DNA from: Ecytonucleospora hepatopenaei
Lineage: Eukaryota; Microsporidia; Enterocytozoonidae
Direction: 5' to 3'
Length of the DNA stretch: 64,000 bases
NCBI GenBank assembly: GCA_026692725.1
Contig: JAPMUG010000001.1
Span: 186,001 to 250,000, forward strand
This document shows, one piece after another, positions 1 to 64,000 of this stretch (position 1 is its first letter; each line of letters starts with the position of its first letter). Made by a program: the position numbers and the translations under genes. A model generated the notes under the pieces. That model was not told the origin of the DNA. It made no database searches and was given only the letters and a program-made list of their open reading frames with translations.

Positions 1-1
1 A

Positions 2-967
2 AATCTCAAAAAATTAAAACCACTCAAATTTATCACACACAGCGATTCTTTCCATGCAGACGAAATAATTGCGACTGCTTTTCTACTTGAAGTTTATAAT
101 GACAGAGATGTTGAGTTAGTCAGGAGCAGGGACATGAATGTAATTGAAACAGGAGATATTGTTTATGACGTGGGATTTGTTTGTGACCCTAAGAAGAAAA
201 GGTTTGACCACCACATGGCTACCTTTACTGAAACTTTCAATGACAAATATAATGTTAAATTAAGCAGTGCCGGTCTTATTTTCAAATATTATCATAAGGA
301 ACTTTTTACTAAGAAATTTAACTTTAATTGTTATACTAAGGAAGTACAAGAATTTATTACGGATAAAATATACAGGGAATATTTTTTACCGGCGGATGCT
401 CTGGACAATGGATATGACTTTCATTATGATCTGTTAGGAATTGAAAGTGCAAGACCAAGGTCCATACAGGACATGGTTGCTGCTTATAATGTACATTTTA
501 TAGAAAGTGCAAAAAATTATGAAGCAGTGCAGCTTACTAATTTTTCACGTGCACTTGAAATGGTCAGGGAGGATTTAAAAAACTACCTTTCATTTATCTT
601 TGAAAGCTATGCCTGTGAAATGGAAGAGGCAATGAGGGAAATCAAGGAAAATAAAAACAAAAACATATTTATTCCTAATAAAAATTATAATCGTAGTTTA
701 TTGCAGGATTTACTGGATAATCATGATGAAGTTAAGTTTGTTATTTTTACAAAAGGAAAAAATTACAGAATATACGCAGTAAACAAGAAAGGAAAGCAAT
801 TTGAAACAAGATGTCCACTGAAAAAAGAGTGGAGAGGAACCCGGGACGAGGAACTGCAGAAAATCAGTGGGATTTCAGAAATTACATTTGTGCATGCCAC
901 AGGATTTACAGGTGGAGCAAGTACTTTGGAAGCAGCAATAAAAATGTGCGAAGAATCGATGAAATAA
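2..967 (+). CDS. MYG1: MYG1-family metal-dependent exonuclease/hydrolase, 5' end cut off
   Basis: The frame is open from base 2, so the gene enters from outside the window; the ATG at 134 is internal. The visible N-terminus contains the family's HADE motif, then the DVG motif, then FDHH, in the order and spacing of MYG1/GAMM1 proteins (DHH-like phosphoesterase fold, metal-binding His and Asp residues). The C-terminus carries FVHATGFTGG, which is typical of the family end. Known members are 3'-5' RNA exonucleases of nucleus and mitochondria; which compartment applies in an organism with reduced mitosomes is open. About 321 residues are visible and only a short N-terminus is missing. The stop is at 965-967. 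The next gene is convergent. The family call is firm; the cellular role is taken from the family. Confidence 0.9.
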   Translation, partial: NLKKLKPLKFITHSDSFHADEIIATAFLLEVYNDRDVELVRSRDMNVIETGDIVYDVGFVCDPKKKRFDHHMATFTETFNDKYNVKLSSAGLIFKYYHKELFTKKFNFNCYTKEVQEFITDKIYREYFLPADALDNGYDFHYDLLGIESARPRSIQDMVAAYNVHFIESAKNYEAVQLTNFSRALEMVREDLKNYLSFIFESYACEMEEAMREIKENKNKNIFIPNKNYNRSLLQDLLDNHDEVKFVIFTKGKNYRIYAVNKKGKQFETRCPLKKEWRGTRDEELQKISGISEITFVHATGFTGGASTLEAAIKMCEESMK

Positions 968-1061
968 ATTTTTTTATTAACTTATAAATATTTAATTTTT
1001 AATAAATCATCTATATCTAATAAATAATTTAATAGTTATTAATTTTTAGTTAACAAATAAT

Positions 1062-1838
1062 TTAATATCCATTATCTGGTTCTGGAGGATTAAAAGGTTG
1101 ATTATTCTGTTTTTGCTGTAATATTATATATGTTATACCACCTATAAGCAATAACATTTTAAACAATACTGCTGATATACACAAAATCATTACCATCTTT
1201 TTATACGTTTTGTCTTCTTTGCCACTTTCACCTGGAAACTGTGGAGGTTGAAGGTTTTTGTTAATCGTGTCAAAAACATCCATGTCATCAATTGCCCTAA
1301 AAATGTCATCTCCACCAAATCCAACAAGTCCTGATTTTCTGTATATGTCCTTTCCTTTATTCTTTAAAAATGATTTTAAATTTTCTAATAAATCTTTATA
1401 ATATTTCTTTCTCATCTCAAAAGTCTCTTTATTTTCCCTCTCAAATTCTTTCGTAAAGTTTTCATGTTGTTGCTGGCTAATGTTGCTTACAAACCATTCT
1501 TCTTTGTTTATTTTAAGTTTTTGTATCATTGCATCAATTTGCTTGTGTTTTTCCTCATACCTTCCTATTTCATTTCCAGCTATTTTGCACTGGTTTAAAA
1601 TTTCTTCTTTTATTTTTTCCTTTGGATTCTCCTTAAATGTTTGTTCATTTAGTTTATAAATGCATTCCATGTCATTTTGTAACGTTTTATTTTTCTTATC
1701 AATTTCATCATGGTAGCTTACTAATATTCCTATATGATTTTCCATTTCTGTTTTTTTATCTTTAATAATAATCTGTATGTTATCATATAATTTAGAAGGT
1801 ACACAAAGAATATTTATATACCACATATAGTTGAACAT
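1062..1838 (-). CDS. Hypothetical secreted/type I membrane protein
   Basis: A 258-residue protein with no recognised family. The first 20 or so residues are hydrophobic enough to be a signal peptide or anchor. A long charged, helical, probably coiled-coil region follows (Lys/Glu-rich, about residues 25-185). A strong transmembrane segment lies at about 216-240, and the short cytoplasmic tail is rich in Pro, Asn and Gln. This layout (signal, helical ectodomain, one C-terminal membrane span) recurs in other proteins of the window, although the membrane span here lacks the FSIL signature of the pair at 2874-5458. The ATG at 1838 is genuine. Function unknown. Confidence 0.6.
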   Translation of the reverse strand: MFNYMWYINILCVPSKLYDNIQIIIKDKKTEMENHIGILVSYHDEIDKKNKTLQNDMECIYKLNEQTFKENPKEKIKEEILNQCKIAGNEIGRYEEKHKQIDAMIQKLKINKEEWFVSNISQQQHENFTKEFERENKETFEMRKKYYKDLLENLKSFLKNKGKDIYRKSGLVGFGGDDIFRAIDDMDVFDTINKNLQPPQFPGESGKEDKTYKKMVMILCISAVLFKMLLLIGGITYIILQQKQNNQPFNPPEPDNGY

Positions 1839-2208
1839 ATATCTAATAAAATATAAAGTATTATTTATTGTTAATAAAATATTAAGTATTAAATATTTTT
1901 ATAAAATACTATTATTAAATTTAAAGGGTATAAAATTAATTTATAATTTTATAATTTTTTATAAGGAAAGTTTAAACAGTAAATATAGTAAAAATCATTT
2001 TTAAATAAATTAAACGTTATACTATAGTATAAATTATACTTATAATAGATATTTAAGAAAAAAAATATTTTATAACATAATAACAGTAAAAACTATACAA
2101 ATAATTTTATCTTTCTAAATTAATTTTGTTTTTTAAATGTATTTAAAAAAAGCTTAATCTCAAAAATTTCTATTTTAATCAAAAATCAATATTTTTTACA
2201 AATTTTTG
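1839..2208. other. AT-rich intergenic region between divergent genes
   Basis: About 370 bases of mostly A and T between the divergent genes starting at 1838(-) and 2209(+). It has short A- and T-runs and poor direct repeats. A GGG-like motif (aaagggtat) is at about 1923. I see no gene. Confidence 0.5.
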
Positions 2209-2745
2209 ATGCTAATTTACCCATGCTACTTTTTTCCGTTTTTTGATAAAATATTTATCATATTATTTTACAATACAATAAATACAGAATACTCTTCAGA
2301 TGAAAATGGCGTGTCTTCAACTATGAACAATCCAAATAGTCGTCTTTATCTCTCAAATTTAACAGTAGGTCGTGTTTTTTTGCAATCCTCCCGTTTAAAA
2401 ATGCCATACAACAATGGATTTAGCTGTGAATTGCTGCATATGAAGAGCTTAGAATACATGGAAGGTGATCCACTCCTATTGGTATTTACCATTAGCAGTT
2501 GTTTTAATGGTAGGGTTGAATTATGGAAAGAAAATGATTTAGATGAAGTCTTTCCTGCTTTTCTAATTATGACAGGATATGTCAGGGAAGGTGTATATTT
2601 TATTAATCTTAACACAACACTTGAAGAGGGCTTGACGTATTATTTAAAAATTACAGCCCTAATAAATATTGTGGAACAGGTTTATATTTCAAAGACAAGA
2701 ATAACATATGAAGGAGCAAATTCATTTATATATGTTACAGTATAA
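2209..2745 (+). CDS. Hypothetical secreted protein
   Basis: A 178-residue protein starting at the ATG at 2209; an extension by one TTG codon is unlikely. The N-terminus is hydrophobic and aromatic (about residues 1-25) and looks like a signal peptide ending before a Ser/Asn-rich stretch. The body is predicted to be mainly beta (alternating hydrophobic residues, VELW, VYFINL, YYLKITAL) and has only two Cys residues in the mature part. No transmembrane span follows, so secretion is plausible. No family is recognised. It lies between genes on the opposite strand. Confidence 0.5.
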   Translation: MLIYPCYFFPFFDKIFIILFYNTINTEYSSDENGVSSTMNNPNSRLYLSNLTVGRVFLQSSRLKMPYNNGFSCELLHMKSLEYMEGDPLLLVFTISSCFNGRVELWKENDLDEVFPAFLIMTGYVREGVYFINLNTTLEEGLTYYLKITALINIVEQVYISKTRITYEGANSFIYVTV

Positions 2746-2873
2746 TAAATTAATACATTTCTAATAATAATTTAATTTAATATTTTTATATCATACATTA
2801 ATTATATTATTTATTGATATATTAATTATATTGTTTATTGATACATTAATTATATTATTTATTGATATATTAA

Positions 2874-3770
2874 TTATGTTTTTATTATTGCACTTGTTTC
2901 TTGTATTTGATAATTTAATACACCCTTCTTTAATTTTTTTATATGATAAATGTATAAAACTCCCCCAAAAATTAAAAACGCTACACTCAATATTGAAAAT
3001 CCTACTATTAAACCTATACGCACCTGTCTTTTCTTTTCTTCCTTTTTAGACTCTGTATCTTTTACCTTTTTAACTCCTACTGTAGTACCTGTAACACCTT
3101 TTAAAGCACCTGTTATACTTGTTGGATCATCAGGCTTTAATGGGGGATGTTCTGGATCTGGTAAGGTGCCTTTTTCCTTTCCACTATCATCAATGTATTT
3201 ATTTACCATGTTCATTATTTCTTTAGACACTTTACCCAATATGTAATTTTCTTGCCTTATTACACAATCCTTCATTTGCATACAGTTTTTTGTAAAATTA
3301 TTTTTCTCTTCTAGTGTTACGTTATTTAGGTATGGCTTCTTATTCTTTTGTAGCATTTCTAATATTGGATTAAAAAAGTTATCTACATCAAAATCTAACG
3401 TAAATTTAAAAAGATCACTTTTATCTTTAAAATCAGTATTTATTTTTTGTATCATTTCTGCCTTTGTATTTTTTCCTATCATGGGTCTAATATTATTGTC
3501 AAAATATAAAGTAGTTTCTGGTAAGTAGCTGTCTGCTTTATTGCACTTTATATTGGAAATTAACGCTTCTTGTACCATCAGCTGTGTCTTTAAAGTAAGA
3601 AAGTTTTGTAAAAAATCTTTTAGTTCAGCTTTACTTTCATCTATGCAATTTTCATAAGTAAAGAAGTTAGTTAGAAAGTTTGACATGTTTTTGTGTTGAC
3701 TTTTATCAAAAATTACATGTAATTTATCAGCACAGGCTATACTTAACAAAAAGTTTATGAAGATAAACAT
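2874..3770 (-). CDS. Type I membrane protein, paralogue of the protein at 4733-5458
   Basis: Read from the ATG at 3770 (298 residues); a longer version would need a TTG start. Residues 1-16 form a signal peptide ending in a small residue and Cys-Ala. The N-terminal ectodomain carries NFLTNFFTYENCIDES, which lines up with NFLSNFFTYKNCLDEN in the gene at 4733-5458. A helical region and a Pro/Asp-rich stalk follow (about 205-225), then a basic stop, a membrane span containing GFSILSVAFLIF and a short cytoplasmic tail. The two genes are near-neighbours on one strand and are clearly an old tandem duplication. A surface or secretory-pathway role is inferred from topology only. Confidence 0.65.
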   Translation of the reverse strand: MFIFINFLLSIACADKLHVIFDKSQHKNMSNFLTNFFTYENCIDESKAELKDFLQNFLTLKTQLMVQEALISNIKCNKADSYLPETTLYFDNNIRPMIGKNTKAEMIQKINTDFKDKSDLFKFTLDFDVDNFFNPILEMLQKNKKPYLNNVTLEEKNNFTKNCMQMKDCVIRQENYILGKVSKEIMNMVNKYIDDSGKEKGTLPDPEHPPLKPDDPTSITGALKGVTGTTVGVKKVKDTESKKEEKKRQVRIGLIVGFSILSVAFLIFGGVLYIYHIKKLKKGVLNYQIQETSAIIKT

Positions 3771-4047
3771 TAGCAAATATATAAATTAAAAACAAAATTA
3801 TATATTAAAATTAAATATTAAGAATTAAATATTAAAATTATTTTTTAATTTTAAAAATGGGGGTGAAATAAATCAAAATATTTATTAATAAAATTTAATA
3901 TCAAAGTATACTGTATAATAATCTCATATTCTTTAACCCATCATAATCATGTTTTATCTAAATAGAGTTTAAACTATATTTAAAATATATATACTGTATA
4001 AATATAATATATACGATTTAATTATATTTATAATATATACAGTATGA

Positions 4048-4290
4048 TTATATTTTAAATCTTTTTACTTCTATTTCTATACTATCACTATTTGTAATCT
4101 GTTTATGTACTTTCTTTGCCTTATTTATAATTTTCTTTTTTACATTTGTAAATTCTAATGACTCAGTATCATTATACCCCAATCCCACTCTTCTGTTTAA
4201 AAATGTTAAATCTGGTACTTCCACATTTCTATCCATTTTATTGCAAATTATGTCAATTAGTGCATCTACTCCTCTGTCTTTTCTGTACAT
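4048..4290 (-). CDS. Small hypothetical basic protein
   Basis: An 80-residue reading frame whose ATG at 4290 is preceded on the coding strand by CACCCCAAT, the CCC-type promoter motif used by microsporidian genes, which argues for expression. It has no signal peptide or membrane span; the second half is rich in Lys, Ile and Asn. The middle (LNRRVGLGYND) looks conserved in style, but I do not recognise a family. It lies between the two paralogous membrane-protein genes. It could also be the remnant of a longer gene. Confidence 0.45.
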   Translation of the reverse strand: MYRKDRGVDALIDIICNKMDRNVEVPDLTFLNRRVGLGYNDTESLEFTNVKKKIINKAKKVHKQITNSDSIEIEVKRFKI

Positions 4291-4732
4291 ATTGGGGTGA
4301 TAATTTTTATCATTTTTAGAAATGTATAAATATAGAAATATTATATTTTACAATAATATTCTTTATATGGTATTTATTTAATAAATAATATTCTTTACAT
4401 GGTATTTTTTTAATAATAATATAACATATTTCTATTTATTTAATAATTTCTTACATAAACAAATAATGAAAGAAAACAATGTAAAAAATAGAAAACCACA
4501 TTTAATCATTGTATGTTATATTACAAAAAGGAACTTAAAACATACATGGAAGAACTGCCCAAATGTCTTCCTGAGCAAAAACAAGAACAAAAGAAACTTA
4601 TTATGGAAACAAAAAGAGTGATAAAGCATATACTATCAGAACTGAATTAAATATGAGTAATATTTATGTTTTAATATAAATTAAAAATAATTAATAACAA
4701 TCAATAGTTTAAAATATTTTTAGTAATTTAAT
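4291..4732. other. AT-rich intergenic region with one tiny ORF
   Basis: It contains short AT repeats such as tattctttatatggtattt at about 4357-4410, present as two similar copies, and the small ORF at 4513-4650. Nothing else is recognisable. Confidence 0.4.
4513..4650 (+). CDS. Possible 45-residue protein
   Basis: The reading frame starts at the ATG at 4513. It has a coding-like composition unusual for this AT-rich spacer (mixed Glu, Lys, Leu, Pro, Cys, a plausible amphipathic helix, ending HILSELN). An in-frame stop lies eight codons upstream. No CCC motif is near the start. It may be a real small protein, the second exon of something, or a decayed gene. Weak call. Confidence 0.22.
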   Translation: MLYYKKELKTYMEELPKCLPEQKQEQKKLIMETKRVIKHILSELN

Positions 4733-5458
4733 TTAATCATCTTGTTTTTGCACTGAACGTTTGTAAAAAAAACCAAATATTAAAATTAACATAAAAAGAC
4801 CTAAAATTGAAAATCCAATAAGCATCCACATTCTTTTTTTATCCTCAGGTTGTTTTTTCTCTTCAGGTTTTTTACCACTTTCTGGTTCATGTTTATCATC
4901 AGGCACTTCAGTGTTTATCATTTTACAGATCGACACTTCAATTTCATTACTTAATTTAAATGATAAATTTGTACACAACTCTATTAGTTTTATAAAGTTT
5001 AAAACAAAACACTTTTTTTCGTTATCTGTAATTGTAGGTAAATAAACATTTTCTTTTTCTAATGCTTTTGCCAAATTTATCATCTCCTGACTTGTACGTG
5101 CCGCTTCTTTTTTTTCTTTCTTCAAAATATTTTTAGCCACTTCAAACAACTCTCTCTTAGATTTTGTACCTATGACAGGCTTAATGTCGACCTCAAAGAT
5201 TTTGTTAGTTTTATCTTCTAAGGCTTTTTTAACGCTTTTCCCTTGAACTAAACCTTTGTCAAAACCTTTACACATAGCTTGCAAACCGTCAAATGTTCCA
5301 AAAAAATCCTTTACATCATTATTATTTTCATCCAAACAGTTTTTATAAGTAAAGAAATTACTCAAGAAGTTTTGCTCTGTTGAGTGTAATTTCTCATCAA
5401 ATTTAACCACTGGCTTAGCACATAAAATATTTAACAAACTAATTAAAAAACGAAACAT
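4733..5458 (-). CDS. Type I membrane protein, paralogue of the protein at 2874-3770
   Basis: 241 residues from the ATG at 5458. It has a signal peptide (about 1-15, LLNILCA), then the shared NFLSNFFTYKNCLDEN block. A Lys/Glu-rich helical ectodomain follows with VDIKPVIGTKSK, matching NIRPMIGKNTK in the paralogue. A Glu/Pro/Lys stalk precedes a membrane span with LIGFSILGLFMLILIFGFF and a basic tail. The cysteines of the YxNC and later CxxL segments could form disulphides outside the cell. It lies next to MCM7 on the same strand. Function unknown; duplication and type I topology are well supported. Confidence 0.65.
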   Translation of the reverse strand: MFRFLISLLNILCAKPVVKFDEKLHSTEQNFLSNFFTYKNCLDENNNDVKDFFGTFDGLQAMCKGFDKGLVQGKSVKKALEDKTNKIFEVDIKPVIGTKSKRELFEVAKNILKKEKKEAARTSQEMINLAKALEKENVYLPTITDNEKKCFVLNFIKLIELCTNLSFKLSNEIEVSICKMINTEVPDDKHEPESGKKPEEKKQPEDKKRMWMLIGFSILGLFMLILIFGFFYKRSVQKQDD

Positions 5459-5535
5459 AAAAATTAATTTAGAGGTAATTAATTTAATTAAATTTTAAAA
5501 ACTAAATTCAGAGTTATTTTTTAATAATAAAAATT

Positions 5536-7682
5536 TTAAAGTATAACCAACTCATTGTCCTCTGTCTCAACCCACACACTACACTCACTAAAACTTTTAA
5601 TCACCTCTTTTACTTTTTCCCTCTCAAAATTGGTTGTTGCATAAAATTGAGACAAGTCGATGACATTGTCGATAGCAGCATCGCATAAAGCCATGTAAAT
5701 TTTATGTTTAAGAGAAGGTTCGTTTTTCTTTGTTGTATTCTTTTCAAAGACATACAAGTCAAGTAAACGCATTGCTTCATTAACATCAGACAAAGAAACC
5801 TGATCATTTCCTACAAAACGTGCATGTGCCATTGAAATCCTAATGACTGATAAAATGTACCTGGGAGTCATTGTTTTGTTTGTCTTTCTCTTTCTGATGT
5901 AGCAGGACACAATTTCATTTTTAATTTCAGAAGTGAGTTCTACATTTTTATTTCTTTTGTATTCGATAAATGCCTTAAGGGTGTCATAATCAATTAAATT
6001 TTCATATTTATTTTTTTCAGTGTTTAAAACTTGATTTTCATGCAAGGAAGTCACGTGTTCGGCCAAACGCAAATCTTCTGTAGCGTCACTTTTGTCTTCT
6101 AGCACAACAACCACGTCGAACCTGCTCATTAAAGACACAGGCATATTAATATTATAATGAACAGATTTAGAACGATCAAATCTCCCTTTAACTGGATTTG
6201 CAGCTGCTAATATGGAACACCTTGCATTTAACGTGGTGTTTATTCCTGCTTTACTCACGGAAATGCTTTGCTGTTCCATCACCTCGTGAATTGCCACCCT
6301 GTCCATTTCGTTCATCTTGTCAAATTCGTCAATGCAGCAAATTCCCTTGTCTGCCAAAACAAGTGCACCCCCTTCCAGCAAATATTCATTTGTAATTGGA
6401 TCCTTGGTTACCGAGGCCGTCAGACCTGCCGCACTGCTGCTTCTTCCAGTCGTATAAACACCTCTTCTGCTCAACCTACACACTGTTTTTAGTATCTGTG
6501 ACTTTGCTATACCAGGATCACCGACCAACAAAATGTTAATGTCTCCTCTGATCCTCATACGGTCATCTTTGGTGGTCAGACCGGGCGATGAAATGAGTTG
6601 CAGGAGCATAAGCTTTTTTACATCCGTCATTCCAAAAATTTCAGGAGCAAAGCTATTTATTACATCTGCTGTTGTCATGTTATTTAGATTAAACTCTGTT
6701 TCTTTCATTTTATTTACTTTACTTTCAATACACGTAGCCATTAAATATGTATCATTTAACAATCCTGCCTTTAATTTTTTATATCCGTAAAACATCTTAG
6801 GCATAAAAACACCATATAAGGAAATTTCTTCACCTGGTTTTACTTGCTCAGTATCAGGACCATATGCCTCGATTGTAAGACTTCTTGGAATTCCCCCTGT
6901 GGAACACTTTCATTTGTTTCCTGTAAAATAATTTGCTGGTGTTTTACGAATTTGCTTCCTCTTGAAATTAAACAAAGTGCTCCTATGATTTTCCTCTGCC
7001 TACAAGATGCGCTCATGCACTCCTCCATAAGATCAAAATGATCATTGTTATTTACCTGTTGGTATGTTTCTGCACCACAAGCTTCACAAATATACGTTGC
7101 TACCTTTATCGCTGGTTTAACCTGGGTGAGTCTCACTACCACCCCCTTAACGTGCACCAACCCTCCTAAATTTTCACTGTTTAAAAATCTAAGGGGAATC
7201 GCTGCGTCCTGGCTGTCGTAAATCTTTATGCTGTAATCCCTTACCAAATACCCCAAATGCTTTGGAATGGACTCGTTTGGAAATTTTTCCTTAAAACGTG
7301 TAATTCTGTGAACTACAAATGGTTCTTGTTCCTGTAAATTAATGTTTTCAATCCTTATTTCATCAATTATATCATATAGCATCTTAATATATGTATATGT
7401 ATTTCTTTTAATGTTATATATTAAACTATTTTCAAAAATATTATCTGTTTCAAGTGTTAGATACTCAAAAATGTCTTTTATGTCAATTTTAATGGTTTTA
7501 TTGGCGTTGCTTGTTATGGCTTCAAAATACTTTCCTAAAGAATCTTCTGTTCTTCCATACCACGTCAAAAATCTTTTTAACACTTCTCTTTCATTTTCAA
7601 AGTTAGGCATATTGTCATTGTTTAATGCAATAAGTTCCTTATGAACTTCTTCAGGCTTTCTTGAATTTATTTTAATATCCAT
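5536..7682 (-). CDS. MCM7: MCM7 replicative helicase subunit, split by a one-base frameshift
   Basis: Two reading frames make one MCM protein. The upstream part (7682 to about 6897) has the N-terminal domain and the OB-fold zinc region: GLVHVKGVVVRLTQVKPA, then CEAC and a distant C-x4-C pair, then RGSKFVKHQQIILQE. The downstream part (to 5536) carries Walker A (GDPGIAKSQ), Walker B (CCIDEFDK) and the arginine finger (SRFDVV). The order and the VKPAIKVATY segment fit MCM7 best among MCM2-7. The frame breaks in a run of five C on the + strand (6893-6897). With six bases the protein would read VPQGGIPRSLTIEAYGPD, as expected for the family. A homopolymer sequencing error is more likely than a real break, because both halves are well preserved and the gene is essential. 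Confidence 0.9.
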
Positions 7683-7841
7683 TGTGTTATTTAAACTTAA
7701 ATATTTTATTATAAGTTAGGTTTTATGCAAAAGAAAATGAGGGTAAAAGGAAAAAAAGAAAATTTTATTTTAAAAACATTAGCAGTTAAAAACAATATAA
7801 TTAAATATTAAAAGATACAATATTAACCATAAGAATTTAAT

Positions 7842-8399
7842 TTATCCTCCCTTAGCAATAAACTCATCAAAAAGTGTACCTGGTTGGACTTTCTTTTCTA
7901 AATCACTTTCTGGTACATAAACTATGTCCCATAAGAATGTGCCTGTGTTTTCGTCCAAATTGCACTCATTCATAAGCAAGCACAATCGGTTACCGTCTTG
8001 GTCAGTAAGAAGGTCGTCTGCACTTTTAGAAATGTTTTTTTGTCTAAAATATTTTATCAGCTCCTGTCCTACCAAATCAAATGTTGAAATATACAAATAT
8101 TCCTCAGTTTCTAAATCCGTGCAAAATTCCGTGAAATCACTGTTTACCATGTAAATTGGCTTTAAGATAAATTCAAAATCATCAATGGCATACACATTGA
8201 TACCTCCTCCAAAAATGCTTTCGTTGTTTCTTCCATTTCTTAAATTTGTGCTTTTAACCAGCTTTTTGCTGCTTCCGTGCTTTCCAGGCTTGGATACTGA
8301 AAAGTCTAAAACCTTATAGAAGTTAATTTGTTTGTCCTTTACTTCTGCATACTTATTTCCTTTTTGCAATTCCTTACCATCTAACAAACTTGCTTTCAT
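7842..8399 (-). CDS. Translation factor eIF5A (hypusine-containing), divergent
   Basis: 185 residues. The N-terminal half holds the eIF5A hallmark VSKPGKHGSSK at about residues 35-45; Lys40 in GKHG is the residue converted to hypusine in the family. The preceding KxxxLxKGNKYAEV and the following strands fit the SH3-like domain. The second half would be the OB-fold, but it is divergent and longer than usual (typical proteins are near 157 residues). eIF5A rescues ribosomes stalled on poly-proline and helps termination. Upstream of the ATG at 8399 the coding strand reads TATCCCTTGT, a CCC promoter motif. The motif makes the call strong; the C-terminal divergence leaves some doubt. Confidence 0.8.
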   Translation of the reverse strand: MKASLLDGKELQKGNKYAEVKDKQINFYKVLDFSVSKPGKHGSSKKLVKSTNLRNGRNNESIFGGGINVYAIDDFEFILKPIYMVNSDFTEFCTDLETEEYLYISTFDLVGQELIKYFRQKNISKSADDLLTDQDGNRLCLLMNECNLDENTGTFLWDIVYVPESDLEKKVQPGTLFDEFIAKGG

Positions 8400-8663
8400 A
8401 CAAGGGATAAAATTTTTAAAAATTTAAAAACCATGAAAATACGTAAAAATATTTCTTTGTAAATACATACTTTATACTGATAAAAATAAAAAGTTAATGC
8501 TTATTTAGTTAAAGATGGTTAATCATTATTTAAAAAGTTTGTTATGACAAAATCATTTTAAAAAATAAAGTTAACAAATAAATTTTAAATATAATTTTTT
8601 ATTAAATTTAAATTAAATTAAATTAATCCCTTAATTCTTTTTTTAAAATATTAATTATAGCAA

Positions 8664-9095
8664 ATGATATTAGTTTTTATTTTTTATTTAAATTATATTT
8701 TATGTATTTCGGTAATATACGTACAAGAACCCGACAAATCAAAAAATAAACCAACAAAATTAATATTTACAAATCCCATTCCTTATAAAACTAAAATGAC
8801 AGAAACTGATACATATACCTGTTCAGAAGAATATGTAATTTATGTAGAATCATTTATATTGTATAAAGAAAACAATCCAGATTCTTATAAAGAAATGAAA
8901 GTTTGGTTTTTGCTGGATAACGGATTACAGTTTAAATTAGAATTTTTGCTTACTGGCAATTCTATAATAGAAGAAGGGTGTATTGAAAATACAGAATATA
9001 CTAAAAATATTTGTGATTATTTGAAACTTCCTGTTAAAATAACAAAAATCTTAGATGCGAGAGAAGAACCTGAAGGAGCAGAAGGAAATGATTAA
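8664..9095 (+). CDS. Hypothetical secreted protein
   Basis: 143 residues with a signal peptide of about 17-20 hydrophobic residues (LVFIFYLNYILCISVIYV), four Cys residues in the mature chain, a mixed alpha/beta body and an acidic Glu/Gly/Asp tail. There is no membrane span after the signal. A CCC motif (aatccctta) lies about 38 bases upstream. No family is recognised. It may be a secreted host-interaction protein, from layout only. Confidence 0.5.
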   Translation: MILVFIFYLNYILCISVIYVQEPDKSKNKPTKLIFTNPIPYKTKMTETDTYTCSEEYVIYVESFILYKENNPDSYKEMKVWFLLDNGLQFKLEFLLTGNSIIEEGCIENTEYTKNICDYLKLPVKITKILDAREEPEGAEGND

Positions 9096-9165
9096 ACCAT
9101 TTTATTGTTAAAATTATAGCAAATTTATTCAGTAACAAAAAAATCAACAAAAAACAATTTTATCA

Positions 9166-9405
9166 TTATAATGTATCTTTCTTCTTTTCATAATCACTAA
9201 AACCACCTATAAATTGACCATTTATAAAAATCATAGGAAATGTCTTGTGGTTATACTTTTCCATTATGTCTTTGACTAAATCAGCATCACCATATCTGTC
9301 ATATAGTTTGAGGTCAGGTAAAGCATCCATTGCTTTACGACAGAAAGGACATCCATCCATCTTTACAATAAAAGAAGGTGTTGTTTTTATAATATTTTGT
9401 AACAT
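9166..9405 (-). CDS. Glutaredoxin
   Basis: 79 residues. The dithiol active site is C19-P-F-C22, followed by a helix. The cis-proline motif TFPMIF is at 55-60, and INGQFIGGFSD at 61-71 matches the glutathione-binding region. This is the compact glutaredoxin fold with a short C-terminus. Classical glutaredoxins reduce disulphides and protein-glutathione adducts with glutathione. The coding strand reads TTACCCATA just before the ATG at 9405. No targeting signal is evident, so it is probably cytosolic. Confidence 0.9.
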   Translation of the reverse strand: MLQNIIKTTPSFIVKMDGCPFCRKAMDALPDLKLYDRYGDADLVKDIMEKYNHKTFPMIFINGQFIGGFSDYEKKKDTL

Positions 9406-9600
9406 TATGGGTAATTTTTTGTTTGTTTTTATGCAATATTTCTAAAACTTTGTAAACAAATTTTAATTTTTTAATAGTGGTTTAAATGGACAATATAATA
9501 TTTCAATCTGTAATTAAATAAATAATTAAATAACTAAACTAATCTTCGAAAGAAACTTTATTTAAAAAATTAAAATGTATAAACTTTATTTATTTATGAT

Positions 9601-11046
9601 TTATACATCAAATTTATCTAAAATTTCCTGCTCCTCTTCCAAAATACGCTCATAAGTCAATGTTCCTAATTCTGGATATTCCATTTGCTTCTTTAAAAAT
9701 TCCCTGATGTTGATGACTCTTCTGATTTTGTCAGTAAGGCTAAGCTCTTTGTTTAACTCCTCTGTTTTATTTTTACACAAAAACAACTTGCCATTAATTT
9801 CTTCAACTCTACTGTTAATAATCCCTTTGTTTACCAATTCGATTACCAAAGAACTTAAATCTTTAACAGCAACATATGCTTTTTTTGTTTTATTCTTTTT
9901 ATTGGTGCTATCATTTTCTTTATATTTAAAAAGATCATTAATTTGTTCAAATGATATTATGCTATATGCCTCACTGACTTTAATTATGCCCTCTTTTAAT
10001 ACATTAGGAATAAGTCGGCTTATAATTAGTTTAACTCCACTTGTAAATTCTTCATTTTGCAAATAAGCATATAAATTATTTATCTCACCTCTTTTTACTA
10101 TTCCAATTATAGCAAAATATGATGACAATTCCTTATTATAATCATAAAATAAGTTTGTATCACCCATAAGCAATTTGCTTAAAATTGAACACTTTGTAAT
10201 ACACAAATCCATGGACTTTTTCCTGTTTAAAATATCAGCTTCGTCAAAAAATTTAAGAGCCTGATGATAATCTCCCATAATCAAGTGAGAATAGCCCAAA
10301 TAAAAATAAAACTGACATTCTTCAAACTTATCAACATTTGTCAAAAAACCAACTGATTGTATTTTTTTATTTTCATAATTTTTAAAAGAATGCTGCAGCC
10401 CAAAATTCTTTTTTATGTCCTCAACCAAAATATCTATGTATTCTACTTTGTTTAATAAATACCACTCTAATAAAATGTTATACACTATCAAAATAGAGTG
10501 TTTACATTTGTTTGTTACCAAAAAACTAACTAACATTTTGTGATACTCACCAATTTCAAGTCTTTTTGGTGTATTTTTCTCATTTTTTGACAATTCATCA
10601 ATATTTCTACTAGCTATATAAAAATATTTTATGACCTTAGACATAAACAAATCATTTTTTGAGTCAAAAACACACAAATTTATGGTTGAAACCAAATCAA
10701 AAACATTTTTGTAATTTTTACAAAAAACACATGCACCTAAGTATATAGGCATTATTTCATACAAACAATCCGTTTTTGTACTTTTTATGTCATTATATAA
10801 GTTGGACAAAAATTGTTCAGTCGTAATGTTTGTTTCATTTTTATTTATTTGTTTGCATATGTTCTGAATTGTTCTTATATAATCTCTTTTCAAATAAAAA
10901 AGATTCCAGTCAATATTTCCTTGTTCAATGATTTCAGATAGTTCTTCATATGTCGTAATGTTATTCTGTGTTAATACCTTTTTCTTTTCTTTGTTACCTT
11001 CAGATATGTTATCTTTGCTTATATTTTTTGTTTGTACTTCTTCCAT
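9601..11046 (-). CDS. RPN3: 26S proteasome regulatory subunit Rpn3 (PCI domain)
   Basis: 481 residues. The C-terminal half follows the Rpn3/PSMD3 pattern: FYFYLGYSHLIMGDYHQALKFF (TPR-like helices), then RLIPNVLKEGIIKVSEAYSIIS leading into the winged helix of the PCI domain, then VIELVNKGIINSRVEEINGKLF and a C-terminal helix. Rpn3 is a scaffold subunit of the proteasome lid. The N-terminal 40 residues are charged and disordered. A four-copy AT-rich repeat lies just upstream (11080-11187) in the place of the promoter. The choice of Rpn3 over other PCI subunits rests on the spacing of these segments. Confidence 0.75.
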   Translation of the reverse strand: MEEVQTKNISKDNISEGNKEKKKVLTQNNITTYEELSEIIEQGNIDWNLFYLKRDYIRTIQNICKQINKNETNITTEQFLSNLYNDIKSTKTDCLYEIMPIYLGACVFCKNYKNVFDLVSTINLCVFDSKNDLFMSKVIKYFYIASRNIDELSKNEKNTPKRLEIGEYHKMLVSFLVTNKCKHSILIVYNILLEWYLLNKVEYIDILVEDIKKNFGLQHSFKNYENKKIQSVGFLTNVDKFEECQFYFYLGYSHLIMGDYHQALKFFDEADILNRKKSMDLCITKCSILSKLLMGDTNLFYDYNKELSSYFAIIGIVKRGEINNLYAYLQNEEFTSGVKLIISRLIPNVLKEGIIKVSEAYSIISFEQINDLFKYKENDSTNKKNKTKKAYVAVKDLSSLVIELVNKGIINSRVEEINGKLFLCKNKTEELNKELSLTDKIRRVINIREFLKKQMEYPELGTLTYERILEEEQEILDKFDV

Positions 11047-11079
11047 TTTAAAGTTATCAAACTATTTTAAATGAGCAAA

Positions 11080-11187
11080 ACTTATAAATACTTCAAATAT
11101 AAAAAACTTATAGATATTTTAAATTAACAAATACTTATAAATATTTTAAATTAACAAAAACTTATAAATATTTTAAATATACAAAAA
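11080..11187. repeat. AT-rich tandem repeat, about 27-28 bp, four copies
   Basis: Four imperfect copies beginning acttataaatatttt and ending in A-rich tails lie directly upstream of RPN3. A GGG-like motif (aataagggtaaa) follows at about 11188. Copies two to four are more alike than the first. Possible promoter element or neutral minisatellite. Confidence 0.6.
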
Positions 11188-11366
11188 TAAGGGTAAATAA
11201 TAAAAAACATTGTTTATATGTTTTTAACCTTATTTTTGCTTTGTTAGAATTTTTATAAGTTTTTGTATATGTATAATATTTATTTAATACAGTTTAATAT
11301 TGATAAATTTTATATAAAAGTATTTTTATATAAATTAATATCTATGAAATGTTATTTAAATAAAAT

Positions 11367-12116
11367 TTATTCTTCTTCATTACATACATTTTGATAAACA
11401 TTAAGAATTGAATGTATTATTTCAAGGTCTCTTTTGATATAATTAATGTCAACAATTAAATCAATGTCATTCTCCTGGAAATATTCACTTTCTTGAACCT
11501 GAAGATCTGTTGCTAAAATCGACTCAAAAACTTCCTTCATTTTTTCTAAAATAATCGCAACAAAACTCATGGATTCTGTTTGTAATTTCAATTCATTTTC
11601 AACAACATCTGAGAAATAATCAATTTCATAAAGCTTTTTAAAACAAGAAACATCCATATCCAGAATATTCTTTATTTGCTCATGAAAAGATTCCATTATA
11701 TTAACCAAATTTACGTAAAGCCTATTAAAATCAACTTCTTGTAACATTAAAACAACAATTTCATTCAAAGGAGATTCAGGACGATCAATGTGTTCATTTT
11801 TACAACATTCTAACCTTTCCTTAAAATATAAATTTATGTCATTTATGTAACCAAAGATAATGGTAAATCCCAGGAAAGATGAGTCAGATGATTTCTTGAA
11901 AAGAGTGTTTAAAACTGTTTTTCTTGTTTCTAAAAAGTCCATAAGAAGGTAAGAAAAATAGCATTTTTTATCATTGTAATGTGGAAGAATGTTAAAATTT
12001 GGTTGTGTTTCATTATACTGTATAACAGGTGGTTCTGTAGTTGATATGTCATTTTGTGCAAGATTTGTAAAGATTCTGTTGGAATGCAAAAAATTAAAAA
12101 ACAAGCTTAAATTCAT
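11367..12116 (-). CDS. Hypothetical helical protein, member of a three-gene cluster
   Basis: 249 residues, almost entirely helical in style, with repeated Leu/Ile heptads and acidic character. The N-terminus (MNLSLFFNFLHSNRIF) could be a weak signal sequence. It is the first of three neighbouring same-strand genes (11367, 12216, 13240) of similar size and layout. All have a hydrophobic N-terminus, then helices and one central segment of the type xxVxxLxxxNIMESFHEQIKNIL. Sequence similarity by eye is low, so common origin is only suggested. No known family. Confidence 0.5.
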   Translation of the reverse strand: MNLSLFFNFLHSNRIFTNLAQNDISTTEPPVIQYNETQPNFNILPHYNDKKCYFSYLLMDFLETRKTVLNTLFKKSSDSSFLGFTIIFGYINDINLYFKERLECCKNEHIDRPESPLNEIVVLMLQEVDFNRLYVNLVNIMESFHEQIKNILDMDVSCFKKLYEIDYFSDVVENELKLQTESMSFVAIILEKMKEVFESILATDLQVQESEYFQENDIDLIVDINYIKRDLEIIHSILNVYQNVCNEEE

Positions 12117-12215
12117 AACGGTTTAATATTTTTATTTTATAATATTTAAAAGTTAAATAAAAATTATGGTTAGAATATAAATTAAGTTAAATGTTATGTT
12201 TAAAAATTAAATTAG

Positions 12216-13046
12216 TTAATCACTTTTTGTTTTAAATAATACAATGTCTTTAATTTTATCACATAATTTTGCACAATAACTGTTTGTGTTTGAATTTATA
12301 TCCACTATATCAGCTTTTTTAAAAAAACAATCGTAAAGTAAATCACGTAATTTTCTTTTATAATGCTCTAATTCTTTTGGATTACAATCAGTGTTTATTT
12401 TGCTTTGAATTTGTGTAAGGTCATCAATTAAACACCCTCCCTCTTTTATCAATAAATTTAGAATTTCTTTATACAAAGAGAAATATAGAAGCTGATATTG
12501 GCACAGGGAAATTCTTGTTTTTACATCTACTTCAACAATTTCTTTAAACATTGTGTTTGTTCTGTGTATATCAATGCTTTCATATCTTTTATCATATATT
12601 TGTTCATTTTGTGTCTTTAAATTGTCAATTTCTTCAAAAATCTTTTTGGTTTTTTCAATAAAAAACGACACAAACTTAATAAAACACACTTTGTTAGGTC
12701 CTTTATCATTACAATTATTATGATTATTATGATTTATATTATCATTAGGCAAATTATTTGTATTAGTTAAACTGTTAATTTTATCACCAATATCTTTAAC
12801 ATCATTTTTTGATCCTAAAGAATTGTTTTTTACATAAATTTCATTTAAATAGTTTCTTTTTTTATTTGTAAATTGTTTAATATTTGCAATCTTATTCTGT
12901 ATAAAAATTATATTATCAGCATGTATTGAATAATAATTACCAACAGCTTTTTCTAAATCTTTAACACTATTTTTTAAAAAATTATTTTGCATGTCATAAA
13001 TTATAAAAGAAGTACAAATACATAAAGATGAATAAAACATAACCAT
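12216..13046 (-). CDS. Hypothetical secreted helical protein, member of a three-gene cluster
   Basis: 276 residues; ATG at 13046, with a second ATG two codons on. The N-terminus (FYSSLCICTSFIIYD) is a good signal-peptide candidate. The body is helical, with an Asn/His-rich low-complexity loop at about residues 93-115 and several Cys residues in the second half. No membrane span follows. The layout matches the neighbours on both sides. Function unknown. Confidence 0.5.
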   Translation of the reverse strand: MVMFYSSLCICTSFIIYDMQNNFLKNSVKDLEKAVGNYYSIHADNIIFIQNKIANIKQFTNKKRNYLNEIYVKNNSLGSKNDVKDIGDKINSLTNTNNLPNDNINHNNHNNCNDKGPNKVCFIKFVSFFIEKTKKIFEEIDNLKTQNEQIYDKRYESIDIHRTNTMFKEIVEVDVKTRISLCQYQLLYFSLYKEILNLLIKEGGCLIDDLTQIQSKINTDCNPKELEHYKRKLRDLLYDCFFKKADIVDINSNTNSYCAKLCDKIKDIVLFKTKSD

Positions 13047-13239
13047 AAAAAGTTTTTTCTTTTAAACATTTAATTAAAAAATAAATATTGATTACAAATA
13101 TAAATATTTTGTTTAATTTATCTATGTAATTCTAAATAATTTAGTTAATTTATATAGGAACTGTTAATAAATATTGATAATTAAATAAATAATTTTAAAA
13201 ATCATATTATATTTAAGCTTAAAAATAAATTAAGGTTTT

Positions 13240-14178
13240 TTAAACATAAAATTTAGTTAAAGTTTCTAATAAAACAATGTTAAAATCAATAATTTTCTGT
13301 TTAAAAATTTCAATTTCTTGCTTTTCTTTTTCCAAAGCTTCTAGAAAATATTTTTTACCCAAAAACATTACCGACAAATCATTTTTAATGCAATCAACCC
13401 ATGCATTTATAAAGACAATTATTGCTTCTGAGTTTAAAATCACATTTGTAGCAACATTCATATAATATAATACTTCACCTACATGTATATTACTTAAACT
13501 TAATTTAACAAGATTTTCTAAATCATTGGTTTTAACCAATCCCTTTTCAAAATTAGCCTCGAGTTTCATTTTAACTTCATTTAATTGATCAAAAGTTTTA
13601 TCTTTAAAACTTGAATAGTTATCACTAGAATTAAAATTAATATTTAAAGTATTGTCATTGTTAAATTTATCTGTAATATTTACATTATTTTGTAAGTATG
13701 AAATATTTTTAAGGTTACATTTTTTACCATAAGAATAAACTTTATTTATTGATTCTTTAAGATATGCTGCTTTAACATTAAAAACTTCATTTATAAAACT
13801 ATTGTATTTTAAACATTCCTCTTCAAAAGAATTATCATCACTATTTTTATTGTAGAAATGATTTAAAACATGTGAAATAGCCTTGGAAAAGATGTTAAGT
13901 GTTGTTTTATCAAAGTTAATTAACTCTTGGTTTAACTTAATGTTATTTTCATGTAATTTTTTAGTCTGTTCCAATAAATATGCGCCTTTTTTATATAACT
14001 CAAATGTTTTATTAATTAATTTGGCTTTATAATTAAAATCATTATTTAAAATTTTATCAATTTTTGTTGGTAAAATGTCATTTGTTAAATCATCTTTTAT
14101 ATCTTCTTCATATTGATCATTATATGAGCATTTTATAATTTTAAATATCTGATAACAAAAAATACAAAAATTATACAT
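13240..14178 (-). CDS. Hypothetical secreted helical protein, member of a three-gene cluster
   Basis: I prefer the ATG at 14178 (312 residues) to the one at 14232. The coding strand reads ATAAGGGTATG there, a GGG-type motif touching the start, and the protein then begins with a good signal peptide (YNFCIFCYQIFKIIKC). The rest is Asn/Lys-rich and helical. Near residues 215-265 is a segment (KLSLSNIHVGEVLYYMN...) that resembles in style the HVSVAHII region of the subtelomeric protein at 38544-39749. That link is a visual hint only. Confidence 0.5.
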   Translation of the reverse strand: MYNFCIFCYQIFKIIKCSYNDQYEEDIKDDLTNDILPTKIDKILNNDFNYKAKLINKTFELYKKGAYLLEQTKKLHENNIKLNQELINFDKTTLNIFSKAISHVLNHFYNKNSDDNSFEEECLKYNSFINEVFNVKAAYLKESINKVYSYGKKCNLKNISYLQNNVNITDKFNNDNTLNINFNSSDNYSSFKDKTFDQLNEVKMKLEANFEKGLVKTNDLENLVKLSLSNIHVGEVLYYMNVATNVILNSEAIIVFINAWVDCIKNDLSVMFLGKKYFLEALEKEKQEIEIFKQKIIDFNIVLLETLTKFYV

Positions 14179-14323
14179 ACCCTTATAATTTAACCTTAAT
14201 TTATATTTTATTAAAATTTTATTGATTTCCATATTTACATAATTATAAAAATAAAATGATTTAATTGACCCTTTTTACCCATCCATCTACATATTATTTT
14301 TATAAAAAAATTAAGAACACAAA

Positions 14324-14893
14324 ATGACATTTATTATGCTTAATTCAATTAAAAACAATTTTAACAAGGTGTTGTTTACCAACAAAATAGTCTTAGCATT
14401 TCTTATGGCAATGCTACTTGGTTTGGTAACCTTTCGGATATTTGTTAAATTTTCAAGGAAGAAAAAGTGCAGGAAAATATTTTTTGTAGGACCAAGAAAA
14501 ACAGGAAAAACTACTGCCATAAATGCAATGCTTGATGAATCTGGTGAAAATTACATAGGAATGAAAAAGAAGACAGTCCCTACCAGAAAAGACCACAGGG
14601 TAGTTTTTAAGCCTAAAAAAACATTTAATTTTATAACAACTTTAAATAATTTTGAAATTATAGAAAAGCACCAAAAGGACGATGAGGACGATATTAAGAA
14701 GTTTAGCATCAATAGCACCGATAAATACATTTTCTTCATCAAAGATGACCAGGAAGTATATCCTGCACTTGCAGGATTTGATGTTACCTTTGTAAAGTGG
14801 CAAAAATGCAGTGACCATAAAAATAAGTATGTGACGTATTTAGAAGAAAATCCAATGAAATTGTTTGAATTAATTTATGAAGTATCTAAATAA
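14324..14893 (+). CDS. SRP receptor beta-like membrane GTPase
   Basis: 189 residues: one transmembrane segment at about 21-41, a basic stretch (SRKKKCRK), then a P-loop GPRKTGKTT at 56-64. This order (N-terminal anchor, then a small GTPase domain facing the cytosol) is that of the signal recognition particle receptor beta subunit, which docks ribosomes at the ER. The protein is shorter than usual and I cannot place every G-motif with confidence. CCC motifs (gacccttttta, tacccatcc) lie 40-55 bases upstream, in a 91-145 base region shared with the divergent gene ending at 13240. Another membrane-bound small GTPase is possible. Confidence 0.55.
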   Translation: MTFIMLNSIKNNFNKVLFTNKIVLAFLMAMLLGLVTFRIFVKFSRKKKCRKIFFVGPRKTGKTTAINAMLDESGENYIGMKKKTVPTRKDHRVVFKPKKTFNFITTLNNFEIIEKHQKDDEDDIKKFSINSTDKYIFFIKDDQEVYPALAGFDVTFVKWQKCSDHKNKYVTYLEENPMKLFELIYEVSK

Positions 14894-14940
14894 ATTATAC
14901 TGTTAAAAGTATTGTTTTTAACACAAAAAATAATTTTAAA

Positions 14941-15831
14941 TCAAATTTCCATCATTTTAGCAAACATAGAATAAAACTGTAATTTACTGCTCAGTCCTTC
15001 TGCCATTTTATATTGAAATTCTGCTATAATTTTCAAATACTCATAATTATCACTGTCTTTTGCAATGGTAAACAGACCACTCAAAATGTCATTAGGGTCA
15101 AATTTCTCTGAAAACATTTCTTCTACAATTTCTATGAGTTTATCCTCTCTTTTTGTTCTGATTGCTGCCATAAGCAGAAGAAGTTTTTTTCTGTTTGGCA
15201 CTCCATTTATCTCATATAAAATATTATCATCAATGGGAATGTCCAGCTTACTAACTGCCTGTAAAATATTCAAAGAGCTTCTAAAGTCTCCGCCTGATAA
15301 ATAAATCAATGCATCCTTTCCGCTTTCTGTCAAATTAATTCCTTCTTTTTTACACACTTCCATAAGAACATCCGTAAACTCATCTATAACAATCCTTTCG
15401 AACCTAAGAATGGCTGTTCTTGACTGAATAGGTTCAAGTACTTTACTAACCACATTGCATATTAAAATAAATTTTGTTGTTTTTGTTTCCATTATCCTCC
15501 TTAAAGCTTGTTGCGCTGGTGCTGTTAAATTGTCACATTCATCGAGTATTACCAATTTACTGTTGCAATTTAACTGTGTGAATGTTTTTATTCTATTTCT
15601 TACGACATCTATTCCCCTATCATCCGATGCATTTAGTTCCAGTACTTTTTCAAAATTATTTGCCAATATTTTTGCTATGGTTGTTTTTCCCGTTCCGGGA
15701 GGTCCACATAAAAGCAGATGGGGAAATGAATCATCCATGTTTTTAATCATTTCTACAATATTTTTATTACCAATAACATCATTTAAGTGCTTGGGTCTGT
15801 ATTTTTCAGTTAAAAGCAAATTATTAGACAT
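14941..15831 (-). CDS. RFC4: Replication factor C small subunit (yeast Rfc4 / human RFC2 type)
   Basis: 296 residues, an AAA+ clamp-loader subunit. It begins LLTEKYRPKHLNDVIGN, has Walker A GPPGTGKTT at 43-51, ELNASDDRGIDVVRNRIK at about 65-82, and Walker B VILDECD at 94-100. The arginine-finger region reads IQSRTAILRF, in place of the usual SRC. The ending (EGLSSKLQFYSMFAKM) resembles the RILEG... helix of yeast Rfc4/human RFC2 more than other subunits. RFC loads the PCNA clamp for polymerase delta, whose catalytic subunit is also in this window. Subunit identity is less certain than family. Confidence 0.85.
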   Translation of the reverse strand: MSNNLLLTEKYRPKHLNDVIGNKNIVEMIKNMDDSFPHLLLCGPPGTGKTTIAKILANNFEKVLELNASDDRGIDVVRNRIKTFTQLNCNSKLVILDECDNLTAPAQQALRRIMETKTTKFILICNVVSKVLEPIQSRTAILRFERIVIDEFTDVLMEVCKKEGINLTESGKDALIYLSGGDFRSSLNILQAVSKLDIPIDDNILYEINGVPNRKKLLLLMAAIRTKREDKLIEIVEEMFSEKFDPNDILSGLFTIAKDSDNYEYLKIIAEFQYKMAEGLSSKLQFYSMFAKMMEI

Positions 15832-15933
15832 AAAACTAAAAAGTCAAAAATTTAAGGCAAAAATATTTTACTTTTAGCAAATAAATTATTTAACTGTATA
15901 TAATTTATTAAAAAATAATAAATTAAAAACAAA

Positions 15934-16326
15934 TCATTTTAATAGTTTATTACAACCAATAACTGGACATCTATACTTTTTAGCTTTATATTCTTCAAAA
16001 AACTTTTTTTCAAATGAATGCCCGCATTCTGCAATATATTCCATAACAATCGGTGCCTGTGAAAATGGACATAACTTTTCTGTTGTTTCTTCTTCAATAA
16101 TAATCTCATTATCTGTTTTAGATTTTCTTGTATCCTTCACAATAATTCTTGATGGATTGTTAAGTTTTTGAGGATTTTTACACGCTTCTATGTGCTTTAA
16201 AATATGTCTGTAAGTATTGCTATCAATATTATAAACATAATCACCCATTGTCTCTAAAATTTCATTTAAACAGTTTTCTCTTTCGTGTAAATTTTCTTTT
16301 ATTGTTGTTTTTTTATAAATATGCAT
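15934..16326 (-). CDS. Nse2/Mms21-like SP-RING SUMO ligase
   Basis: 130 residues. The C-terminus has the SP-RING zinc ligands C86 (LCPFSQAPI), C101, H103 (AECGHSFE), C120 and C125 (RCPVIGCNK), with the CPVIGC ending typical of Nse2. The N-terminal half is helical and would bind the Smc5 arm. In other eukaryotes Nse2 is the SUMO E3 ligase of the Smc5/6 complex in DNA repair. The protein is about half the usual length, in keeping with microsporidian reduction. A different SP-RING or U-box protein cannot be excluded. Confidence 0.6.
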   Translation of the reverse strand: MHIYKKTTIKENLHERENCLNEILETMGDYVYNIDSNTYRHILKHIEACKNPQKLNNPSRIIVKDTRKSKTDNEIIIEEETTEKLCPFSQAPIVMEYIAECGHSFEKKFFEEYKAKKYRCPVIGCNKLLK

Positions 16327-16528
16327 ATTTTTAAATTTAAAATAACTAAAAAAATATAATTATATTGTATTAATATTATAATGAAAATATAAATTAAATA
16401 CGTATAAACCAAATTGAATATATACAATATACAAAAATAAAATTATGATAAAGTATAAAATAAAATAAAATTATAAACAGTATAAAAATAAATAAGGGTA
16501 TCCCTGTCAAATCTTTTATTATTTTTTC

Positions 16529-17329
16529 ATGTTTAATTTTGAATTAAAAAGAATTACAGAAGTCAATTACGGTCCATATACATTTGAGCCATATGATGTC
16601 ATTAAAAGAAAATCCATTGATGGTTTTTTTAATGTTTGCTCAAAATGTCTTTATGTTTTTGACACCAAAAAATCATTGGAATTGCACAAAGAAAGGTGTG
16701 TGACTTTAAAAGATTTTTACTTTAAGCCAATCTATGACCAAAAGTTTCCAGAAGAAGAAAAACACAAACATATTGGCGTATGTATGGTTAATCTCATAAA
16801 AAACAAAGAAACACTCGCATTACTTGGTGAATCATTTATTAGACTAAAAACAAACTATTATGAACTAGAAGATTATGATTTTTATATTTTAATTGACATG
16901 GATACAAAGGATATCTTGGGTTATTTCAGTAAAAACAAATTTCTAGATAATAGCATAAGTTGTTTGTGTATTTTCCCTCCATTTTTGAACTGTGGCCTTG
17001 GAACGTTTTTGATTGATTTTTCACAGCAACCTGCACTTGTTACAGATAGAGGCATTCAATACAAGGAGAAGCACAAGTTGTATGTTCCATTAGGGCCAGA
17101 GCGTCCTCTCTCAGCAGCAGCAGTGGCAGTATATCGTAAATACTGGGCGTATAAAGTATTTGGCGCAAAAAATATAAAAGAAGCCATGGATAAAAATAAC
17201 CTTAATGAAGAGGATGTGATTTTAGGCCTAGAAGAGAATGGATTTGATTTTAAAAAATGGAAAATGACAAAAGAACCAGTCATAAACAAACCAAGAAGAT
17301 TACTAAATAAGAGATTATTAAAAAAATAA
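16529..17329 (+). CDS. MYST-family histone acetyltransferase
   Basis: 266 residues. A C2HC zinc finger uses C37, C40, H53 and C57, followed by the MYST start (YFKPIYDQ, KHIGVCMVNL). The acetyl-CoA motif reads LCIFPPFLNCGLGTFLIDFS, matching the family LPPYQRRGYGRFLIDFSY with the R/Q-x-x-G-x-G core present as NCGLGT. GPERPLSAAAVAVYRKYW matches the family's G-x-PE-x-PLSDLG block. There is no chromodomain. Sas3, Esa1 and Sas2 cannot be separated by eye. The product would acetylate histone tails in the nucleus. The coding strand has TATCCCTGTC upstream. The changed catalytic region makes activity worth testing. Confidence 0.8.
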   Translation: MFNFELKRITEVNYGPYTFEPYDVIKRKSIDGFFNVCSKCLYVFDTKKSLELHKERCVTLKDFYFKPIYDQKFPEEEKHKHIGVCMVNLIKNKETLALLGESFIRLKTNYYELEDYDFYILIDMDTKDILGYFSKNKFLDNSISCLCIFPPFLNCGLGTFLIDFSQQPALVTDRGIQYKEKHKLYVPLGPERPLSAAAVAVYRKYWAYKVFGAKNIKEAMDKNNLNEEDVILGLEENGFDFKKWKMTKEPVINKPRRLLNKRLLKK

Positions 17330-17489
17330 ATTATTCAAAATATTTTAATTTATTTTAATATTTATATTTTTATCAGTATTAAAATTTAATATTTATTTTT
17401 TTATCATTATTTAATTTATTTAATTTTTTTACCATTATTTAATTTATTTAATTTATTTAATTTATTTAATTTTATTTATTAATATTTTG
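17330..17489. repeat. AT-rich simple repeat between convergent genes
   Basis: Repeated tttatttaattt units of 10-12 bases fill the gap between the ends of the MYST gene and the chitinase gene. No gene. Confidence 0.5.
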
Positions 17490-19355
17490 TTAAGTGGTAT
17501 AACATCCTGCCTCATCTGCTACTTTTTCTATATTCATTGCTTTTGCCATTTTTGTATAAATATCATATCTTTTCTTTGATTTATCAATATTATTGTTATT
17601 TTTACACTCAAGTTCTCCGTTTATTGCCTTAGTGGAGTATCCAAAATGGTCAGGACCAACCCCTTCTTTTCCCTTAACATTTTTATCCCAAAACCACTGG
17701 GAAACATCATATGCCTTTTGCGTATCCTTAGCAACTTTATCAGGATCATCGTATAGCTCGCTGTTACCGTACAGATCAGCAGAAGCATTTTTGTAGTTAT
17801 CAGGCCATGATAGCTGCATAAATCCCCTTCCATAATATTGCTTACCCGGTGCACCCTGGTCCGATCCATATTGTCCAGGGCACGTGTTGCCAGCACATGC
17901 AATTTCTTCAACGTACTGAAAGCCTCCGCTCTCGTGCGCAATTTGCGCCAGAAACTGAGCAGCCATGTCTTTATCCTTCCAGTTCTTGTTAACACCATCT
18001 ACAACAGCATTTAAGTATTCTTCGTTAGGTGAAAAGTTACATTCCTTCATAACTTGCATTAAAGTATCTTTATCAATGATATTACCACCATTACTTTGAT
18101 TACCTTTTGAATCTTTTGAATCTTTTGAATCACTTGATTTATTGCTATTGCTATTGCTAGTATTTTTATTTTTATCATTTTGAGTATTATTAGAATTATT
18201 ACCAGATGATGATGCATTATTGGAATTATTACCAGAAGATTGTGAAGAAGAAGATGGTGATGTATTTGATGATGAATTACTACTAGATGGTTTAGAATTA
18301 CCTGAAGATGATGAAGAGGGTGTATTAGATGAACCACTACCTGATGAAGTATTTCCACTGTTATTACCACTTGAAGAATTACCACTTGAAGAATTACCAC
18401 TTGAAGAATTATTGCTTGAAGAATTACCACTTGAAGAATTATTGCTTGAAGAATTACCACTTGAAGAATTATTGCTTGAAGATGGATTTGAACTATTTTC
18501 TGTACTGCTACTGCCACCTGATGAATTACCACTGCTACTGCCACCTGATGAAAATGACCCTGTTGATGATACTTGGCCTGGTCCTGTATACTCCAACTTT
18601 ATTTCTCTGGGTGCTGTTTTCTCTGTTATTGTTTGGGTCACTGTTTTTTCCTTTGCCTTGCTTATCATTTCTGCCAGTGTTTTTAACAGGCTGTCGTTTG
18701 CTGGTGAATCTGCTTTTGTTGATATCGATGGTTGCATAGTACCAATGCCATAATTATTAGGCTGACCACTTTCTGTTTTATTTTCATTTTTATTCTGGTG
18801 ATTACTTTTATTTGAATTGCTTTCTGTTTTTGTAGGTTCCTTTTGTTTGGTTACTGTTACTGTTTTTTTGTGTTTGTATACTGTCTTAGTTTTGACATTA
18901 TCTTTCTTATTATGACTATTATGTTTATTTTCTTTTTTTGGTTTTTTAGTTTTACTTTTTTTAGGTTTATCCTTTTTATTTTTGCTTTCATCTTTTATGT
19001 TCATAATACTATCTTCACTATTATCATTTGAATTCATTTCATCCTCATTTGACTCTATATTTGATGGTTTTTTCTTTTTATCTTTTTTACTTTTGGTATT
19101 AAACAAATTATCAAAATCACTCTTTTCTCCTGTTTCGTCAATTTCTTCAGATTCTTTTTTATTTGTACATCCTAATTTACCATCTGACATGGAACAATAA
19201 GAATTTTCTGGACATTTTAGTGAAATCCATGATGCATCCGCAGAACAAAAACTTAATGTGTGTTTGTCAGAGCAAATAGCAGACCCTGGCAAACAGCTGT
19301 TTTTACCCTTTAAAAAACGTGCATAAAGCAAAAATGCGGTAATGTTTAACAACAT
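17490..19355 (-). CDS. Secreted GH19 chitinase with N-terminal chitin-binding-like module and long Ser/Asn/Gly linker
   Basis: 621 residues in four parts. First, a signal peptide (about 1-18). Second, a six-Cys module at about 20-63 (CLPGSAICSDK...FCSADASW...CPENSYCS) resembling the fungal CBM19 type. Third, a Lys-rich then Ser/Asn/Gly low-complexity region of about 350 residues with NSSSGNSSSN repeats. Fourth, a GH19 catalytic domain from about 425 to the end, containing AHESGG near residue 470 (catalytic Glu) and YYGRGFMQLSW. GH19 enzymes cleave beta-1,4 chitin. Microsporidian spores have a chitin endospore, so spore-wall remodelling is the likely role. The linker resembles wall-protein stalks. 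Confidence 0.88.
   Translation of the reverse strand: MLLNITAFLLYARFLKGKNSCLPGSAICSDKHTLSFCSADASWISLKCPENSYCSMSDGKLGCTNKKESEEIDETGEKSDFDNLFNTKSKKDKKKKPSNIESNEDEMNSNDNSEDSIMNIKDESKNKKDKPKKSKTKKPKKENKHNSHNKKDNVKTKTVYKHKKTVTVTKQKEPTKTESNSNKSNHQNKNENKTESGQPNNYGIGTMQPSISTKADSPANDSLLKTLAEMISKAKEKTVTQTITEKTAPREIKLEYTGPGQVSSTGSFSSGGSSSGNSSGGSSSTENSSNPSSSNNSSSGNSSSNNSSSGNSSSNNSSSGNSSSGNSSSGNNSGNTSSGSGSSNTPSSSSSGNSKPSSSNSSSNTSPSSSSQSSGNNSNNASSSGNNSNNTQNDKNKNTSNSNSNKSSDSKDSKDSKGNQSNGGNIIDKDTLMQVMKECNFSPNEEYLNAVVDGVNKNWKDKDMAAQFLAQIAHESGGFQYVEEIACAGNTCPGQYGSDQGAPGKQYYGRGFMQLSWPDNYKNASADLYGNSELYDDPDKVAKDTQKAYDVSQWFWDKNVKGKEGVGPDHFGYSTKAINGELECKNNNNIDKSKKRYDIYTKMAKAMNIEKVADEAGCYTT
18370..18486. repeat. In-frame tandem repeat in the chitinase linker
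   Basis: Copies of a 15-base unit (ttgaagaattaccac) alternate with a variant (ttgaagaattattgc), so the effective period is 30 bases. They encode the NSSSG/NSSSN repeats. Copy number is likely to vary between strains. Confidence 0.75.
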
Positions 19356-19582
19356 AATCAGTTAATAAATATGAAACAACATATACAAAAAGAAAAGAGA
19401 TGTTTTACTAACGTGGTAAATAATGAAACATATTTTTATTGTTTAATTAATTAAATATTGGTAATAAATATATTCAATAAAATATTAGTATAAATAATTT
19501 CTTTGATATTTTTATTTATATGAAAAAAATAATAAACCATTTTATATTATAAATTCATAATATTGTATATTATATTATCATA

Positions 19583-19849
19583 TTATGTTGATTTAACCTT
19601 ATCACATATCTCTTCCCATTCAACACATTTAAGCTTCTTTTTATCAAATTCTCCTTCTACGATATACACAATATTTTCCCCTCTTATAGCCATTAAACCT
19701 AATTTTTGTTCAGCAAACATATTTTCATAAAAAATACGCTTAATTGTGAAATTTAAAGAAATGTTATTAAACTGGTCATAAGATTTTAAGTCTCCATATA
19801 AAAATTCATTGTCTTTCATCATTACCACTACACTTTTGTTTATAAACAT
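19583..19849 (-). CDS. LSM1: U6 snRNA-associated Sm-like protein LSm1
   Basis: 88 residues, a full Sm fold. The Sm1 motif spans about 12-32 (KDNEFLYGDLKSYDQFNN) and Sm2 is IRGENIVYIVEG at 55-66. The DQF-N spacing and the GENIV-x-I sequence fit LSm1, which with LSm2-7 binds deadenylated mRNA and activates decapping in the cytoplasm. LSm8 is the main alternative. The C-terminal extension after the Sm fold also suits LSm1. Confidence 0.75.
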   Translation of the reverse strand: MFINKSVVVMMKDNEFLYGDLKSYDQFNNISLNFTIKRIFYENMFAEQKLGLMAIRGENIVYIVEGEFDKKKLKCVEWEEICDKVKST

Positions 19850-20199
19850 TTAAAATATTTGTTTTTTATATTAATTTTTATCTTATATGTTATTATATGT
19901 TATTATATGTTATTATATTGTATTTTGAATATTTTATATATTATATGTTATTTTATTGTTGTATTTTATTGTTTTATTTTATATATTTATATTTTTTAAG
20001 GTATAAAAAATATTTTTAAATTTTTTAAATAATAAAATATTTTTTTAAATATTTTAATATTAAATATCATTAATTGATACTGTATAAAAGTGCTTTATGA
20101 TTTTTACTGTTTTATATATCAAATGTTTAAATATGTTTGAATATATTTGCATGAAACCTTAAGTTTCGAATTTTATAAGAAACATTTTGATAAAAAAAT
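19850..20199. other. AT-rich intergenic region with ttatatg repeats
   Basis: Lies between divergent LSM1 and VTC1. It holds several copies of ttatatgttatta (about 19890-19975) and long A/T runs. No gene and no clear CCC motif were seen. Confidence 0.4.
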
Positions 20200-20700
20200 A
20201 TGAATAGTCGACCAACTAACAGTGAATTTACTGATTCTAATGAATATATAAACACCAATAATGGACAACAAGAAAACATTTCTGAGTACCAAAGAGAAAT
20301 GCAAAATAGCAGTGCATTTCCAAGACCCCACTGTGAAAATCCAACAAGGATAGCAATTCCAGTAAGGGTAGAACCAAAGGTATTTTTTGCAAATGAAAGA
20401 ACATTTTTGAGTTGGGTGCAATTTGCAATATTTTTGGGAGGAATAGGAACAGCAATGCTCGGGCTAGAAAGTTACAGAGCAAATATTTGTGGAATAGTGA
20501 TGATATTTGTGGCAATAGTATTTGCATGTTATGCCCTCCACCTGTTCTTCTGGAGAGCAGAGCGCATAAGAAGAAGAGAGCCAGGGCCATATGATGATAC
20601 AAGAGGGCCATTTCTCCTGGTAGGGATGTTTATAGTTGCACTTATATTTTCAGTATTATTTAAATTTCCAATGAAAGGGGGAAAGCACCTAATTGATTAA
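20200..20700 (+). CDS. VTC1: Vtc1-like polyphosphate-synthesis membrane protein (VTC/DUF202 domain)
   Basis: 166 residues. A polar, probably disordered N-terminus of about 50 residues precedes VRVEPKVFFANERTFLSW (about 55-72), the family signature in which Arg and Thr contact polyphosphate. Three transmembrane segments follow at about 73-90, 95-116 and 138-156, with an Arg-rich loop between the second and third. In yeast Vtc1 is the membrane subunit of the vacuolar transporter chaperone complex that makes and translocates polyphosphate. The N-terminal extension is longer than in yeast Vtc1. Confidence 0.85.
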   Translation: MNSRPTNSEFTDSNEYINTNNGQQENISEYQREMQNSSAFPRPHCENPTRIAIPVRVEPKVFFANERTFLSWVQFAIFLGGIGTAMLGLESYRANICGIVMIFVAIVFACYALHLFFWRAERIRRREPGPYDDTRGPFLLVGMFIVALIFSVLFKFPMKGGKHLID

Positions 20701-21088
20701 AATAAATTAATAGATAATTATAAACATACATAAATTAAAACATAAATAAAAGATTTATTAATTATATTTAATTAGATAATATATATAAAATAATTAAAAT
20801 TTATAATTATATTAATATTACCTTAAAATTATTTATAAATCTTTTTATACCCATACATTATTATATTATATAATTTTTATATAAACAAATTGTATATATT
20901 ATATATTATATTACTATATTATACTATATTATACTTTATACTTTATCTATATTATACTTTATATATTATACTTATACTATATTATATAATTATACTTTAC
21001 TATTTTTTATAAACATATACGTATAAATTATATTTTTATATAAATATTACACAAACATAACATATAAATTTAAATATCATTATTTAAT
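20701..21088. other. AT-only intergenic region
   Basis: Nearly pure A and T between VTC1 and the Hir1-like gene, with tandem tatattatact units at about 20890-21000. No gene was seen. Confidence 0.45.
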
Positions 21089-23602
21089 ATGAAAATATTT
21101 ACTACTAATATAACTCACCAAATTAAACACTTAGAACCTGTCTTTACTTTAGATGGTAATAATGAAAATGGTGAAATAGCAAGTGGAGGCATAAATGGAG
21201 AATTGAAAATATGGAATTTTCCCTCCAAAAGAGAAAAAGCAAAAGCAAAGCTAATTAAAAAGTTTAAAAAGCATTCTGGCTGTGTAAATGTGGTAAAGTA
21301 TTCAAAAGATGGCAAATATTTATTTACAGGAGGAGATGATGGCAAGCTCCTAATATTTGAAAACAAAAAAGTCATTTTTACGTACAAACACCCATCAGAC
21401 ATATGTGCAATAGCATGTGATGATAGTTATGTATATTCAACAGATATAGATGGCAATATAAATAGTTTCAGTATAAAAAACAATTTCAACCACATGTATA
21501 AAATAGAGGTAAAGGGATTCCTAGCAATGGAAGCAAAGAATAGCTTTTTATATGTACAAACAACCAATAGCATAATACAGTATAGTGGTGATACAGTAGT
21601 AAACAAAGCAGAAGTAGAGTACCATTACCTGGTAGAGCATATGGCATGTAAAATAGTGTTATGTACCAATTACATAATAGTGGGCACAAGCCATAACAAA
21701 GGGAATAATTCAGTAGATATATATACATATTCATTAAAGAGAGTGTATAGTTTAATAGGGCATGTAGCACCAGTAGAGGTGATAGCATATAAGGAATATA
21801 CTACTAATAGTAATATATGTAATAATAGTAATATATGTAATAATATAAATAATACTAACAATACTAATATATACAATATAAATAGTAATAACAATAATAC
21901 AAACAGTAATAATATAATGGTAATATGCTTCTGTCAAGATTTAAGTGTAAGTTTCTGGACATCCCAATCATGTCGTCCCTTCCTCCTCCTAAAGAATTTC
22001 AGCACTGGACCAGCATTAGATTATTTCTGGAGTGGTAATATATTATATATAAGTTTCTATGATGGAACAGTAAAAGGAATAGAGTTGGAGGAGAAGGAAG
22101 TAGAAGAGTTAAAGAGGAAAGAGGAAGAGGTGGATTTACACTTTTCAGTGACAACAAAGAAATTGAAGTCAATGGAAAATAATAATAAAATAAAAGATGA
22201 TAATAATACTGATATATTAAATAATAATACTGATATATTAAATAATAATACTAATAATACTAATATATGTAATAATAAAATAAAAAGTATATCAAATAAT
22301 ACTAATACTAATATATGTAATAATACTAATACTAATAAAATAAATACTGATATATGTAATAATATAAATAATACTGATAATATATGTAATAATATAAATA
22401 ATGTTAGAAGAGTAATACCTAAAATAATATCATTAAAAGATAAACATAATACTAACACTAACACTAATAATATATCATATAAACATAAAGGTAATACTAA
22501 TAATACTAATATATGTAATAATGATTTTATATATTATTCATATAATGATGATAATTGTATATTTATTAATATTAAACCATATAATTATATATTAAATAAT
22601 ACTAATAATAATAATAATACTAATAATAATACTAATAATTATTTTACTAATATATTTACTATTACTGATAATATACTTAAATTAAATGTATCATGTAAAA
22701 TACAATATATTAATAATATCATATATGTATATAGAATAGTAGATAATACTGATGTACTGATATATAGCATACATACATATAGTGACATACTACTGGCATA
22801 TAATTCATATTTATTAGTGGTATATGATGATAGCAGTAAGGTAATACAGATATATGACATATATACAGGTAGACTGATACATCCATATATAGTAAAGGAA
22901 GTAGCATATGTATCATTATCATATTATAATATAATAATATTAAGTAAGACAGGTATAATAGAGGTATATAATATATGTAACATACATAACAGTAATACAT
23001 GTAATAATACTAATATATTATATAATTGTAATAATACTAATACATATAATACTAATACATGTAATATATTATATAATTGTAATATTATATTATCATGTAA
23101 TATACCTATATTAAATAATATACAGAATATAAGATATTTTACTAATGATAATAAACATTATTTAATAGTTGATTATCATAATAAATATAGTTATTTATAT
23201 ATTAATAATATATGGATAATATATGATATATTAAACAATAATCATATATTAAATAATAGTAACACAAATAATAATACTAATAATGATATTATTAGTAATG
23301 ATTATATTATTAGTAATGATTATATTGATGGTATTATATTAGCTAATATTCATATATTATACCATATGCATAATAGTATACATTATGATAATGCATTACA
23401 TAACATTAATAACCTAATTGGTATATTCATCAATAATGTTGATTATATCACTATTGGTATTAAATATAAGATTGAATATTATATGGATGTATTATATGAT
23501 TATTGTAGTGATATTAAGGTAATAGAGAAATATATGAAAATATTAGTAGATAAGAAAGATAGTGAAGAATTTATTGATTATATTATTAATAAATATAAAT
23601 AG
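21089..23602 (+). CDS. HIR1: HIRA/Hir1-like WD40 histone chaperone with Asn/Thr repeats
   Basis: 837 residues. The first repeats match HIRA closely in order: IASGGINGELKIWNF, then HSGCVNVVKYSKDGKYLFTG (a GGDDGK follows), then a later GHVAPVEVIAY blade and CFCQDLSVSFWTSQSCRPFLL with YISFYDGTVKGIELEEKE, which mirror HIRA blades 6-7. After about residue 340 the protein is dominated by Asn/Thr/Ile/Cys-Asn tracts coded by AAT, ACT and TGT-AAT triplets. Ordered beta-rich segments reappear between them, probably the HIRA C-terminal domain. HIRA deposits H3-H4 outside replication. The repeats are in frame throughout, so the gene seems functional. Codon use is more AT-biased in the second half. Confidence 0.78.
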   Translation: MKIFTTNITHQIKHLEPVFTLDGNNENGEIASGGINGELKIWNFPSKREKAKAKLIKKFKKHSGCVNVVKYSKDGKYLFTGGDDGKLLIFENKKVIFTYKHPSDICAIACDDSYVYSTDIDGNINSFSIKNNFNHMYKIEVKGFLAMEAKNSFLYVQTTNSIIQYSGDTVVNKAEVEYHYLVEHMACKIVLCTNYIIVGTSHNKGNNSVDIYTYSLKRVYSLIGHVAPVEVIAYKEYTTNSNICNNSNICNNINNTNNTNIYNINSNNNNTNSNNIMVICFCQDLSVSFWTSQSCRPFLLLKNFSTGPALDYFWSGNILYISFYDGTVKGIELEEKEVEELKRKEEEVDLHFSVTTKKLKSMENNNKIKDDNNTDILNNNTDILNNNTNNTNICNNKIKSISNNTNTNICNNTNTNKINTDICNNINNTDNICNNINNVRRVIPKIISLKDKHNTNTNTNNISYKHKGNTNNTNICNNDFIYYSYNDDNCIFINIKPYNYILNNTNNNNNTNNNTNNYFTNIFTITDNILKLNVSCKIQYINNIIYVYRIVDNTDVLIYSIHTYSDILLAYNSYLLVVYDDSSKVIQIYDIYTGRLIHPYIVKEVAYVSLSYYNIIILSKTGIIEVYNICNIHNSNTCNNTNILYNCNNTNTYNTNTCNILYNCNIILSCNIPILNNIQNIRYFTNDNKHYLIVDYHNKYSYLYINNIWIIYDILNNNHILNNSNTNNNTNNDIISNDYIISNDYIDGIILANIHILYHMHNSIHYDNALHNINNLIGIFINNVDYITIGIKYKIEYYMDVLYDYCSDIKVIEKYMKILVDKKDSEEFIDYIINKYK
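22190..22640. repeat. AAT/ACT-type triplet repeats inside the Hir1-like gene
   Basis: Runs of aataatact, aatatatgt and related 9-12 base units encode Asn-Asn-Thr and Asn-Ile-Cys-Asn. Similar tracts occur at 21800-21910, 22985-23060 and 23255-23330. All keep the frame. Confidence 0.8.
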
Positions 23603-23740
23603 TATATTATATAATAATATTAAATAAATTAATATTATTTAATAAATATATTATTTTAAAGTTAGTATTTTTTAATAAATATATTATTTTAAATTAATAT
23701 TATTTAATTTACTCCTTATAAGTAGTTTAACAATTTAAAA

Positions 23741-24757
23741 ATGTTATTTATTTTTTTAAATTTTATTTGCTGTTCTGGTAATGATTCTAATAAAAGAGAA
23801 TTATGCTCTAAAGGTCCATATACTGACTGTATATTAGCAAAGGGTAATAAAATATTACTTCGTGTAAACATGGAACATATATTACCAGAATATATGGATA
23901 ATCCTAATGATATTACTTATTTTACAATTAATTATTACAAGGATGTAAAGATATTAAAAGATATGTCAGAAGATCCTAATATACATTATAGCTTTAAATG
24001 CAATATTAAACTATCAATACCACATTCCACTGAATTACAGGTTGAACATAATAAAATTAAAGAAAATATAAAAACTTCTAATACTTTAGACATAAAAGTA
24101 AAAAAGGGTAAAATTCAACTTGATACTTTAAATGCATATCCATGTGTTATACTTAATAAGGATATTACTATAAATACGACAAATACTATTAATACTACAA
24201 ACACTATAGGTAATTATAGTATTACATTAAAGAAAAATCACCTGATACAAATACCAATTACAGATTATAAACAAATTATACTGAATGTTAAAAATGATAA
24301 TATTTTTATTGATGAAAGTTTAATAGATATGAAAAAAGATTTTTTACTTTTTATAATCCACTTTAAACTTCTAATAGGTCATTTTTTTATAGAATTACCA
24401 TTAAACTGTAAAGAAGTAGAAAAGAAAGAAATTTTAAAAAATAGCAATGGAATTAATTTGATAAAAAGTGATTTTAAAGATAAATTGGATGCTTATCAAA
24501 AAATTAAATCAGGTTCAATTAATTATGAATTTGAGGCAATTTTACTTGAAAACTTAGTGTATGATGTACCAGAAAGTTTTATAGCATGGGGTATTGAATC
24601 TAAAGCTAAACCAGATGATACACAACCTGATAAAGATTTATCAAGGAAAACATCTAAACTTAAAATAATTATGCTAATATGTATACCTATATTTTGTATA
24701 ATTTCTATATTAATAATTGGTTATATAATATATAAGAAAAAATGTAATATACGTTGA
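23741..24757 (+). CDS. Hypothetical type I membrane protein
   Basis: 338 residues. A signal peptide (LFIFLNFICCSG) is followed by a short Cys-containing segment (CSKGPYTDC), then an Asn/Lys/Ile-rich ectodomain of alternating beta-like character. A Lys-bounded transmembrane segment lies at about 306-331 (IIMLICIPIFCIISILIIGYII), ending in a short basic tail. There is an N-T-rich patch near residue 147. No family is recognised. It is the last apparently intact membrane-protein gene before the subtelomere. The coding strand has ACTCCTTATA upstream. Confidence 0.55.
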   Translation: MLFIFLNFICCSGNDSNKRELCSKGPYTDCILAKGNKILLRVNMEHILPEYMDNPNDITYFTINYYKDVKILKDMSEDPNIHYSFKCNIKLSIPHSTELQVEHNKIKENIKTSNTLDIKVKKGKIQLDTLNAYPCVILNKDITINTTNTINTTNTIGNYSITLKKNHLIQIPITDYKQIILNVKNDNIFIDESLIDMKKDFLLFIIHFKLLIGHFFIELPLNCKEVEKKEILKNSNGINLIKSDFKDKLDAYQKIKSGSINYEFEAILLENLVYDVPESFIAWGIESKAKPDDTQPDKDLSRKTSKLKIIMLICIPIFCIISILIIGYIIYKKKCNIR

Positions 24758-25190
24758 AATAAATAAATAAATAAATAAATTTTTATTTATATGTTATTTA
24801 TTTATATTCCTCATTTTTAAATTTTGTTGTGTATATATTTTTTATTATATGATCTTTACTAATATTGTTATAATTATACAATGTTTTTATTTATAATACA
24901 TAATGTATTATATTGTTAAAAATATAAAAAAATTAAGAACAATATCTAATGTAATTTAATTTATTTATGATCATAACTTAGGTAATATAAACTAACTAAA
25001 TATATTAATGAACTAACTTTATGTATTAAAAAGATATATAGAAGTAATACTTAGACGTATTCTATGTTAAACTATTTTGATTTTGTTTTATTCGATTTAT
25101 TCATTTTTAGTAATTATTTGTTATACTTTAATAAGTTATTATATAAATATCTACCAGTAAAATATATAATAAAAATATTATGGCTGAAAA
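24758..25190. other. AT-rich intergenic region between convergent genes
   Basis: Starts with an aaat/aataaat repeat just after the stop at 24757. Otherwise featureless A/T runs with many stops in all frames. Confidence 0.4.
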
Positions 25191-25790
25191 TCAATCATCA
25201 GAACTGCTATTTTCTCTTTTACGTTTTTTTCGTAAATTATATGAAGTTCTAGTTTCACGTTCCATTGTTGTTGATGTTCCTGGTTCTTCATTGTCTTTTA
25301 ATGGATTTTCTCTAGAAACTTTAATTGCAAGTTCTAATGATTTAAAAATACACAAAGACGAATACTTGCAATTACGAACTAATTCTGGCGGTAGTTCAGA
25401 TTCTGGAACAATTGTTTTTTCTTCATCTTCATAAGGTTTTATTGATATGTATATAGTGTCAGGACCACCAAAATCTTTATCTTTTGGACATATAATTAAA
25501 CATGATCTTCTACATATTTCAGGATTCTTCATCATTTCTAAACACGTGCTTATTTTAATTTTAGAACACCAAAAGCAATCATCAATTACTGTTAATTTAT
25601 TTCCATTATAAATAAACTTGCTATTGACATTATATAAATTACCTATATAACCATCTTCACATGGTTCCTCACTAGAAAATCCTCCCCATATGCTAATAAA
25701 CCCGTCTGATGCACCCCCAAAACGGATAGTAAATCTTTCAATACAAACAGCAAAATTTATAAAAACAGTTGACAATAAAAACATAAACAT
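25191..25790 (-). CDS. Hypothetical secreted Cys-rich protein with a basic, NLS-like C-terminus
   Basis: 199 residues. A signal peptide of about 16 residues (FLLSTVFINFAVC) is followed by a compact domain with about ten Cys residues, several in pairs (DDCFWC, RRSCLIIC), suggesting disulphides. The C-terminal 45 residues are polar and disordered and end in YNLRKKRKRENSSSDD, a classical monopartite nuclear-localisation pattern. There is no membrane span. The coding strand has AACCCTTTTA just before the ATG at 25790, a CCC motif. A secreted protein with a nuclear signal fits a host-nucleus effector, but this is inference only; a basic tail could also bind wall polysaccharide or nucleic acid. Confidence 0.6.
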   Translation of the reverse strand: MFMFLLSTVFINFAVCIERFTIRFGGASDGFISIWGGFSSEEPCEDGYIGNLYNVNSKFIYNGNKLTVIDDCFWCSKIKISTCLEMMKNPEICRRSCLIICPKDKDFGGPDTIYISIKPYEDEEKTIVPESELPPELVRNCKYSSLCIFKSLELAIKVSRENPLKDNEEPGTSTTMERETRTSYNLRKKRKRENSSSDD

Positions 25791-26829
25791 TAAAAGGGTT
25801 ATTAAAAAATTTTAATTTTAATAATAAAACTTTTTTAGTTCTTTTATAAATTTTTAAATGCTTGAATCATGATTATTTTGCTACTGGTCATTGATATTTT
25901 TAATTTAATTTTAAAAATTTTAGTTGAATTAATTAAACAAACATTACATAATAATAAATATAAATTTAATTTTTAATAAAATGTTTTTATTTTTCTTCTC
26001 ATGTATTTTATTTATAAAGGCTGTGATTTTTAGAAGTTTAGTTCACTTATTGTTATGTGATTATGTTAATAGAATATAATTCTTTTTATTTAAATTAAAA
26101 TAATAATTTACAATAAACTTATTTTTTCTCATTGTTTAATATTATTCTATTTTAATTTTATTTAGGCAAAACATGATTATTAAATGCATCAAAAGGTAAT
26201 AAAAATTTTATAAGGTTCATATTTTACCATTACTTTAATATAATAAATACATGTTTTAAAAATTCTTATTTTTTACTGTATATAATTAAATTTAAAATAT
26301 TTTAAATACAATTTTAGGATAGAAACATCTATTTGATTTGTTATAGATAAATATATTTTTACAAAACATAAGTATAAAATCCATTAACAACAATTATTTA
26401 ACATCTTACTTTTTACACATATTTTTAGATTCATCATAAAAAAGAATATTAGAGAATTTCTTTTTATTTTGGTAATACATCTGATAAGATTTAACTTTAT
26501 CCTTTGTTTGTCAAAAAAACGTAAAATAAGATTACATAAACATTTTATTAAGTTTAAATAATCCTTTTAGTTATAAGGAAATATTAATAAATTTCCATAG
26601 AACCTGAAAACCCAACCCAAGAAACAAATCTAAAGTAAAATAATCTTAATAAATAGAATGTTTATGAATATTGTAAAAATAGCTTTTATTGTTTTTAAAA
26701 TATTTAATAAAAGCATATAAAAAAGTGTATTTACAATTACTTTGCAATAATATCAAATTATTAATGTAATATTATAAAACAGAAAAAAATTAAAATACAG
26801 TATGTTTTTTGTATTATAAATTAATTTTA
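25791..26829. other. AT-rich region at the edge of the subtelomere
   Basis: About 1 kb with no convincing gene. A 32-residue ORF at 25981-26079(+) begins like a signal peptide (FLFFFSCILF) and may be the remnant of a secreted-protein gene. The rest is scattered A/T runs. Confidence 0.4.
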
Positions 26830-28056
26830 TTAACATTCTAATTCTTCTTTAACAATATCTATATTAACTTCTTGTTTTATTTTATTTTCATTTATATTAG
26901 TAATATTGCTATTATTTTCTTCCTTAATAAATATTTTGTTATCATCATTATTCTTATTACTTTTTGTTACATTTTTAAGGTTATTCTTATATACATCATT
27001 TACATCTTTCATAAACTTTTTTATTTCATTATCAGTATATGCAATATGTTTTAAGTTATATTTAGCACAAAAAAGTTTACGTTTTACTCGCAAAGTATTT
27101 TTGTTTTTAAATATATTATTTTCATCCCAATCTTTATATATAATAGCTAGTTCATTCTTTGTGACAATATTTGTAACATTATTTGTTACATTATTTTGCG
27201 AAAAATCCATGTCTTCCAATATACAAAAATTTTCTAATTGTATAAAATGTTTTTTAAACCTTATCATTTTGTTATATAAAGTATAATCAATAGAAAATAT
27301 TGCTTTTACATTATCTGTATACATATTTAATAGATTTTGAAATTCATCAATTATAGTAAAAGCTTGAATAATATGTGCAACACTAACATGCATATACATG
27401 TCAGTCAACATCATTTTAAACTTTAACTTTTCATTAAAATCTTTATAGTTTGCTATCATAAATTTATTGTATTTATGTGCAGCTAAAATTAGATTAGTAA
27501 TAGAATTTAGAAAAAAACATTAAAATATAATTTTCTATATTCTAAAAAAGTCATTCTAAGTTTTGTAGTTTTACAAAATTTATATATTGTACCTTCATGG
27601 AAAAAATCATCAATTTTTAAATTAGTATTCATTTTAAGATTATAAAAAGGTATAAGATATTTTTTCAAAAAAAAATAAATGGTTGAGCTTAAAGCTTTTG
27701 TTCCTAATGTAAATTTGGTAAAATCAGGCTTTTCCAAATTTATAAGCATGTTTTTGATAAATATATCATATTCATTGTGTTTTGGGCCAGACCAAACTTT
27801 AGAGAATAAATTATATATAAATAAATCTTCTAAAATTTTTTCATTAAATGTTTTAAATAATTCTTCCATATCCTTAAAATATTCATTATCATTAATATTA
27901 TCTAAAAGTGTTTCTGTTGTGTTGTTTATTTCTTTTTCTACACTATTGTGTAAATGTAAAGTTGTAAGATTGTATTCATTTTCTTTTTTTATAATAATAG
28001 CATTATAAAGAACATTAGCAAAAACAAATAAAATTTAAAAATTTAAAATAAATCAT
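26830..28056 (-). pseudogene. Broken paralogue of the helical protein gene at 38544-39749
   Basis: Read on the - strand from the ATG at 28056 (preceded by AAAAAACCCT), this matches the intact gene at 38544 along its length. It has at least two frame breaks. One is an extra base in the signal-peptide region (about 28017-28030). The other is a T-run of seven instead of five (complement of 27511-27517) that ends the first long frame at 27507. The frames 27869-27507 and 27459-26830 carry KVWSGPKH, LGTKALSSTIYFFLKK and MYMHVSVAHIIQ, nearly identical to the other copy. Both breaks involve T-runs, so sequencing error is possible, but the subtelomeric place and divergence make a decaying copy likely. 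Confidence 0.8.
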
Positions 28057-30342
28057 AGGGTTTTTTATTATAAAGTTTAAAAAGCATAGACTAACATCTA
28101 ATTAGAAAATTAATATTTCTTTAACAATACAATTAATATGTACAAAAGACATAGTAAAGATGTGTATATATTTATAACAATTTATTCATTAGATTATTTA
28201 ACCTTAAAAGTTTAAAAAAATATAATTATTTATATTTTTACATAAAAACAAAATAATAGCATTATTTAGTAAACTTTTAAACATGTTTTTATTATATATC
28301 AATTTATTAGTAATAGAAAAACAATAAAAACTTATTTATTTATTCATAAAAATAGAAATCAATAGATAAAAAAGTAAGTTTATTTTATAACATAGGAAAA
28401 GGATAAGGTAAGTATAAAAAGTAACTAATAAACATAAAATAACAAATACAAGCAAATATGTAAAAATAATTTTTATCACTATATGGTTAAGAAACAAAGA
28501 TATAAACTAAATATAAAAATACGTTTTTATTACTAATACACATGATACTATTAAAATTTTGAATCATTATAAAATGAACCATATAACTTAATGTATAGTA
28601 AAATAGTATCATTTAAATCAATATTATGTAATACACAAAACAATAGTAATATTTAAACAATTATATAATAACTATACTTAATATGATTAATATACATATT
28701 ACAATAAATAAAATAAATATTAAAGATATTATTTAAACATGTTACTAATTAATAAATTATAAAAACTAAAACATTAGAGATAATATCAGGTAATAAATAT
28801 TATAGCATTATAAAAATATAAACATAAATATAGAAGTAATAATAAAGTAAAAAAGATAAAAAAATACATTAGACACATTTATATTATATTATATTATAGT
28901 ATATTATATAATATTATTTGATTAAAATATATATTATATAATACATCAATATATAACATTATTATAAGATAATATAAAGATGTATTAGTAAAATCAAAAG
29001 AATATAATTTAAAATGATATTTAAAATAAATTTAACTTCAATAACACATAATACAATATAAAAGTGTTAATATAAAATTTAGTAGTTTATTGTATAATTA
29101 TTATATAGGTATTGTTGTATATTGATAAAATATTAGATATAAAAAATACTAACATAAACAGTAATAATAGTAATAATACTTAACAATATAGAATATAATA
29201 TTAAAAACATTAAAAATAAAATATAAGGTAAAATGCATTAAACTAACAATATAAAGAAATATTAAATAAAAAATAGAAAATGTTTAAAAGCATATGTAAT
29301 ATATAAAGAAAATAATAAATATAAAAAATATAAAGAAATATTAGCATGTAATAATAAATGACAATAATAACAATAATAACAAGTATTTGTGTTTTATATA
29401 AAAAAGATAAATGATACTACTAGTAAATTATTAAAGATAGAAATATATTAATTATACTCTTGTTTTAGTATTTTATTACTTAATTGTTTTATTACTTAAT
29501 TATTTTATTACTTAATTATTTAGTTACTTTATTATTTTATTATTTTAGTATTTTAGTATTTTATTAATTGTTAATTTTATAAGTTTTAAACATACTAATA
29601 AATGAATCAAATTTTACATATAAGATAAATATTTATTAAAAACAATATATGTAAGGTTATAAATAAATCTTGTGCTATACCTTATAAAAATATTTTATTA
29701 GTAAAATTATAAACATAAAAAACAGTAGTAAAATTATAAGTATATTTAATAGTATAGGTAAAATTTCAAGGGCAAAAAGTAATGTAAACTTTTTAAAAGT
29801 CAAATTTTATTAGTAAAAAGTTACAAAAATAATTTCAATTTTTTAGGCAAAAATATTTTATAAAGCACAATTAAAACAAGAAAAAGTTAAAAAACTAAAT
29901 TAAACATAATTTTATCAAATTATTTAACACCTCTTTTATTAGATAACATGTTTTTTAAATAAAATTGTTTTTTTATTGTTGTATGCCACATCCTGACAAA
30001 ATTTACAAATAATAGGTGTTTAAAATAAACTTGTGTATTTCTAAGTTTTAGCATATTTATGTAAGTACAAGCATTATAACATTCTTTTACATTTAATTAG
30101 TTTGAAAAGTTTATTTAAACTTTACAGCTTAAAAAACAAGTATTAGATAAAGTCATCCGTAATTATTTATTCAGTGATAAGTTTTTAATCAAAATAGAGT
30201 TTATTAATAAGTAGTGTTAAATAAATAAGAACCTTAATTTTGATAGGTTAAAAAATGTTATTTAGTAAATTAAAAAAGGTTTAATAAATAAATCTCTAAT
30301 TTTCAAACTAATATTTATTTTGTCTCCTTTAACATGAAAGTC
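28057..30342. other. Gene-free AT-rich subtelomeric region
   Basis: About 2.3 kb dominated by A and T, with many short near-repeats (tatattatat, aataataac, ttattacttaatt at about 29470-29540) and stops in all frames. I see no RNA gene or coding remnant. Confidence 0.5.
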
Positions 30343-30484
30343 AATAATGTAATAATGTAATAATGTAATAATGTAATAATGTAATAATGTAATAATGTAA
30401 TAATGTAATAATGTAATAATGTAATAATGTAATAATGTAATAATGTAATAATGTAATAATGTAATAATGTAATAATGTAATAAT
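30343..30484. repeat. 8-bp satellite, about 17-18 copies of AATAATGT
   Basis: A regular eight-base unit repeats without visible change across about 142 bases. Any reading frame through it is an artefact of the period. It lies between the degraded helical-protein gene and the aminopeptidase remnant. Confidence 0.9.
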
Positions 30485-30619
30485 TTCTGCGTTGGAAAAT
30501 CCAACAAATTTTTAATTATCATTAAATATATTTTTAAGTTATCATTGATTATTTATTGAAGGAAAATCTTTTGTTTGTTTTTAAATGTGGTTTTTTGTAC
30601 TCTAAATTTTATTTTTAAA

Positions 30620-31345
30620 ATAAAATATGAGCATAATAATGCAGAAACAGAAGATTTATGGGAAGAACTTGATAAATCAAGGGATAATAATGAAATAAAG
30701 ATAAAAGACCTTATTGACAGTTAATTTTCAACTAACAATAAAATGGTAACTAACAATAAAATGGTATAACACAAAAAACAATTCTAATAATAGTTTAAGT
30801 AATAGTGGAAAAGTAGAAAAAATATTATTTGATAAAACAGAAAGAACAATTCATAAATTACTAAACAACTTTATAAGTTTATTTTAAAATATAATTTATT
30901 ATTTTAAATTAAAAGAATATTTTATAAAATTACTTAGTGATAAATACAGTTCTTTAAATTTAAACAATGTTGATGCTTTAAATTTAGTAGCAGATTTTTT
31001 TGAATTTTCAACAACATTATATAGATAAATCAAATAGAATTGTATATAGAAAAACAAGAATAAATAATAAATGTAGTAGAAAAAGAGACAAATTATGAAG
31101 TAATTGAAAATGTATTAATGAATTTGAATTTTTTGAAAAATGCATTTTAAGATAATAATGTTAAACATTTCAAATTACACTTTAAAGATATGCAAAACAA
31201 AATAGTTGAGAATAGATTAAAAAACATAAATTTAATTACTAGTATACAAGATAAAGACATTAAGTGATTTATGTATTGATAAAATAGCAGTAACCATATG
31301 AGTACAGAATAGTATTTTTAAGATAGAGAGTAAATATGTATTGTA
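30620..31345 (+). pseudogene. Degraded fragment of an M1 aminopeptidase gene
   Basis: Translated pieces match the intact aminopeptidase at 41405-44005 in order: YEHNNAETEDLWEELDKSRD, KWYNTKNNSN, GKVEKILFDKTE, VDALNLVADFFEFS, VEKETNYEVIENVLMNLNFL and FKDMQNK...RLKNINL. The pieces are separated by stops, frameshifts and deletions. They correspond roughly to residues 415-690 of the intact protein; the catalytic domain is absent. The fragment points toward the central telomere-like tract, as the intact gene does from the other side. It is a clear relic of a second aminopeptidase gene or of a duplicated subtelomere. Confidence 0.85.
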
Positions 31346-32495
31346 TTATAGTATATAGGAAGAACTATTTAATGTCACTGGTATAAATAATGATTTTTAC
31401 AAAACAAATATATGAATATATATAATGCAGTAGTAGCTAACAATACTAACAAATTTATTATAGTATTACTACTATTATAAAATATTTTGTAATACACAAC
31501 TATATATTAACTACTAAAAACTTTTTATATGTTTTATAAATAAATAGTATAATAACTAAAATTATTAGTGTATATTATATATTAGTAGTTTTAAGATATT
31601 TTATGTTAAAATAATTTGAAAAATAAAATATAATAGAAATAAAAAACACGTAGGTAAAAAGGAAAAGAAAAAAGATGAAATAAAAGTATATATAGAATGC
31701 AATGATATTGAAAATTGAATAGTTTTAGGTAGATGTATTTTTCAATTTTTTGTATTTGTGAGTATACCCTTTAGTAAAAAATATGGTTAATAAAATTAGT
31801 ACTAGTAAATATTTTTTAACCCTAATAGTAAAATAGAATAAAAAAGAATATAAAAGAATAATAGTAGAAATATAATTTAAATGTATTAATATAAGTGTAA
31901 AACATAATATAAATGATAGTAAATAAATTATAAGTATATAAAATGCATTAGTTTAGTATATATTACTAAATAAATTATTATTTTAAGAAATTTAAAAAAA
32001 AATAGAAGAAATATTCTAATAAAATATATAAGTAAAGGTATAAATGATAAGGTATATGTGTATTTAAATAGTATTAATAATTATAAAAAGATACTTTATT
32101 AACTATTTACATGTTTTTAATAAATAAATTATATAAATATATACATTTATTAGAAAATATTATAATATTTGTAAAAAAATAGGAATATTTTAAAAGATAA
32201 TAAAAATAAGAGAAAACAATGAGTGTATTAAATAAAAAAAATATAAAGTAAAAAAAATAAAAAAACTAAAATAAATACTTAAGTATATTTACATATAAAA
32301 AATATAAAACTATTAACAAGTTTATAAACCTAATAATAAAATAAAAATAACAATAAAAAATCAAAAGAAATAAATACAAAAAGTTTAATTTAATTTATTA
32401 GTACTTAAAAAACATTATAATACTATTTTATGAATAGTAAAAGTAAAAACAAAGAAAAGAAAATACGTGAAAACAAAAATTAGATTATGATTAGT
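31346..32495. other. Subtelomeric AT-rich flank, matching the other arm in inverted orientation
   Basis: No gene. Parts of it are the reverse complement of 36635-37740. The best block is 31579-31776 against 37352-37547. Elsewhere the match is looser, with indels. Confidence 0.6.
31579..31776 (+). repeat. Conserved subtelomeric block, left copy
   Basis: It is nearly identical to the reverse complement of about 37352-37547, including gatgtatttttcaatttttt and gtgagtataccctttag. Both copies are uninterrupted and sit at a similar distance from the central tract (about 700-900 bases from the hairpin element). Conservation above the diverged surroundings suggests recent gene conversion or function. 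Confidence 0.8.
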
Positions 32496-32545
32496 AGCGC
32501 GAGAAAACTTGACGGAGTGTAACGAAGTTAAAGTTTTGGAGCGCT
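32496..32545 (+). other. Conserved 50-base hairpin-forming element, left copy
   Basis: The ends can pair: AGCGC with GCGCT, then AAAACTT with AAGTTTT, separated by a GAG/GGA internal loop. The element is richer in G and C than its surroundings. An identical copy lies inverted at 36585-36634. It directly adjoins the 30-bp array on the telomere side. It could be a subtelomeric protein-binding site or the stem of a non-coding RNA; this is inference. Confidence 0.7.
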
Positions 32546-33404
32546 ATTGACTAGATATCTTACCTACGGTAAGCTATTGACTAGATATCTTACCTACGGT
32601 AAGCTATTGACTAGATATCTTACCTACGGTAAGCTATTGACTAGATATCTTACCTACGGTAAGCTATTGACTAGATATCTTACCTACGGTAAGCTATTGA
32701 CTAGATATCTTACCTACGGTAAGCTATTGACTAGATATCTTACCTACGGTAAGCTATTGACTAGATATCTTACCTACGGTAAGCTATTGACTAGATATCT
32801 TACCTACGGTAAGCTATTGACTAGATATCTTACCTACGGTAAGCTATTGACTAGATATCTTACCTACGGTAAGCTATTGACTAGATATCTTACCTACGGT
32901 AAGCTATTGACTAGATATCTTACCTACGGTAAGCTATTGACTAGATATCTTACCTACGGTAAGCTATTGACTAGATATCTTACCTACGGTAAGCTATTGA
33001 CTAGATATCTTACCTACGGTAAGCTATTGACTAGATATCTTACCTACGGTAAGCTATTGACTAGATATCTTACCTACGGTAAGCTATTGACTAGATATCT
33101 TACCTACGGTAAGCTATTGACTAGATATCTTACCTACGGTAAGCTATTGACTAGATATCTTACCTACGGTAAGCTATTGACTAGATATCTTACCTACGGT
33201 AAGCTATTGACTAGATATCTTACCTACGGTAAGCTATTGACTAGATATCTTACCTACGGTAAGCTATTGACTAGATATCTTACCTACGGTAAGCTATTGA
33301 CTAGATATCTTACCTACGGTAAGCTATTGACTAGATATCTTACCTACGGTAAGCTATTGACTAGATATCTTACCTACGGTAAGCTATTGACTAGATATCT
33401 TACC
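32544..33404 (+). repeat. 30-bp tandem array, 28 full copies plus a 21-base partial copy
   Basis: The copies look identical over 840 bases. Each unit begins ctattgactag, contains the palindrome AGATATCT, and ends with CTTACCTACGGTAAG, a six-base stem with a three-base loop. It is open in one frame because 30 is a multiple of three, but there is no sign of selection for a protein. The last copy breaks off after TTACC and passes into TTAG-type repeats. There are no spacers, so this is not CRISPR. Confidence 0.95.
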
Positions 33405-33431
33405 TTACGTTAGTTTATAGTTAGTTAGTTA

Positions 33432-33484
<53 letters not shown>

Positions 33485-33734
33485 AGTTAGTTAGTTAGTT
33501 TAGTTAGTTAGTTAGTTAGTTAGTTTAGTTAGTTAGTTAGTTTAGTTAGTTTAGTTTAGTTAGTTTAGTTTAGTTAGTTAGTTTTTTTAAGTTAGTATTT
33601 TTAGTTTTTAAAGGGTTAGGTTTGAGTTAGTTAGTTTTATTTAGTTTAAGTTTTTTTAGTTAGTTAGTTTTATTTAGGGTTTAGGTATTAGGTAAGTTTT
33701 TAGGTTAGTTAGTTTTGTTAGTGTTAGTTTTAGT
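33405..33734 (+). repeat. Telomere-like (TTAG)n/(TTTAG)n tract reading toward the junction
   Basis: Pure ttag units at about 33418-33590 become degenerate nearer the junction (ttttaagttagtattttt, aaagggttagg). The G-rich strand runs away from the left arm, as expected for a chromosome end. The unit is shorter than the usual TTAGG or TTAGGG. Miscalled bases in a long-read assembly could have shortened it. Confidence 0.8.
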
Positions 33735-33741
33735 TAACTAA
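33728..33741. other. Palindromic junction between opposing telomere-like tracts
   Basis: TTTAGTTAACTAAA is its own reverse complement and marks the exact switch from TTAG-type repeats to CTAA-type repeats. The centre lies between 33734 and 33735. Confidence 0.85.
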
Positions 33742-35865
33742 ATAACTAAACTAACTAACTAAACTAACTAAACTAACTAACTAAACTAACTAACTAAACT
33801 AAACTAACTAACTAAACTAACTAAACTAACTAACTAAACTAACTAACTAAACTAACTAACTAACTAACTAAACTAACTAAACTAACTAACTAAACTAACT
33901 AAACTAACTAACTAACTAACTAAACTAACTAACTAACTAAACTAACTAACTAAACTAACTAAACTAAACTTAACTAACTAAACTAACTAACTAACTAACT
34001 AACTAAACTAAACTAACTAAACTAAACTAACTTAACTAACTAAACTAACTAACTAACTAACTAAACTAACTTAACTAACTAACTAAACTAACTAAACTAA
34101 CTAACTAACTAAACTAACTAAACTAACTAACTAACTAACTAACTAAACTAAACTAACTAACTAAACTAAACTAACTAACTACTAAACTAACTAAACTAAA
34201 CTTACTAACTAACTTAACTAAACTTAACTAACTAACTACTAAACTAACTTAAACTAACTACTAAACTTAACTAACTAACTAACTAACTAACTAAACTAAC
34301 TAACTAACTAAACTAACCTAAACTATAACTAAACTAACTAACTAAACTAACTAAACTAACTACTAACTAACCTAACTAAACTAACTAACTAAACTAACTA
34401 ACTAAACTAAACTAACTAAACTAAACCCCCCCTATACCATCTCACACACACAAAACACCACCTAATAATAATAATCTCTCTCACCATCCCTAATAACCAC
34501 CCCACCCACCCACCCACCCCCACCACCCACCACCCACCCCACCCACCCCACCCACCCCCACCCACCACCCCACCCACCCCACCCACCCCACCCCCACCCA
34601 CCCCACCCACCCCACCCCACCCACCACCCCACCCACCCACCCCCACCCCACCCCACCCACCCACCCCACCCACCCCCCACCCACCCCACCCACACCCCCA
34701 CCCACCACCCACCACCCCACCCACCACCCCACCCACCCACCCACCCCACCACCCACCACCACCCACCCACCACCCCACCCCCCCACCCACCCCACCCCCA
34801 CCACCACCCACCCCACCCACCCACCACCACCCCACCCCCACCCACCCACCCACCCCACCACCCACCCACCCACCACCCCACCCACCCACCCCCACCACCC
34901 ACCCACCCCACCACCCACCCCACCCACCACCCCACCCCACCCACCACCCCCACCACCACCCCCACCACCCACCACCACCCCACCCCCCACCCACCCACCC
35001 CACCCCACCACCCCACCACCCCCACCCACCACACCCACCCACCCCACCCACCACCCCACCCCACCCACCCCCCACCCACCCCCACCCACCCACCCACCCC
35101 ACCCACCCACCCCACCACCCCACCCACACCACCCCACCCACCCACACCACCCCCACCACCCACCCACACCCACACCACACCACCCCACCACCCACCCACC
35201 ACACCACCCACCCACCACACCCCACCCACACCACCCCACCCACCCACCCACCCCACCCCACCCACACACCCACCCACACCACACCCCCACCCAACCACCA
35301 CACACCACACAACCACACACCACCAACCACCCACACCCAACACCAACCACACACACCCACAACCACACCAACACCACCACCCAACACCAACCAACACAAC
35401 CCACCAACAACCACACCACTAACAACACCTAACAACACAACAACCACACACAACCAACAACACAACTACCAACACAACTAACAACACTAACCACCAACAC
35501 ACTAACTACAACCTAACCAAACTACACCTAAACACTAACACACACTAACTACTAACTAAACTAACAACTAAACTAAACTAACCTAACAACTAACTACTAA
35601 CTAAACTAACTAACTAAACTAACTAACTAAAACTAACTAACTAACTAAACTAACTAACTAACTAACTAACACTAACTAAACTAACTAACAACTAAACTAA
35701 CTAACTACTAAACTAACTAACTAACTAACTAACTAACAACTAACTAACTAACTAACTAAACTAACTAACTAAACTAACTAACTAACTAAACTAACTAAAC
35801 TAACTAAACTAACTAACTACTAACTAACTAACTAACTAACTAAACTAAACTAACTAAACTAACCT

Positions 35866-35900
<35 letters not shown>

Positions 35901-35998
35901 ACTAACTAACTAAACTAACTAACTAAACTAACTAAACTAACTAACTAACTAAACTAAACTAACTAACTAACTAAACTAACTAACTAAACTAACTAACT

Positions 35999-36037
<39 letters not shown>

Positions 36038-36099
36038 ACTAACTAACTAACTAAACTAACTAAACTAACTAACTAAACTAACTAACTAACTAACTAACT

Positions 36100-36136
<37 letters not shown>

Positions 36137-36541
36137 ACTAACTAACTAAACCTAACTAACTAACTAACAAACTAAACTAACTAACCTTAACTAACTAACT
36201 AACTTAACTTAACTAACTTAACTAACTAACTAACTTAAACTAACTAACCTAAACTAAACTAACTACTAAACTAAACTAACTAACTACTAACTTAACTAAA
36301 CTAACTAACTAACTAAACTAAACTAACTAAACTAACTAAACTAAACTAACCTAACCTTAACTAAACTTAACTTAACTAACTAACTTAACTAAACTAACTA
36401 AACTAACTTAACAACTAACTAAACTACTAACTAACTAACCTAAACTAACTACTAACTAACTTAACTTACTAAACTAACTAACCCTAACCTAAACTAACTT
36501 AACTAACTAACTAACTACTAACTAACTAACCTAAACTAACT
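33735..36541 (-). repeat. Telomere-like (CTAA)n/(CTAAA)n tract, the C-strand, about 2.8 kb
   Basis: A continuous tract of ctaa and ctaaa units interrupted by an A/C-only core at 34495-35419. The + strand has no G from 33734 to 36548. Read on the - strand these are TTAG/TTTAG repeats running from the right arm outward. The tract ends at 36541, where it joins a truncated copy of the 30-bp unit. Confidence 0.85.
34495..35419. repeat. A/C-only low-complexity core (G/T-only on the other strand)
   Basis: For about 925 bases the + strand has only A and C, mostly cccacccacc units, grading on the right through accaacac to ctaac. The other strand is GGGTGGG-rich and could form G-quadruplexes. The gradual change in unit suggests either mutational drift of a telomere or base-calling decay. 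Long reading frames here on the - strand are artefacts. Confidence 0.8.
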
Positions 36542-36586
36542 ATATCTAGTCAATAGCTTACCGTAGGTAAGATATCTAGTCAATAG
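36542..36586 (-). repeat. Right-arm remnant of the 30-bp array, one and a half copies
   Basis: In reverse complement there is one full unit next to the hairpin element and then 15 bases of a second, ending in CTAGATAT before the telomere-like repeats begin. The break point within the unit differs from that on the left. Confidence 0.9.
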
Positions 36587-36634
36587 CGCTCCAAAACTTT
36601 AACTTCGTTACACTCCGTCAAGTTTTCTCGCGCT
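36585..36634 (-). other. Conserved 50-base hairpin-forming element, right copy
   Basis: Identical in reverse complement to 32496-32545. It sits in the same position relative to the array, on the side away from the telomere-like tract. Confidence 0.75.
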
Positions 36635-37351
36635 ACTAATCATAATCTAATTTTTGTTTTCACGTATTTTCTTTTCTTTGTGAATACTTTTATTACTCGC
36701 AAAAAGGTGTTAAAATGTTTTTTATGTACTATTAACTTAAATTAAACTTTTTGTAATTTTTTCGTTTGTTATTTCTATTGTTTTTATCATTTTATTATTA
36801 GGTTAATAAACTTATTAATAGTTTTATATTTTTTATATGTAAATATACTTAAGTATTAGTTTAGTTTTTTAATTTTTTTTTCTTTATTTCTTTTTTATTT
36901 AATACTCTCATTGTTTTTCTTTTAAATTATATTATCTTTTAAAATATTTTTATTTTTTTATAAATTTTATAATATTTCCCTAATAAATGTATATATTTTT
37001 ATAATTTATTTAATAAAAACATATAAATATTTATTACACCATTTTATTATTACTATTACTACTATTTAAATACATATTAACTTTATCATTCATACTTATA
37101 CTTATATTCTATAAGAATATTTCTTTAATTTTTTCTAAATTTCTTAAAATATGAATTTATTTAATAATAAATTCTAAAATAATGTATTTTTTATTCTTAT
37201 AATTTATTTACTATCATTTATATTAAGTTTTACACTTATAACAATACATTTAAATTATGATTTTACTATTATTTTATTTATATTTTAGTTTTATTCTATT
37301 TTACTATAAGGGTTAAAAAATAAATACTAATAAGTTTACTAATATTTAAAC

Positions 37352-37547
37352 TAAAGGGTATACTCACAAATACAAAAAATTGAAAAATACATCTACCTAA
37401 AACTATTCAATTTTCAATATCATTGCATTCTATATATACTTTTATTTCATCTTTTTTCTTTTCCTTTATTACCTACGTGTTTTTTATTTCTATTATATTT
37501 TATTTTTCAAATTATTTTAACATAAAATATCTTTATACTACTAATAT
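37352..37547 (-). repeat. Conserved subtelomeric block, right copy
   Basis: Near-identical reverse complement of 31579-31776. Confidence 0.8.
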
Positions 37548-37754
37548 ATAATATACACAAATAATTTAATTTATTATACAATTTATTTATAAAACATATA
37601 AAATGTTTTTAGTAGTTAATATATAGTATAGTTGTGTATTCCTTAATAGTTTATAATAGTTAAGTAGTAATACTATTTTAAATTTGTTATTATTGTTAGC
37701 TACTACTAAATTATATATATTAATATTTATTTTAGTTTATATTTATATTTAAAT

Positions 37755-38045
37755 TAGTGTCTTAAGCTGGCTTATGCCATCGAAAATGTAGAGTAGATAT
37801 TTAAAATTAGAAATGTTTTAAACCTTAATTTTTATTTTATTAAACTTTATTACAATGTGACATTCTTATACTAATACATTACCAAAGTGTATACTGATTA
37901 TTTAGACACTCTTGAACAGAAAGAGGCACGTCGACAACAAGCACTTCAAGACCTTCCGCCTACTGTGTAAACAAAAGCGCTACGTAGCAATTCACAGCAA
38001 GAAATTATTTAAATCAAATTCATGAAAGCTCAAAAGGAAGGGATT
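37755..38045 (+). other. GC-richer island with a short coding relic
   Basis: This stretch stands out from the AT-rich flank. At 37887-37970 a frame reads VYTDYLDTLEQKEARRQQAL then QDLPPTV and a stop. Near 37765-37800 another reads KLAYAIENVE and a stop. Codon choice (cgt, cga, ccg, ctg) differs from nearby genes. It is absent from the left arm. It may be the tail of a decayed mobile element or a transferred gene; I cannot name the family. Confidence 0.4.
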
Positions 38046-38543
38046 ATAGCATATACTTATTTTTGTTCCTTAATTATACTATATAATAATAAAAATAGTT
38101 TTATATATTTGTTATTATTTTAAATTTTTACTTTTTATATTAACCTTATCCTTTTCTTATGTTATAAAATAAAATTAGTTTTTTATCTATTGATTTTTAT
38201 TTTTATGAATAACTAAATAAGTTTTTATTGTTCAGTTTTATGGTTAATATTTTTATAAACATTTTCTTCTATTGTTTTCTATTACACTACTAAATTGCTA
38301 TAAAATATAAATGTTGACAAAAATTTTATACATCAATTGCTATTATTTTGTTTTTATGTAAAAATATAAATATTTTTATTTTTTTAAATTTTTAAGGTTG
38401 AATAATATAATTAATAAATTGTTCTAAAAGAATGTTTTTATATAATATGTATTTTCTATACATAGTTAGTGTTATTAAATATATACATTGATTTTCTAAT
38501 TAGATGTTTTTTATACTTTTTTAACTTTACATTAAAAAACCCT

Positions 38544-39749
38544 ATGTTTTATTGTAAATTTTTAAATTTTTTATATTTTTCTAATGTTATTTATAATGCT
38601 ATAATTATAAAAAAAGAAAATGACTTTAATCTTACAAATTCACATTTACATAATACTGTAGAAAAAGAAATAAACAATACAACAGAAACACTTTTAGATA
38701 ATATTAATGATAATGAATATTTAAAAGATATGGAAGAATTATTTAAAAATTATAACAAAGAAGGTTTTTTAGATTCAATTACATACAATTTATTCTCTAA
38801 AGTTTGGTCTGGCCCAAAACATCATGAATATAATATGATTATCAAAAACATTCTTATAAATTTAGAAAAACCTGGCTTTACCAATTTTACATTAGGGTCA
38901 AGAGCTTTAAGCTCAACTATTTATTTTTTTCTGAAAAAAGTTCTTTTGCCTTTTTATAATCTTAAAATGAATAGTAATTTAAACATTAATGATTTTTTCC
39001 ATAAAAGTACTATTACAAGTTTTTGTAAAACTACACGACTTAAAATGACTTTTTTAGATTATAGAAAGTTATATTTTAATGTTTTTCTAAATTCAATTAC
39101 TAATCTAATTTTAGCTGCACATAAATACCACAAATTTATGATAGCAAACTATAAAGATTTTAATGAAAAGTTAAAATTTAAAATGATCGTAACTGACATG
39201 TATATGCATGTTAGTGTTGCACATATTATTCAAGGTTTTACTATTATCGATGAATTTCAAAACCTATTAAATATGTATGAAGATAATGTAAAATCAATAT
39301 TTTCTATTGATTTTAAATTATATAACAAAATGATAAGGTTTAAAAAATATTTTATACAATTAGAAAACTTTTGTATATTGGGAGAAATGAATTTTATACA
39401 AAATAATGTTACAGATATTATTACAAATAATGAACTAGAAAAGAAATATAAAGATTGGGATGAAATAAATAAACTTAAAAACAAATATATTTTACGTGTA
39501 AAGCGTAAACAGTTTTGTGATAAATATAAGTTAAAACATATTGATTGTATTAATTATGAAATAAAAAAGTTTATGAAAGATGTAAATGATGTGTATAAAA
39601 ATAACCTTAAAAATATAACAAAAAACAATGATGATAACAAAATATTTTTAAAAGAAGAAAGTAACAATGATATTACTAATGTAGATGAAAATATATCAAT
39701 AAAACAAGAAGTTGATATAGATATTGTTAAAGAAGAATTAGATTATTAA
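38544..39749 (+). CDS. Hypothetical secreted helical protein, subtelomeric family
   Basis: 401 residues from the ATG at 38544, which directly follows AAAAAACCCT, a CCC promoter motif. The ATG at 38469 would add an implausible extension. The N-terminus (MFYCKFLNFLYFSNVIYN) looks like a signal peptide. The body is helical, with KVWSGPKH at about 85-92, SSTIYFFLKK and MHVSVAHIIQ as the most regular parts. The C-terminus is Lys/Asn/Asp-rich and ends KQEVDIDIVKEELDY. A broken copy lies inverted at 26830-28056. Three genes at 11367-14178 have a similar layout. No known family. The subtelomeric place, secretion signal and duplication suit a parasite variable-gene family (inference). Confidence 0.6.
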   Translation: MFYCKFLNFLYFSNVIYNAIIIKKENDFNLTNSHLHNTVEKEINNTTETLLDNINDNEYLKDMEELFKNYNKEGFLDSITYNLFSKVWSGPKHHEYNMIIKNILINLEKPGFTNFTLGSRALSSTIYFFLKKVLLPFYNLKMNSNLNINDFFHKSTITSFCKTTRLKMTFLDYRKLYFNVFLNSITNLILAAHKYHKFMIANYKDFNEKLKFKMIVTDMYMHVSVAHIIQGFTIIDEFQNLLNMYEDNVKSIFSIDFKLYNKMIRFKKYFIQLENFCILGEMNFIQNNVTDIITNNELEKKYKDWDEINKLKNKYILRVKRKQFCDKYKLKHIDCINYEIKKFMKDVNDVYKNNLKNITKNNDDNKIFLKEESNNDITNVDENISIKQEVDIDIVKEELDY

Positions 39750-40344
39750 TATTTAAATAAGTTTATATTAATTTATTGTACCTTTTACACTGTTAAAATT
39801 GTAAAATAATTAAAAATATAGTTACAATATTTTATGTAATTTTTTATTTAATGTATTATTTTGCTATTTTTATTATAATTTTTTTAAAATCAATTTTATT
39901 TACATGTAAGTAAATTTTAGTTATTTATTTTTTTATATTTTAAACTTCAGTAAGTTTCTGATATAATTAAATAAGGTTAAATTTTTTTAGTTATTATAAG
40001 TATATAAATAAATTTAAGTAATTTTGTGTGTTTTATTACATTGTTTTATTAATCAACTATTTAAAATAAAAAAAATGAATTTTTTATTATTTTTAAATAA
40101 AATTTAAAATGCGTATTCCACAAGTGAAGTTCAAACATAAGATTTTCACATGTGAATCACTTGTTAATGTCTTGTCTTGTTTTAAACAGTTATTGTAAAA
40201 TGTTGCATTTGAATTTCAATTTTTATATGATATAATGATACTAATACTGAATATATGTGTATAAAATGATAATTGTTATTAAAATGATAATTGTTATTAA
40301 AAATAGGTTAGATAAATTTTTAATTTTTAAGTCCCTTTAATTAA
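39750..40344. other. AT-rich intergenic region
   Basis: Includes a direct repeat of aaaatgataattgttatt (two copies at about 40264-40300). No gene was seen. Confidence 0.4.
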
Positions 40345-41198
40345 ATGAAAATGTTTAATTTGTTTTTTATAAATTTGATTAATGTTTCGATCAATAAAAT
40401 AGATATATCGGTTGAATCAGAAGACATAAATAAACATTAAAAACCAGTATACGATGTATTTTATAATCGTAAAATATACATTGGTAATCTTTTAAACATG
40501 AATAACAAAGAAAGTAAAAAATTTAATAAATATTTAAATTATTTAAGATATTTAATTCAAACAACTGACGAACAATACAGTATTGATTTAATTAGAAATA
40601 AAATAAGAAATTTTGAAAAATGCACAAAAAAGAATGTTTTGATGTATATAAGACTATCCATGATCTTAAGGAAAAAGAAAAGGAAAAATTACAAAAAAGA
40701 TTTGTTTGGATGAATAGTTTTTTTGATAGCATTTTAAATGATGATAAAAAGATGAAACAATGTCTCTATTATAAAAGTGATGGAAGTAATAGTAAAGAAA
40801 TAAACACTTATTTAGATTTTCACAAAGAAATGTTTAAAACAATCAACGATAAGTTAAACACCACATACACTAATTATAAAAATGAAACTATTAATTATGA
40901 TATTGGAGTTTTTATGAATACATTTAACAAACCATTAAGCATTCTAAGAAAAATGATTATAAAAAGGTTTCCTGAATGTTCAAAAGAATTCCGATATAAA
41001 ATAAAAGATAAAGAAATAAAAGCAGAAGATCCACCTACTGGTCAACTGCCTTTTATAGATCCAAAGGTTCAAAAGGATGAACACGAAAAAAAGATTAAAA
41101 AATCTACTCTTATTTTGATAATAACGTTTTCTATACTCGGAGGTGCGTTTTTACTTGCATTTCTGTTTTTTCTTATTAAGAAAAAAAATGTTAACTAA
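40345..41198 (+). pseudogene. Broken type I membrane protein gene
   Basis: The ATG at 40345 follows AGTCCCTTTAATTAA, a CCC motif, and begins a signal peptide (KMFNLFFINLINVS). The frame hits a TAA at 40438-40440, stays open in the same frame to 40713, and needs a shift in the A-run at about 40624-40630 to continue as the frame ending at 41198. The C-terminal part has a Lys-rich stalk and a membrane span with LIITFSILGGAFLLAF and KKK, the same FSIL-type span as the proteins at 2874-3770 and 4733-5458. One stop and one frameshift make it a likely pseudogene of that family; sequencing error could explain only part. Confidence 0.65.
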
Positions 41199-41404
41199 CA
41201 AAACATTTAAAATTTATTTATGTTTTACTTATATAATATTTGAGTTATTTTTGGGTATAATAAAATGTCTTTTTAAATTTAATGTATTTTATAATGACAT
41301 TTTAAAATATCAATATGACTTAGTAAAAAAATAATATAATTTAAAAAGTTATACGAAATAAATATTTAAAGTTAAATATTTATTAAATTGTAATAAAGTA
41401 AATA

Positions 41405-44005
41405 TTATATACGATGTAGCTTATTGTAAAACTCTCTTACCTTATTTCTTAATAAATTGGTACTATTTAGATTGTCCTTTACCTTCAATATCACCCTTTC
41501 ATACTTGTTTTTTACCTCATTATCCTTTAATAAATTATTTAAAAATTCTAAAACTTTCTTCTGTACTTTTTCTGTGTAAATGTTAGATAATGCACTTGAT
41601 ATTACACTTCTAAACATTCCTGTATCACCTATAAATTTCTCAAACTCATTAAAATTATCCATCACAAATTCTGCAAATGTGTCTCTAAATGTTTCATTTG
41701 TTCCTAATGAATATGCAAAGTAATGAATATCATGTTTCTTCACAAACTCTGTAAATGGCATCTCATTTTTATTTATTAACTTTTTCAAGTTTAATGACTC
41801 TTTGGTTTTTCCTAAGGCCATAAGTGCTGCCTCTGTTACCCCTGGTAAAATACTTGTTTTGTAAAATTCAACTGTTTTATCAAAATTCTTGTCTACCAGT
41901 GACACAAAATAGTTCTTTCTAAACTCTTGATGCACATCTTTACTTTCTACCTTAAAAATACCATTCTGTACTCCTATGGTTACTGCTAAACTATCAATGC
42001 ATAAATCATTTACTGTTTTCTCCTTGTTTGCTTCTTTACTTAAATTTATGTTTTTTAATCTTTTCTCAATTATTTTGTTTTGCATATCTTTAAAGTAATT
42101 TGAAATGTTTGCATCATCATAAAATGCATTTTTCAAAAAATTCAAATTCATCAACACAGTTTCAATTACTTCATAATTTGTCTCTTTTTCTACTACGCTT
42201 ATTATCTGCGTATAATCAAAACTACCTTTTAACGCAAGTGAAAATTCAAAAAAATCTGCTACTAAATTTAAAACATCCACCTTATCTAATGCATTATATT
42301 TTTCTTTAAGTAATTTTTCAAAATTTTCTTTTGGATACTCAACCCTTACAAATGAACACATTCCATGGTTTAATTTATAAATATCTCCTAGTTTAGGAAT
42401 GGTCATTTCTGTTTTATCAAATAATATTTTTTCTATCTTTTCACCATTACTTGAACTATTACTAACATTATTATTAGAATTATCATTAGTACCATTAGTA
42501 TTTGTGTTATACCATTTTATTGAAAGTGGAATTGGCCATGGTGCATCAAGTTTTTCATATCCTTTTGTAAATCTTTTCTGTGTTAAAATCAATTCATCCT
42601 TGTTTTCAATTACACTAACCATTGGAAACCCATCTCTACTTACCCAACTGTCCATAAGGTCTTTTATCTTTATTTCATTATTATCCCTTGCTTTATCAAG
42701 TTCTTCCCATAAATCTGCTGTTTCTGCATTATTATGCTCATATTTCTTTAAATAGCTTTGTATTCCTTTTTGAAAGGTAACTTCTCCCATCCAATTCTCT
42801 AACATTTTTATAACACTACTTCCCTTATCATAACTTATTGCATCAAATATTTGGTCTATTTCTCCTGGATTTTTTACTTCCACTGCAATTTTGTGTGTGT
42901 TCTCCAAACAATCTGCTGTCATTCCTCCCTCTATGTCTGATGATGCAAAATTAGTCACTTCATTCCAATCCACCAAATGAGGATGATCTTTGCTTAATTT
43001 ATACAAAGCCTTTGATGCTGCCCATGTTGCAAATCCTTCATTGAGCCATAAGTCATTCCACCACCTCATGGTCACCAAATTACCAAACCACATGTGTGCT
43101 AACTCGTGACATACTGTGTTTGCTATAATCTTCTTCGACCTTATGAAAGAATCGTCTTTTGAAAATAACAATGAAGTTTTTCTAAAAGTTATCAACCCCC
43201 AATTTTCCATTGCTCCTGATGCAAATGATGGAATTGAAACTAAATCTGCCTTTGATAATGGATATTTTATACCAAAATACTTTTCAAAATATTTAAGACA
43301 ATTGTATGCTACTTCTAATGAATATTCTGCCCAATCCAATTCTTCTTCTGTTGCAAACACCCTTACAACAATTCCTTCTTTTTTCAACTCACGGGCCTTT
43401 AATTGTCCTACTACCCATGCAACAATGTATGTTGACATTTTTGGTGTTTCCTCAAATGTATATGTTTTTCTACCATTTTCTTCTGTTATGTTTTTTGCTT
43501 CACCATTACCTAATGCCATATACTCGCTTTCACAATTTATTTTAACATTAAAAGTTGCCTTCAAATCAGGTTGGTCAAAACATGGAAATGCCTTTCTTGC
43601 ATCTGTTGGTTCAAATTGGGTTGAAAATAAAAAATTGCCATTTGCATCTGCTTTTTTGTAAAAACCATCTAAATTACCATATCCATTAGATTTATACTTT
43701 ATTTCCAAAGTAAACTTTTCATTTGAATTTATTTCCTTTTTGTCTTCCACTGTAATTATTACAAAATCCTCGCTTTTTTCTTTTTCTTCTGAATATTTAA
43801 AATTGCAATTGTATGTTGAATTACTTGCTTTTACTTTGATTTCCTCAATTTCTAAGTTTTTTGCAATGTTAATTTCAAAACTTGTAATTTTCTTTATTGC
43901 TGTGCACAATATCTTTACTACACCTGTAAAAAAGTCATTGTTAATTGTCAAAAATAAATCATAATTAGAAGGTACTACTGTACCTGATAAATTTACACGT
44001 GACAT
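41405..44005 (-). CDS. M1 zinc aminopeptidase
   Basis: 866 residues, the usual length for cytosolic M1 enzymes of the puromycin-sensitive/Aap1 type. It has the substrate motif GAMENWG near residue 262, the zinc site HELAHMWFGN near 299 followed by the second Glu in WLNEGFA, and an ERAP1-like C-terminal helical domain. An Asn/Ser-rich insert lies at about 505-525. There is no signal peptide, so it is probably cytosolic. It removes N-terminal residues from peptides. TTTAACCCTTAT precedes the ATG at 44005, a textbook CCC motif. A relic of a second copy is at 30620-31345. Confidence 0.95.
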   Translation of the reverse strand: MSRVNLSGTVVPSNYDLFLTINNDFFTGVVKILCTAIKKITSFEINIAKNLEIEEIKVKASNSTYNCNFKYSEEKEKSEDFVIITVEDKKEINSNEKFTLEIKYKSNGYGNLDGFYKKADANGNFLFSTQFEPTDARKAFPCFDQPDLKATFNVKINCESEYMALGNGEAKNITEENGRKTYTFEETPKMSTYIVAWVVGQLKARELKKEGIVVRVFATEEELDWAEYSLEVAYNCLKYFEKYFGIKYPLSKADLVSIPSFASGAMENWGLITFRKTSLLFSKDDSFIRSKKIIANTVCHELAHMWFGNLVTMRWWNDLWLNEGFATWAASKALYKLSKDHPHLVDWNEVTNFASSDIEGGMTADCLENTHKIAVEVKNPGEIDQIFDAISYDKGSSVIKMLENWMGEVTFQKGIQSYLKKYEHNNAETADLWEELDKARDNNEIKIKDLMDSWVSRDGFPMVSVIENKDELILTQKRFTKGYEKLDAPWPIPLSIKWYNTNTNGTNDNSNNNVSNSSSNGEKIEKILFDKTEMTIPKLGDIYKLNHGMCSFVRVEYPKENFEKLLKEKYNALDKVDVLNLVADFFEFSLALKGSFDYTQIISVVEKETNYEVIETVLMNLNFLKNAFYDDANISNYFKDMQNKIIEKRLKNINLSKEANKEKTVNDLCIDSLAVTIGVQNGIFKVESKDVHQEFRKNYFVSLVDKNFDKTVEFYKTSILPGVTEAALMALGKTKESLNLKKLINKNEMPFTEFVKKHDIHYFAYSLGTNETFRDTFAEFVMDNFNEFEKFIGDTGMFRSVISSALSNIYTEKVQKKVLEFLNNLLKDNEVKNKYERVILKVKDNLNSTNLLRNKVREFYNKLHRI

Positions 44006-44591
44006 ATAAGGGTTAAAAAAAGTATATTTTTAACAAACAATTTTAAGATGGACACTATTTAGTTTTTTTTATTTTTTTAAATTAATTCTTTTAATATTTT
44101 AGATTAAATAAATGATTTTATTTTTTTTAATATTATTTTAATATACTAAATACACTGTAATGTTATGTTACTTGTTGCAATAATTTTTTAAAATTATTTT
44201 TATTTTTTATTTAAATATTATAAAAAACATTTTATTAGTCTTAAAATTTATTATTAAAGGTTAACAAAAATGTTTTAAATGTAAATTGTTAGGCTTTGTA
44301 GTTTTATGAGTGTAAAATAGTTTACATTTATTAAGTTATGACTAAAAATAGTTATAAATATAAAGTTTTGAAAAATAAAATTTTAAATTTTACAAAAATA
44401 TTAACCCTCCATTCTTGTAATATTAATTGTTTTTACAATAATTTGTTTTCTTTAATTTTGTTTAAGTAAGATTTTTTTAACTACAATAGTTTATATTGTA
44501 ATATTTTTTATAAACTAATAAAATCAATTAATAAGAGTATTTTATTTGTAATTTTATTTTACTTTATTATTTATAAAATTACTATTTTATT
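44006..44591. other. AT-rich spacer between divergent genes
   Basis: It holds the CCC motif of the aminopeptidase gene at 44010-44012 and otherwise A/T runs; a CCTCC is at about 44405. No gene was seen. Confidence 0.5.
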
Positions 44592-46007
44592 ATGTTAAGA
44601 AGCAACAAATGTATAACTCATGGAATTACAGGTGCTGTCACTTTAGATGGTTCTACAAAATATAGCATCAGTAAAAACAAAGAATTAATAAATTTTCTTA
44701 CCAACCAGAATTTTTATGAATCTGAAGAGGATTCTAAAACCAGAGAACGTGCGCTAGGACGCTTGGATTTTCTATTAAAACATTTTATAAAGCAACAGAT
44801 GAAAATCAAAGGAGAAACTAAGAATATAAACGGTAGAATACAGACATTTGGTTCTTATAGATTAGGTGTACATAATAAAGGAGCAGATATTGATACTTTA
44901 TGCATAGTTCCCAAACAAATTACAAGGAAAGAATTTTTTGTTGATTTTTACAAAATGTTAGAAGATGATGAAGATGTGAGTGATCTATCAAAGGCAGAAG
45001 ACGCATATGTACCTGTCATAAAAATGAAGTTTTTCAACATTCCCATAGATTTAACTATGGCAAGAATAAACTTACCAAATATAGACAATAAGGTTGATTT
45101 GTTAAATGACAGAATGCTCAAAAATATGAACGAGAAGTGCATTTTATCACTTAATGGTGCTCGCGTGACAGATAAAATGTTAGAACTTGTTCCAAATACC
45201 GAGACATTTCACAATGCATTGAGGGTAATAAAGTTTTGGGCCAAAAAGAGATATTGCTATGGAAATGCATATGGGTATTTTGGGGGAGTAGCATATTCTA
45301 TTTCAGTAGCAAGAATATGTCAGATGTATCCAAACTATTGTGCATATGATATTGTTTGCAAGTATTTTGAAGTTTATGCACAGTGGGAATGGCCACAACC
45401 AGTGATTTTGACTGAAATAGTGGATCCACACTACAATTTGAAAGTTTGGGACAGTGAGAAAAATCCTTCTGATCGTCTCCACAAAATGCCAATTATTACA
45501 CCTGCCTATCCATCAATGTGTTCAACACACAATGTTTCACAGAGTACTTTTAATGTAATTTTAAGAGAATTTCAAAGATGTGTTGATATTATTAAAGAAG
45601 TAAATTCTTTTGAAGATTTTAAGACAATTTTTGAAAATACAGATTTCTTTAAAAGATTCAAGGTATTTATAAAAGTTACTCTAAATGCAGAAGAACCTAA
45701 TCTTAAAACATGGTTGGGATATGGAGAAAGTAAAATAAGAATTTTAGCAGGTAAAATTGAATTAGCTGAAAATGTTACTCTCTCCGTTCCATTCCCAAAG
45801 ATGTTTGAAAAAGAAAATACAGCAGTATTTTTTATAGGAGTGGAACACGTAAGAGTAAATAAAAATAATAAAAAACTTTATTTAGATGCACAGATAAAAG
45901 AATTTTTAACTCAAATAAACAGCTGGAATAATAAAACACTGGACATGAAAATTAAGGTTGAAGCACAAACAAAAAAAGAAGTGAATCAATTTATCAGTGA
46001 TTTTTAA
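44592..46007 (+). CDS. PAP1: Poly(A) polymerase
   Basis: 471 residues. The nucleotidyltransferase core has FGSYRLGVHNKGADIDTLCI near residues 86-105, with the two catalytic Asp in ADID, and the third Asp in IDLTMAR. KFWAKKRYCYGNAYGYFGGV matches the central domain that binds ATP. The C-terminal RNA-binding domain is short. The product adds poly(A) tails to nuclear pre-mRNA. The length is less than yeast Pap1 (568), mostly through loss of the C-terminal tail. Confidence 0.93.
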   Translation: MLRSNKCITHGITGAVTLDGSTKYSISKNKELINFLTNQNFYESEEDSKTRERALGRLDFLLKHFIKQQMKIKGETKNINGRIQTFGSYRLGVHNKGADIDTLCIVPKQITRKEFFVDFYKMLEDDEDVSDLSKAEDAYVPVIKMKFFNIPIDLTMARINLPNIDNKVDLLNDRMLKNMNEKCILSLNGARVTDKMLELVPNTETFHNALRVIKFWAKKRYCYGNAYGYFGGVAYSISVARICQMYPNYCAYDIVCKYFEVYAQWEWPQPVILTEIVDPHYNLKVWDSEKNPSDRLHKMPIITPAYPSMCSTHNVSQSTFNVILREFQRCVDIIKEVNSFEDFKTIFENTDFFKRFKVFIKVTLNAEEPNLKTWLGYGESKIRILAGKIELAENVTLSVPFPKMFEKENTAVFFIGVEHVRVNKNNKKLYLDAQIKEFLTQINSWNNKTLDMKIKVEAQTKKEVNQFISDF

Positions 46008-46194
46008 TTTTAAATAGTTACTTTTTACTGCTTTAGTTAATAATTAAACTTATTAGATATTTTTTAGATAGCTAATCTAAATGTTTTAAATCAATCAATA
46101 TCTTTATTTGTATTGGTAAATAGCTTTATTTAAACTAGTTAAATAGAAAAATGTTTTAAAATTATAAGTTAGTTTTATTAATAAAAATTAAAGA

Positions 46195-48651
46195 TTAAAA
46201 TAAAAATCCCATGTTAAAAAATATTAAATGTATAGAATGTAAAGATAATTCATGTTCTAAATTATGTAAGTTTTTTGCAATAATATTTTTAAGTAAATCT
46301 AAATCAACTAGATTATACTTGATTAATTTAAAAACAATCATTCTACTGAATTTTTTAGATAGAAATATATTACAAACTTGATTAATTTCTATATCATTTT
46401 CTCTTTTTAAAAATAAAACTTCATCTTTCTCTCTAAAATCATTTTTCATGTCAATATTTAATTGTGTTTGTAATTTTCCACTAAAAAACTCAACAAAATA
46501 TTGCATTAAGAAAATATATTTAAAATCTAATAGATCAACATTATTGAGATTATTGTTGTTATTAAAATTAATATTATTAAGATTATTGTTGTTGTTAATA
46601 TTATTGTTGTTAATGTTATTGAAATTATTAATTAAGTTAGAAATAAACAAAGTATTAACATTATAAGATCCATATTTATAGCATGTTAATATTAAAAGTG
46701 TTGTATTATATGGATGTTTTTTATAAAATAATTCAGTTTTTACTATACTTTCTATTATACTGTCAATAAATTCAGACTTGCCATTCTTTTCAACTGAATT
46801 TATAAAATAAACATAATAAATTAAATATAAAATCAACTTATCATATATTTCTATTATTTCTTCTTTCACTATTTTAGCCACCAATTCCCCATCAAACACT
46901 TTTTGATTTAAACTCAACAAAATATAAACATCAAAATAATATCTTACACTTACTGGATCAGTAACATAAACTACTTTTTCATTAAGGATATTTTGAAATA
47001 TTTGAAAGTATTTTGATATTACCTGATTGTGTTCTGTGTTAAACTTATTCGAGTTTAAAAAATATTCTATGAAATGAAATGTCAAACAACTTGTATATTT
47101 ATCAAAATTTTTTAAATTTATAGAAATGACCAGATCTATTACTTTTATAAAATAATCTGTTGGTGTTTCAAAAAATAAATCTTCTCTTCTAAAATTATTG
47201 TCGCTGTTCTCTTTGTTTGAACTATATGTTTGTAGCAATAAATTAGCATAAAAATGTTTTTTTAATCTTAACATTTCTGAAAAATAATATGACACTAAAA
47301 ATACATTACACTTACCCTCTAATAACATTTCAAATAATTCTGATACTGAAAATATTGAAATATATTGCATTTTTAATAAATACAAAATACCATCAAACAA
47401 GTTGTTTTCTAAGAAATTTTTGAAATTGCTTTCAAACCCATTCATTGGAATTTTGGTGATTTGCATTATATAAAAGAAAGTATTTGCATTTCCCTTTGTT
47501 TGTATGTTTTTTAACATGTTCAAAAACAAATTTTCGTCTCTTGATTTACACAGGCCAATTAACTCGTTTATTTTGTCTCTTTCTTCTGTGTTATTAACAT
47601 ATAAAGTTATTGTTTCTGGTGTAAAATTATTAGACTCCTGTTGGTCAATTTTAAAGGCATCCAAAAATAAACAAATAAACATAAATACTAATTCTATTTC
47701 ACTATTACAATAGCCAAATGCCTTTGTTACCACCACAATTGCATCATTTAAAACACTTTTTATAAAAATAGAAGTTTTGTTATTTTCTTTAGATGTACAA
47801 AATGATACATTATTGATGAAAATATTGCAAAATGAAACTAAAATTGTTTTTACGTCTATACACTCGCTATATTTTGTTACAAATTGAATAAATATGTTTG
47901 AAATATTTCTTAAAATTCCCATTTCTATTTCAACAATAATTGCTTTGTGTTTGTTTATCACCAAATCATTATAAATTAAACCATATAAAACATAAAATTG
48001 CCTAAAAAACTGTTCCAAATTGTCTTCAAAAATTGTATGAAGATCCTGATAAATTAGACTATTAAACAAATCTGTTAAATAAAAAAAGTTTAACGGATAA
48101 TTTGCATCTTCATATGTGTTTTTATCATTTAGATTAGTTTGAAGAAAATCATTTAAAAACATCTCACTCAAAGTTTTTACAACTACATCTACTTCATAAA
48201 TAGTTTCGGAAGAATTTTTTATTAGTTGAAATTTTTTACAAATTTCAGAAATAATGTCTAGTCGATTCGTTTTTATCAAGAAACTAATAAGATTCTCATG
48301 CAAATTGGTATCAATAACAAAAAAAGTGTCAGTAAGCAATATTTTTCTATTATTTTTGTTTATAAATGTATAAATATAAAACAAATTGCTTCTTTCCGTG
48401 GTTTTTATTGTTAAATGTTGTGCAACGAAATCTATGAATAATTTTCCATTAAGATATAGCTCTTCAAAACCAGAAATTCTGTTTAAAAAAATAAATGCCA
48501 ATTTGTTATTGCTAATTAATAATTCCATAAATGAATTATATCCTTCCTCTGTCAATAAGATTTCTTTTATTTGATTTTCAGTTGCAGTTATGTTAGTAGT
48601 TCCACTTAACATTTCTTTTAACAAATTGTCTAATTGCATTGTTAAAGTCAT
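46195..48651 (-). CDS. Karyopherin/importin-beta-like HEAT-repeat protein
   Basis: 818 residues, all-helical in style. The N-terminus (MQLDNLLKEMLSG...TENQIKEILLTEEGYNSFMELL) resembles the importin-beta N-terminal domain, which binds Ran: a first helix of the form LxxLLxxxLS, then a helix with QIKEI, then a third ending in LL. The rest is irregular Leu/Ile/Phe-rich helices, with an Asn-rich tract at about 676-702. No motif fixes the subtype. A CCC motif (AACCCATAAT) lies about 20-30 bases upstream. A different HEAT-repeat protein is possible. Confidence 0.45.
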   Translation of the reverse strand: MTLTMQLDNLLKEMLSGTTNITATENQIKEILLTEEGYNSFMELLISNNKLAFIFLNRISGFEELYLNGKLFIDFVAQHLTIKTTERSNLFYIYTFINKNNRKILLTDTFFVIDTNLHENLISFLIKTNRLDIISEICKKFQLIKNSSETIYEVDVVVKTLSEMFLNDFLQTNLNDKNTYEDANYPLNFFYLTDLFNSLIYQDLHTIFEDNLEQFFRQFYVLYGLIYNDLVINKHKAIIVEIEMGILRNISNIFIQFVTKYSECIDVKTILVSFCNIFINNVSFCTSKENNKTSIFIKSVLNDAIVVVTKAFGYCNSEIELVFMFICLFLDAFKIDQQESNNFTPETITLYVNNTEERDKINELIGLCKSRDENLFLNMLKNIQTKGNANTFFYIMQITKIPMNGFESNFKNFLENNLFDGILYLLKMQYISIFSVSELFEMLLEGKCNVFLVSYYFSEMLRLKKHFYANLLLQTYSSNKENSDNNFRREDLFFETPTDYFIKVIDLVISINLKNFDKYTSCLTFHFIEYFLNSNKFNTEHNQVISKYFQIFQNILNEKVVYVTDPVSVRYYFDVYILLSLNQKVFDGELVAKIVKEEIIEIYDKLILYLIYYVYFINSVEKNGKSEFIDSIIESIVKTELFYKKHPYNTTLLILTCYKYGSYNVNTLFISNLINNFNNINNNNINNNNNLNNINFNNNNNLNNVDLLDFKYIFLMQYFVEFFSGKLQTQLNIDMKNDFREKDEVLFLKRENDIEINQVCNIFLSKKFSRMIVFKLIKYNLVDLDLLKNIIAKNLHNLEHELSLHSIHLIFFNMGFLF

Positions 48652-48918
48652 ACTAATATTTATATCTTAATTATGGGTTTAAAACTTTTTAAATTTTATA
48701 ATAAAGGTAAATACATAAAACTTTTAAATTTAAAATATCAAAATCTATATAAAAGAAAATATAAACACTAACTAAAAATTTTTCGTAATAAAAGTTGCTA
48801 ATAATAGTTTATATTATATTAATGTCTAATAAATTAAAACATGTATTTATTATAAAAAAATGAGCATAAATTTAAGAACAATAAAATATACATAGTAAAC
48901 TAATAATCATTTAATTAG

Positions 48919-50016
48919 TCATAATTTAGGTGATAAAACCAAAGTATCAAAATAACCACCTAAAAGTGAAACAGCATCATCAGAGGCTCGTTTAATTTCT
49001 GCCAAATACTTTTTATCATTTGCTGCAAAGATTCCGCTACCAGGTATGGTCAAAACCAAGTGTTTAATATTATTTTGTTGTGCATCGTTCAAACATGCAA
49101 TCAATTTATAATAAACATCATCATATACGTCTTGATAATTTGTTATCTTTACCTTTCCATTATCAATTGCAGCTATTGAGTAAACAAATACTCTGCCTTT
49201 ACTTTCCTTGTTTTCCTGCAAAATACTTTTGTCTTCGTGATAGCGAAGGGTTACATAAGTACTAAAGAATTTACAATTTCTATTGTTTGTTGCGTAATCA
49301 TTGGCGAGTTCTAAAGGTATTTTTGAACCTAAATTTTCTGAAATCCATATTTGATTCCTTAGTGATTTTTTATTATAACGATAATTTCTTTTATTATCTA
49401 TAACCAAATTTCCTTTTGAATCCTTTTCTGCAATACCAATGTTTGCTTCTAGTAACCCCAAAACTACTGACATCAATGCTTGTTCTTGATTTCCTATTCC
49501 GCGTCTGTATTTTCTAAGTATAGAATATCCATTTCCTATGTACTCTTCATTTGCAGCTGCAATAATGGCCACATTTTCTTTGTTTTTACTTAAAATCGTA
49601 TAAAGTGAAAGTATTGAATCTGATGAGTATACAACATTTTTTAAATCCATCTTTTTTGGTGTGTATGATTCATCATCTTTAGGTACAGTTAGAATTCTTG
49701 ATGGTTTTATGCCTAACTTTCCCATGTTATTGAAATCAAAATCAACCGTGTCATTATAAAAATCTATTGCCAATTTATTTTTATCATACTGATCGATTGG
49801 AGTTGTAGGTATTTTCCTTTTTTTATCTTCATCTTTATCTATAGGCTGTTTAACTTTATCTTCATCTTGGGATAGTTCTTTTAATTCTTTTTCTTTTTTA
49901 CTAAATTTAATCCATAAGTAAATTCCTATTGCACTACAAGTAACTACAGCAAGTAGTAAAATAAATATAACTATTTTTAAGTTTCTTTTTTTATTTTTAT
50001 TAACATCGTTATTCAT
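48919..50016 (-). CDS. Membrane-tethered PARG-like macrodomain protein
   Basis: 365 residues: an N-terminal Lys-rich cytosolic tail, one membrane span at about 14-37, a charged linker (38-75), then a domain. Its motifs occur in the order of microbial-type poly(ADP-ribose) glycohydrolases (TIGR02452/DUF2263): IIAAAN at 151-156, GNG at 161-163, GIGNQEQAL at 173-181, FFSTYVTLRYHEDKSIL at about 250-266, VYSIAAIDNG at 278-287, and LTIPGSGIFAAND at 322-334. This class removes ADP-ribose from proteins. The expected QEE catalytic motif reads QEQ, so the second Glu may be missing and the protein may only bind ADP-ribose. Orientation would be type II or tail-in. Fold call moderate; activity unsure. Confidence 0.6.
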   Translation of the reverse strand: MNNDVNKNKKRNLKIVIFILLLAVVTCSAIGIYLWIKFSKKEKELKELSQDEDKVKQPIDKDEDKKRKIPTTPIDQYDKNKLAIDFYNDTVDFDFNNMGKLGIKPSRILTVPKDDESYTPKKMDLKNVVYSSDSILSLYTILSKNKENVAIIAAANEEYIGNGYSILRKYRRGIGNQEQALMSVVLGLLEANIGIAEKDSKGNLVIDNKRNYRYNKKSLRNQIWISENLGSKIPLELANDYATNNRNCKFFSTYVTLRYHEDKSILQENKESKGRVFVYSIAAIDNGKVKITNYQDVYDDVYYKLIACLNDAQQNNIKHLVLTIPGSGIFAANDKKYLAEIKRASDDAVSLLGGYFDTLVLSPKL

Positions 50017-50223
50017 TTTATTTGTTTTTTAGTTTAATATTATTTAGTTTAAAAAATATTAAAAATTCTTATCAAAAAAAGATTGTCGAAAAAATAAGGG
50101 TTATTTTGTAATTAAATTTCCATCTTGTTAAATTTTTTATGTTAAATTCTCCCTTTTAGTTTAAATAACATTTTATTAGGTAAAAATAACCAAACTAAAA
50201 TTTTAAATGTTTTTAATCCTTAC

Positions 50224-50994
50224 ATGAAAGAAAATGACTTTTTCTTGCTTAACACGTTTTTTTCTACTTTTAAAGAATCTAATGAACCTTTGGTTTTAGG
50301 CATAGATGAAGCTGGAAGAGGACCTGCAGTTGGTCCAATGGTTTATGCCATATATGCAATGAAACCTGGAGAACGTAACAAAAGAATTTTTAATGATTCA
50401 AAAATGTATAGTGAAAAGGACAGGAATAGATTGTTTGAAATTCTTTCAAATGATTTTTATGCGTACATTATAATAGATCCTATGTATATTACCATAAATA
50501 TGAACAGGAAAATCCTTAATTTAAATCAAATTGCAAGACTAGCAGTTATTAATTTGATAAAACATGTTCAAGAAAAATGCATAAATATACAGAAAATTTA
50601 CATAGATGGACTTGGAAATAACACAAAATATAAAGAGTTTCTTGAAAATAATTTTAAACTTTCATTTGTTGTAGAAAATAAAGCTGATGTGAAATATGAG
50701 GTTGTTTCTGGTGCAAGCATTGTTGCAAAGGTTACAAGGGATGAATTTTTTAAGAAAGAATCATATTCCAACTTTTATTTAGAAAATGAATATTCTTCAT
50801 TTGTTAAAGGTTCGTGTAATGATTGTGGTAGTGGTTATCCTTCTGACCCAAATGTAAAAAAGTGGTTAAAAAATAATTTTCACCCTTTTTTCGGTTTTCC
50901 TCCTTTTGTAAGGCATAGCTGGAAAACAATTTTTACCTTTTTTGAAAAAAATAACAAGAAGAGATTTAAATCTAATAAAAATTTTTACTGGTAA
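50224..50994 (+). CDS. RNH201: Ribonuclease H2 subunit A
   Basis: 256 residues. LGIDEAGRGPAVGPMVYA near 25-42 gives the first two catalytic residues (Asp28 and Glu29). YIDGLG gives the next Asp, and KADVKYEVVSGASIVAKVTRD near 150-171 matches the eukaryotic type 2 signature. SGYPSDPNVKKWL and FVRHSWKT complete the family pattern. The enzyme removes single ribonucleotides and RNA-DNA hybrids from DNA. The B and C partners are not in the window. The gene is divergent from the macrodomain gene with 207 bases between. Confidence 0.93.
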   Translation: MKENDFFLLNTFFSTFKESNEPLVLGIDEAGRGPAVGPMVYAIYAMKPGERNKRIFNDSKMYSEKDRNRLFEILSNDFYAYIIIDPMYITINMNRKILNLNQIARLAVINLIKHVQEKCINIQKIYIDGLGNNTKYKEFLENNFKLSFVVENKADVKYEVVSGASIVAKVTRDEFFKKESYSNFYLENEYSSFVKGSCNDCGSGYPSDPNVKKWLKNNFHPFFGFPPFVRHSWKTIFTFFEKNNKKRFKSNKNFYW

Positions 50995-51061
50995 ATTTTC
51001 ATCTTATAAAAAATACATATTAAATTATTTTAAGATTTTAATATTATGACAAAAACTGTTA

Positions 51062-51898
51062 TCATTTATAAATAAAATAATTAACGCATAGTATACACAT
51101 AAAATGACAATCAAATCTATCCATTAAGCCACCATGACCTGGTAATAAACTTCCATAATCTTTTTTCTTAAAATACCTTTTTATCACACTAGCCATAAAC
51201 CCAGAAAACGGTGCTATAAAACTTGAAATAAATATAACATAAATGCAAAATAAATTTGGTTTTATACATTTTTTAAGAATTCCGAGCAAACAGAGAATAC
51301 ATACAGAAAAGAAACCACCGATAAAACCTTCTACTGTTTTATTAGGACTAAACTTAAATAACTTGGTTTTACCAAATATTTTACCAACATAATAGGCACC
51401 TGCATCATTTGCTATGACACAAAGAGCTGGAAAAATCAAATAAAATTTTCCTTTATGCAAATTTTTAATTGCACATTTTAAAACAGACGTTGAAATCGAT
51501 ACAGCTGCATGAGAAATTGTTAGTGTAACTATTTGTTTTTTTAGTAAACGTTTTTTAAAGTAAAAAACAAATCTACATGCACAAAATACGTACATTAAAA
51601 AAGCAACATAATTATAATTTAACAACCAAAAGGTTGGTAAAAATTTCTTTAAAAAAAAGGAAAGTGCTGTAGAATAAAACAAACTAATTGACATACAATA
51701 AACTAATAAGGTAGGCACACTAAATCCACATTTTTTATGAAAAGCAAGACTCAATAACTCAAACATACAACCAAGTGATATAAAACAAACCAAAAGACCT
51801 AGATAAATTAAATGCTTTGTACATAACATGTAAAAAGTAAAAAGCATTAAAAACCCAGCAATATTGCGCAAAATAAAGTTTCTTTGCAAGATCAACAT
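51062..51898 (-). CDS. CDS1: Phosphatidate cytidylyltransferase (CDP-diacylglycerol synthase)
   Basis: 278 residues from the ATG at 51898; the longer reading frame depends on a TTG. The coding strand has ACACCCTTTGTGCACAAA before this ATG, a CCC motif that supports the choice. It is a polytopic membrane protein with about seven spans. SPNKTVEGFIGG near residue 193 and GSLLPGHGGLMDRFD near the C-terminus are the CDS signature with metal-binding Asp. It converts phosphatidic acid and CTP to CDP-diacylglycerol in the ER. Its start lies 53 bases from the tRNA-Ile gene on the same strand. Confidence 0.92.
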   Translation of the reverse strand: MLILQRNFILRNIAGFLMLFTFYMLCTKHLIYLGLLVCFISLGCMFELLSLAFHKKCGFSVPTLLVYCMSISLFYSTALSFFLKKFLPTFWLLNYNYVAFLMYVFCACRFVFYFKKRLLKKQIVTLTISHAAVSISTSVLKCAIKNLHKGKFYLIFPALCVIANDAGAYYVGKIFGKTKLFKFSPNKTVEGFIGGFFSVCILCLLGILKKCIKPNLFCIYVIFISSFIAPFSGFMASVIKRYFKKKDYGSLLPGHGGLMDRFDCHFMCILCVNYFIYK

Positions 51899-51951
51899 TT
51901 TGTGCACAAAGGGTGTCAAAACAATTTTATAAGGAGAAAAAACCAAAAAAT

Positions 51952-52024
51952 TCTCAAACAGGGACTCGAACCCTGGACCACCGCGTTATTAGCACGATAC
52001 TCTAACCAACTGAGCTATTTGAGA
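51952..52024 (-). tRNA. tRNA-Ile (anticodon AAT)
   Basis: A 73-base cloverleaf on the - strand. The acceptor arms TCTCAAA and TTTGAGA pair fully. The D arm contains AGCTCAGTTGGTTAGAG, the anticodon loop is CTAATAA with anticodon AAT, and the T arm is CAGGGTTCGAGTCCCTG. There is no intron. A T-run (51945-51950 on the + strand as A) just after the 3' end can serve as a polymerase III terminator. Confidence 0.95.
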
Positions 52025-52107
52025 TGTTTTATTAAGATGTTTGATATTTGTATTGTTATTAGTAGTATTAGTAATTATTCAAAACAAAATTATTTTGAAC
52101 TCTAGTC

Positions 52108-52815
52108 ATGATTCTTAAAAGTAAAAAAATTTTAATTACAGGAGGTTCAAGAGGCATTGGTTTTGAATTGATCAAGTTATTTTTGAAAGAAAATGCAATT
52201 GTGTATAATTTAAGCAGAACTAAACCTTCTATTACACATCCTAATCTTTTTCATTTACAGGTAAACTTGGATAACATAAATTTTGTAAAGAATCCTAATT
52301 TCAAAATTATAAAATCTACTGATTTTGATATTGTTGTTAACAATGTGGGTTTGAATCCTGGTGTTATGAAGTTTGAATGTATTTCTGATGAACTTATCTT
52401 TAAAGGCATTAATGTTAATATCTTGTCACACGTTTTGATTACAAAGCATGTAAATTGTAAAAAACACGTTTTTGTAAATTCTATGCTTGGTCTTGTTTCA
52501 TGTCCAGAAAATGCAATTTATTGTGCGTCTAAGGCCTTTATAAATAGTTTTGCTAATACATTAAGAATGGAAGGTAGAGATGTTTTTATAATTTATCCTG
52601 GTAAAGTTGATACAACAATGTTTGTTGAAATAAAAAATTTTATGTGTAGAAAAAAAGAAAATGTGGCTGAAGGTATTTTTAAAGGAATTTTAAAAGACTT
52701 GAAAACAAAATACATGCCTTTTTCAATCTCTTTATTGCCTTTTTTAATGTCATTTACACCTTTATATATAAGTGATTTTATAACAAATTTTATTTATAAA
52801 AAAATTAAAAATTAA
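52108..52815 (+). CDS. Short-chain dehydrogenase/reductase, possibly 3-ketosphinganine reductase
   Basis: 235 residues. Cofactor motif TGGSRGIG is at 11-18, NNVG near residue 77, a catalytic Ser in VNSMLGL, YCASK at 138-142, and an IIYPGKVDTTMF block follows. The C-terminus is hydrophobic (about 205-230, ISLLPFLMSFTPLYISDFITNF) and could anchor it to the ER membrane, as in Tsc10/KDSR. Tsc10 makes sphinganine for sphingolipids. The SDR call is secure; the substrate is a suggestion. Confidence 0.8.
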   Translation: MILKSKKILITGGSRGIGFELIKLFLKENAIVYNLSRTKPSITHPNLFHLQVNLDNINFVKNPNFKIIKSTDFDIVVNNVGLNPGVMKFECISDELIFKGINVNILSHVLITKHVNCKKHVFVNSMLGLVSCPENAIYCASKAFINSFANTLRMEGRDVFIIYPGKVDTTMFVEIKNFMCRKKENVAEGIFKGILKDLKTKYMPFSISLLPFLMSFTPLYISDFITNFIYKKIKN

Positions 52816-52883
52816 ATTATTAATAAAACCTAAAAGTTTTTAATTTTTTATAAATAAATAAATAAATAAGAATATTGTGTAAA

Positions 52884-53723
52884 TTATTGTGTAGTTTCAC
52901 GATTAGGCAATTCTTTTGCTCTATTTTTTATAGTTTTTCTAATTTTTAAAAAAATTCCATGTAAGAAATTGTTCTGTGTTATTGTATTTAACTCAAAATG
53001 TCTACCTTTACATATTATTGCTATCCCAAGAACAAAAGAACATAAAAGAAGAACTTTTATGATTTTATCCTTAAGTCCAAACATAGAGTGGGGCAACTTC
53101 CTAATCTCATCGTTTGCCATGTCCAAATATCTGTTTGTATTTTCAAAGTATCTGTCTAGGGAATCAATTGCAATACTTTGTTCCTTAAGATTCATCTTTA
53201 TTTCTAACAAGGTATTTGTTAATGATACCAAAGTGTTGGTTATAAGACTGTTGCTGTTTTTAGTTTTCTGTTCTTGCTGGAATTCATACATATTATAATT
53301 TTGAACAGCATTTTCATTAACAACTTCACTCAAAATGTCATATGAAGAAGTGTGATGGATATCATCTGCTATTATTTTCTTAAAATTAACTATTTCTGTC
53401 TCTAGCTTTTTTGTATAAAAATTTACAAAATTTTCTTGAACAATTCTATGCTTTATCACAAAAGAAATCTCAAATATCTCTTCTTTTATGCTTTTTGCTA
53501 AATTTTCTATTTGCGTTTTGATTTTTTCTGCTTGTAAATTATTTTCAAAGTTTGGTTTGAATGATGGAAGTCTGTTTTTGCGTAAAGAATGTTTATATGT
53601 TAAAATTTCCTTCGAAAGATGTGTAATTTTTTTAGTTAACTCGTCACAATTTAATGTTGCTGAATTACTCACCTTTTTAACATGTTTCAACTCTAAAAAC
53701 TTTTCTGTCAAATTTACTATCAT
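52884..53723 (-). CDS. SNARE-like tail-anchored protein (Sec20/Use1 type)
   Basis: 279 residues, mostly coiled-coil. Near residues 155-212 a heptad segment (LITNTLVSLTNTLLEIKMNL then EQSIAIDSLDRYFENTNRYL) has SNARE character. A membrane span follows at about 224-239 (VLLLCSFVLGIAIICKG). About 40 residues lie after the span, as in Sec20-type SNAREs of the ER/Golgi that have a lumenal tail. The zero-layer residue cannot be fixed by eye. It could also be another coiled-coil membrane protein. Confidence 0.42.
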   Translation of the reverse strand: MIVNLTEKFLELKHVKKVSNSATLNCDELTKKITHLSKEILTYKHSLRKNRLPSFKPNFENNLQAEKIKTQIENLAKSIKEEIFEISFVIKHRIVQENFVNFYTKKLETEIVNFKKIIADDIHHTSSYDILSEVVNENAVQNYNMYEFQQEQKTKNSNSLITNTLVSLTNTLLEIKMNLKEQSIAIDSLDRYFENTNRYLDMANDEIRKLPHSMFGLKDKIIKVLLLCSFVLGIAIICKGRHFELNTITQNNFLHGIFLKIRKTIKNRAKELPNRETTQ

Positions 53724-53760
53724 TCTTTTTGTTTATAGTTTGAAACAAAATATAATAAAA

Positions 53761-54729
53761 TTAAAAGTTTTGACATTTTCCATTTTTATAAATAAAAAAA
53801 TAACCTTCAAAAACCCTCAGTTCATACAAATCGTTTTGATTTTGAATAAAAACATGTTTTACCCTTTCTTTTTCATAAATAAGTGGTTTAAAAGAATTAC
53901 CAACCGTCTTTTTTAAAAAATAAAAACCTAAATTATATGCTAGTAAAGAGTTAACATTTACTGTGCCTCTGTTTTTAACGTATAGACTGTTTAAAAAAGA
54001 AGACGCAAAATCTTGAAAGTCTTCTGACTCATACAAATCATCTTTGTTGTTAGAAATAAAAATCTCAAATTTATCTTTATAATGCTGAAACTCTTCGACC
54101 ATTTGATTGTAGCGATTTAATACCTGAAGACTATTATATACATTATCTAAATTGTTTATTTCTGAAATTTTATCTAAATATCCACATAAAACCATGTTTT
54201 TATAATAAACCTTTATTCCTAAAACATTTAGATTAAAAACACGAATTTGATTTTCTGATAAAACAAAATCATCATATGGTATAAATGATTTGTCGTCAAA
54301 ATAAATGCATAAACGATGGTTTTTTATGCAAATTTTAAAAACTCGTAAATCAAGCAATTTTCGATGTAAGGTAAGTTCCTTTTCTTGTAAAATATTAAAC
54401 AAAGCCTTGTTTTTGTCAAAAATAGTTAAAACTTCATTTTTAATTTTCTTTTTTAAATTGTAATGTTCTTCATCCTGTTTGTTTTCTTTTATTTTTAAAT
54501 AATTCAAAACGTTTTTTTCTTTAAGGTCTTCGATTGCTAAAATAGATTGATTTTCAGATTTTATTTCTGTAATAAAAGTGTTTAAGTTTTTTGTGTTTTT
54601 ATATGTTTTGTTTTTATAACATTTCCAATCATCATCCAATGCAGTAGTTTCTGTTTTAAAAATAATTCCTTGCTCGTTAGCATCTTCAATTTCAGCTATG
54701 CAAAAATCCTGTAAGTTTATTTTTGTCAT
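53761..54729 (-). CDS. Hypothetical protein sharing a promoter with PRI2
   Basis: 322 residues from the ATG at 54729; an upstream extension relies on a TTG inside the neighbouring gene. No family is recognised. It has no signal or membrane span, is Lys/Asn-rich, and has a coiled-coil-like segment near 85-120 followed by a mixed alpha/beta part (VFKICIKNHRLCIYFDD). Its start lies only 22 bases from the divergent start of PRI2 within a palindrome. Shared control with a replication gene suggests a replication- or cell-cycle-linked role, from position alone. Confidence 0.55.
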   Translation of the reverse strand: MTKINLQDFCIAEIEDANEQGIIFKTETTALDDDWKCYKNKTYKNTKNLNTFITEIKSENQSILAIEDLKEKNVLNYLKIKENKQDEEHYNLKKKIKNEVLTIFDKNKALFNILQEKELTLHRKLLDLRVFKICIKNHRLCIYFDDKSFIPYDDFVLSENQIRVFNLNVLGIKVYYKNMVLCGYLDKISEINNLDNVYNSLQVLNRYNQMVEEFQHYKDKFEIFISNNKDDLYESEDFQDFASSFLNSLYVKNRGTVNVNSLLAYNLGFYFLKKTVGNSFKPLIYEKERVKHVFIQNQNDLYELRVFEGYFFIYKNGKCQNF

Positions 54730-54754
54730 TAAGGGCAAAACTTTGCCCTTAATG
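54727..54754. promoter_or_regulatory. Palindromic bidirectional promoter between two start codons
   Basis: The 28 bases spanning both start codons form an inverted repeat: CATTAAGGGCAAA, two spacer bases, TTTGCCCTTAATG. The arms are perfect over 13 bases. Each ATG therefore has TTGCCCTTA just before it, a CCC motif, so one compact element can drive both genes. Only 22 bases lie between the start codons. Confidence 0.85.
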
Positions 54755-55972
54755 AACAGCGCATACAAAAAAGAAAACCAAAAGGTTGATTTGTCTTTTT
54801 ATGACACGCTTTATTCAACCAATACCGAAAAAATGTCATATGAAGTATTTAAAAATTATGCTTATGATCGTATGAAAATACTTAGAAAATTTGAGAATGG
54901 TATTAGGGATTTTAGCATGATTGAGGATAAACAACATGATTTATTATCTCATTTTTGTTTAAGATTGATAGCTGTTCAAACAGAATGGTCTACAAACTGG
55001 TTTGTAAAATATGAGACTGAACTTTTTAAAAAAAGACTTATGGAAAAAGGAAAAGAAATTGATGATTTGTATGCAAATTTACTTTTAAGGCATTATAAAA
55101 ATTTTTTTAACAAAATTAGTATAGAAAATGAGAATGCTAAGAAATATAAAAGTTCAGAATCCTATAAAATTGGACCTTTTGGATACTTTGACCCAGATTT
55201 TGATACTGAATACGATAATGTTGAGCTTGTACATTTTCTAAAAATACCTGATTTAATAGGCACTAAACACTGTGATCCTTCATATGGTTATTGTAAAATT
55301 AATAAAAATATAAAAATTTCCCATATGGCGTATGAATTTAAAAGGTATTTAACAAATAAAATGTTAAAGCAAAATATAAACAGTTCTTTAGAAGATGAAA
55401 GACTTTTAAAACTACACAATGATATTTTCTTGAAATTTACACCATTAACTACAGAAGAAAACAACACATCCATAAGCAATATAAATAAAGAGAATTTTCC
55501 ACTTTGCATGAAATTGCTTTTTGAAAAGATTAAACAAGGCGTGCATTTAAAATTTAACGATAGAAACCAATTGATTCTCTTTTTGAAAGATCTTAAGATT
55601 CCTTTGCATGAAACATTAAATTTTATGCGTAGTAGTTTACCAACAATGAAAGAAAAAGAATTGGCGTATTCAGTTAGGCACAATTACGGTTTAGAAGGTA
55701 AAAGGGCAAATTATAGTTGCTTTTCTTGTCTAAAAATTAAATCTCTTGCTTCTGAACCTAATTCAACCGGTTGTCCATTTGTTAATAATAAAAATTATGC
55801 CAGACAATATGTTGATATTGAAGATGGTGTGGATTTCTTACAAAATTGCAAGTCACATCTGTGTTCTTTAAATAAAAACATGGATATTTCTGCTGAAAAT
55901 GTTAATATGAAGTCACCTGCTGAATTTTATAATATTCTAAAATATTATAAAAATAAGGAAATAGAAAAATAA
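54752..55972 (+). CDS. PRI2: DNA primase large subunit
   Basis: 406 residues from the ATG at 54752; an earlier non-ATG start would overlap the divergent gene. Typical features are a helical N-terminal domain and a C-terminal iron-sulphur domain with Cys ligands. These are near MKLLFEKI, then RHNYGLEGKRANYSCFSCLK, GCPFVNNKN, and a last Cys in LQNCKSHLC. HNYG-EGKR is the primer-binding signature. With Pri1 the subunit makes RNA primers for polymerase alpha. It shares the palindromic promoter at 54727-54754. Confidence 0.9.
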   Translation: MNSAYKKENQKVDLSFYDTLYSTNTEKMSYEVFKNYAYDRMKILRKFENGIRDFSMIEDKQHDLLSHFCLRLIAVQTEWSTNWFVKYETELFKKRLMEKGKEIDDLYANLLLRHYKNFFNKISIENENAKKYKSSESYKIGPFGYFDPDFDTEYDNVELVHFLKIPDLIGTKHCDPSYGYCKINKNIKISHMAYEFKRYLTNKMLKQNINSSLEDERLLKLHNDIFLKFTPLTTEENNTSISNINKENFPLCMKLLFEKIKQGVHLKFNDRNQLILFLKDLKIPLHETLNFMRSSLPTMKEKELAYSVRHNYGLEGKRANYSCFSCLKIKSLASEPNSTGCPFVNNKNYARQYVDIEDGVDFLQNCKSHLCSLNKNMDISAENVNMKSPAEFYNILKYYKNKEIEK

Positions 55973-56030
55973 ATAATAAATTTAATAAATACATTGTATT
56001 TAAAGCAACTTATTATAACTAACAAATGTT

Positions 56031-57779
56031 TTAAATCAAATCAACCAGCTCTGTTGTTATATATTCACTATATTCATCAGATAACTCTAACTGCCCACAT
56101 ATCTTAAAAAGTATTTTAGCTTTAGTAACATCCTCATAAAATCTAATCGTATTTACTGCTTTATAAAAAATATGTTCTATTATCAGCTTGTATTTCTTTA
56201 TATCTAATAAATTGTCAAAAATACACAAATTTGATAAATTATCAATTGAAGGATCTGTGTTAAAGAGATAAAAACCAACCAAATCATTTAAATTACTATT
56301 AACTTCTAACTTAATATCGTTAATAACATTAGTTTTAAGGTTGACCTTTTCATCTGATAAAATAGCTTGCACCAAAACATCTTCTATGACATCCAGGTAC
56401 ATATTCAAATCCAGCAAATCTATAATTTCTAACAGTTTTGTATTGTTGGTTTCCTTTAAAACATTTACAGTTTTATTAAAAATGTCACGATCCAAAGAAG
56501 GTGAGCTAATAACATCATATAGCTCATACTTCACTAATAAAGATGGAATGTGATTTAAAAATTGCTTGTTTGTTTTTACAAAATCCAACATTCTTATTTT
56601 TAAATTTAATGCATCAAGTTTATGCATAATGCTAAAAAGAAAATTTAAAAATAGCGCTGTTAATGTTGAAGGATCTTCTTGAAACTTTTCAGATGGCTGA
56701 GATTTCAATGAACAAGTGGTTGAATCATCAAAACACATTGTGCTCTCTTTGGTGTTCAAACAAATCTTTAACAAAATAAAAAACTTTGGAACTACAGCTA
56801 TTGTGCTTGCTGCTAAAAGTCTCGCCGCTTTTTTATATTTTTTGTTAAATAAATTGACTAAAATTCTAACATGCACATTTTTAAAACAATCAGAATCCAA
56901 TTTTTTATTGCAAATTAGCAGTGTAAACAAATAATCTTCAACCGTTGAAATTATACCGCCATCAAGTACGACTTTCTTATGCATAATATTATACAAAAAT
57001 AATTTAAATTTGTCTTCATGTAATCCGCAGCTAAAACCCATGTCAAATGGTTGTTTATCAATGTATTTCACTAAATTGGATCCAAACTGATCATTTAAAT
57101 CATCAAAAAACATCTTGTTATCTGCTACTAAACCTTTTAATTCTTCACGCATACCCAATCTTAATAAAATATAAGCTTCTGCCCATAAAAATTTGTCTTC
57201 ATAAACATTTACATTATATTCTGTTTTGCTGTATTTTAACTTAACAAAAAATCTTATTTTTTCCAGCATATTTTTTGGTTTGTTTTCCTCACTTGCATTA
57301 AATTCAACAAACTTTTCTATGTGTTTCTCAAATGCACGATATAAAAATTCAAATGGCGACATTTGTTTATCAAGATAGTTATAAATGTCATATAAGAATT
57401 CATTTTCAAAAGTATCTAAACTTGGACTCTCAAATAACTGCTTTTCTGTATTTTTGTTTATGCTTATGTCAAAGGATGACGTCTCAATTTCGTCTAATTT
57501 ACGAGAAAGATTAGATGATATCTCCTTATCACAATTCTTTAAAATTTCTTTTTTAAATATATTAAACTTTTCTACTAATTTTTGTTCTAAAAACCCTTGT
57601 ATTATTTCATCATAATTAAATCCACTGCCTTTAAATGTATACAGTAAGTTTTTAGATTGAATTGTGTCACAGGTATAATTTTTGTATTTTTCTTGCTTTA
57701 ATTTTAAAAGAGTTATACAATGTGTTATGTTATTGATTTTAGCTGGTTTATGAACCAAAGGTGTTAATTTTGTAGACAT
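56031..57779 (-). CDS. NIC96/Nup93-like nucleoporin
   Basis: 582 residues, helical. FLWAEAYILLRLGMREELKGL near residue 198 and a later KLFLYNIM...VEDYLFTLL near 257-290 match the order of the Nic96 alpha-solenoid, where the family has W-x-x-I-Y-x-L-R-G and EDWLW. The N-terminus is a short polar tail with a coiled-coil stretch. Nic96 is a core scaffold of the inner ring of the nuclear pore. TTATCCCCATTTTT precedes the ATG at 57779, a CCC motif. The protein is shorter than yeast Nic96 (839). Moderately sure. Confidence 0.6.
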   Translation of the reverse strand: MSTKLTPLVHKPAKINNITHCITLLKLKQEKYKNYTCDTIQSKNLLYTFKGSGFNYDEIIQGFLEQKLVEKFNIFKKEILKNCDKEISSNLSRKLDEIETSSFDISINKNTEKQLFESPSLDTFENEFLYDIYNYLDKQMSPFEFLYRAFEKHIEKFVEFNASEENKPKNMLEKIRFFVKLKYSKTEYNVNVYEDKFLWAEAYILLRLGMREELKGLVADNKMFFDDLNDQFGSNLVKYIDKQPFDMGFSCGLHEDKFKLFLYNIMHKKVVLDGGIISTVEDYLFTLLICNKKLDSDCFKNVHVRILVNLFNKKYKKAARLLAASTIAVVPKFFILLKICLNTKESTMCFDDSTTCSLKSQPSEKFQEDPSTLTALFLNFLFSIMHKLDALNLKIRMLDFVKTNKQFLNHIPSLLVKYELYDVISSPSLDRDIFNKTVNVLKETNNTKLLEIIDLLDLNMYLDVIEDVLVQAILSDEKVNLKTNVINDIKLEVNSNLNDLVGFYLFNTDPSIDNLSNLCIFDNLLDIKKYKLIIEHIFYKAVNTIRFYEDVTKAKILFKICGQLELSDEYSEYITTELVDLI

Positions 57780-57809
57780 AAAAATGGGGATAAAAAAATA
57801 TTTTTAAAT

Positions 57810-58454
57810 TTATTCTGCTGACTTTGCTTTTGTATCCCCTAAATCAAGCATTTTAAAGGCCCTTTGGTTTTTAAGCTTGCATAGTCTTTTATTGTTATTC
57901 AACAATAAAATTTCAACACTTTTTGGTAACAAACTACAGTCAAATTCTTCAAGATTGTTGTACTGAAGATCCAAAATTTTTAAATTTCTTAAATGTGTCA
58001 GGTCAACGTTAAAATTGTTAATTTTGTTAGCACCCAAATAAATTTCTTCAATTTTCTCAGAAATAAATTTTAAATTTGAAATTTCAAAAATTCTATTGGC
58101 AGCTATGTCAAACTTTATTAGAGATTTGTTATACTGCAAACTTTTAGAAATTTCTTTTATATCGTTTGACATAATATAAAGTTCAGAAAGAGTGTCATTT
58201 TTAATAGAATCATGATCTTGTAATAAATTGTATCCCATATCTAATACTTCTATTTCTGTAAAACGCTCTGTTTCTATGTTTTTTAAAAGATTGTCTGAAA
58301 TATCTAAATATTTTAATGTTGAAGGCAGACTTTCAGGGATTTTTTCAAGCTTATTTCTCCTTAATTCAAATGCTTTACAATTACTATCAATTACTAACTC
58401 TTTTCCTCTCTGATTGTTAAAATAAAAACACTCATCTTCACTAAAATTATCCAT
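57810..58454 (-). CDS. SDS22-like leucine-rich-repeat protein
   Basis: 214 residues with about seven LRRs of 21-23 residues (LKYLDISDNLLKNI, LSELYIMSNDIKEI, IEEIYLGANKINNF, LKILDLQYNNLEEF). The repeat type is that of Sds22, a regulator of protein phosphatase 1, but the consensus is shared by other small LRR proteins such as U2A'. The N-terminus is acidic. GTTACCCTTCTTTT before the ATG at 58454 is a CCC motif. Confidence 0.55.
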   Translation of the reverse strand: MDNFSEDECFYFNNQRGKELVIDSNCKAFELRRNKLEKIPESLPSTLKYLDISDNLLKNIETERFTEIEVLDMGYNLLQDHDSIKNDTLSELYIMSNDIKEISKSLQYNKSLIKFDIAANRIFEISNLKFISEKIEEIYLGANKINNFNVDLTHLRNLKILDLQYNNLEEFDCSLLPKSVEILLLNNNKRLCKLKNQRAFKMLDLGDTKAKSAE

Positions 58455-58578
58455 AAAAGAAGGGTAACTAATGGTTTTTACAAAAGTTTTAAATTCATTT
58501 TTAAAAAAATACTAAACAAATTAAAATAATTCATTAAAAATGTTATAAAAATAATTTAAAAACAAAACATAACAAAAA

Positions 58579-60216
58579 TCAATGTCTGTGTCTTTCTCTT
58601 GGTGCATGCGTAATTACACCATCACATTTTAATAAACTTTGTGCAGCCTCACAAGCAGCTTTTAAAACACGTATTTTCATCGAAAATCCCTCAAAAACTT
58701 TCAACGATTTCATACAATTTGGTTTTCCTGTGTTTATATCTAATCCTTGTGTAAAATTATTCCTGGTAAAAGATGACCTATTATTATACATTGAAATAAT
58801 AGAACTTCTAAAAACTTTTGAATTAAATCCACAGTTTGTTGTTAAAATGTCTACAAACTCAAGTAATGCATTGCTTAACACTAAAACCCCTTCGCTTTCC
58901 ACTGTTTTTATTTCTTGACTGTATTTTAACAATTCCATTCCTAACATAATCTCTGTAGAACCTCCTCCGAGCAACAAAAATTGTTCTTTGTGTATTCTCT
59001 TTAACACACAAAGAGCATCGTGTAGTGCCCTTTCGCCTTCTTCTAAAATTGCATTGCTTGAACCGAACAACAAAATCGTCGAAGCGCCTTTGTTTTTACA
59101 ACCTGAAAATTTTACAAAATTTTTTTCTTTAATTTGTATTTGCTCAATAAACTCGCATGTTCCTGTTGCATTGTTTTCGACACCATCACAGAAATGGCTT
59201 AAAACCTTCCCTCCTAAAACTTGATGCAAACGTTCTACATTACCAAAATCTGCGTTTTCAATCACATACTTGCCTTTATCAAGCAACAATTGCATATTAT
59301 AATCATAAATTATTTGTCTGTTAATTAAAACATCAAAATCAATTTTGCAAATATCATTGATTTTATCCCTCATTCTTTGTTTTTCAGAATCTTCAATTTT
59401 TTTGAGTTCTAAAATTGAATTTACGTTTGCCTTTGATGTTGATAACTTTATTTTATCAAAATCTAAAGCTGTATTTACAACTAAAACTTTAGGTTTTAAT
59501 ATTTTATGCAAAACAATTTCGTCTTTTTTATCACCAAACTGCAAATTTGACAATTTTTTATTTAAATCTTGTTCATTATTTCTAAAGTTAATGTTTTTTT
59601 CAACCAATATACCTTTAACCAATCTACTTTCTGACATATTTCCAATTACTTTAACTACATTTATCAAATCTAAGTTGCAAGATTCCTTAAGATTTTGAAT
59701 AGCTTCGATGCAAATATCTGAAAATAAATCAATGTTTGAATTTAAAATTTTAGAACAAAGTGTTGTCTTAACTAAGCTTTTAACATCTGTTGGATTTATC
59801 TTAAATTTTTTGACTTCTAAAATTTCGCTTATTTTTTCTAAGGCTTTGTTTATTCCTTTAACCAAAAATCTTGGATGTGTTTTTGAAGAATATGCATGTT
59901 TTAAAATTAAAGAAGCAAGAATAGCAATTGATGTTGTTCCATCGCCTTCTTCATAATCCTGTAGTTTAGATGTTTCCATCAAAACACGCGCACTTGGAAC
60001 TTCAAGTTTAACATTTGACATAATAGTTGCACCATCATTTGTTGTTAAATGGTCATTTTGTCCTTGTAAAATCTTAAGTGTACCTTTTGGACCCAGAGTT
60101 GATTTGATGACATCTAACAAAACGTTAGTTCCTGAAAGAATATATTTAAAAGAATCTTCATCAAAAACTTCATCCGATGCAGAATTTTTATTTGAAAATA
60201 ATTCAAGATGATTCAT
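58579..60216 (-). CDS. CCT2: Chaperonin CCT beta subunit
   Basis: 545 residues, full-length group II chaperonin. Near 37-90 it has KSTLGPKGTLKIL, NDGATI and DYEEGDGTTS (ATP site). The centre contains GCKNKGASTILLFGSSNAIL and LLLGGGSTEIMLGMELL. The C-terminal nucleotide motif has a GLDINTGKPN-type sequence, and the ending ITHAPRERHRH resembles CCT2's IIKAAPRKR. CCT folds actin and tubulin as a double ring of eight subunits. Subunit identity rests on the C-terminus and the QDYEEGDGTTS segment. Confidence 0.82.
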   Translation of the reverse strand: MNHLELFSNKNSASDEVFDEDSFKYILSGTNVLLDVIKSTLGPKGTLKILQGQNDHLTTNDGATIMSNVKLEVPSARVLMETSKLQDYEEGDGTTSIAILASLILKHAYSSKTHPRFLVKGINKALEKISEILEVKKFKINPTDVKSLVKTTLCSKILNSNIDLFSDICIEAIQNLKESCNLDLINVVKVIGNMSESRLVKGILVEKNINFRNNEQDLNKKLSNLQFGDKKDEIVLHKILKPKVLVVNTALDFDKIKLSTSKANVNSILELKKIEDSEKQRMRDKINDICKIDFDVLINRQIIYDYNMQLLLDKGKYVIENADFGNVERLHQVLGGKVLSHFCDGVENNATGTCEFIEQIQIKEKNFVKFSGCKNKGASTILLFGSSNAILEEGERALHDALCVLKRIHKEQFLLLGGGSTEIMLGMELLKYSQEIKTVESEGVLVLSNALLEFVDILTTNCGFNSKVFRSSIISMYNNRSSFTRNNFTQGLDINTGKPNCMKSLKVFEGFSMKIRVLKAACEAAQSLLKCDGVITHAPRERHRH

Positions 60217-60290
60217 TATGTTAAAGGTATAAATTTTTTTATAACTATATAACTAATAGTCAAACATATTTTAACTTAAAACTTTAATTA

Positions 60291-60361
60291 GGTTTTATGG
60301 TGTAATGGTAGCACTTTGGACTTTGAATCCAACAATCAGGGTTCGAACCCCTGTAGAACCA
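60291..60361 (+). tRNA. tRNA-Gln (anticodon TTG)
   Basis: The cloverleaf has acceptor arms GGTTTTA and TAGAACC, a D arm with TGTAATGGTAGCA, anticodon stem-loop GGACTTTGAATCC with anticodon TTG, and T arm AGGGTTCGAACCCCT. The sequence closely follows eukaryotic tRNA-Gln, with the A discriminator at 60361. A TTTTTT terminator follows at 60362-60367. There is no intron. Confidence 0.95.
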
Positions 60362-60497
60362 TTTTTTGTCTATAAAGATATGATATTTTAACTTTTAATA
60401 TATATTTCTTATTTAATGTTTATTTTTCATTTTTACAACAAAATAAATTTTTAAAAAGTTCTTGTTTATTTTAATTTTTAAAATCTTTATTATAAAT

Positions 60498-60869
60498 TTA
60501 ATTTCTTTTTCCCTGAAAACATCTTTGTTCACCTTCAAAATAATTATCACACGGAAATCCCATTCTTTGTTTATAAAAATCATCTATAATATTTTTAGGT
60601 TCAGAATAATATATGTTTGTATTATATTTATCATAACCATATTCATTATTATAATTTTTATTATCATATTCATAACTATAGTTTTTATTATCATATTCAT
60701 TATTATAATTTTTATTATCATTATAAAATTTATCATATTCATCACTATAATTTTCAGATTTATTGCTTTTATTAGTTGAATTGTACTTATGGGTTGTGTT
60801 ATAAGTATAGGAATCATCATCATAAGAATTCAAATTATATCTTTTATCATCATTTGAATCATATGTCAT
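60498..60869 (-). CDS. Tyr/Asn/Asp-rich low-complexity protein
   Basis: 123 residues. The centre consists of imperfect 10-residue repeats (KNYNNEYDNK, KNYSYEYDNK). The last 35 residues are ordered in style (NIIDDFYKQRMGFPCDNYFEGEQRCFQ) with two Cys. No family is recognised. The ATG at 60869 has TTTACCCTTATT upstream, a CCC motif. The low-complexity region could form condensates or a spore-surface coat; no evidence for either. Confidence 0.55.
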   Translation of the reverse strand: MTYDSNDDKRYNLNSYDDDSYTYNTTHKYNSTNKSNKSENYSDEYDKFYNDNKNYNNEYDNKNYSYEYDNKNYNNEYGYDKYNTNIYYSEPKNIIDDFYKQRMGFPCDNYFEGEQRCFQGKRN

Positions 60870-60910
60870 TTTAAATATAAAATAAGGGTAAAAAAATTCT
60901 AAGTTATTAT

Positions 60911-61243
60911 TTATTTACTAAATGGGTGACCCATGTACCTAACTCCTACTCTTTTCAATGCATAAACTACATCCTGACAGTTTATTGTCTTTCTTTTTGA
61001 GTGTGTACAATATGTGCAACTTGCACCTAACACAGTATTCAAATAATTATTGGTCAAAAGATTTACCTCAGGGAAACATCCTTTTCCTACTCTTGTTGCA
61101 CCAGCCCTTCTTGCTAATCTTCTAATTGCAGGTCCACCAAGCTTGTTGGTACTTGCTGTTTGTTTTCTGTGTCTTTTTGCTGCTCCTCCTTTTGCACCTT
61201 TTGCGCTCTTACCTTTTCCAGCTGACATTGGTTGTGTAGACAT
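60911..61243 (-). CDS. Histone H4, divergent
   Basis: 110 residues. The N-terminal tail reads [14 protein letters not shown] and leads to KRHRKQ, then [15 protein letters not shown], as in H4. The C-terminus has [25 protein letters not shown], matching H4's [20 protein letters not shown]-type ending. Between them the core differs strongly, with [19 protein letters not shown] replacing H4's [20 protein letters not shown]. The first ATG (61243) lies 2 bases after ACCCCTT, a CCC motif. A second in-frame ATG at 61228 would give a tail closer to H4. Head-to-head with the H3-like gene at 61610. Confidence 0.85.
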   Translation of the reverse strand: [110 protein letters not shown]

Positions 61244-61609
61244 AAGGGGTAAACATTAATGTTTTTTTATATAAAAAAATGGAGGGAAACACAATTTTAA
61301 CCTAAAAATAATTTTTATGGAGGGAATTCTTTGAAAGTTTTGATTTTTTAACATTTTGATATAGAAAATATATATATATATATTATATATAGATAAGAAA
61401 TAGACTGTACATAAGAATTGTATTTTAATAATAAACACTTTCAAATCACTTATTTAATAATTTAATTAAATTCAGATTTAATAAAAATTATAATTTTAAT
61501 AATTAACATTTGATACTATTTTCTATGAATAAATATCTTGCTAATAAGTTTTTTATGGTTGTTTTCCCTCCAAAAATAGTTTAAAAACAGAAAAAATAGA
61601 AACCCATAC
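61244..61609. promoter_or_regulatory. Divergent intergenic region of the H4/H3 pair
   Basis: 366 bases shared by the two histone genes. It has a CCC motif by H4 (complement of 61246-61249), a copy of tggagggaa at about 61280 and 61318, tatatatat repeats at about 61370, and on the + strand gttttccctcca (61561-61572) and AACCCATAC before H3. The repeated GGAGGGAA/TTCCCTCC may be a histone-specific element. Confidence 0.55.
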
Positions 61610-62047
61610 ATGAGAACAAAGAATCAAAATACTACTGTTTTTAAAGGTGGTAAAGTTTTAAAGGAAAATAATAAAAACACAAAGACTTTAGGCTCATTAA
61701 AACCAAATTCACAGCTGACTCCCCAGAAAAAATTTCAACCAGGTAAATTAGCATTAAAGGAAATTAGAAAATACCAACAAACTACAGACTTGGTTGTTAG
61801 AAAAGCACCTTTTAAAAGATTGGTTAAAAATATTTTACAAGGATTTGAAAAGGGAGATACTTTCAGATTTCAACAATCTTCATTTACTCAATTGCAAACT
61901 GCCTATGAATATTTTATGGTTAGTGTTTTGGAAGATGCATTAAGATTGACAATACACGCAAAAAGAAAGACCTTATTTGGTGATGATATTAAGTTAATCT
62001 ATAGAATAAAACACGCAAGAGACTTTGATGTTAACATGACTAATTAA
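61610..62047 (+). CDS. Histone H3-type protein, with CENP-A-like loop
   Basis: 145 residues. The tail starts MRTK and the core begins FQPGKLALKEIRKYQQTTDL, the H3 alpha-N region, followed by RKAPFKRLVKNI. Loop 1 reads GFEKGDTFRFQ, two residues longer than DFKTDLRFQ of canonical H3 and like CENP-A. The last helix has TIHAKRKTLFGDDIKLIYRI; TLF in place of TIM is also CENP-A-like. It may be the centromeric H3 or a divergent canonical H3. The head-to-head position with H4 favours the latter. A CCC motif (AACCCATAC) is next to the ATG. Confidence 0.85.
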   Translation: MRTKNQNTTVFKGGKVLKENNKNTKTLGSLKPNSQLTPQKKFQPGKLALKEIRKYQQTTDLVVRKAPFKRLVKNILQGFEKGDTFRFQQSSFTQLQTAYEYFMVSVLEDALRLTIHAKRKTLFGDDIKLIYRIKHARDFDVNMTN

Positions 62048-62077
62048 AATGTTTATTTTTATTTATGCCCTTATTTT

Positions 62078-64000
62078 ATGGAAAAAGATTTGATTGTTCT
62101 ACAAACGCACATTGATTTTGAGTCAAATCCGAAACAAAAGGATGGTTCACTTCCTGTTATTACTATTTATGGAAAGACATTGGACGGTAAACCAATTCAA
62201 ATAAAAGTTGATGATTTTTCACCTTACTTTTTTATTCGACCAATCTTGAATGAAACAGAAATTAACCAAGTTGATGTAAATGAGGTTGAAGAAGTTTTTT
62301 CAACAATGTTTAAAGGTAAATGCCATTCAGGAATTGAAAAGGTTATGAAAACCAATATTTATGGATTTTCCGAAAAAAAGCAAATGGTTTTTAAAATATT
62401 TATAAACAGTCCTTCTTTATTTAAACAAGCAAGAGAAATATTTCAGAATGGTATTAAAATTAACCATAAATTAATCAGATTTAAAACTTTTGAATCAAAT
62501 TTTCCATATATTTTAAGGTTTATGCATGATTTAAAAATTACAGGTGTTAGCTATATTAAGATAAATAAATGGACAGAAATTGAGTGTCCTGAAGAAAAGA
62601 AATATATCATCAAAACAAGTTATACGTTTATAGAGGCATTACCAGTCGAAGGTAAATGGATGCAGGTAATTCCTCAAAAGGTTTTGTCTTTTGACATAGA
62701 GTGTTGTGGAGAAACCGATGCATTTCCCACTGCGCTTCTTGATCCAGTTATACAGATAGGAAATACTATTAAATTGACAAATTCTGATGAAATAACAAAA
62801 GTAATTTTTTGTTTGAAAGAAACTGCAAATATTCCAGGAGCAGAAGTTAGATGCTTTGAAAATGAAGCAGATTTGCTTATGGGTTGGTCAGATTTTATAA
62901 ATGAAACAGATCCTGACATAATTTTGGGATATAACATAAAGAATTTCGATTTTCCATACTTGCTCGAAAGAGCAGAAATACTCAAATTAAAGAATTTTGC
63001 TAAACTGGGAAGAACAGATAAAATATGCAAGTCATTTAAAAAAACACAAGCTTCTTCAAATTTTGGTAATCTAGAGGTTTCTGACATTATTTTAGAAGGA
63101 AGGATGATTTTTGACATGTTTCATATTTTAAAGAGGGAACACAAGTTAAGGTCGTACAGCTTAAATTCAGTCTCAGTTCATTTTTTAGGAGAGCAAAAAG
63201 AAGATGTTCCATACGGGTCAATGCATATGTTGCAAAATTCAAATAAAGAAACAAGGCGTCGTATAGCTACGTATTGTCTGAAAGATACTCTGCTACCTTT
63301 GCTTCTGTTTGAAAAACTAAATACTTTTGTTAATTATGTGGAACTAAGCAGAGCAACACATGTCCCTATAGAATTTTTTTCAACAAGGGGGACAAGCATA
63401 AAAGTCTTGAGTCTTATTTACAGAGAAGCAGGTCTGCTTGAGTATATAATTCCAGACATGGATATTGTTGATAATGAAAGTACTTTTGAGGGTGCGTTCG
63501 TCATGGATCCTATAAGAGGATTTTACGAAAATCCCATTGCAGTCTTAGATTTTTGTTCCCTGTATCCATCTATTATGATAAGCAAGAATCTTTGTTATAC
63601 TACGCTATTACCAAAAAATACAAATACAGAAGAATTTAATAAAGATCAGGGAGCAAATGATGCAGTTACCGTTACCCCGACTGGGGATAAATTTGTTAAG
63701 AAAGAAATTAAAGAAGGTCTCTTACCACGTATTTTAGAAAGTTTACTGTCTAATCGTAAGGAAACTAAGAAAAAATTAAAAAATACCAAGGAAGAATGGC
63801 TGAGAAAATCTCTTGATGGCAGACAGCTTGCTTTAAAAATTTGTGCAAATTCAATTTACGGATTTACAGGAGCACAAGTAGGACAACTTCCATGCTTGGA
63901 AATTTCACAAAGTACCACAGCTTTTGGTCGTGAAATGATCTCAAAGACCAAAAAGCTAATAGAAAGTAGGTTTTCAAAAGCACATGGCTTTACTCATGAC
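62078..64000 (+). CDS. POL3: DNA polymerase delta catalytic subunit, 3' end cut off
   Basis: 641 codons are visible and the frame stays open to the window end. The ATG at 62078 follows ATGCCCTTATTTT, a CCC motif. Family B motifs in order: exonuclease I FDIECCG near residue 204, exonuclease II NIKNFDFPYLLERA, exonuclease III YCLKDTLLP, polymerase motif A DFCSLYPSIM near 490, and motif B KICANSIYGFTGAQ near 588. DFCSLYPSIM, GRQLALKI and the N-terminal layout fit Pol3 rather than Pol alpha or epsilon. It replicates the lagging strand with PCNA and RFC. Confidence 0.95.
   Translation, partial: MEKDLIVLQTHIDFESNPKQKDGSLPVITIYGKTLDGKPIQIKVDDFSPYFFIRPILNETEINQVDVNEVEEVFSTMFKGKCHSGIEKVMKTNIYGFSEKKQMVFKIFINSPSLFKQAREIFQNGIKINHKLIRFKTFESNFPYILRFMHDLKITGVSYIKINKWTEIECPEEKKYIIKTSYTFIEALPVEGKWMQVIPQKVLSFDIECCGETDAFPTALLDPVIQIGNTIKLTNSDEITKVIFCLKETANIPGAEVRCFENEADLLMGWSDFINETDPDIILGYNIKNFDFPYLLERAEILKLKNFAKLGRTDKICKSFKKTQASSNFGNLEVSDIILEGRMIFDMFHILKREHKLRSYSLNSVSVHFLGEQKEDVPYGSMHMLQNSNKETRRRIATYCLKDTLLPLLLFEKLNTFVNYVELSRATHVPIEFFSTRGTSIKVLSLIYREAGLLEYIIPDMDIVDNESTFEGAFVMDPIRGFYENPIAVLDFCSLYPSIMISKNLCYTTLLPKNTNTEEFNKDQGANDAVTVTPTGDKFVKKEIKEGLLPRILESLLSNRKETKKKLKNTKEEWLRKSLDGRQLALKICANSIYGFTGAQVGQLPCLEISQSTTAFGREMISKTKKLIESRFSKAHGFTHD

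Follow-up and report, generated by a model that had tools for sequence, protein, structure and literature searches.

Two chromosome ends joined head to head in an Ecytonucleospora hepatopenaei contig, very probably by the assembler

Introduction

Head-to-head joining of telomeres is exemplified by human 2q13, the site of an ancestral fusion. Ecytonucleospora hepatopenaei, the organism studied here, is a parasite of shrimp. It belongs to the clade Enterocytozoonida, in which TTAG telomeres are described, in the accessible parts of the two reports, for Microsporidia sp. MB, a species with 13 chromosomes (PMC13174016), and for Glugoides intestinalis (PMC12449221). Two sources of error are also relevant to telomeres in long-read assemblies. 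Foldback and chimeric long reads are a known artefact that can tangle assembly graphs, according to the available portion of one study (PMC12870357). Nanopore base-callers also miscall telomere repeats; the substitutions named in the available text are TTAGGG to TTAAAA and CCCTAA to CTTCTT or CCCTGG, with CTTGGG in C. elegans (PMC9414165).

Here we analyse a window of 64,000 nucleotides, by which we mean the whole stretch from 186001 to 250000 of contig C5, in an assembly of 3.09 Mb and 13 contigs (C1 to C13). Two chromosome ends meet head to head within it. A first-pass annotation had left two readings side by side, a real fusion and a join made by the assembler. Our results favour the latter: very probably, two separate chromosomes with normal telomeres were joined during assembly. 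Fusion is not supported, given the recurrence of the pattern elsewhere, the decay of the repeat at the join, the noise-like tracts and the versions of both arms found at contig ends.

Results

Layout of the head-to-head site

From left to right, the site comprises a hairpin element, a 30-bp array of 28.8 copies, (TTAG)n, a strand switch at 33735/33736, (CTAA)n, an array remnant of 1.5 copies and the hairpin in inverted orientation (Table 1). This order, including a palindrome at the switch, had been proposed in the first-pass annotation, and all of its elements were located in the sequence. The right-hand tract had been described throughout as (CTAA)n, which is correct for its outer and inner parts and wrong for the CCCA-type tract between them, which had been overlooked. 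The inverted telomere arrays meet at a single point, and the layout is present far beyond chance. At the switch lies a 14-bp palindrome, TTTAGTTAACTAAA, the longest exact palindrome centred within 33650-33800; its 7-bp arms are near-automatic because TTAG is joined to CTAA. There are no Ns at the junction and no gap in the sequence, which rules out a scaffold join with a gap.

Table 1. Features of the window, in window coordinates
Feature	Position	Strand	Basis
Left chromosome core	1..20730 (C5 186001-206730)	.	sampled stretches 5500-9500, 17400-21000
Left subtelomere, telomere on right side	20731..32495	+	matches to other contig ends
Hairpin element, left arm	32496..32542	+	107-bp query matches; DNA fold
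30-bp telomere-associated array, 28.8 copies	32543..33405	+	Tandem Repeats Finder, 100% matches
Left telomere tract (TTAG)n; clean to ~33583, then degenerate	33418..33735	+	canonical repeat fraction
Palindrome at strand switch	33729..33742	.	7-bp exact arms
Right telomere, outer part (CTAA)n	33736..34424	-	
C-rich low-complexity tract, CCCA-type	34425..35540	.	sequence composition, autocorrelation
Right telomere, inner part (CTAA)n	35541..36541	-	
Array remnant, right arm: 1 full unit + 16 bases	36542..36587	-	
Hairpin element, right arm	36588..36634	-	93/107 query bases at 100%
Right subtelomere, telomere on left side	36635..46063	-	near-exact match to C2 left end
Right chromosome core	46064..64000	.	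46064-50000 single copy

A uniform structure at chromosome ends

A 107-bp query spanning the hairpin and two array units was found at 24 places or more, and matched at 100% in 22 of the 24. The exceptions to a full match at 100% are the right end of C2 (97%) and the right arm of the present site, where 93 bases only are covered. Twenty-one of the places lie at or near contig ends, among them C1 left, which has further sequence outside, and C4 right, which has no telomere; the other three lie at two internal sites of C5. A TTAG telomere, as in other Enterocytozoonida, is present on 20 of 25 contig ends examined. The ends without TTAG are C3 left, C3 right, C4 right, C8 right and C12 left, with C4 left uncounted.

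The hairpin folds as DNA at -9.2 kcal/mol (32490-32550; z -3.27), a value that 2 of 200 shuffles equal, and the 30-bp array holds an inner inverted repeat, TTACC-TAC-GGTAA. Across 24 rows, 47 of the first 50 columns from the hairpin are invariant, as are 46 of the next 50 inward, and most further blocks are less constant, in a profile blurred inward by the shorter rows of C11 left, C11 right and C13 right. The structure shared by the 24 places, with its TTAG telomere, 30-bp array and near-invariant hairpin, looks real, and the hairpin and array possibly form a telomere-associated element with a putative role in replication or protein binding. Where TTAG takes over from the array within the 30-bp unit varies from end to end, with TTA or CTA a frequent position, a pattern that would fit new telomere addition inside the array. 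At C7 left, C9 left and C12 right, the border and the next bases are identical, as if these ends had been copied whole; C11 left is nearly identical to them.

Two arms leading to different chromosomes

The first-pass annotation had called the arms diverged and had argued that the site was not a simple foldback of one molecule, and both points hold. Of the longest 25 of 72 inverted-repeat pairs, 15 link left-arm and right-arm sequence outside the telomere, and the paired sequences are 74-98% alike. The outer parts of the window were sampled in three stretches, with queries of 3.6-4.0 kb that recovered their own positions. The left stretches, 5500-9500 and 17400-21000, gave besides themselves only matches of 71-85% over less than 400 bp, and the right stretch, 46064-50000, is single copy in the assembly at E values up to 1e-20. 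In these stretches, the outer sequences are thus single copy at high identity and unlike each other, and differing chromosome cores flank the junction. A simple foldback of one arm is ruled out, since the two arms fall into separate subtelomere groups and continue into different cores.

Both subtelomeres have close relatives at contig ends. Over 20731-30000, the left subtelomere and the right end of C9 agree at 99%, and over the final 2.2 kb of the arm at 96.3%. Parts of C4 right, C5 right, C6 left, C10 right, C11 right and C13 left, together with part of the second junction on C5, are 98.5-100% identical to this subtelomere. Expressed by length, the left arm matches several contig ends (C5, C6, C9, C10, C11 right and C13 left) at 99-100% over 1.8-9.3 kb. 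Among the matches listed, the left subtelomere is closest to C9 right, C6, C13 left, C10 right, C11 right, C4 right and C5 right, and the right subtelomere to C2 left, C9 left, C7 left, C11 left and C12 right; further copies may exist, as the self match is missing from these long-query searches.

The right arm differs from the left end of C2 by no mismatch over 36542-40954 (4413 bp) and by one over 42736-46063 (3328 bp). Window positions 36542-46063 and C2 positions 5063-13262 are a terminal block of 9.5 kb that includes a complete poly(A) polymerase gene and is virtually identical on both contigs, apart from one inner stretch for which C2 has CCCA sequence; the two contigs cease to match at window position 46063 (C2 13262). 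The shared block may be a real terminal duplication or a misassembly. The left end of C2 may also be a misassembled second copy of the right arm, in which case the right arm, too, would be a free end. If the arm copies are real, they would have been made by exchange running to the chromosome end, which would fit arms that were free until very recently.

Strand switches elsewhere in the assembly

Four head-to-head switches from TTAG to CTAA were seen: the present one, a second on C5 at ~432.94 kb, and one each at the left ends of C13 and C2. The last two carry only 0.5 and 1.5 kb of inverted telomere beyond the switch and nothing else, so that a switch without a partner chromosome occurs at 2 of 20 telomere-bearing contig ends. 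No inverted tract is present at the other 18, the outer part of C1 left being partly unreadable. Fusion does not explain switches at contig ends that lack a second chromosome, and read or assembly errors do.

At the second C5 site, the left arm is a standard end with a ~1-kb GGT-type tract in its telomere. On the right arm, neither hairpin nor array is present, and CTAA directly adjoins sequence that is found in part (1148 bp, 97%) in C1 as well. Pieces related to the sequence beside this CTAA, from C5 433882 onward, are scattered on C1, C5, C7, C9, C10, C12 and C13, a dispersal like that of a mobile element.

Decay of the repeat at the switches

For each 100 bp, we measured what share of the bases falls in tandem units of TTAG or TTTAG (the canonical fraction), with the switch points of C5 ~432.94 kb, C13 left and C2 left placed by eye. 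Over the last three 100-bp steps of the left telomere, the fraction falls from 1.00 to 0.54 and 0.21. In the 100 bp before the switch it is 0.21 here, 0.07 at C5 ~432.94 kb, 0.38 at C13 left and 0.35 at C2 left; in the 100 bp after, it is 0.90 here and 0.54, 0.63 and 0.52 at the other three. The base line, from 16 contig ends, has 1 of 283 windows below 0.40, namely the first window after an array, and past the first 400 bp it has 1 of 219 windows below 0.50. Four ends do not enter it: C13 left and C2 left, because they contain switches; C2 right, whose GGT tract brings 10 of 31 windows under 0.40; and C1 left, where 2 of 45 windows are that low as the sequence passes into noise on its outer side. 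The junction is thus less accurate than its surroundings just before the switch, though not after it, and is not the clean junction that a fusion would leave. The flaws at the present switch are long T runs and GGG. A dip in G+C, such as a blend of TTAG and CTAA would give, is seen at the three other switches and not here.

Noise-like tracts within the telomeres

The C-rich tract of the right telomere (~1.1 kb) has an abrupt outer edge with a short non-telomeric stretch, and a gradual inner edge at which it grades into CTAA over ~260 bp. Its positions 34500-35280 consist of 590 C and 191 A, with no other base. The autocorrelation of the tract peaks at lag 4 (0.70), a weak four-base period as in CTAA and one that miscalled telomere would show. 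In the GGT tract of the second junction, lag 7 gives the highest value (0.71) and lag 4 the next (0.68); the four-base period is not exactly kept there. A 19-base CCCA word occurs at 20 places on three contigs: both ends of C2, C4, both C5 junctions and C2 9476-9713. As the word is near-symmetrical, and its reversed control gives 21 places, the places are informative and the count is no test.

The last of these places falls within 459 bp of only C and A, which in C2 replace window positions 40955-42735 (1781 bp), where a spacer separates the end of one gene from part of an aminopeptidase gene. Because a similar tract thus interrupts genic sequence, the CCCA tract is likelier to be noise than a variant telomere. 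A true variant telomere repeat is the less likely reading given the interrupted gene copies in C2 and the grading into CTAA here, and we infer that the CCCA/GGGT tracts are miscalled or noisy sequence. Elsewhere, kilobases of A/C-rich sequence unlike the genome lie outside the telomere of C1 left, and the readable part of C4 (44 of 62 kb examined) comprises GGT-type and TTAG sequence with a 2.3-kb subtelomere piece at its right end. Both C4 and the left end of C1 look like noise kept in the assembly.

Telomere lengths and chromosome-size pieces

The left telomere at the junction measures 332 bp from the last array unit, the shortest measured (811-2774 bp at 16 contig ends), and the right telomere 2833 bp when the C-rich tract is counted. 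If C5 (811 kb) is cut at 219.7 and 432.9 kb, the pieces are 220, 213 and 379 kb long and resemble ten contigs of 121-367 kb; C3 (88 kb) and C4 (62 kb) are smaller. After the cuts there are 13 chromosome-size pieces (C1, C2, three from C5, and C6-C13) besides C3 and C4. Only one end of C8 and one of C12 bear a telomere, and C3 has none. The 13 pieces equal in number the chromosomes of Microsporidia sp. MB, a match that is suggestive only and may be coincidence. A literature search, in which subscription journals are sparsely covered, found no published long-read karyotype of E. hepatopenaei.

Genes in the window

By Pfam scan, six of eight open reading frames tested match families that include MCM, CCT chaperonin, M1 peptidase and poly(A) polymerase. 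A right-arm subtelomeric gene matches four E. hepatopenaei proteins at 55-77% identity. Among named relatives, those closest to the CCT-beta gene are from Nucleospora, Enterospora and Hepatospora (49-56%); the matches listed include none from E. hepatopenaei, perhaps since that protein shares a 90% cluster with the window's own. Near the left subtelomere, 17490-19355 encodes a 621-aa protein that combines a chitinase class I (Glyco_hydro_19) domain with a long stretch of low complexity. At the curators' scores, Rfam found two tRNAs only in the window.

Discussion

Each arm of the site is a normal chromosome end, with subtelomere, hairpin, 30-bp array and TTAG telomere. A join by the assembler is favoured because the same switch occurs four times, twice at contig ends without a partner chromosome; because the repeat decays at each switch; because noise-like tracts sit in the same telomere; and because near-identical versions of both arms are found at contig ends. 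In such a join, reads leaving on the G-strand (TTAG) would have been bridged to reads entering on the C-strand (CTAA), either through chimeric or foldback reads or by a forced overlap of low-complexity telomere sequence, and the consensus at the join would be a low-quality blend. The sequencing platform we infer from the error pattern.

Some observations run against this account and towards a genuine fusion, in which two chromosomes of the sequenced strain were recently joined end to end; we nonetheless consider this unlikely. The head-to-head layout of two different arms is complete, the junction has no N, the CTAA side is clean at once (0.90 vs 0.52-0.63) and the G+C dip is absent; the shortest left telomere and a right array cut to 1.5 units would also be expected of eroded ends fused in the cell. 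However, such a fusion would be needed twice on one contig, beside two look-alikes at contig ends, the right telomere tract of 2.8 kb is not eroded, and decayed repeat and noise-like sequence mark the join. It is improbable to the same degree that two such fusions have recently given the strain a real 811-kb chromosome, in which the subtelomeres remain near-identical to free ends. If true, this would mean that chromosomes have recently fused in a microsporidium and that its chromosome number is still changing.

An ancestral fusion fixed in the lineage, as at human 2q13, would share the head-to-head arrays with subtelomeric flanks, yet it is scarcely credible because neither the telomere repeats, which are long on both sides, nor the subtelomeres have decayed; both arms are near-identical to contig ends, and an old internal site would have drifted. 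Somewhat less far-fetched, and still very improbable, is that telomeres are closed as hairpins in the cell and read through by polymerase or pore as TTAG and then CTAA. The left ends of C13 and C2, where the switch has nothing beyond it, are what such closure would give. One closed end cannot give the differing arms of the present junction, however; 18 of 20 telomere-bearing contig ends lack an inverted tract, and foldback reads are a known artefact, as the accessible text describes (PMC12870357).

Taken as an assembler join, the site calls for the assembly to be split at two places before claims on karyotype, synteny or chromosome number are made, and the CCCA/GGGT tracts should not be taken for variant telomeres.

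Compared with known systems, the site resembles human 2q13 in that inverted telomere arrays meet at one point with subtelomeric flanks. Unlike 2q13, it has largely undecayed repeats on both sides, arms with near matches at contig ends and a degraded join, and its pattern turns up again where contigs end. With the described long-read artefacts it shares joins in which a strand continues into its opposite strand or into a different chromosome; in the accessible part of that study, reads are compared with a reference, whereas the present case is known from the assembled consensus (PMC12870357). As in the reported base-calling errors, telomere repeats appear to be replaced by other repeats beside true telomere repeats, although CTAA to CCCA is not among the substitutions named in the available text, and here again it is a consensus that is compared (PMC9414165). 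The 4-mer TTAG at chromosome ends is shared with Microsporidia sp. MB (PMC13174016) and Glugoides intestinalis (PMC12449221). Microsporidia sp. MB, in the available description, has LINE repeats beside its telomeres and no subtelomeres (PMC13174016), whereas the ends of E. hepatopenaei carry a uniform hairpin and 30-bp array.
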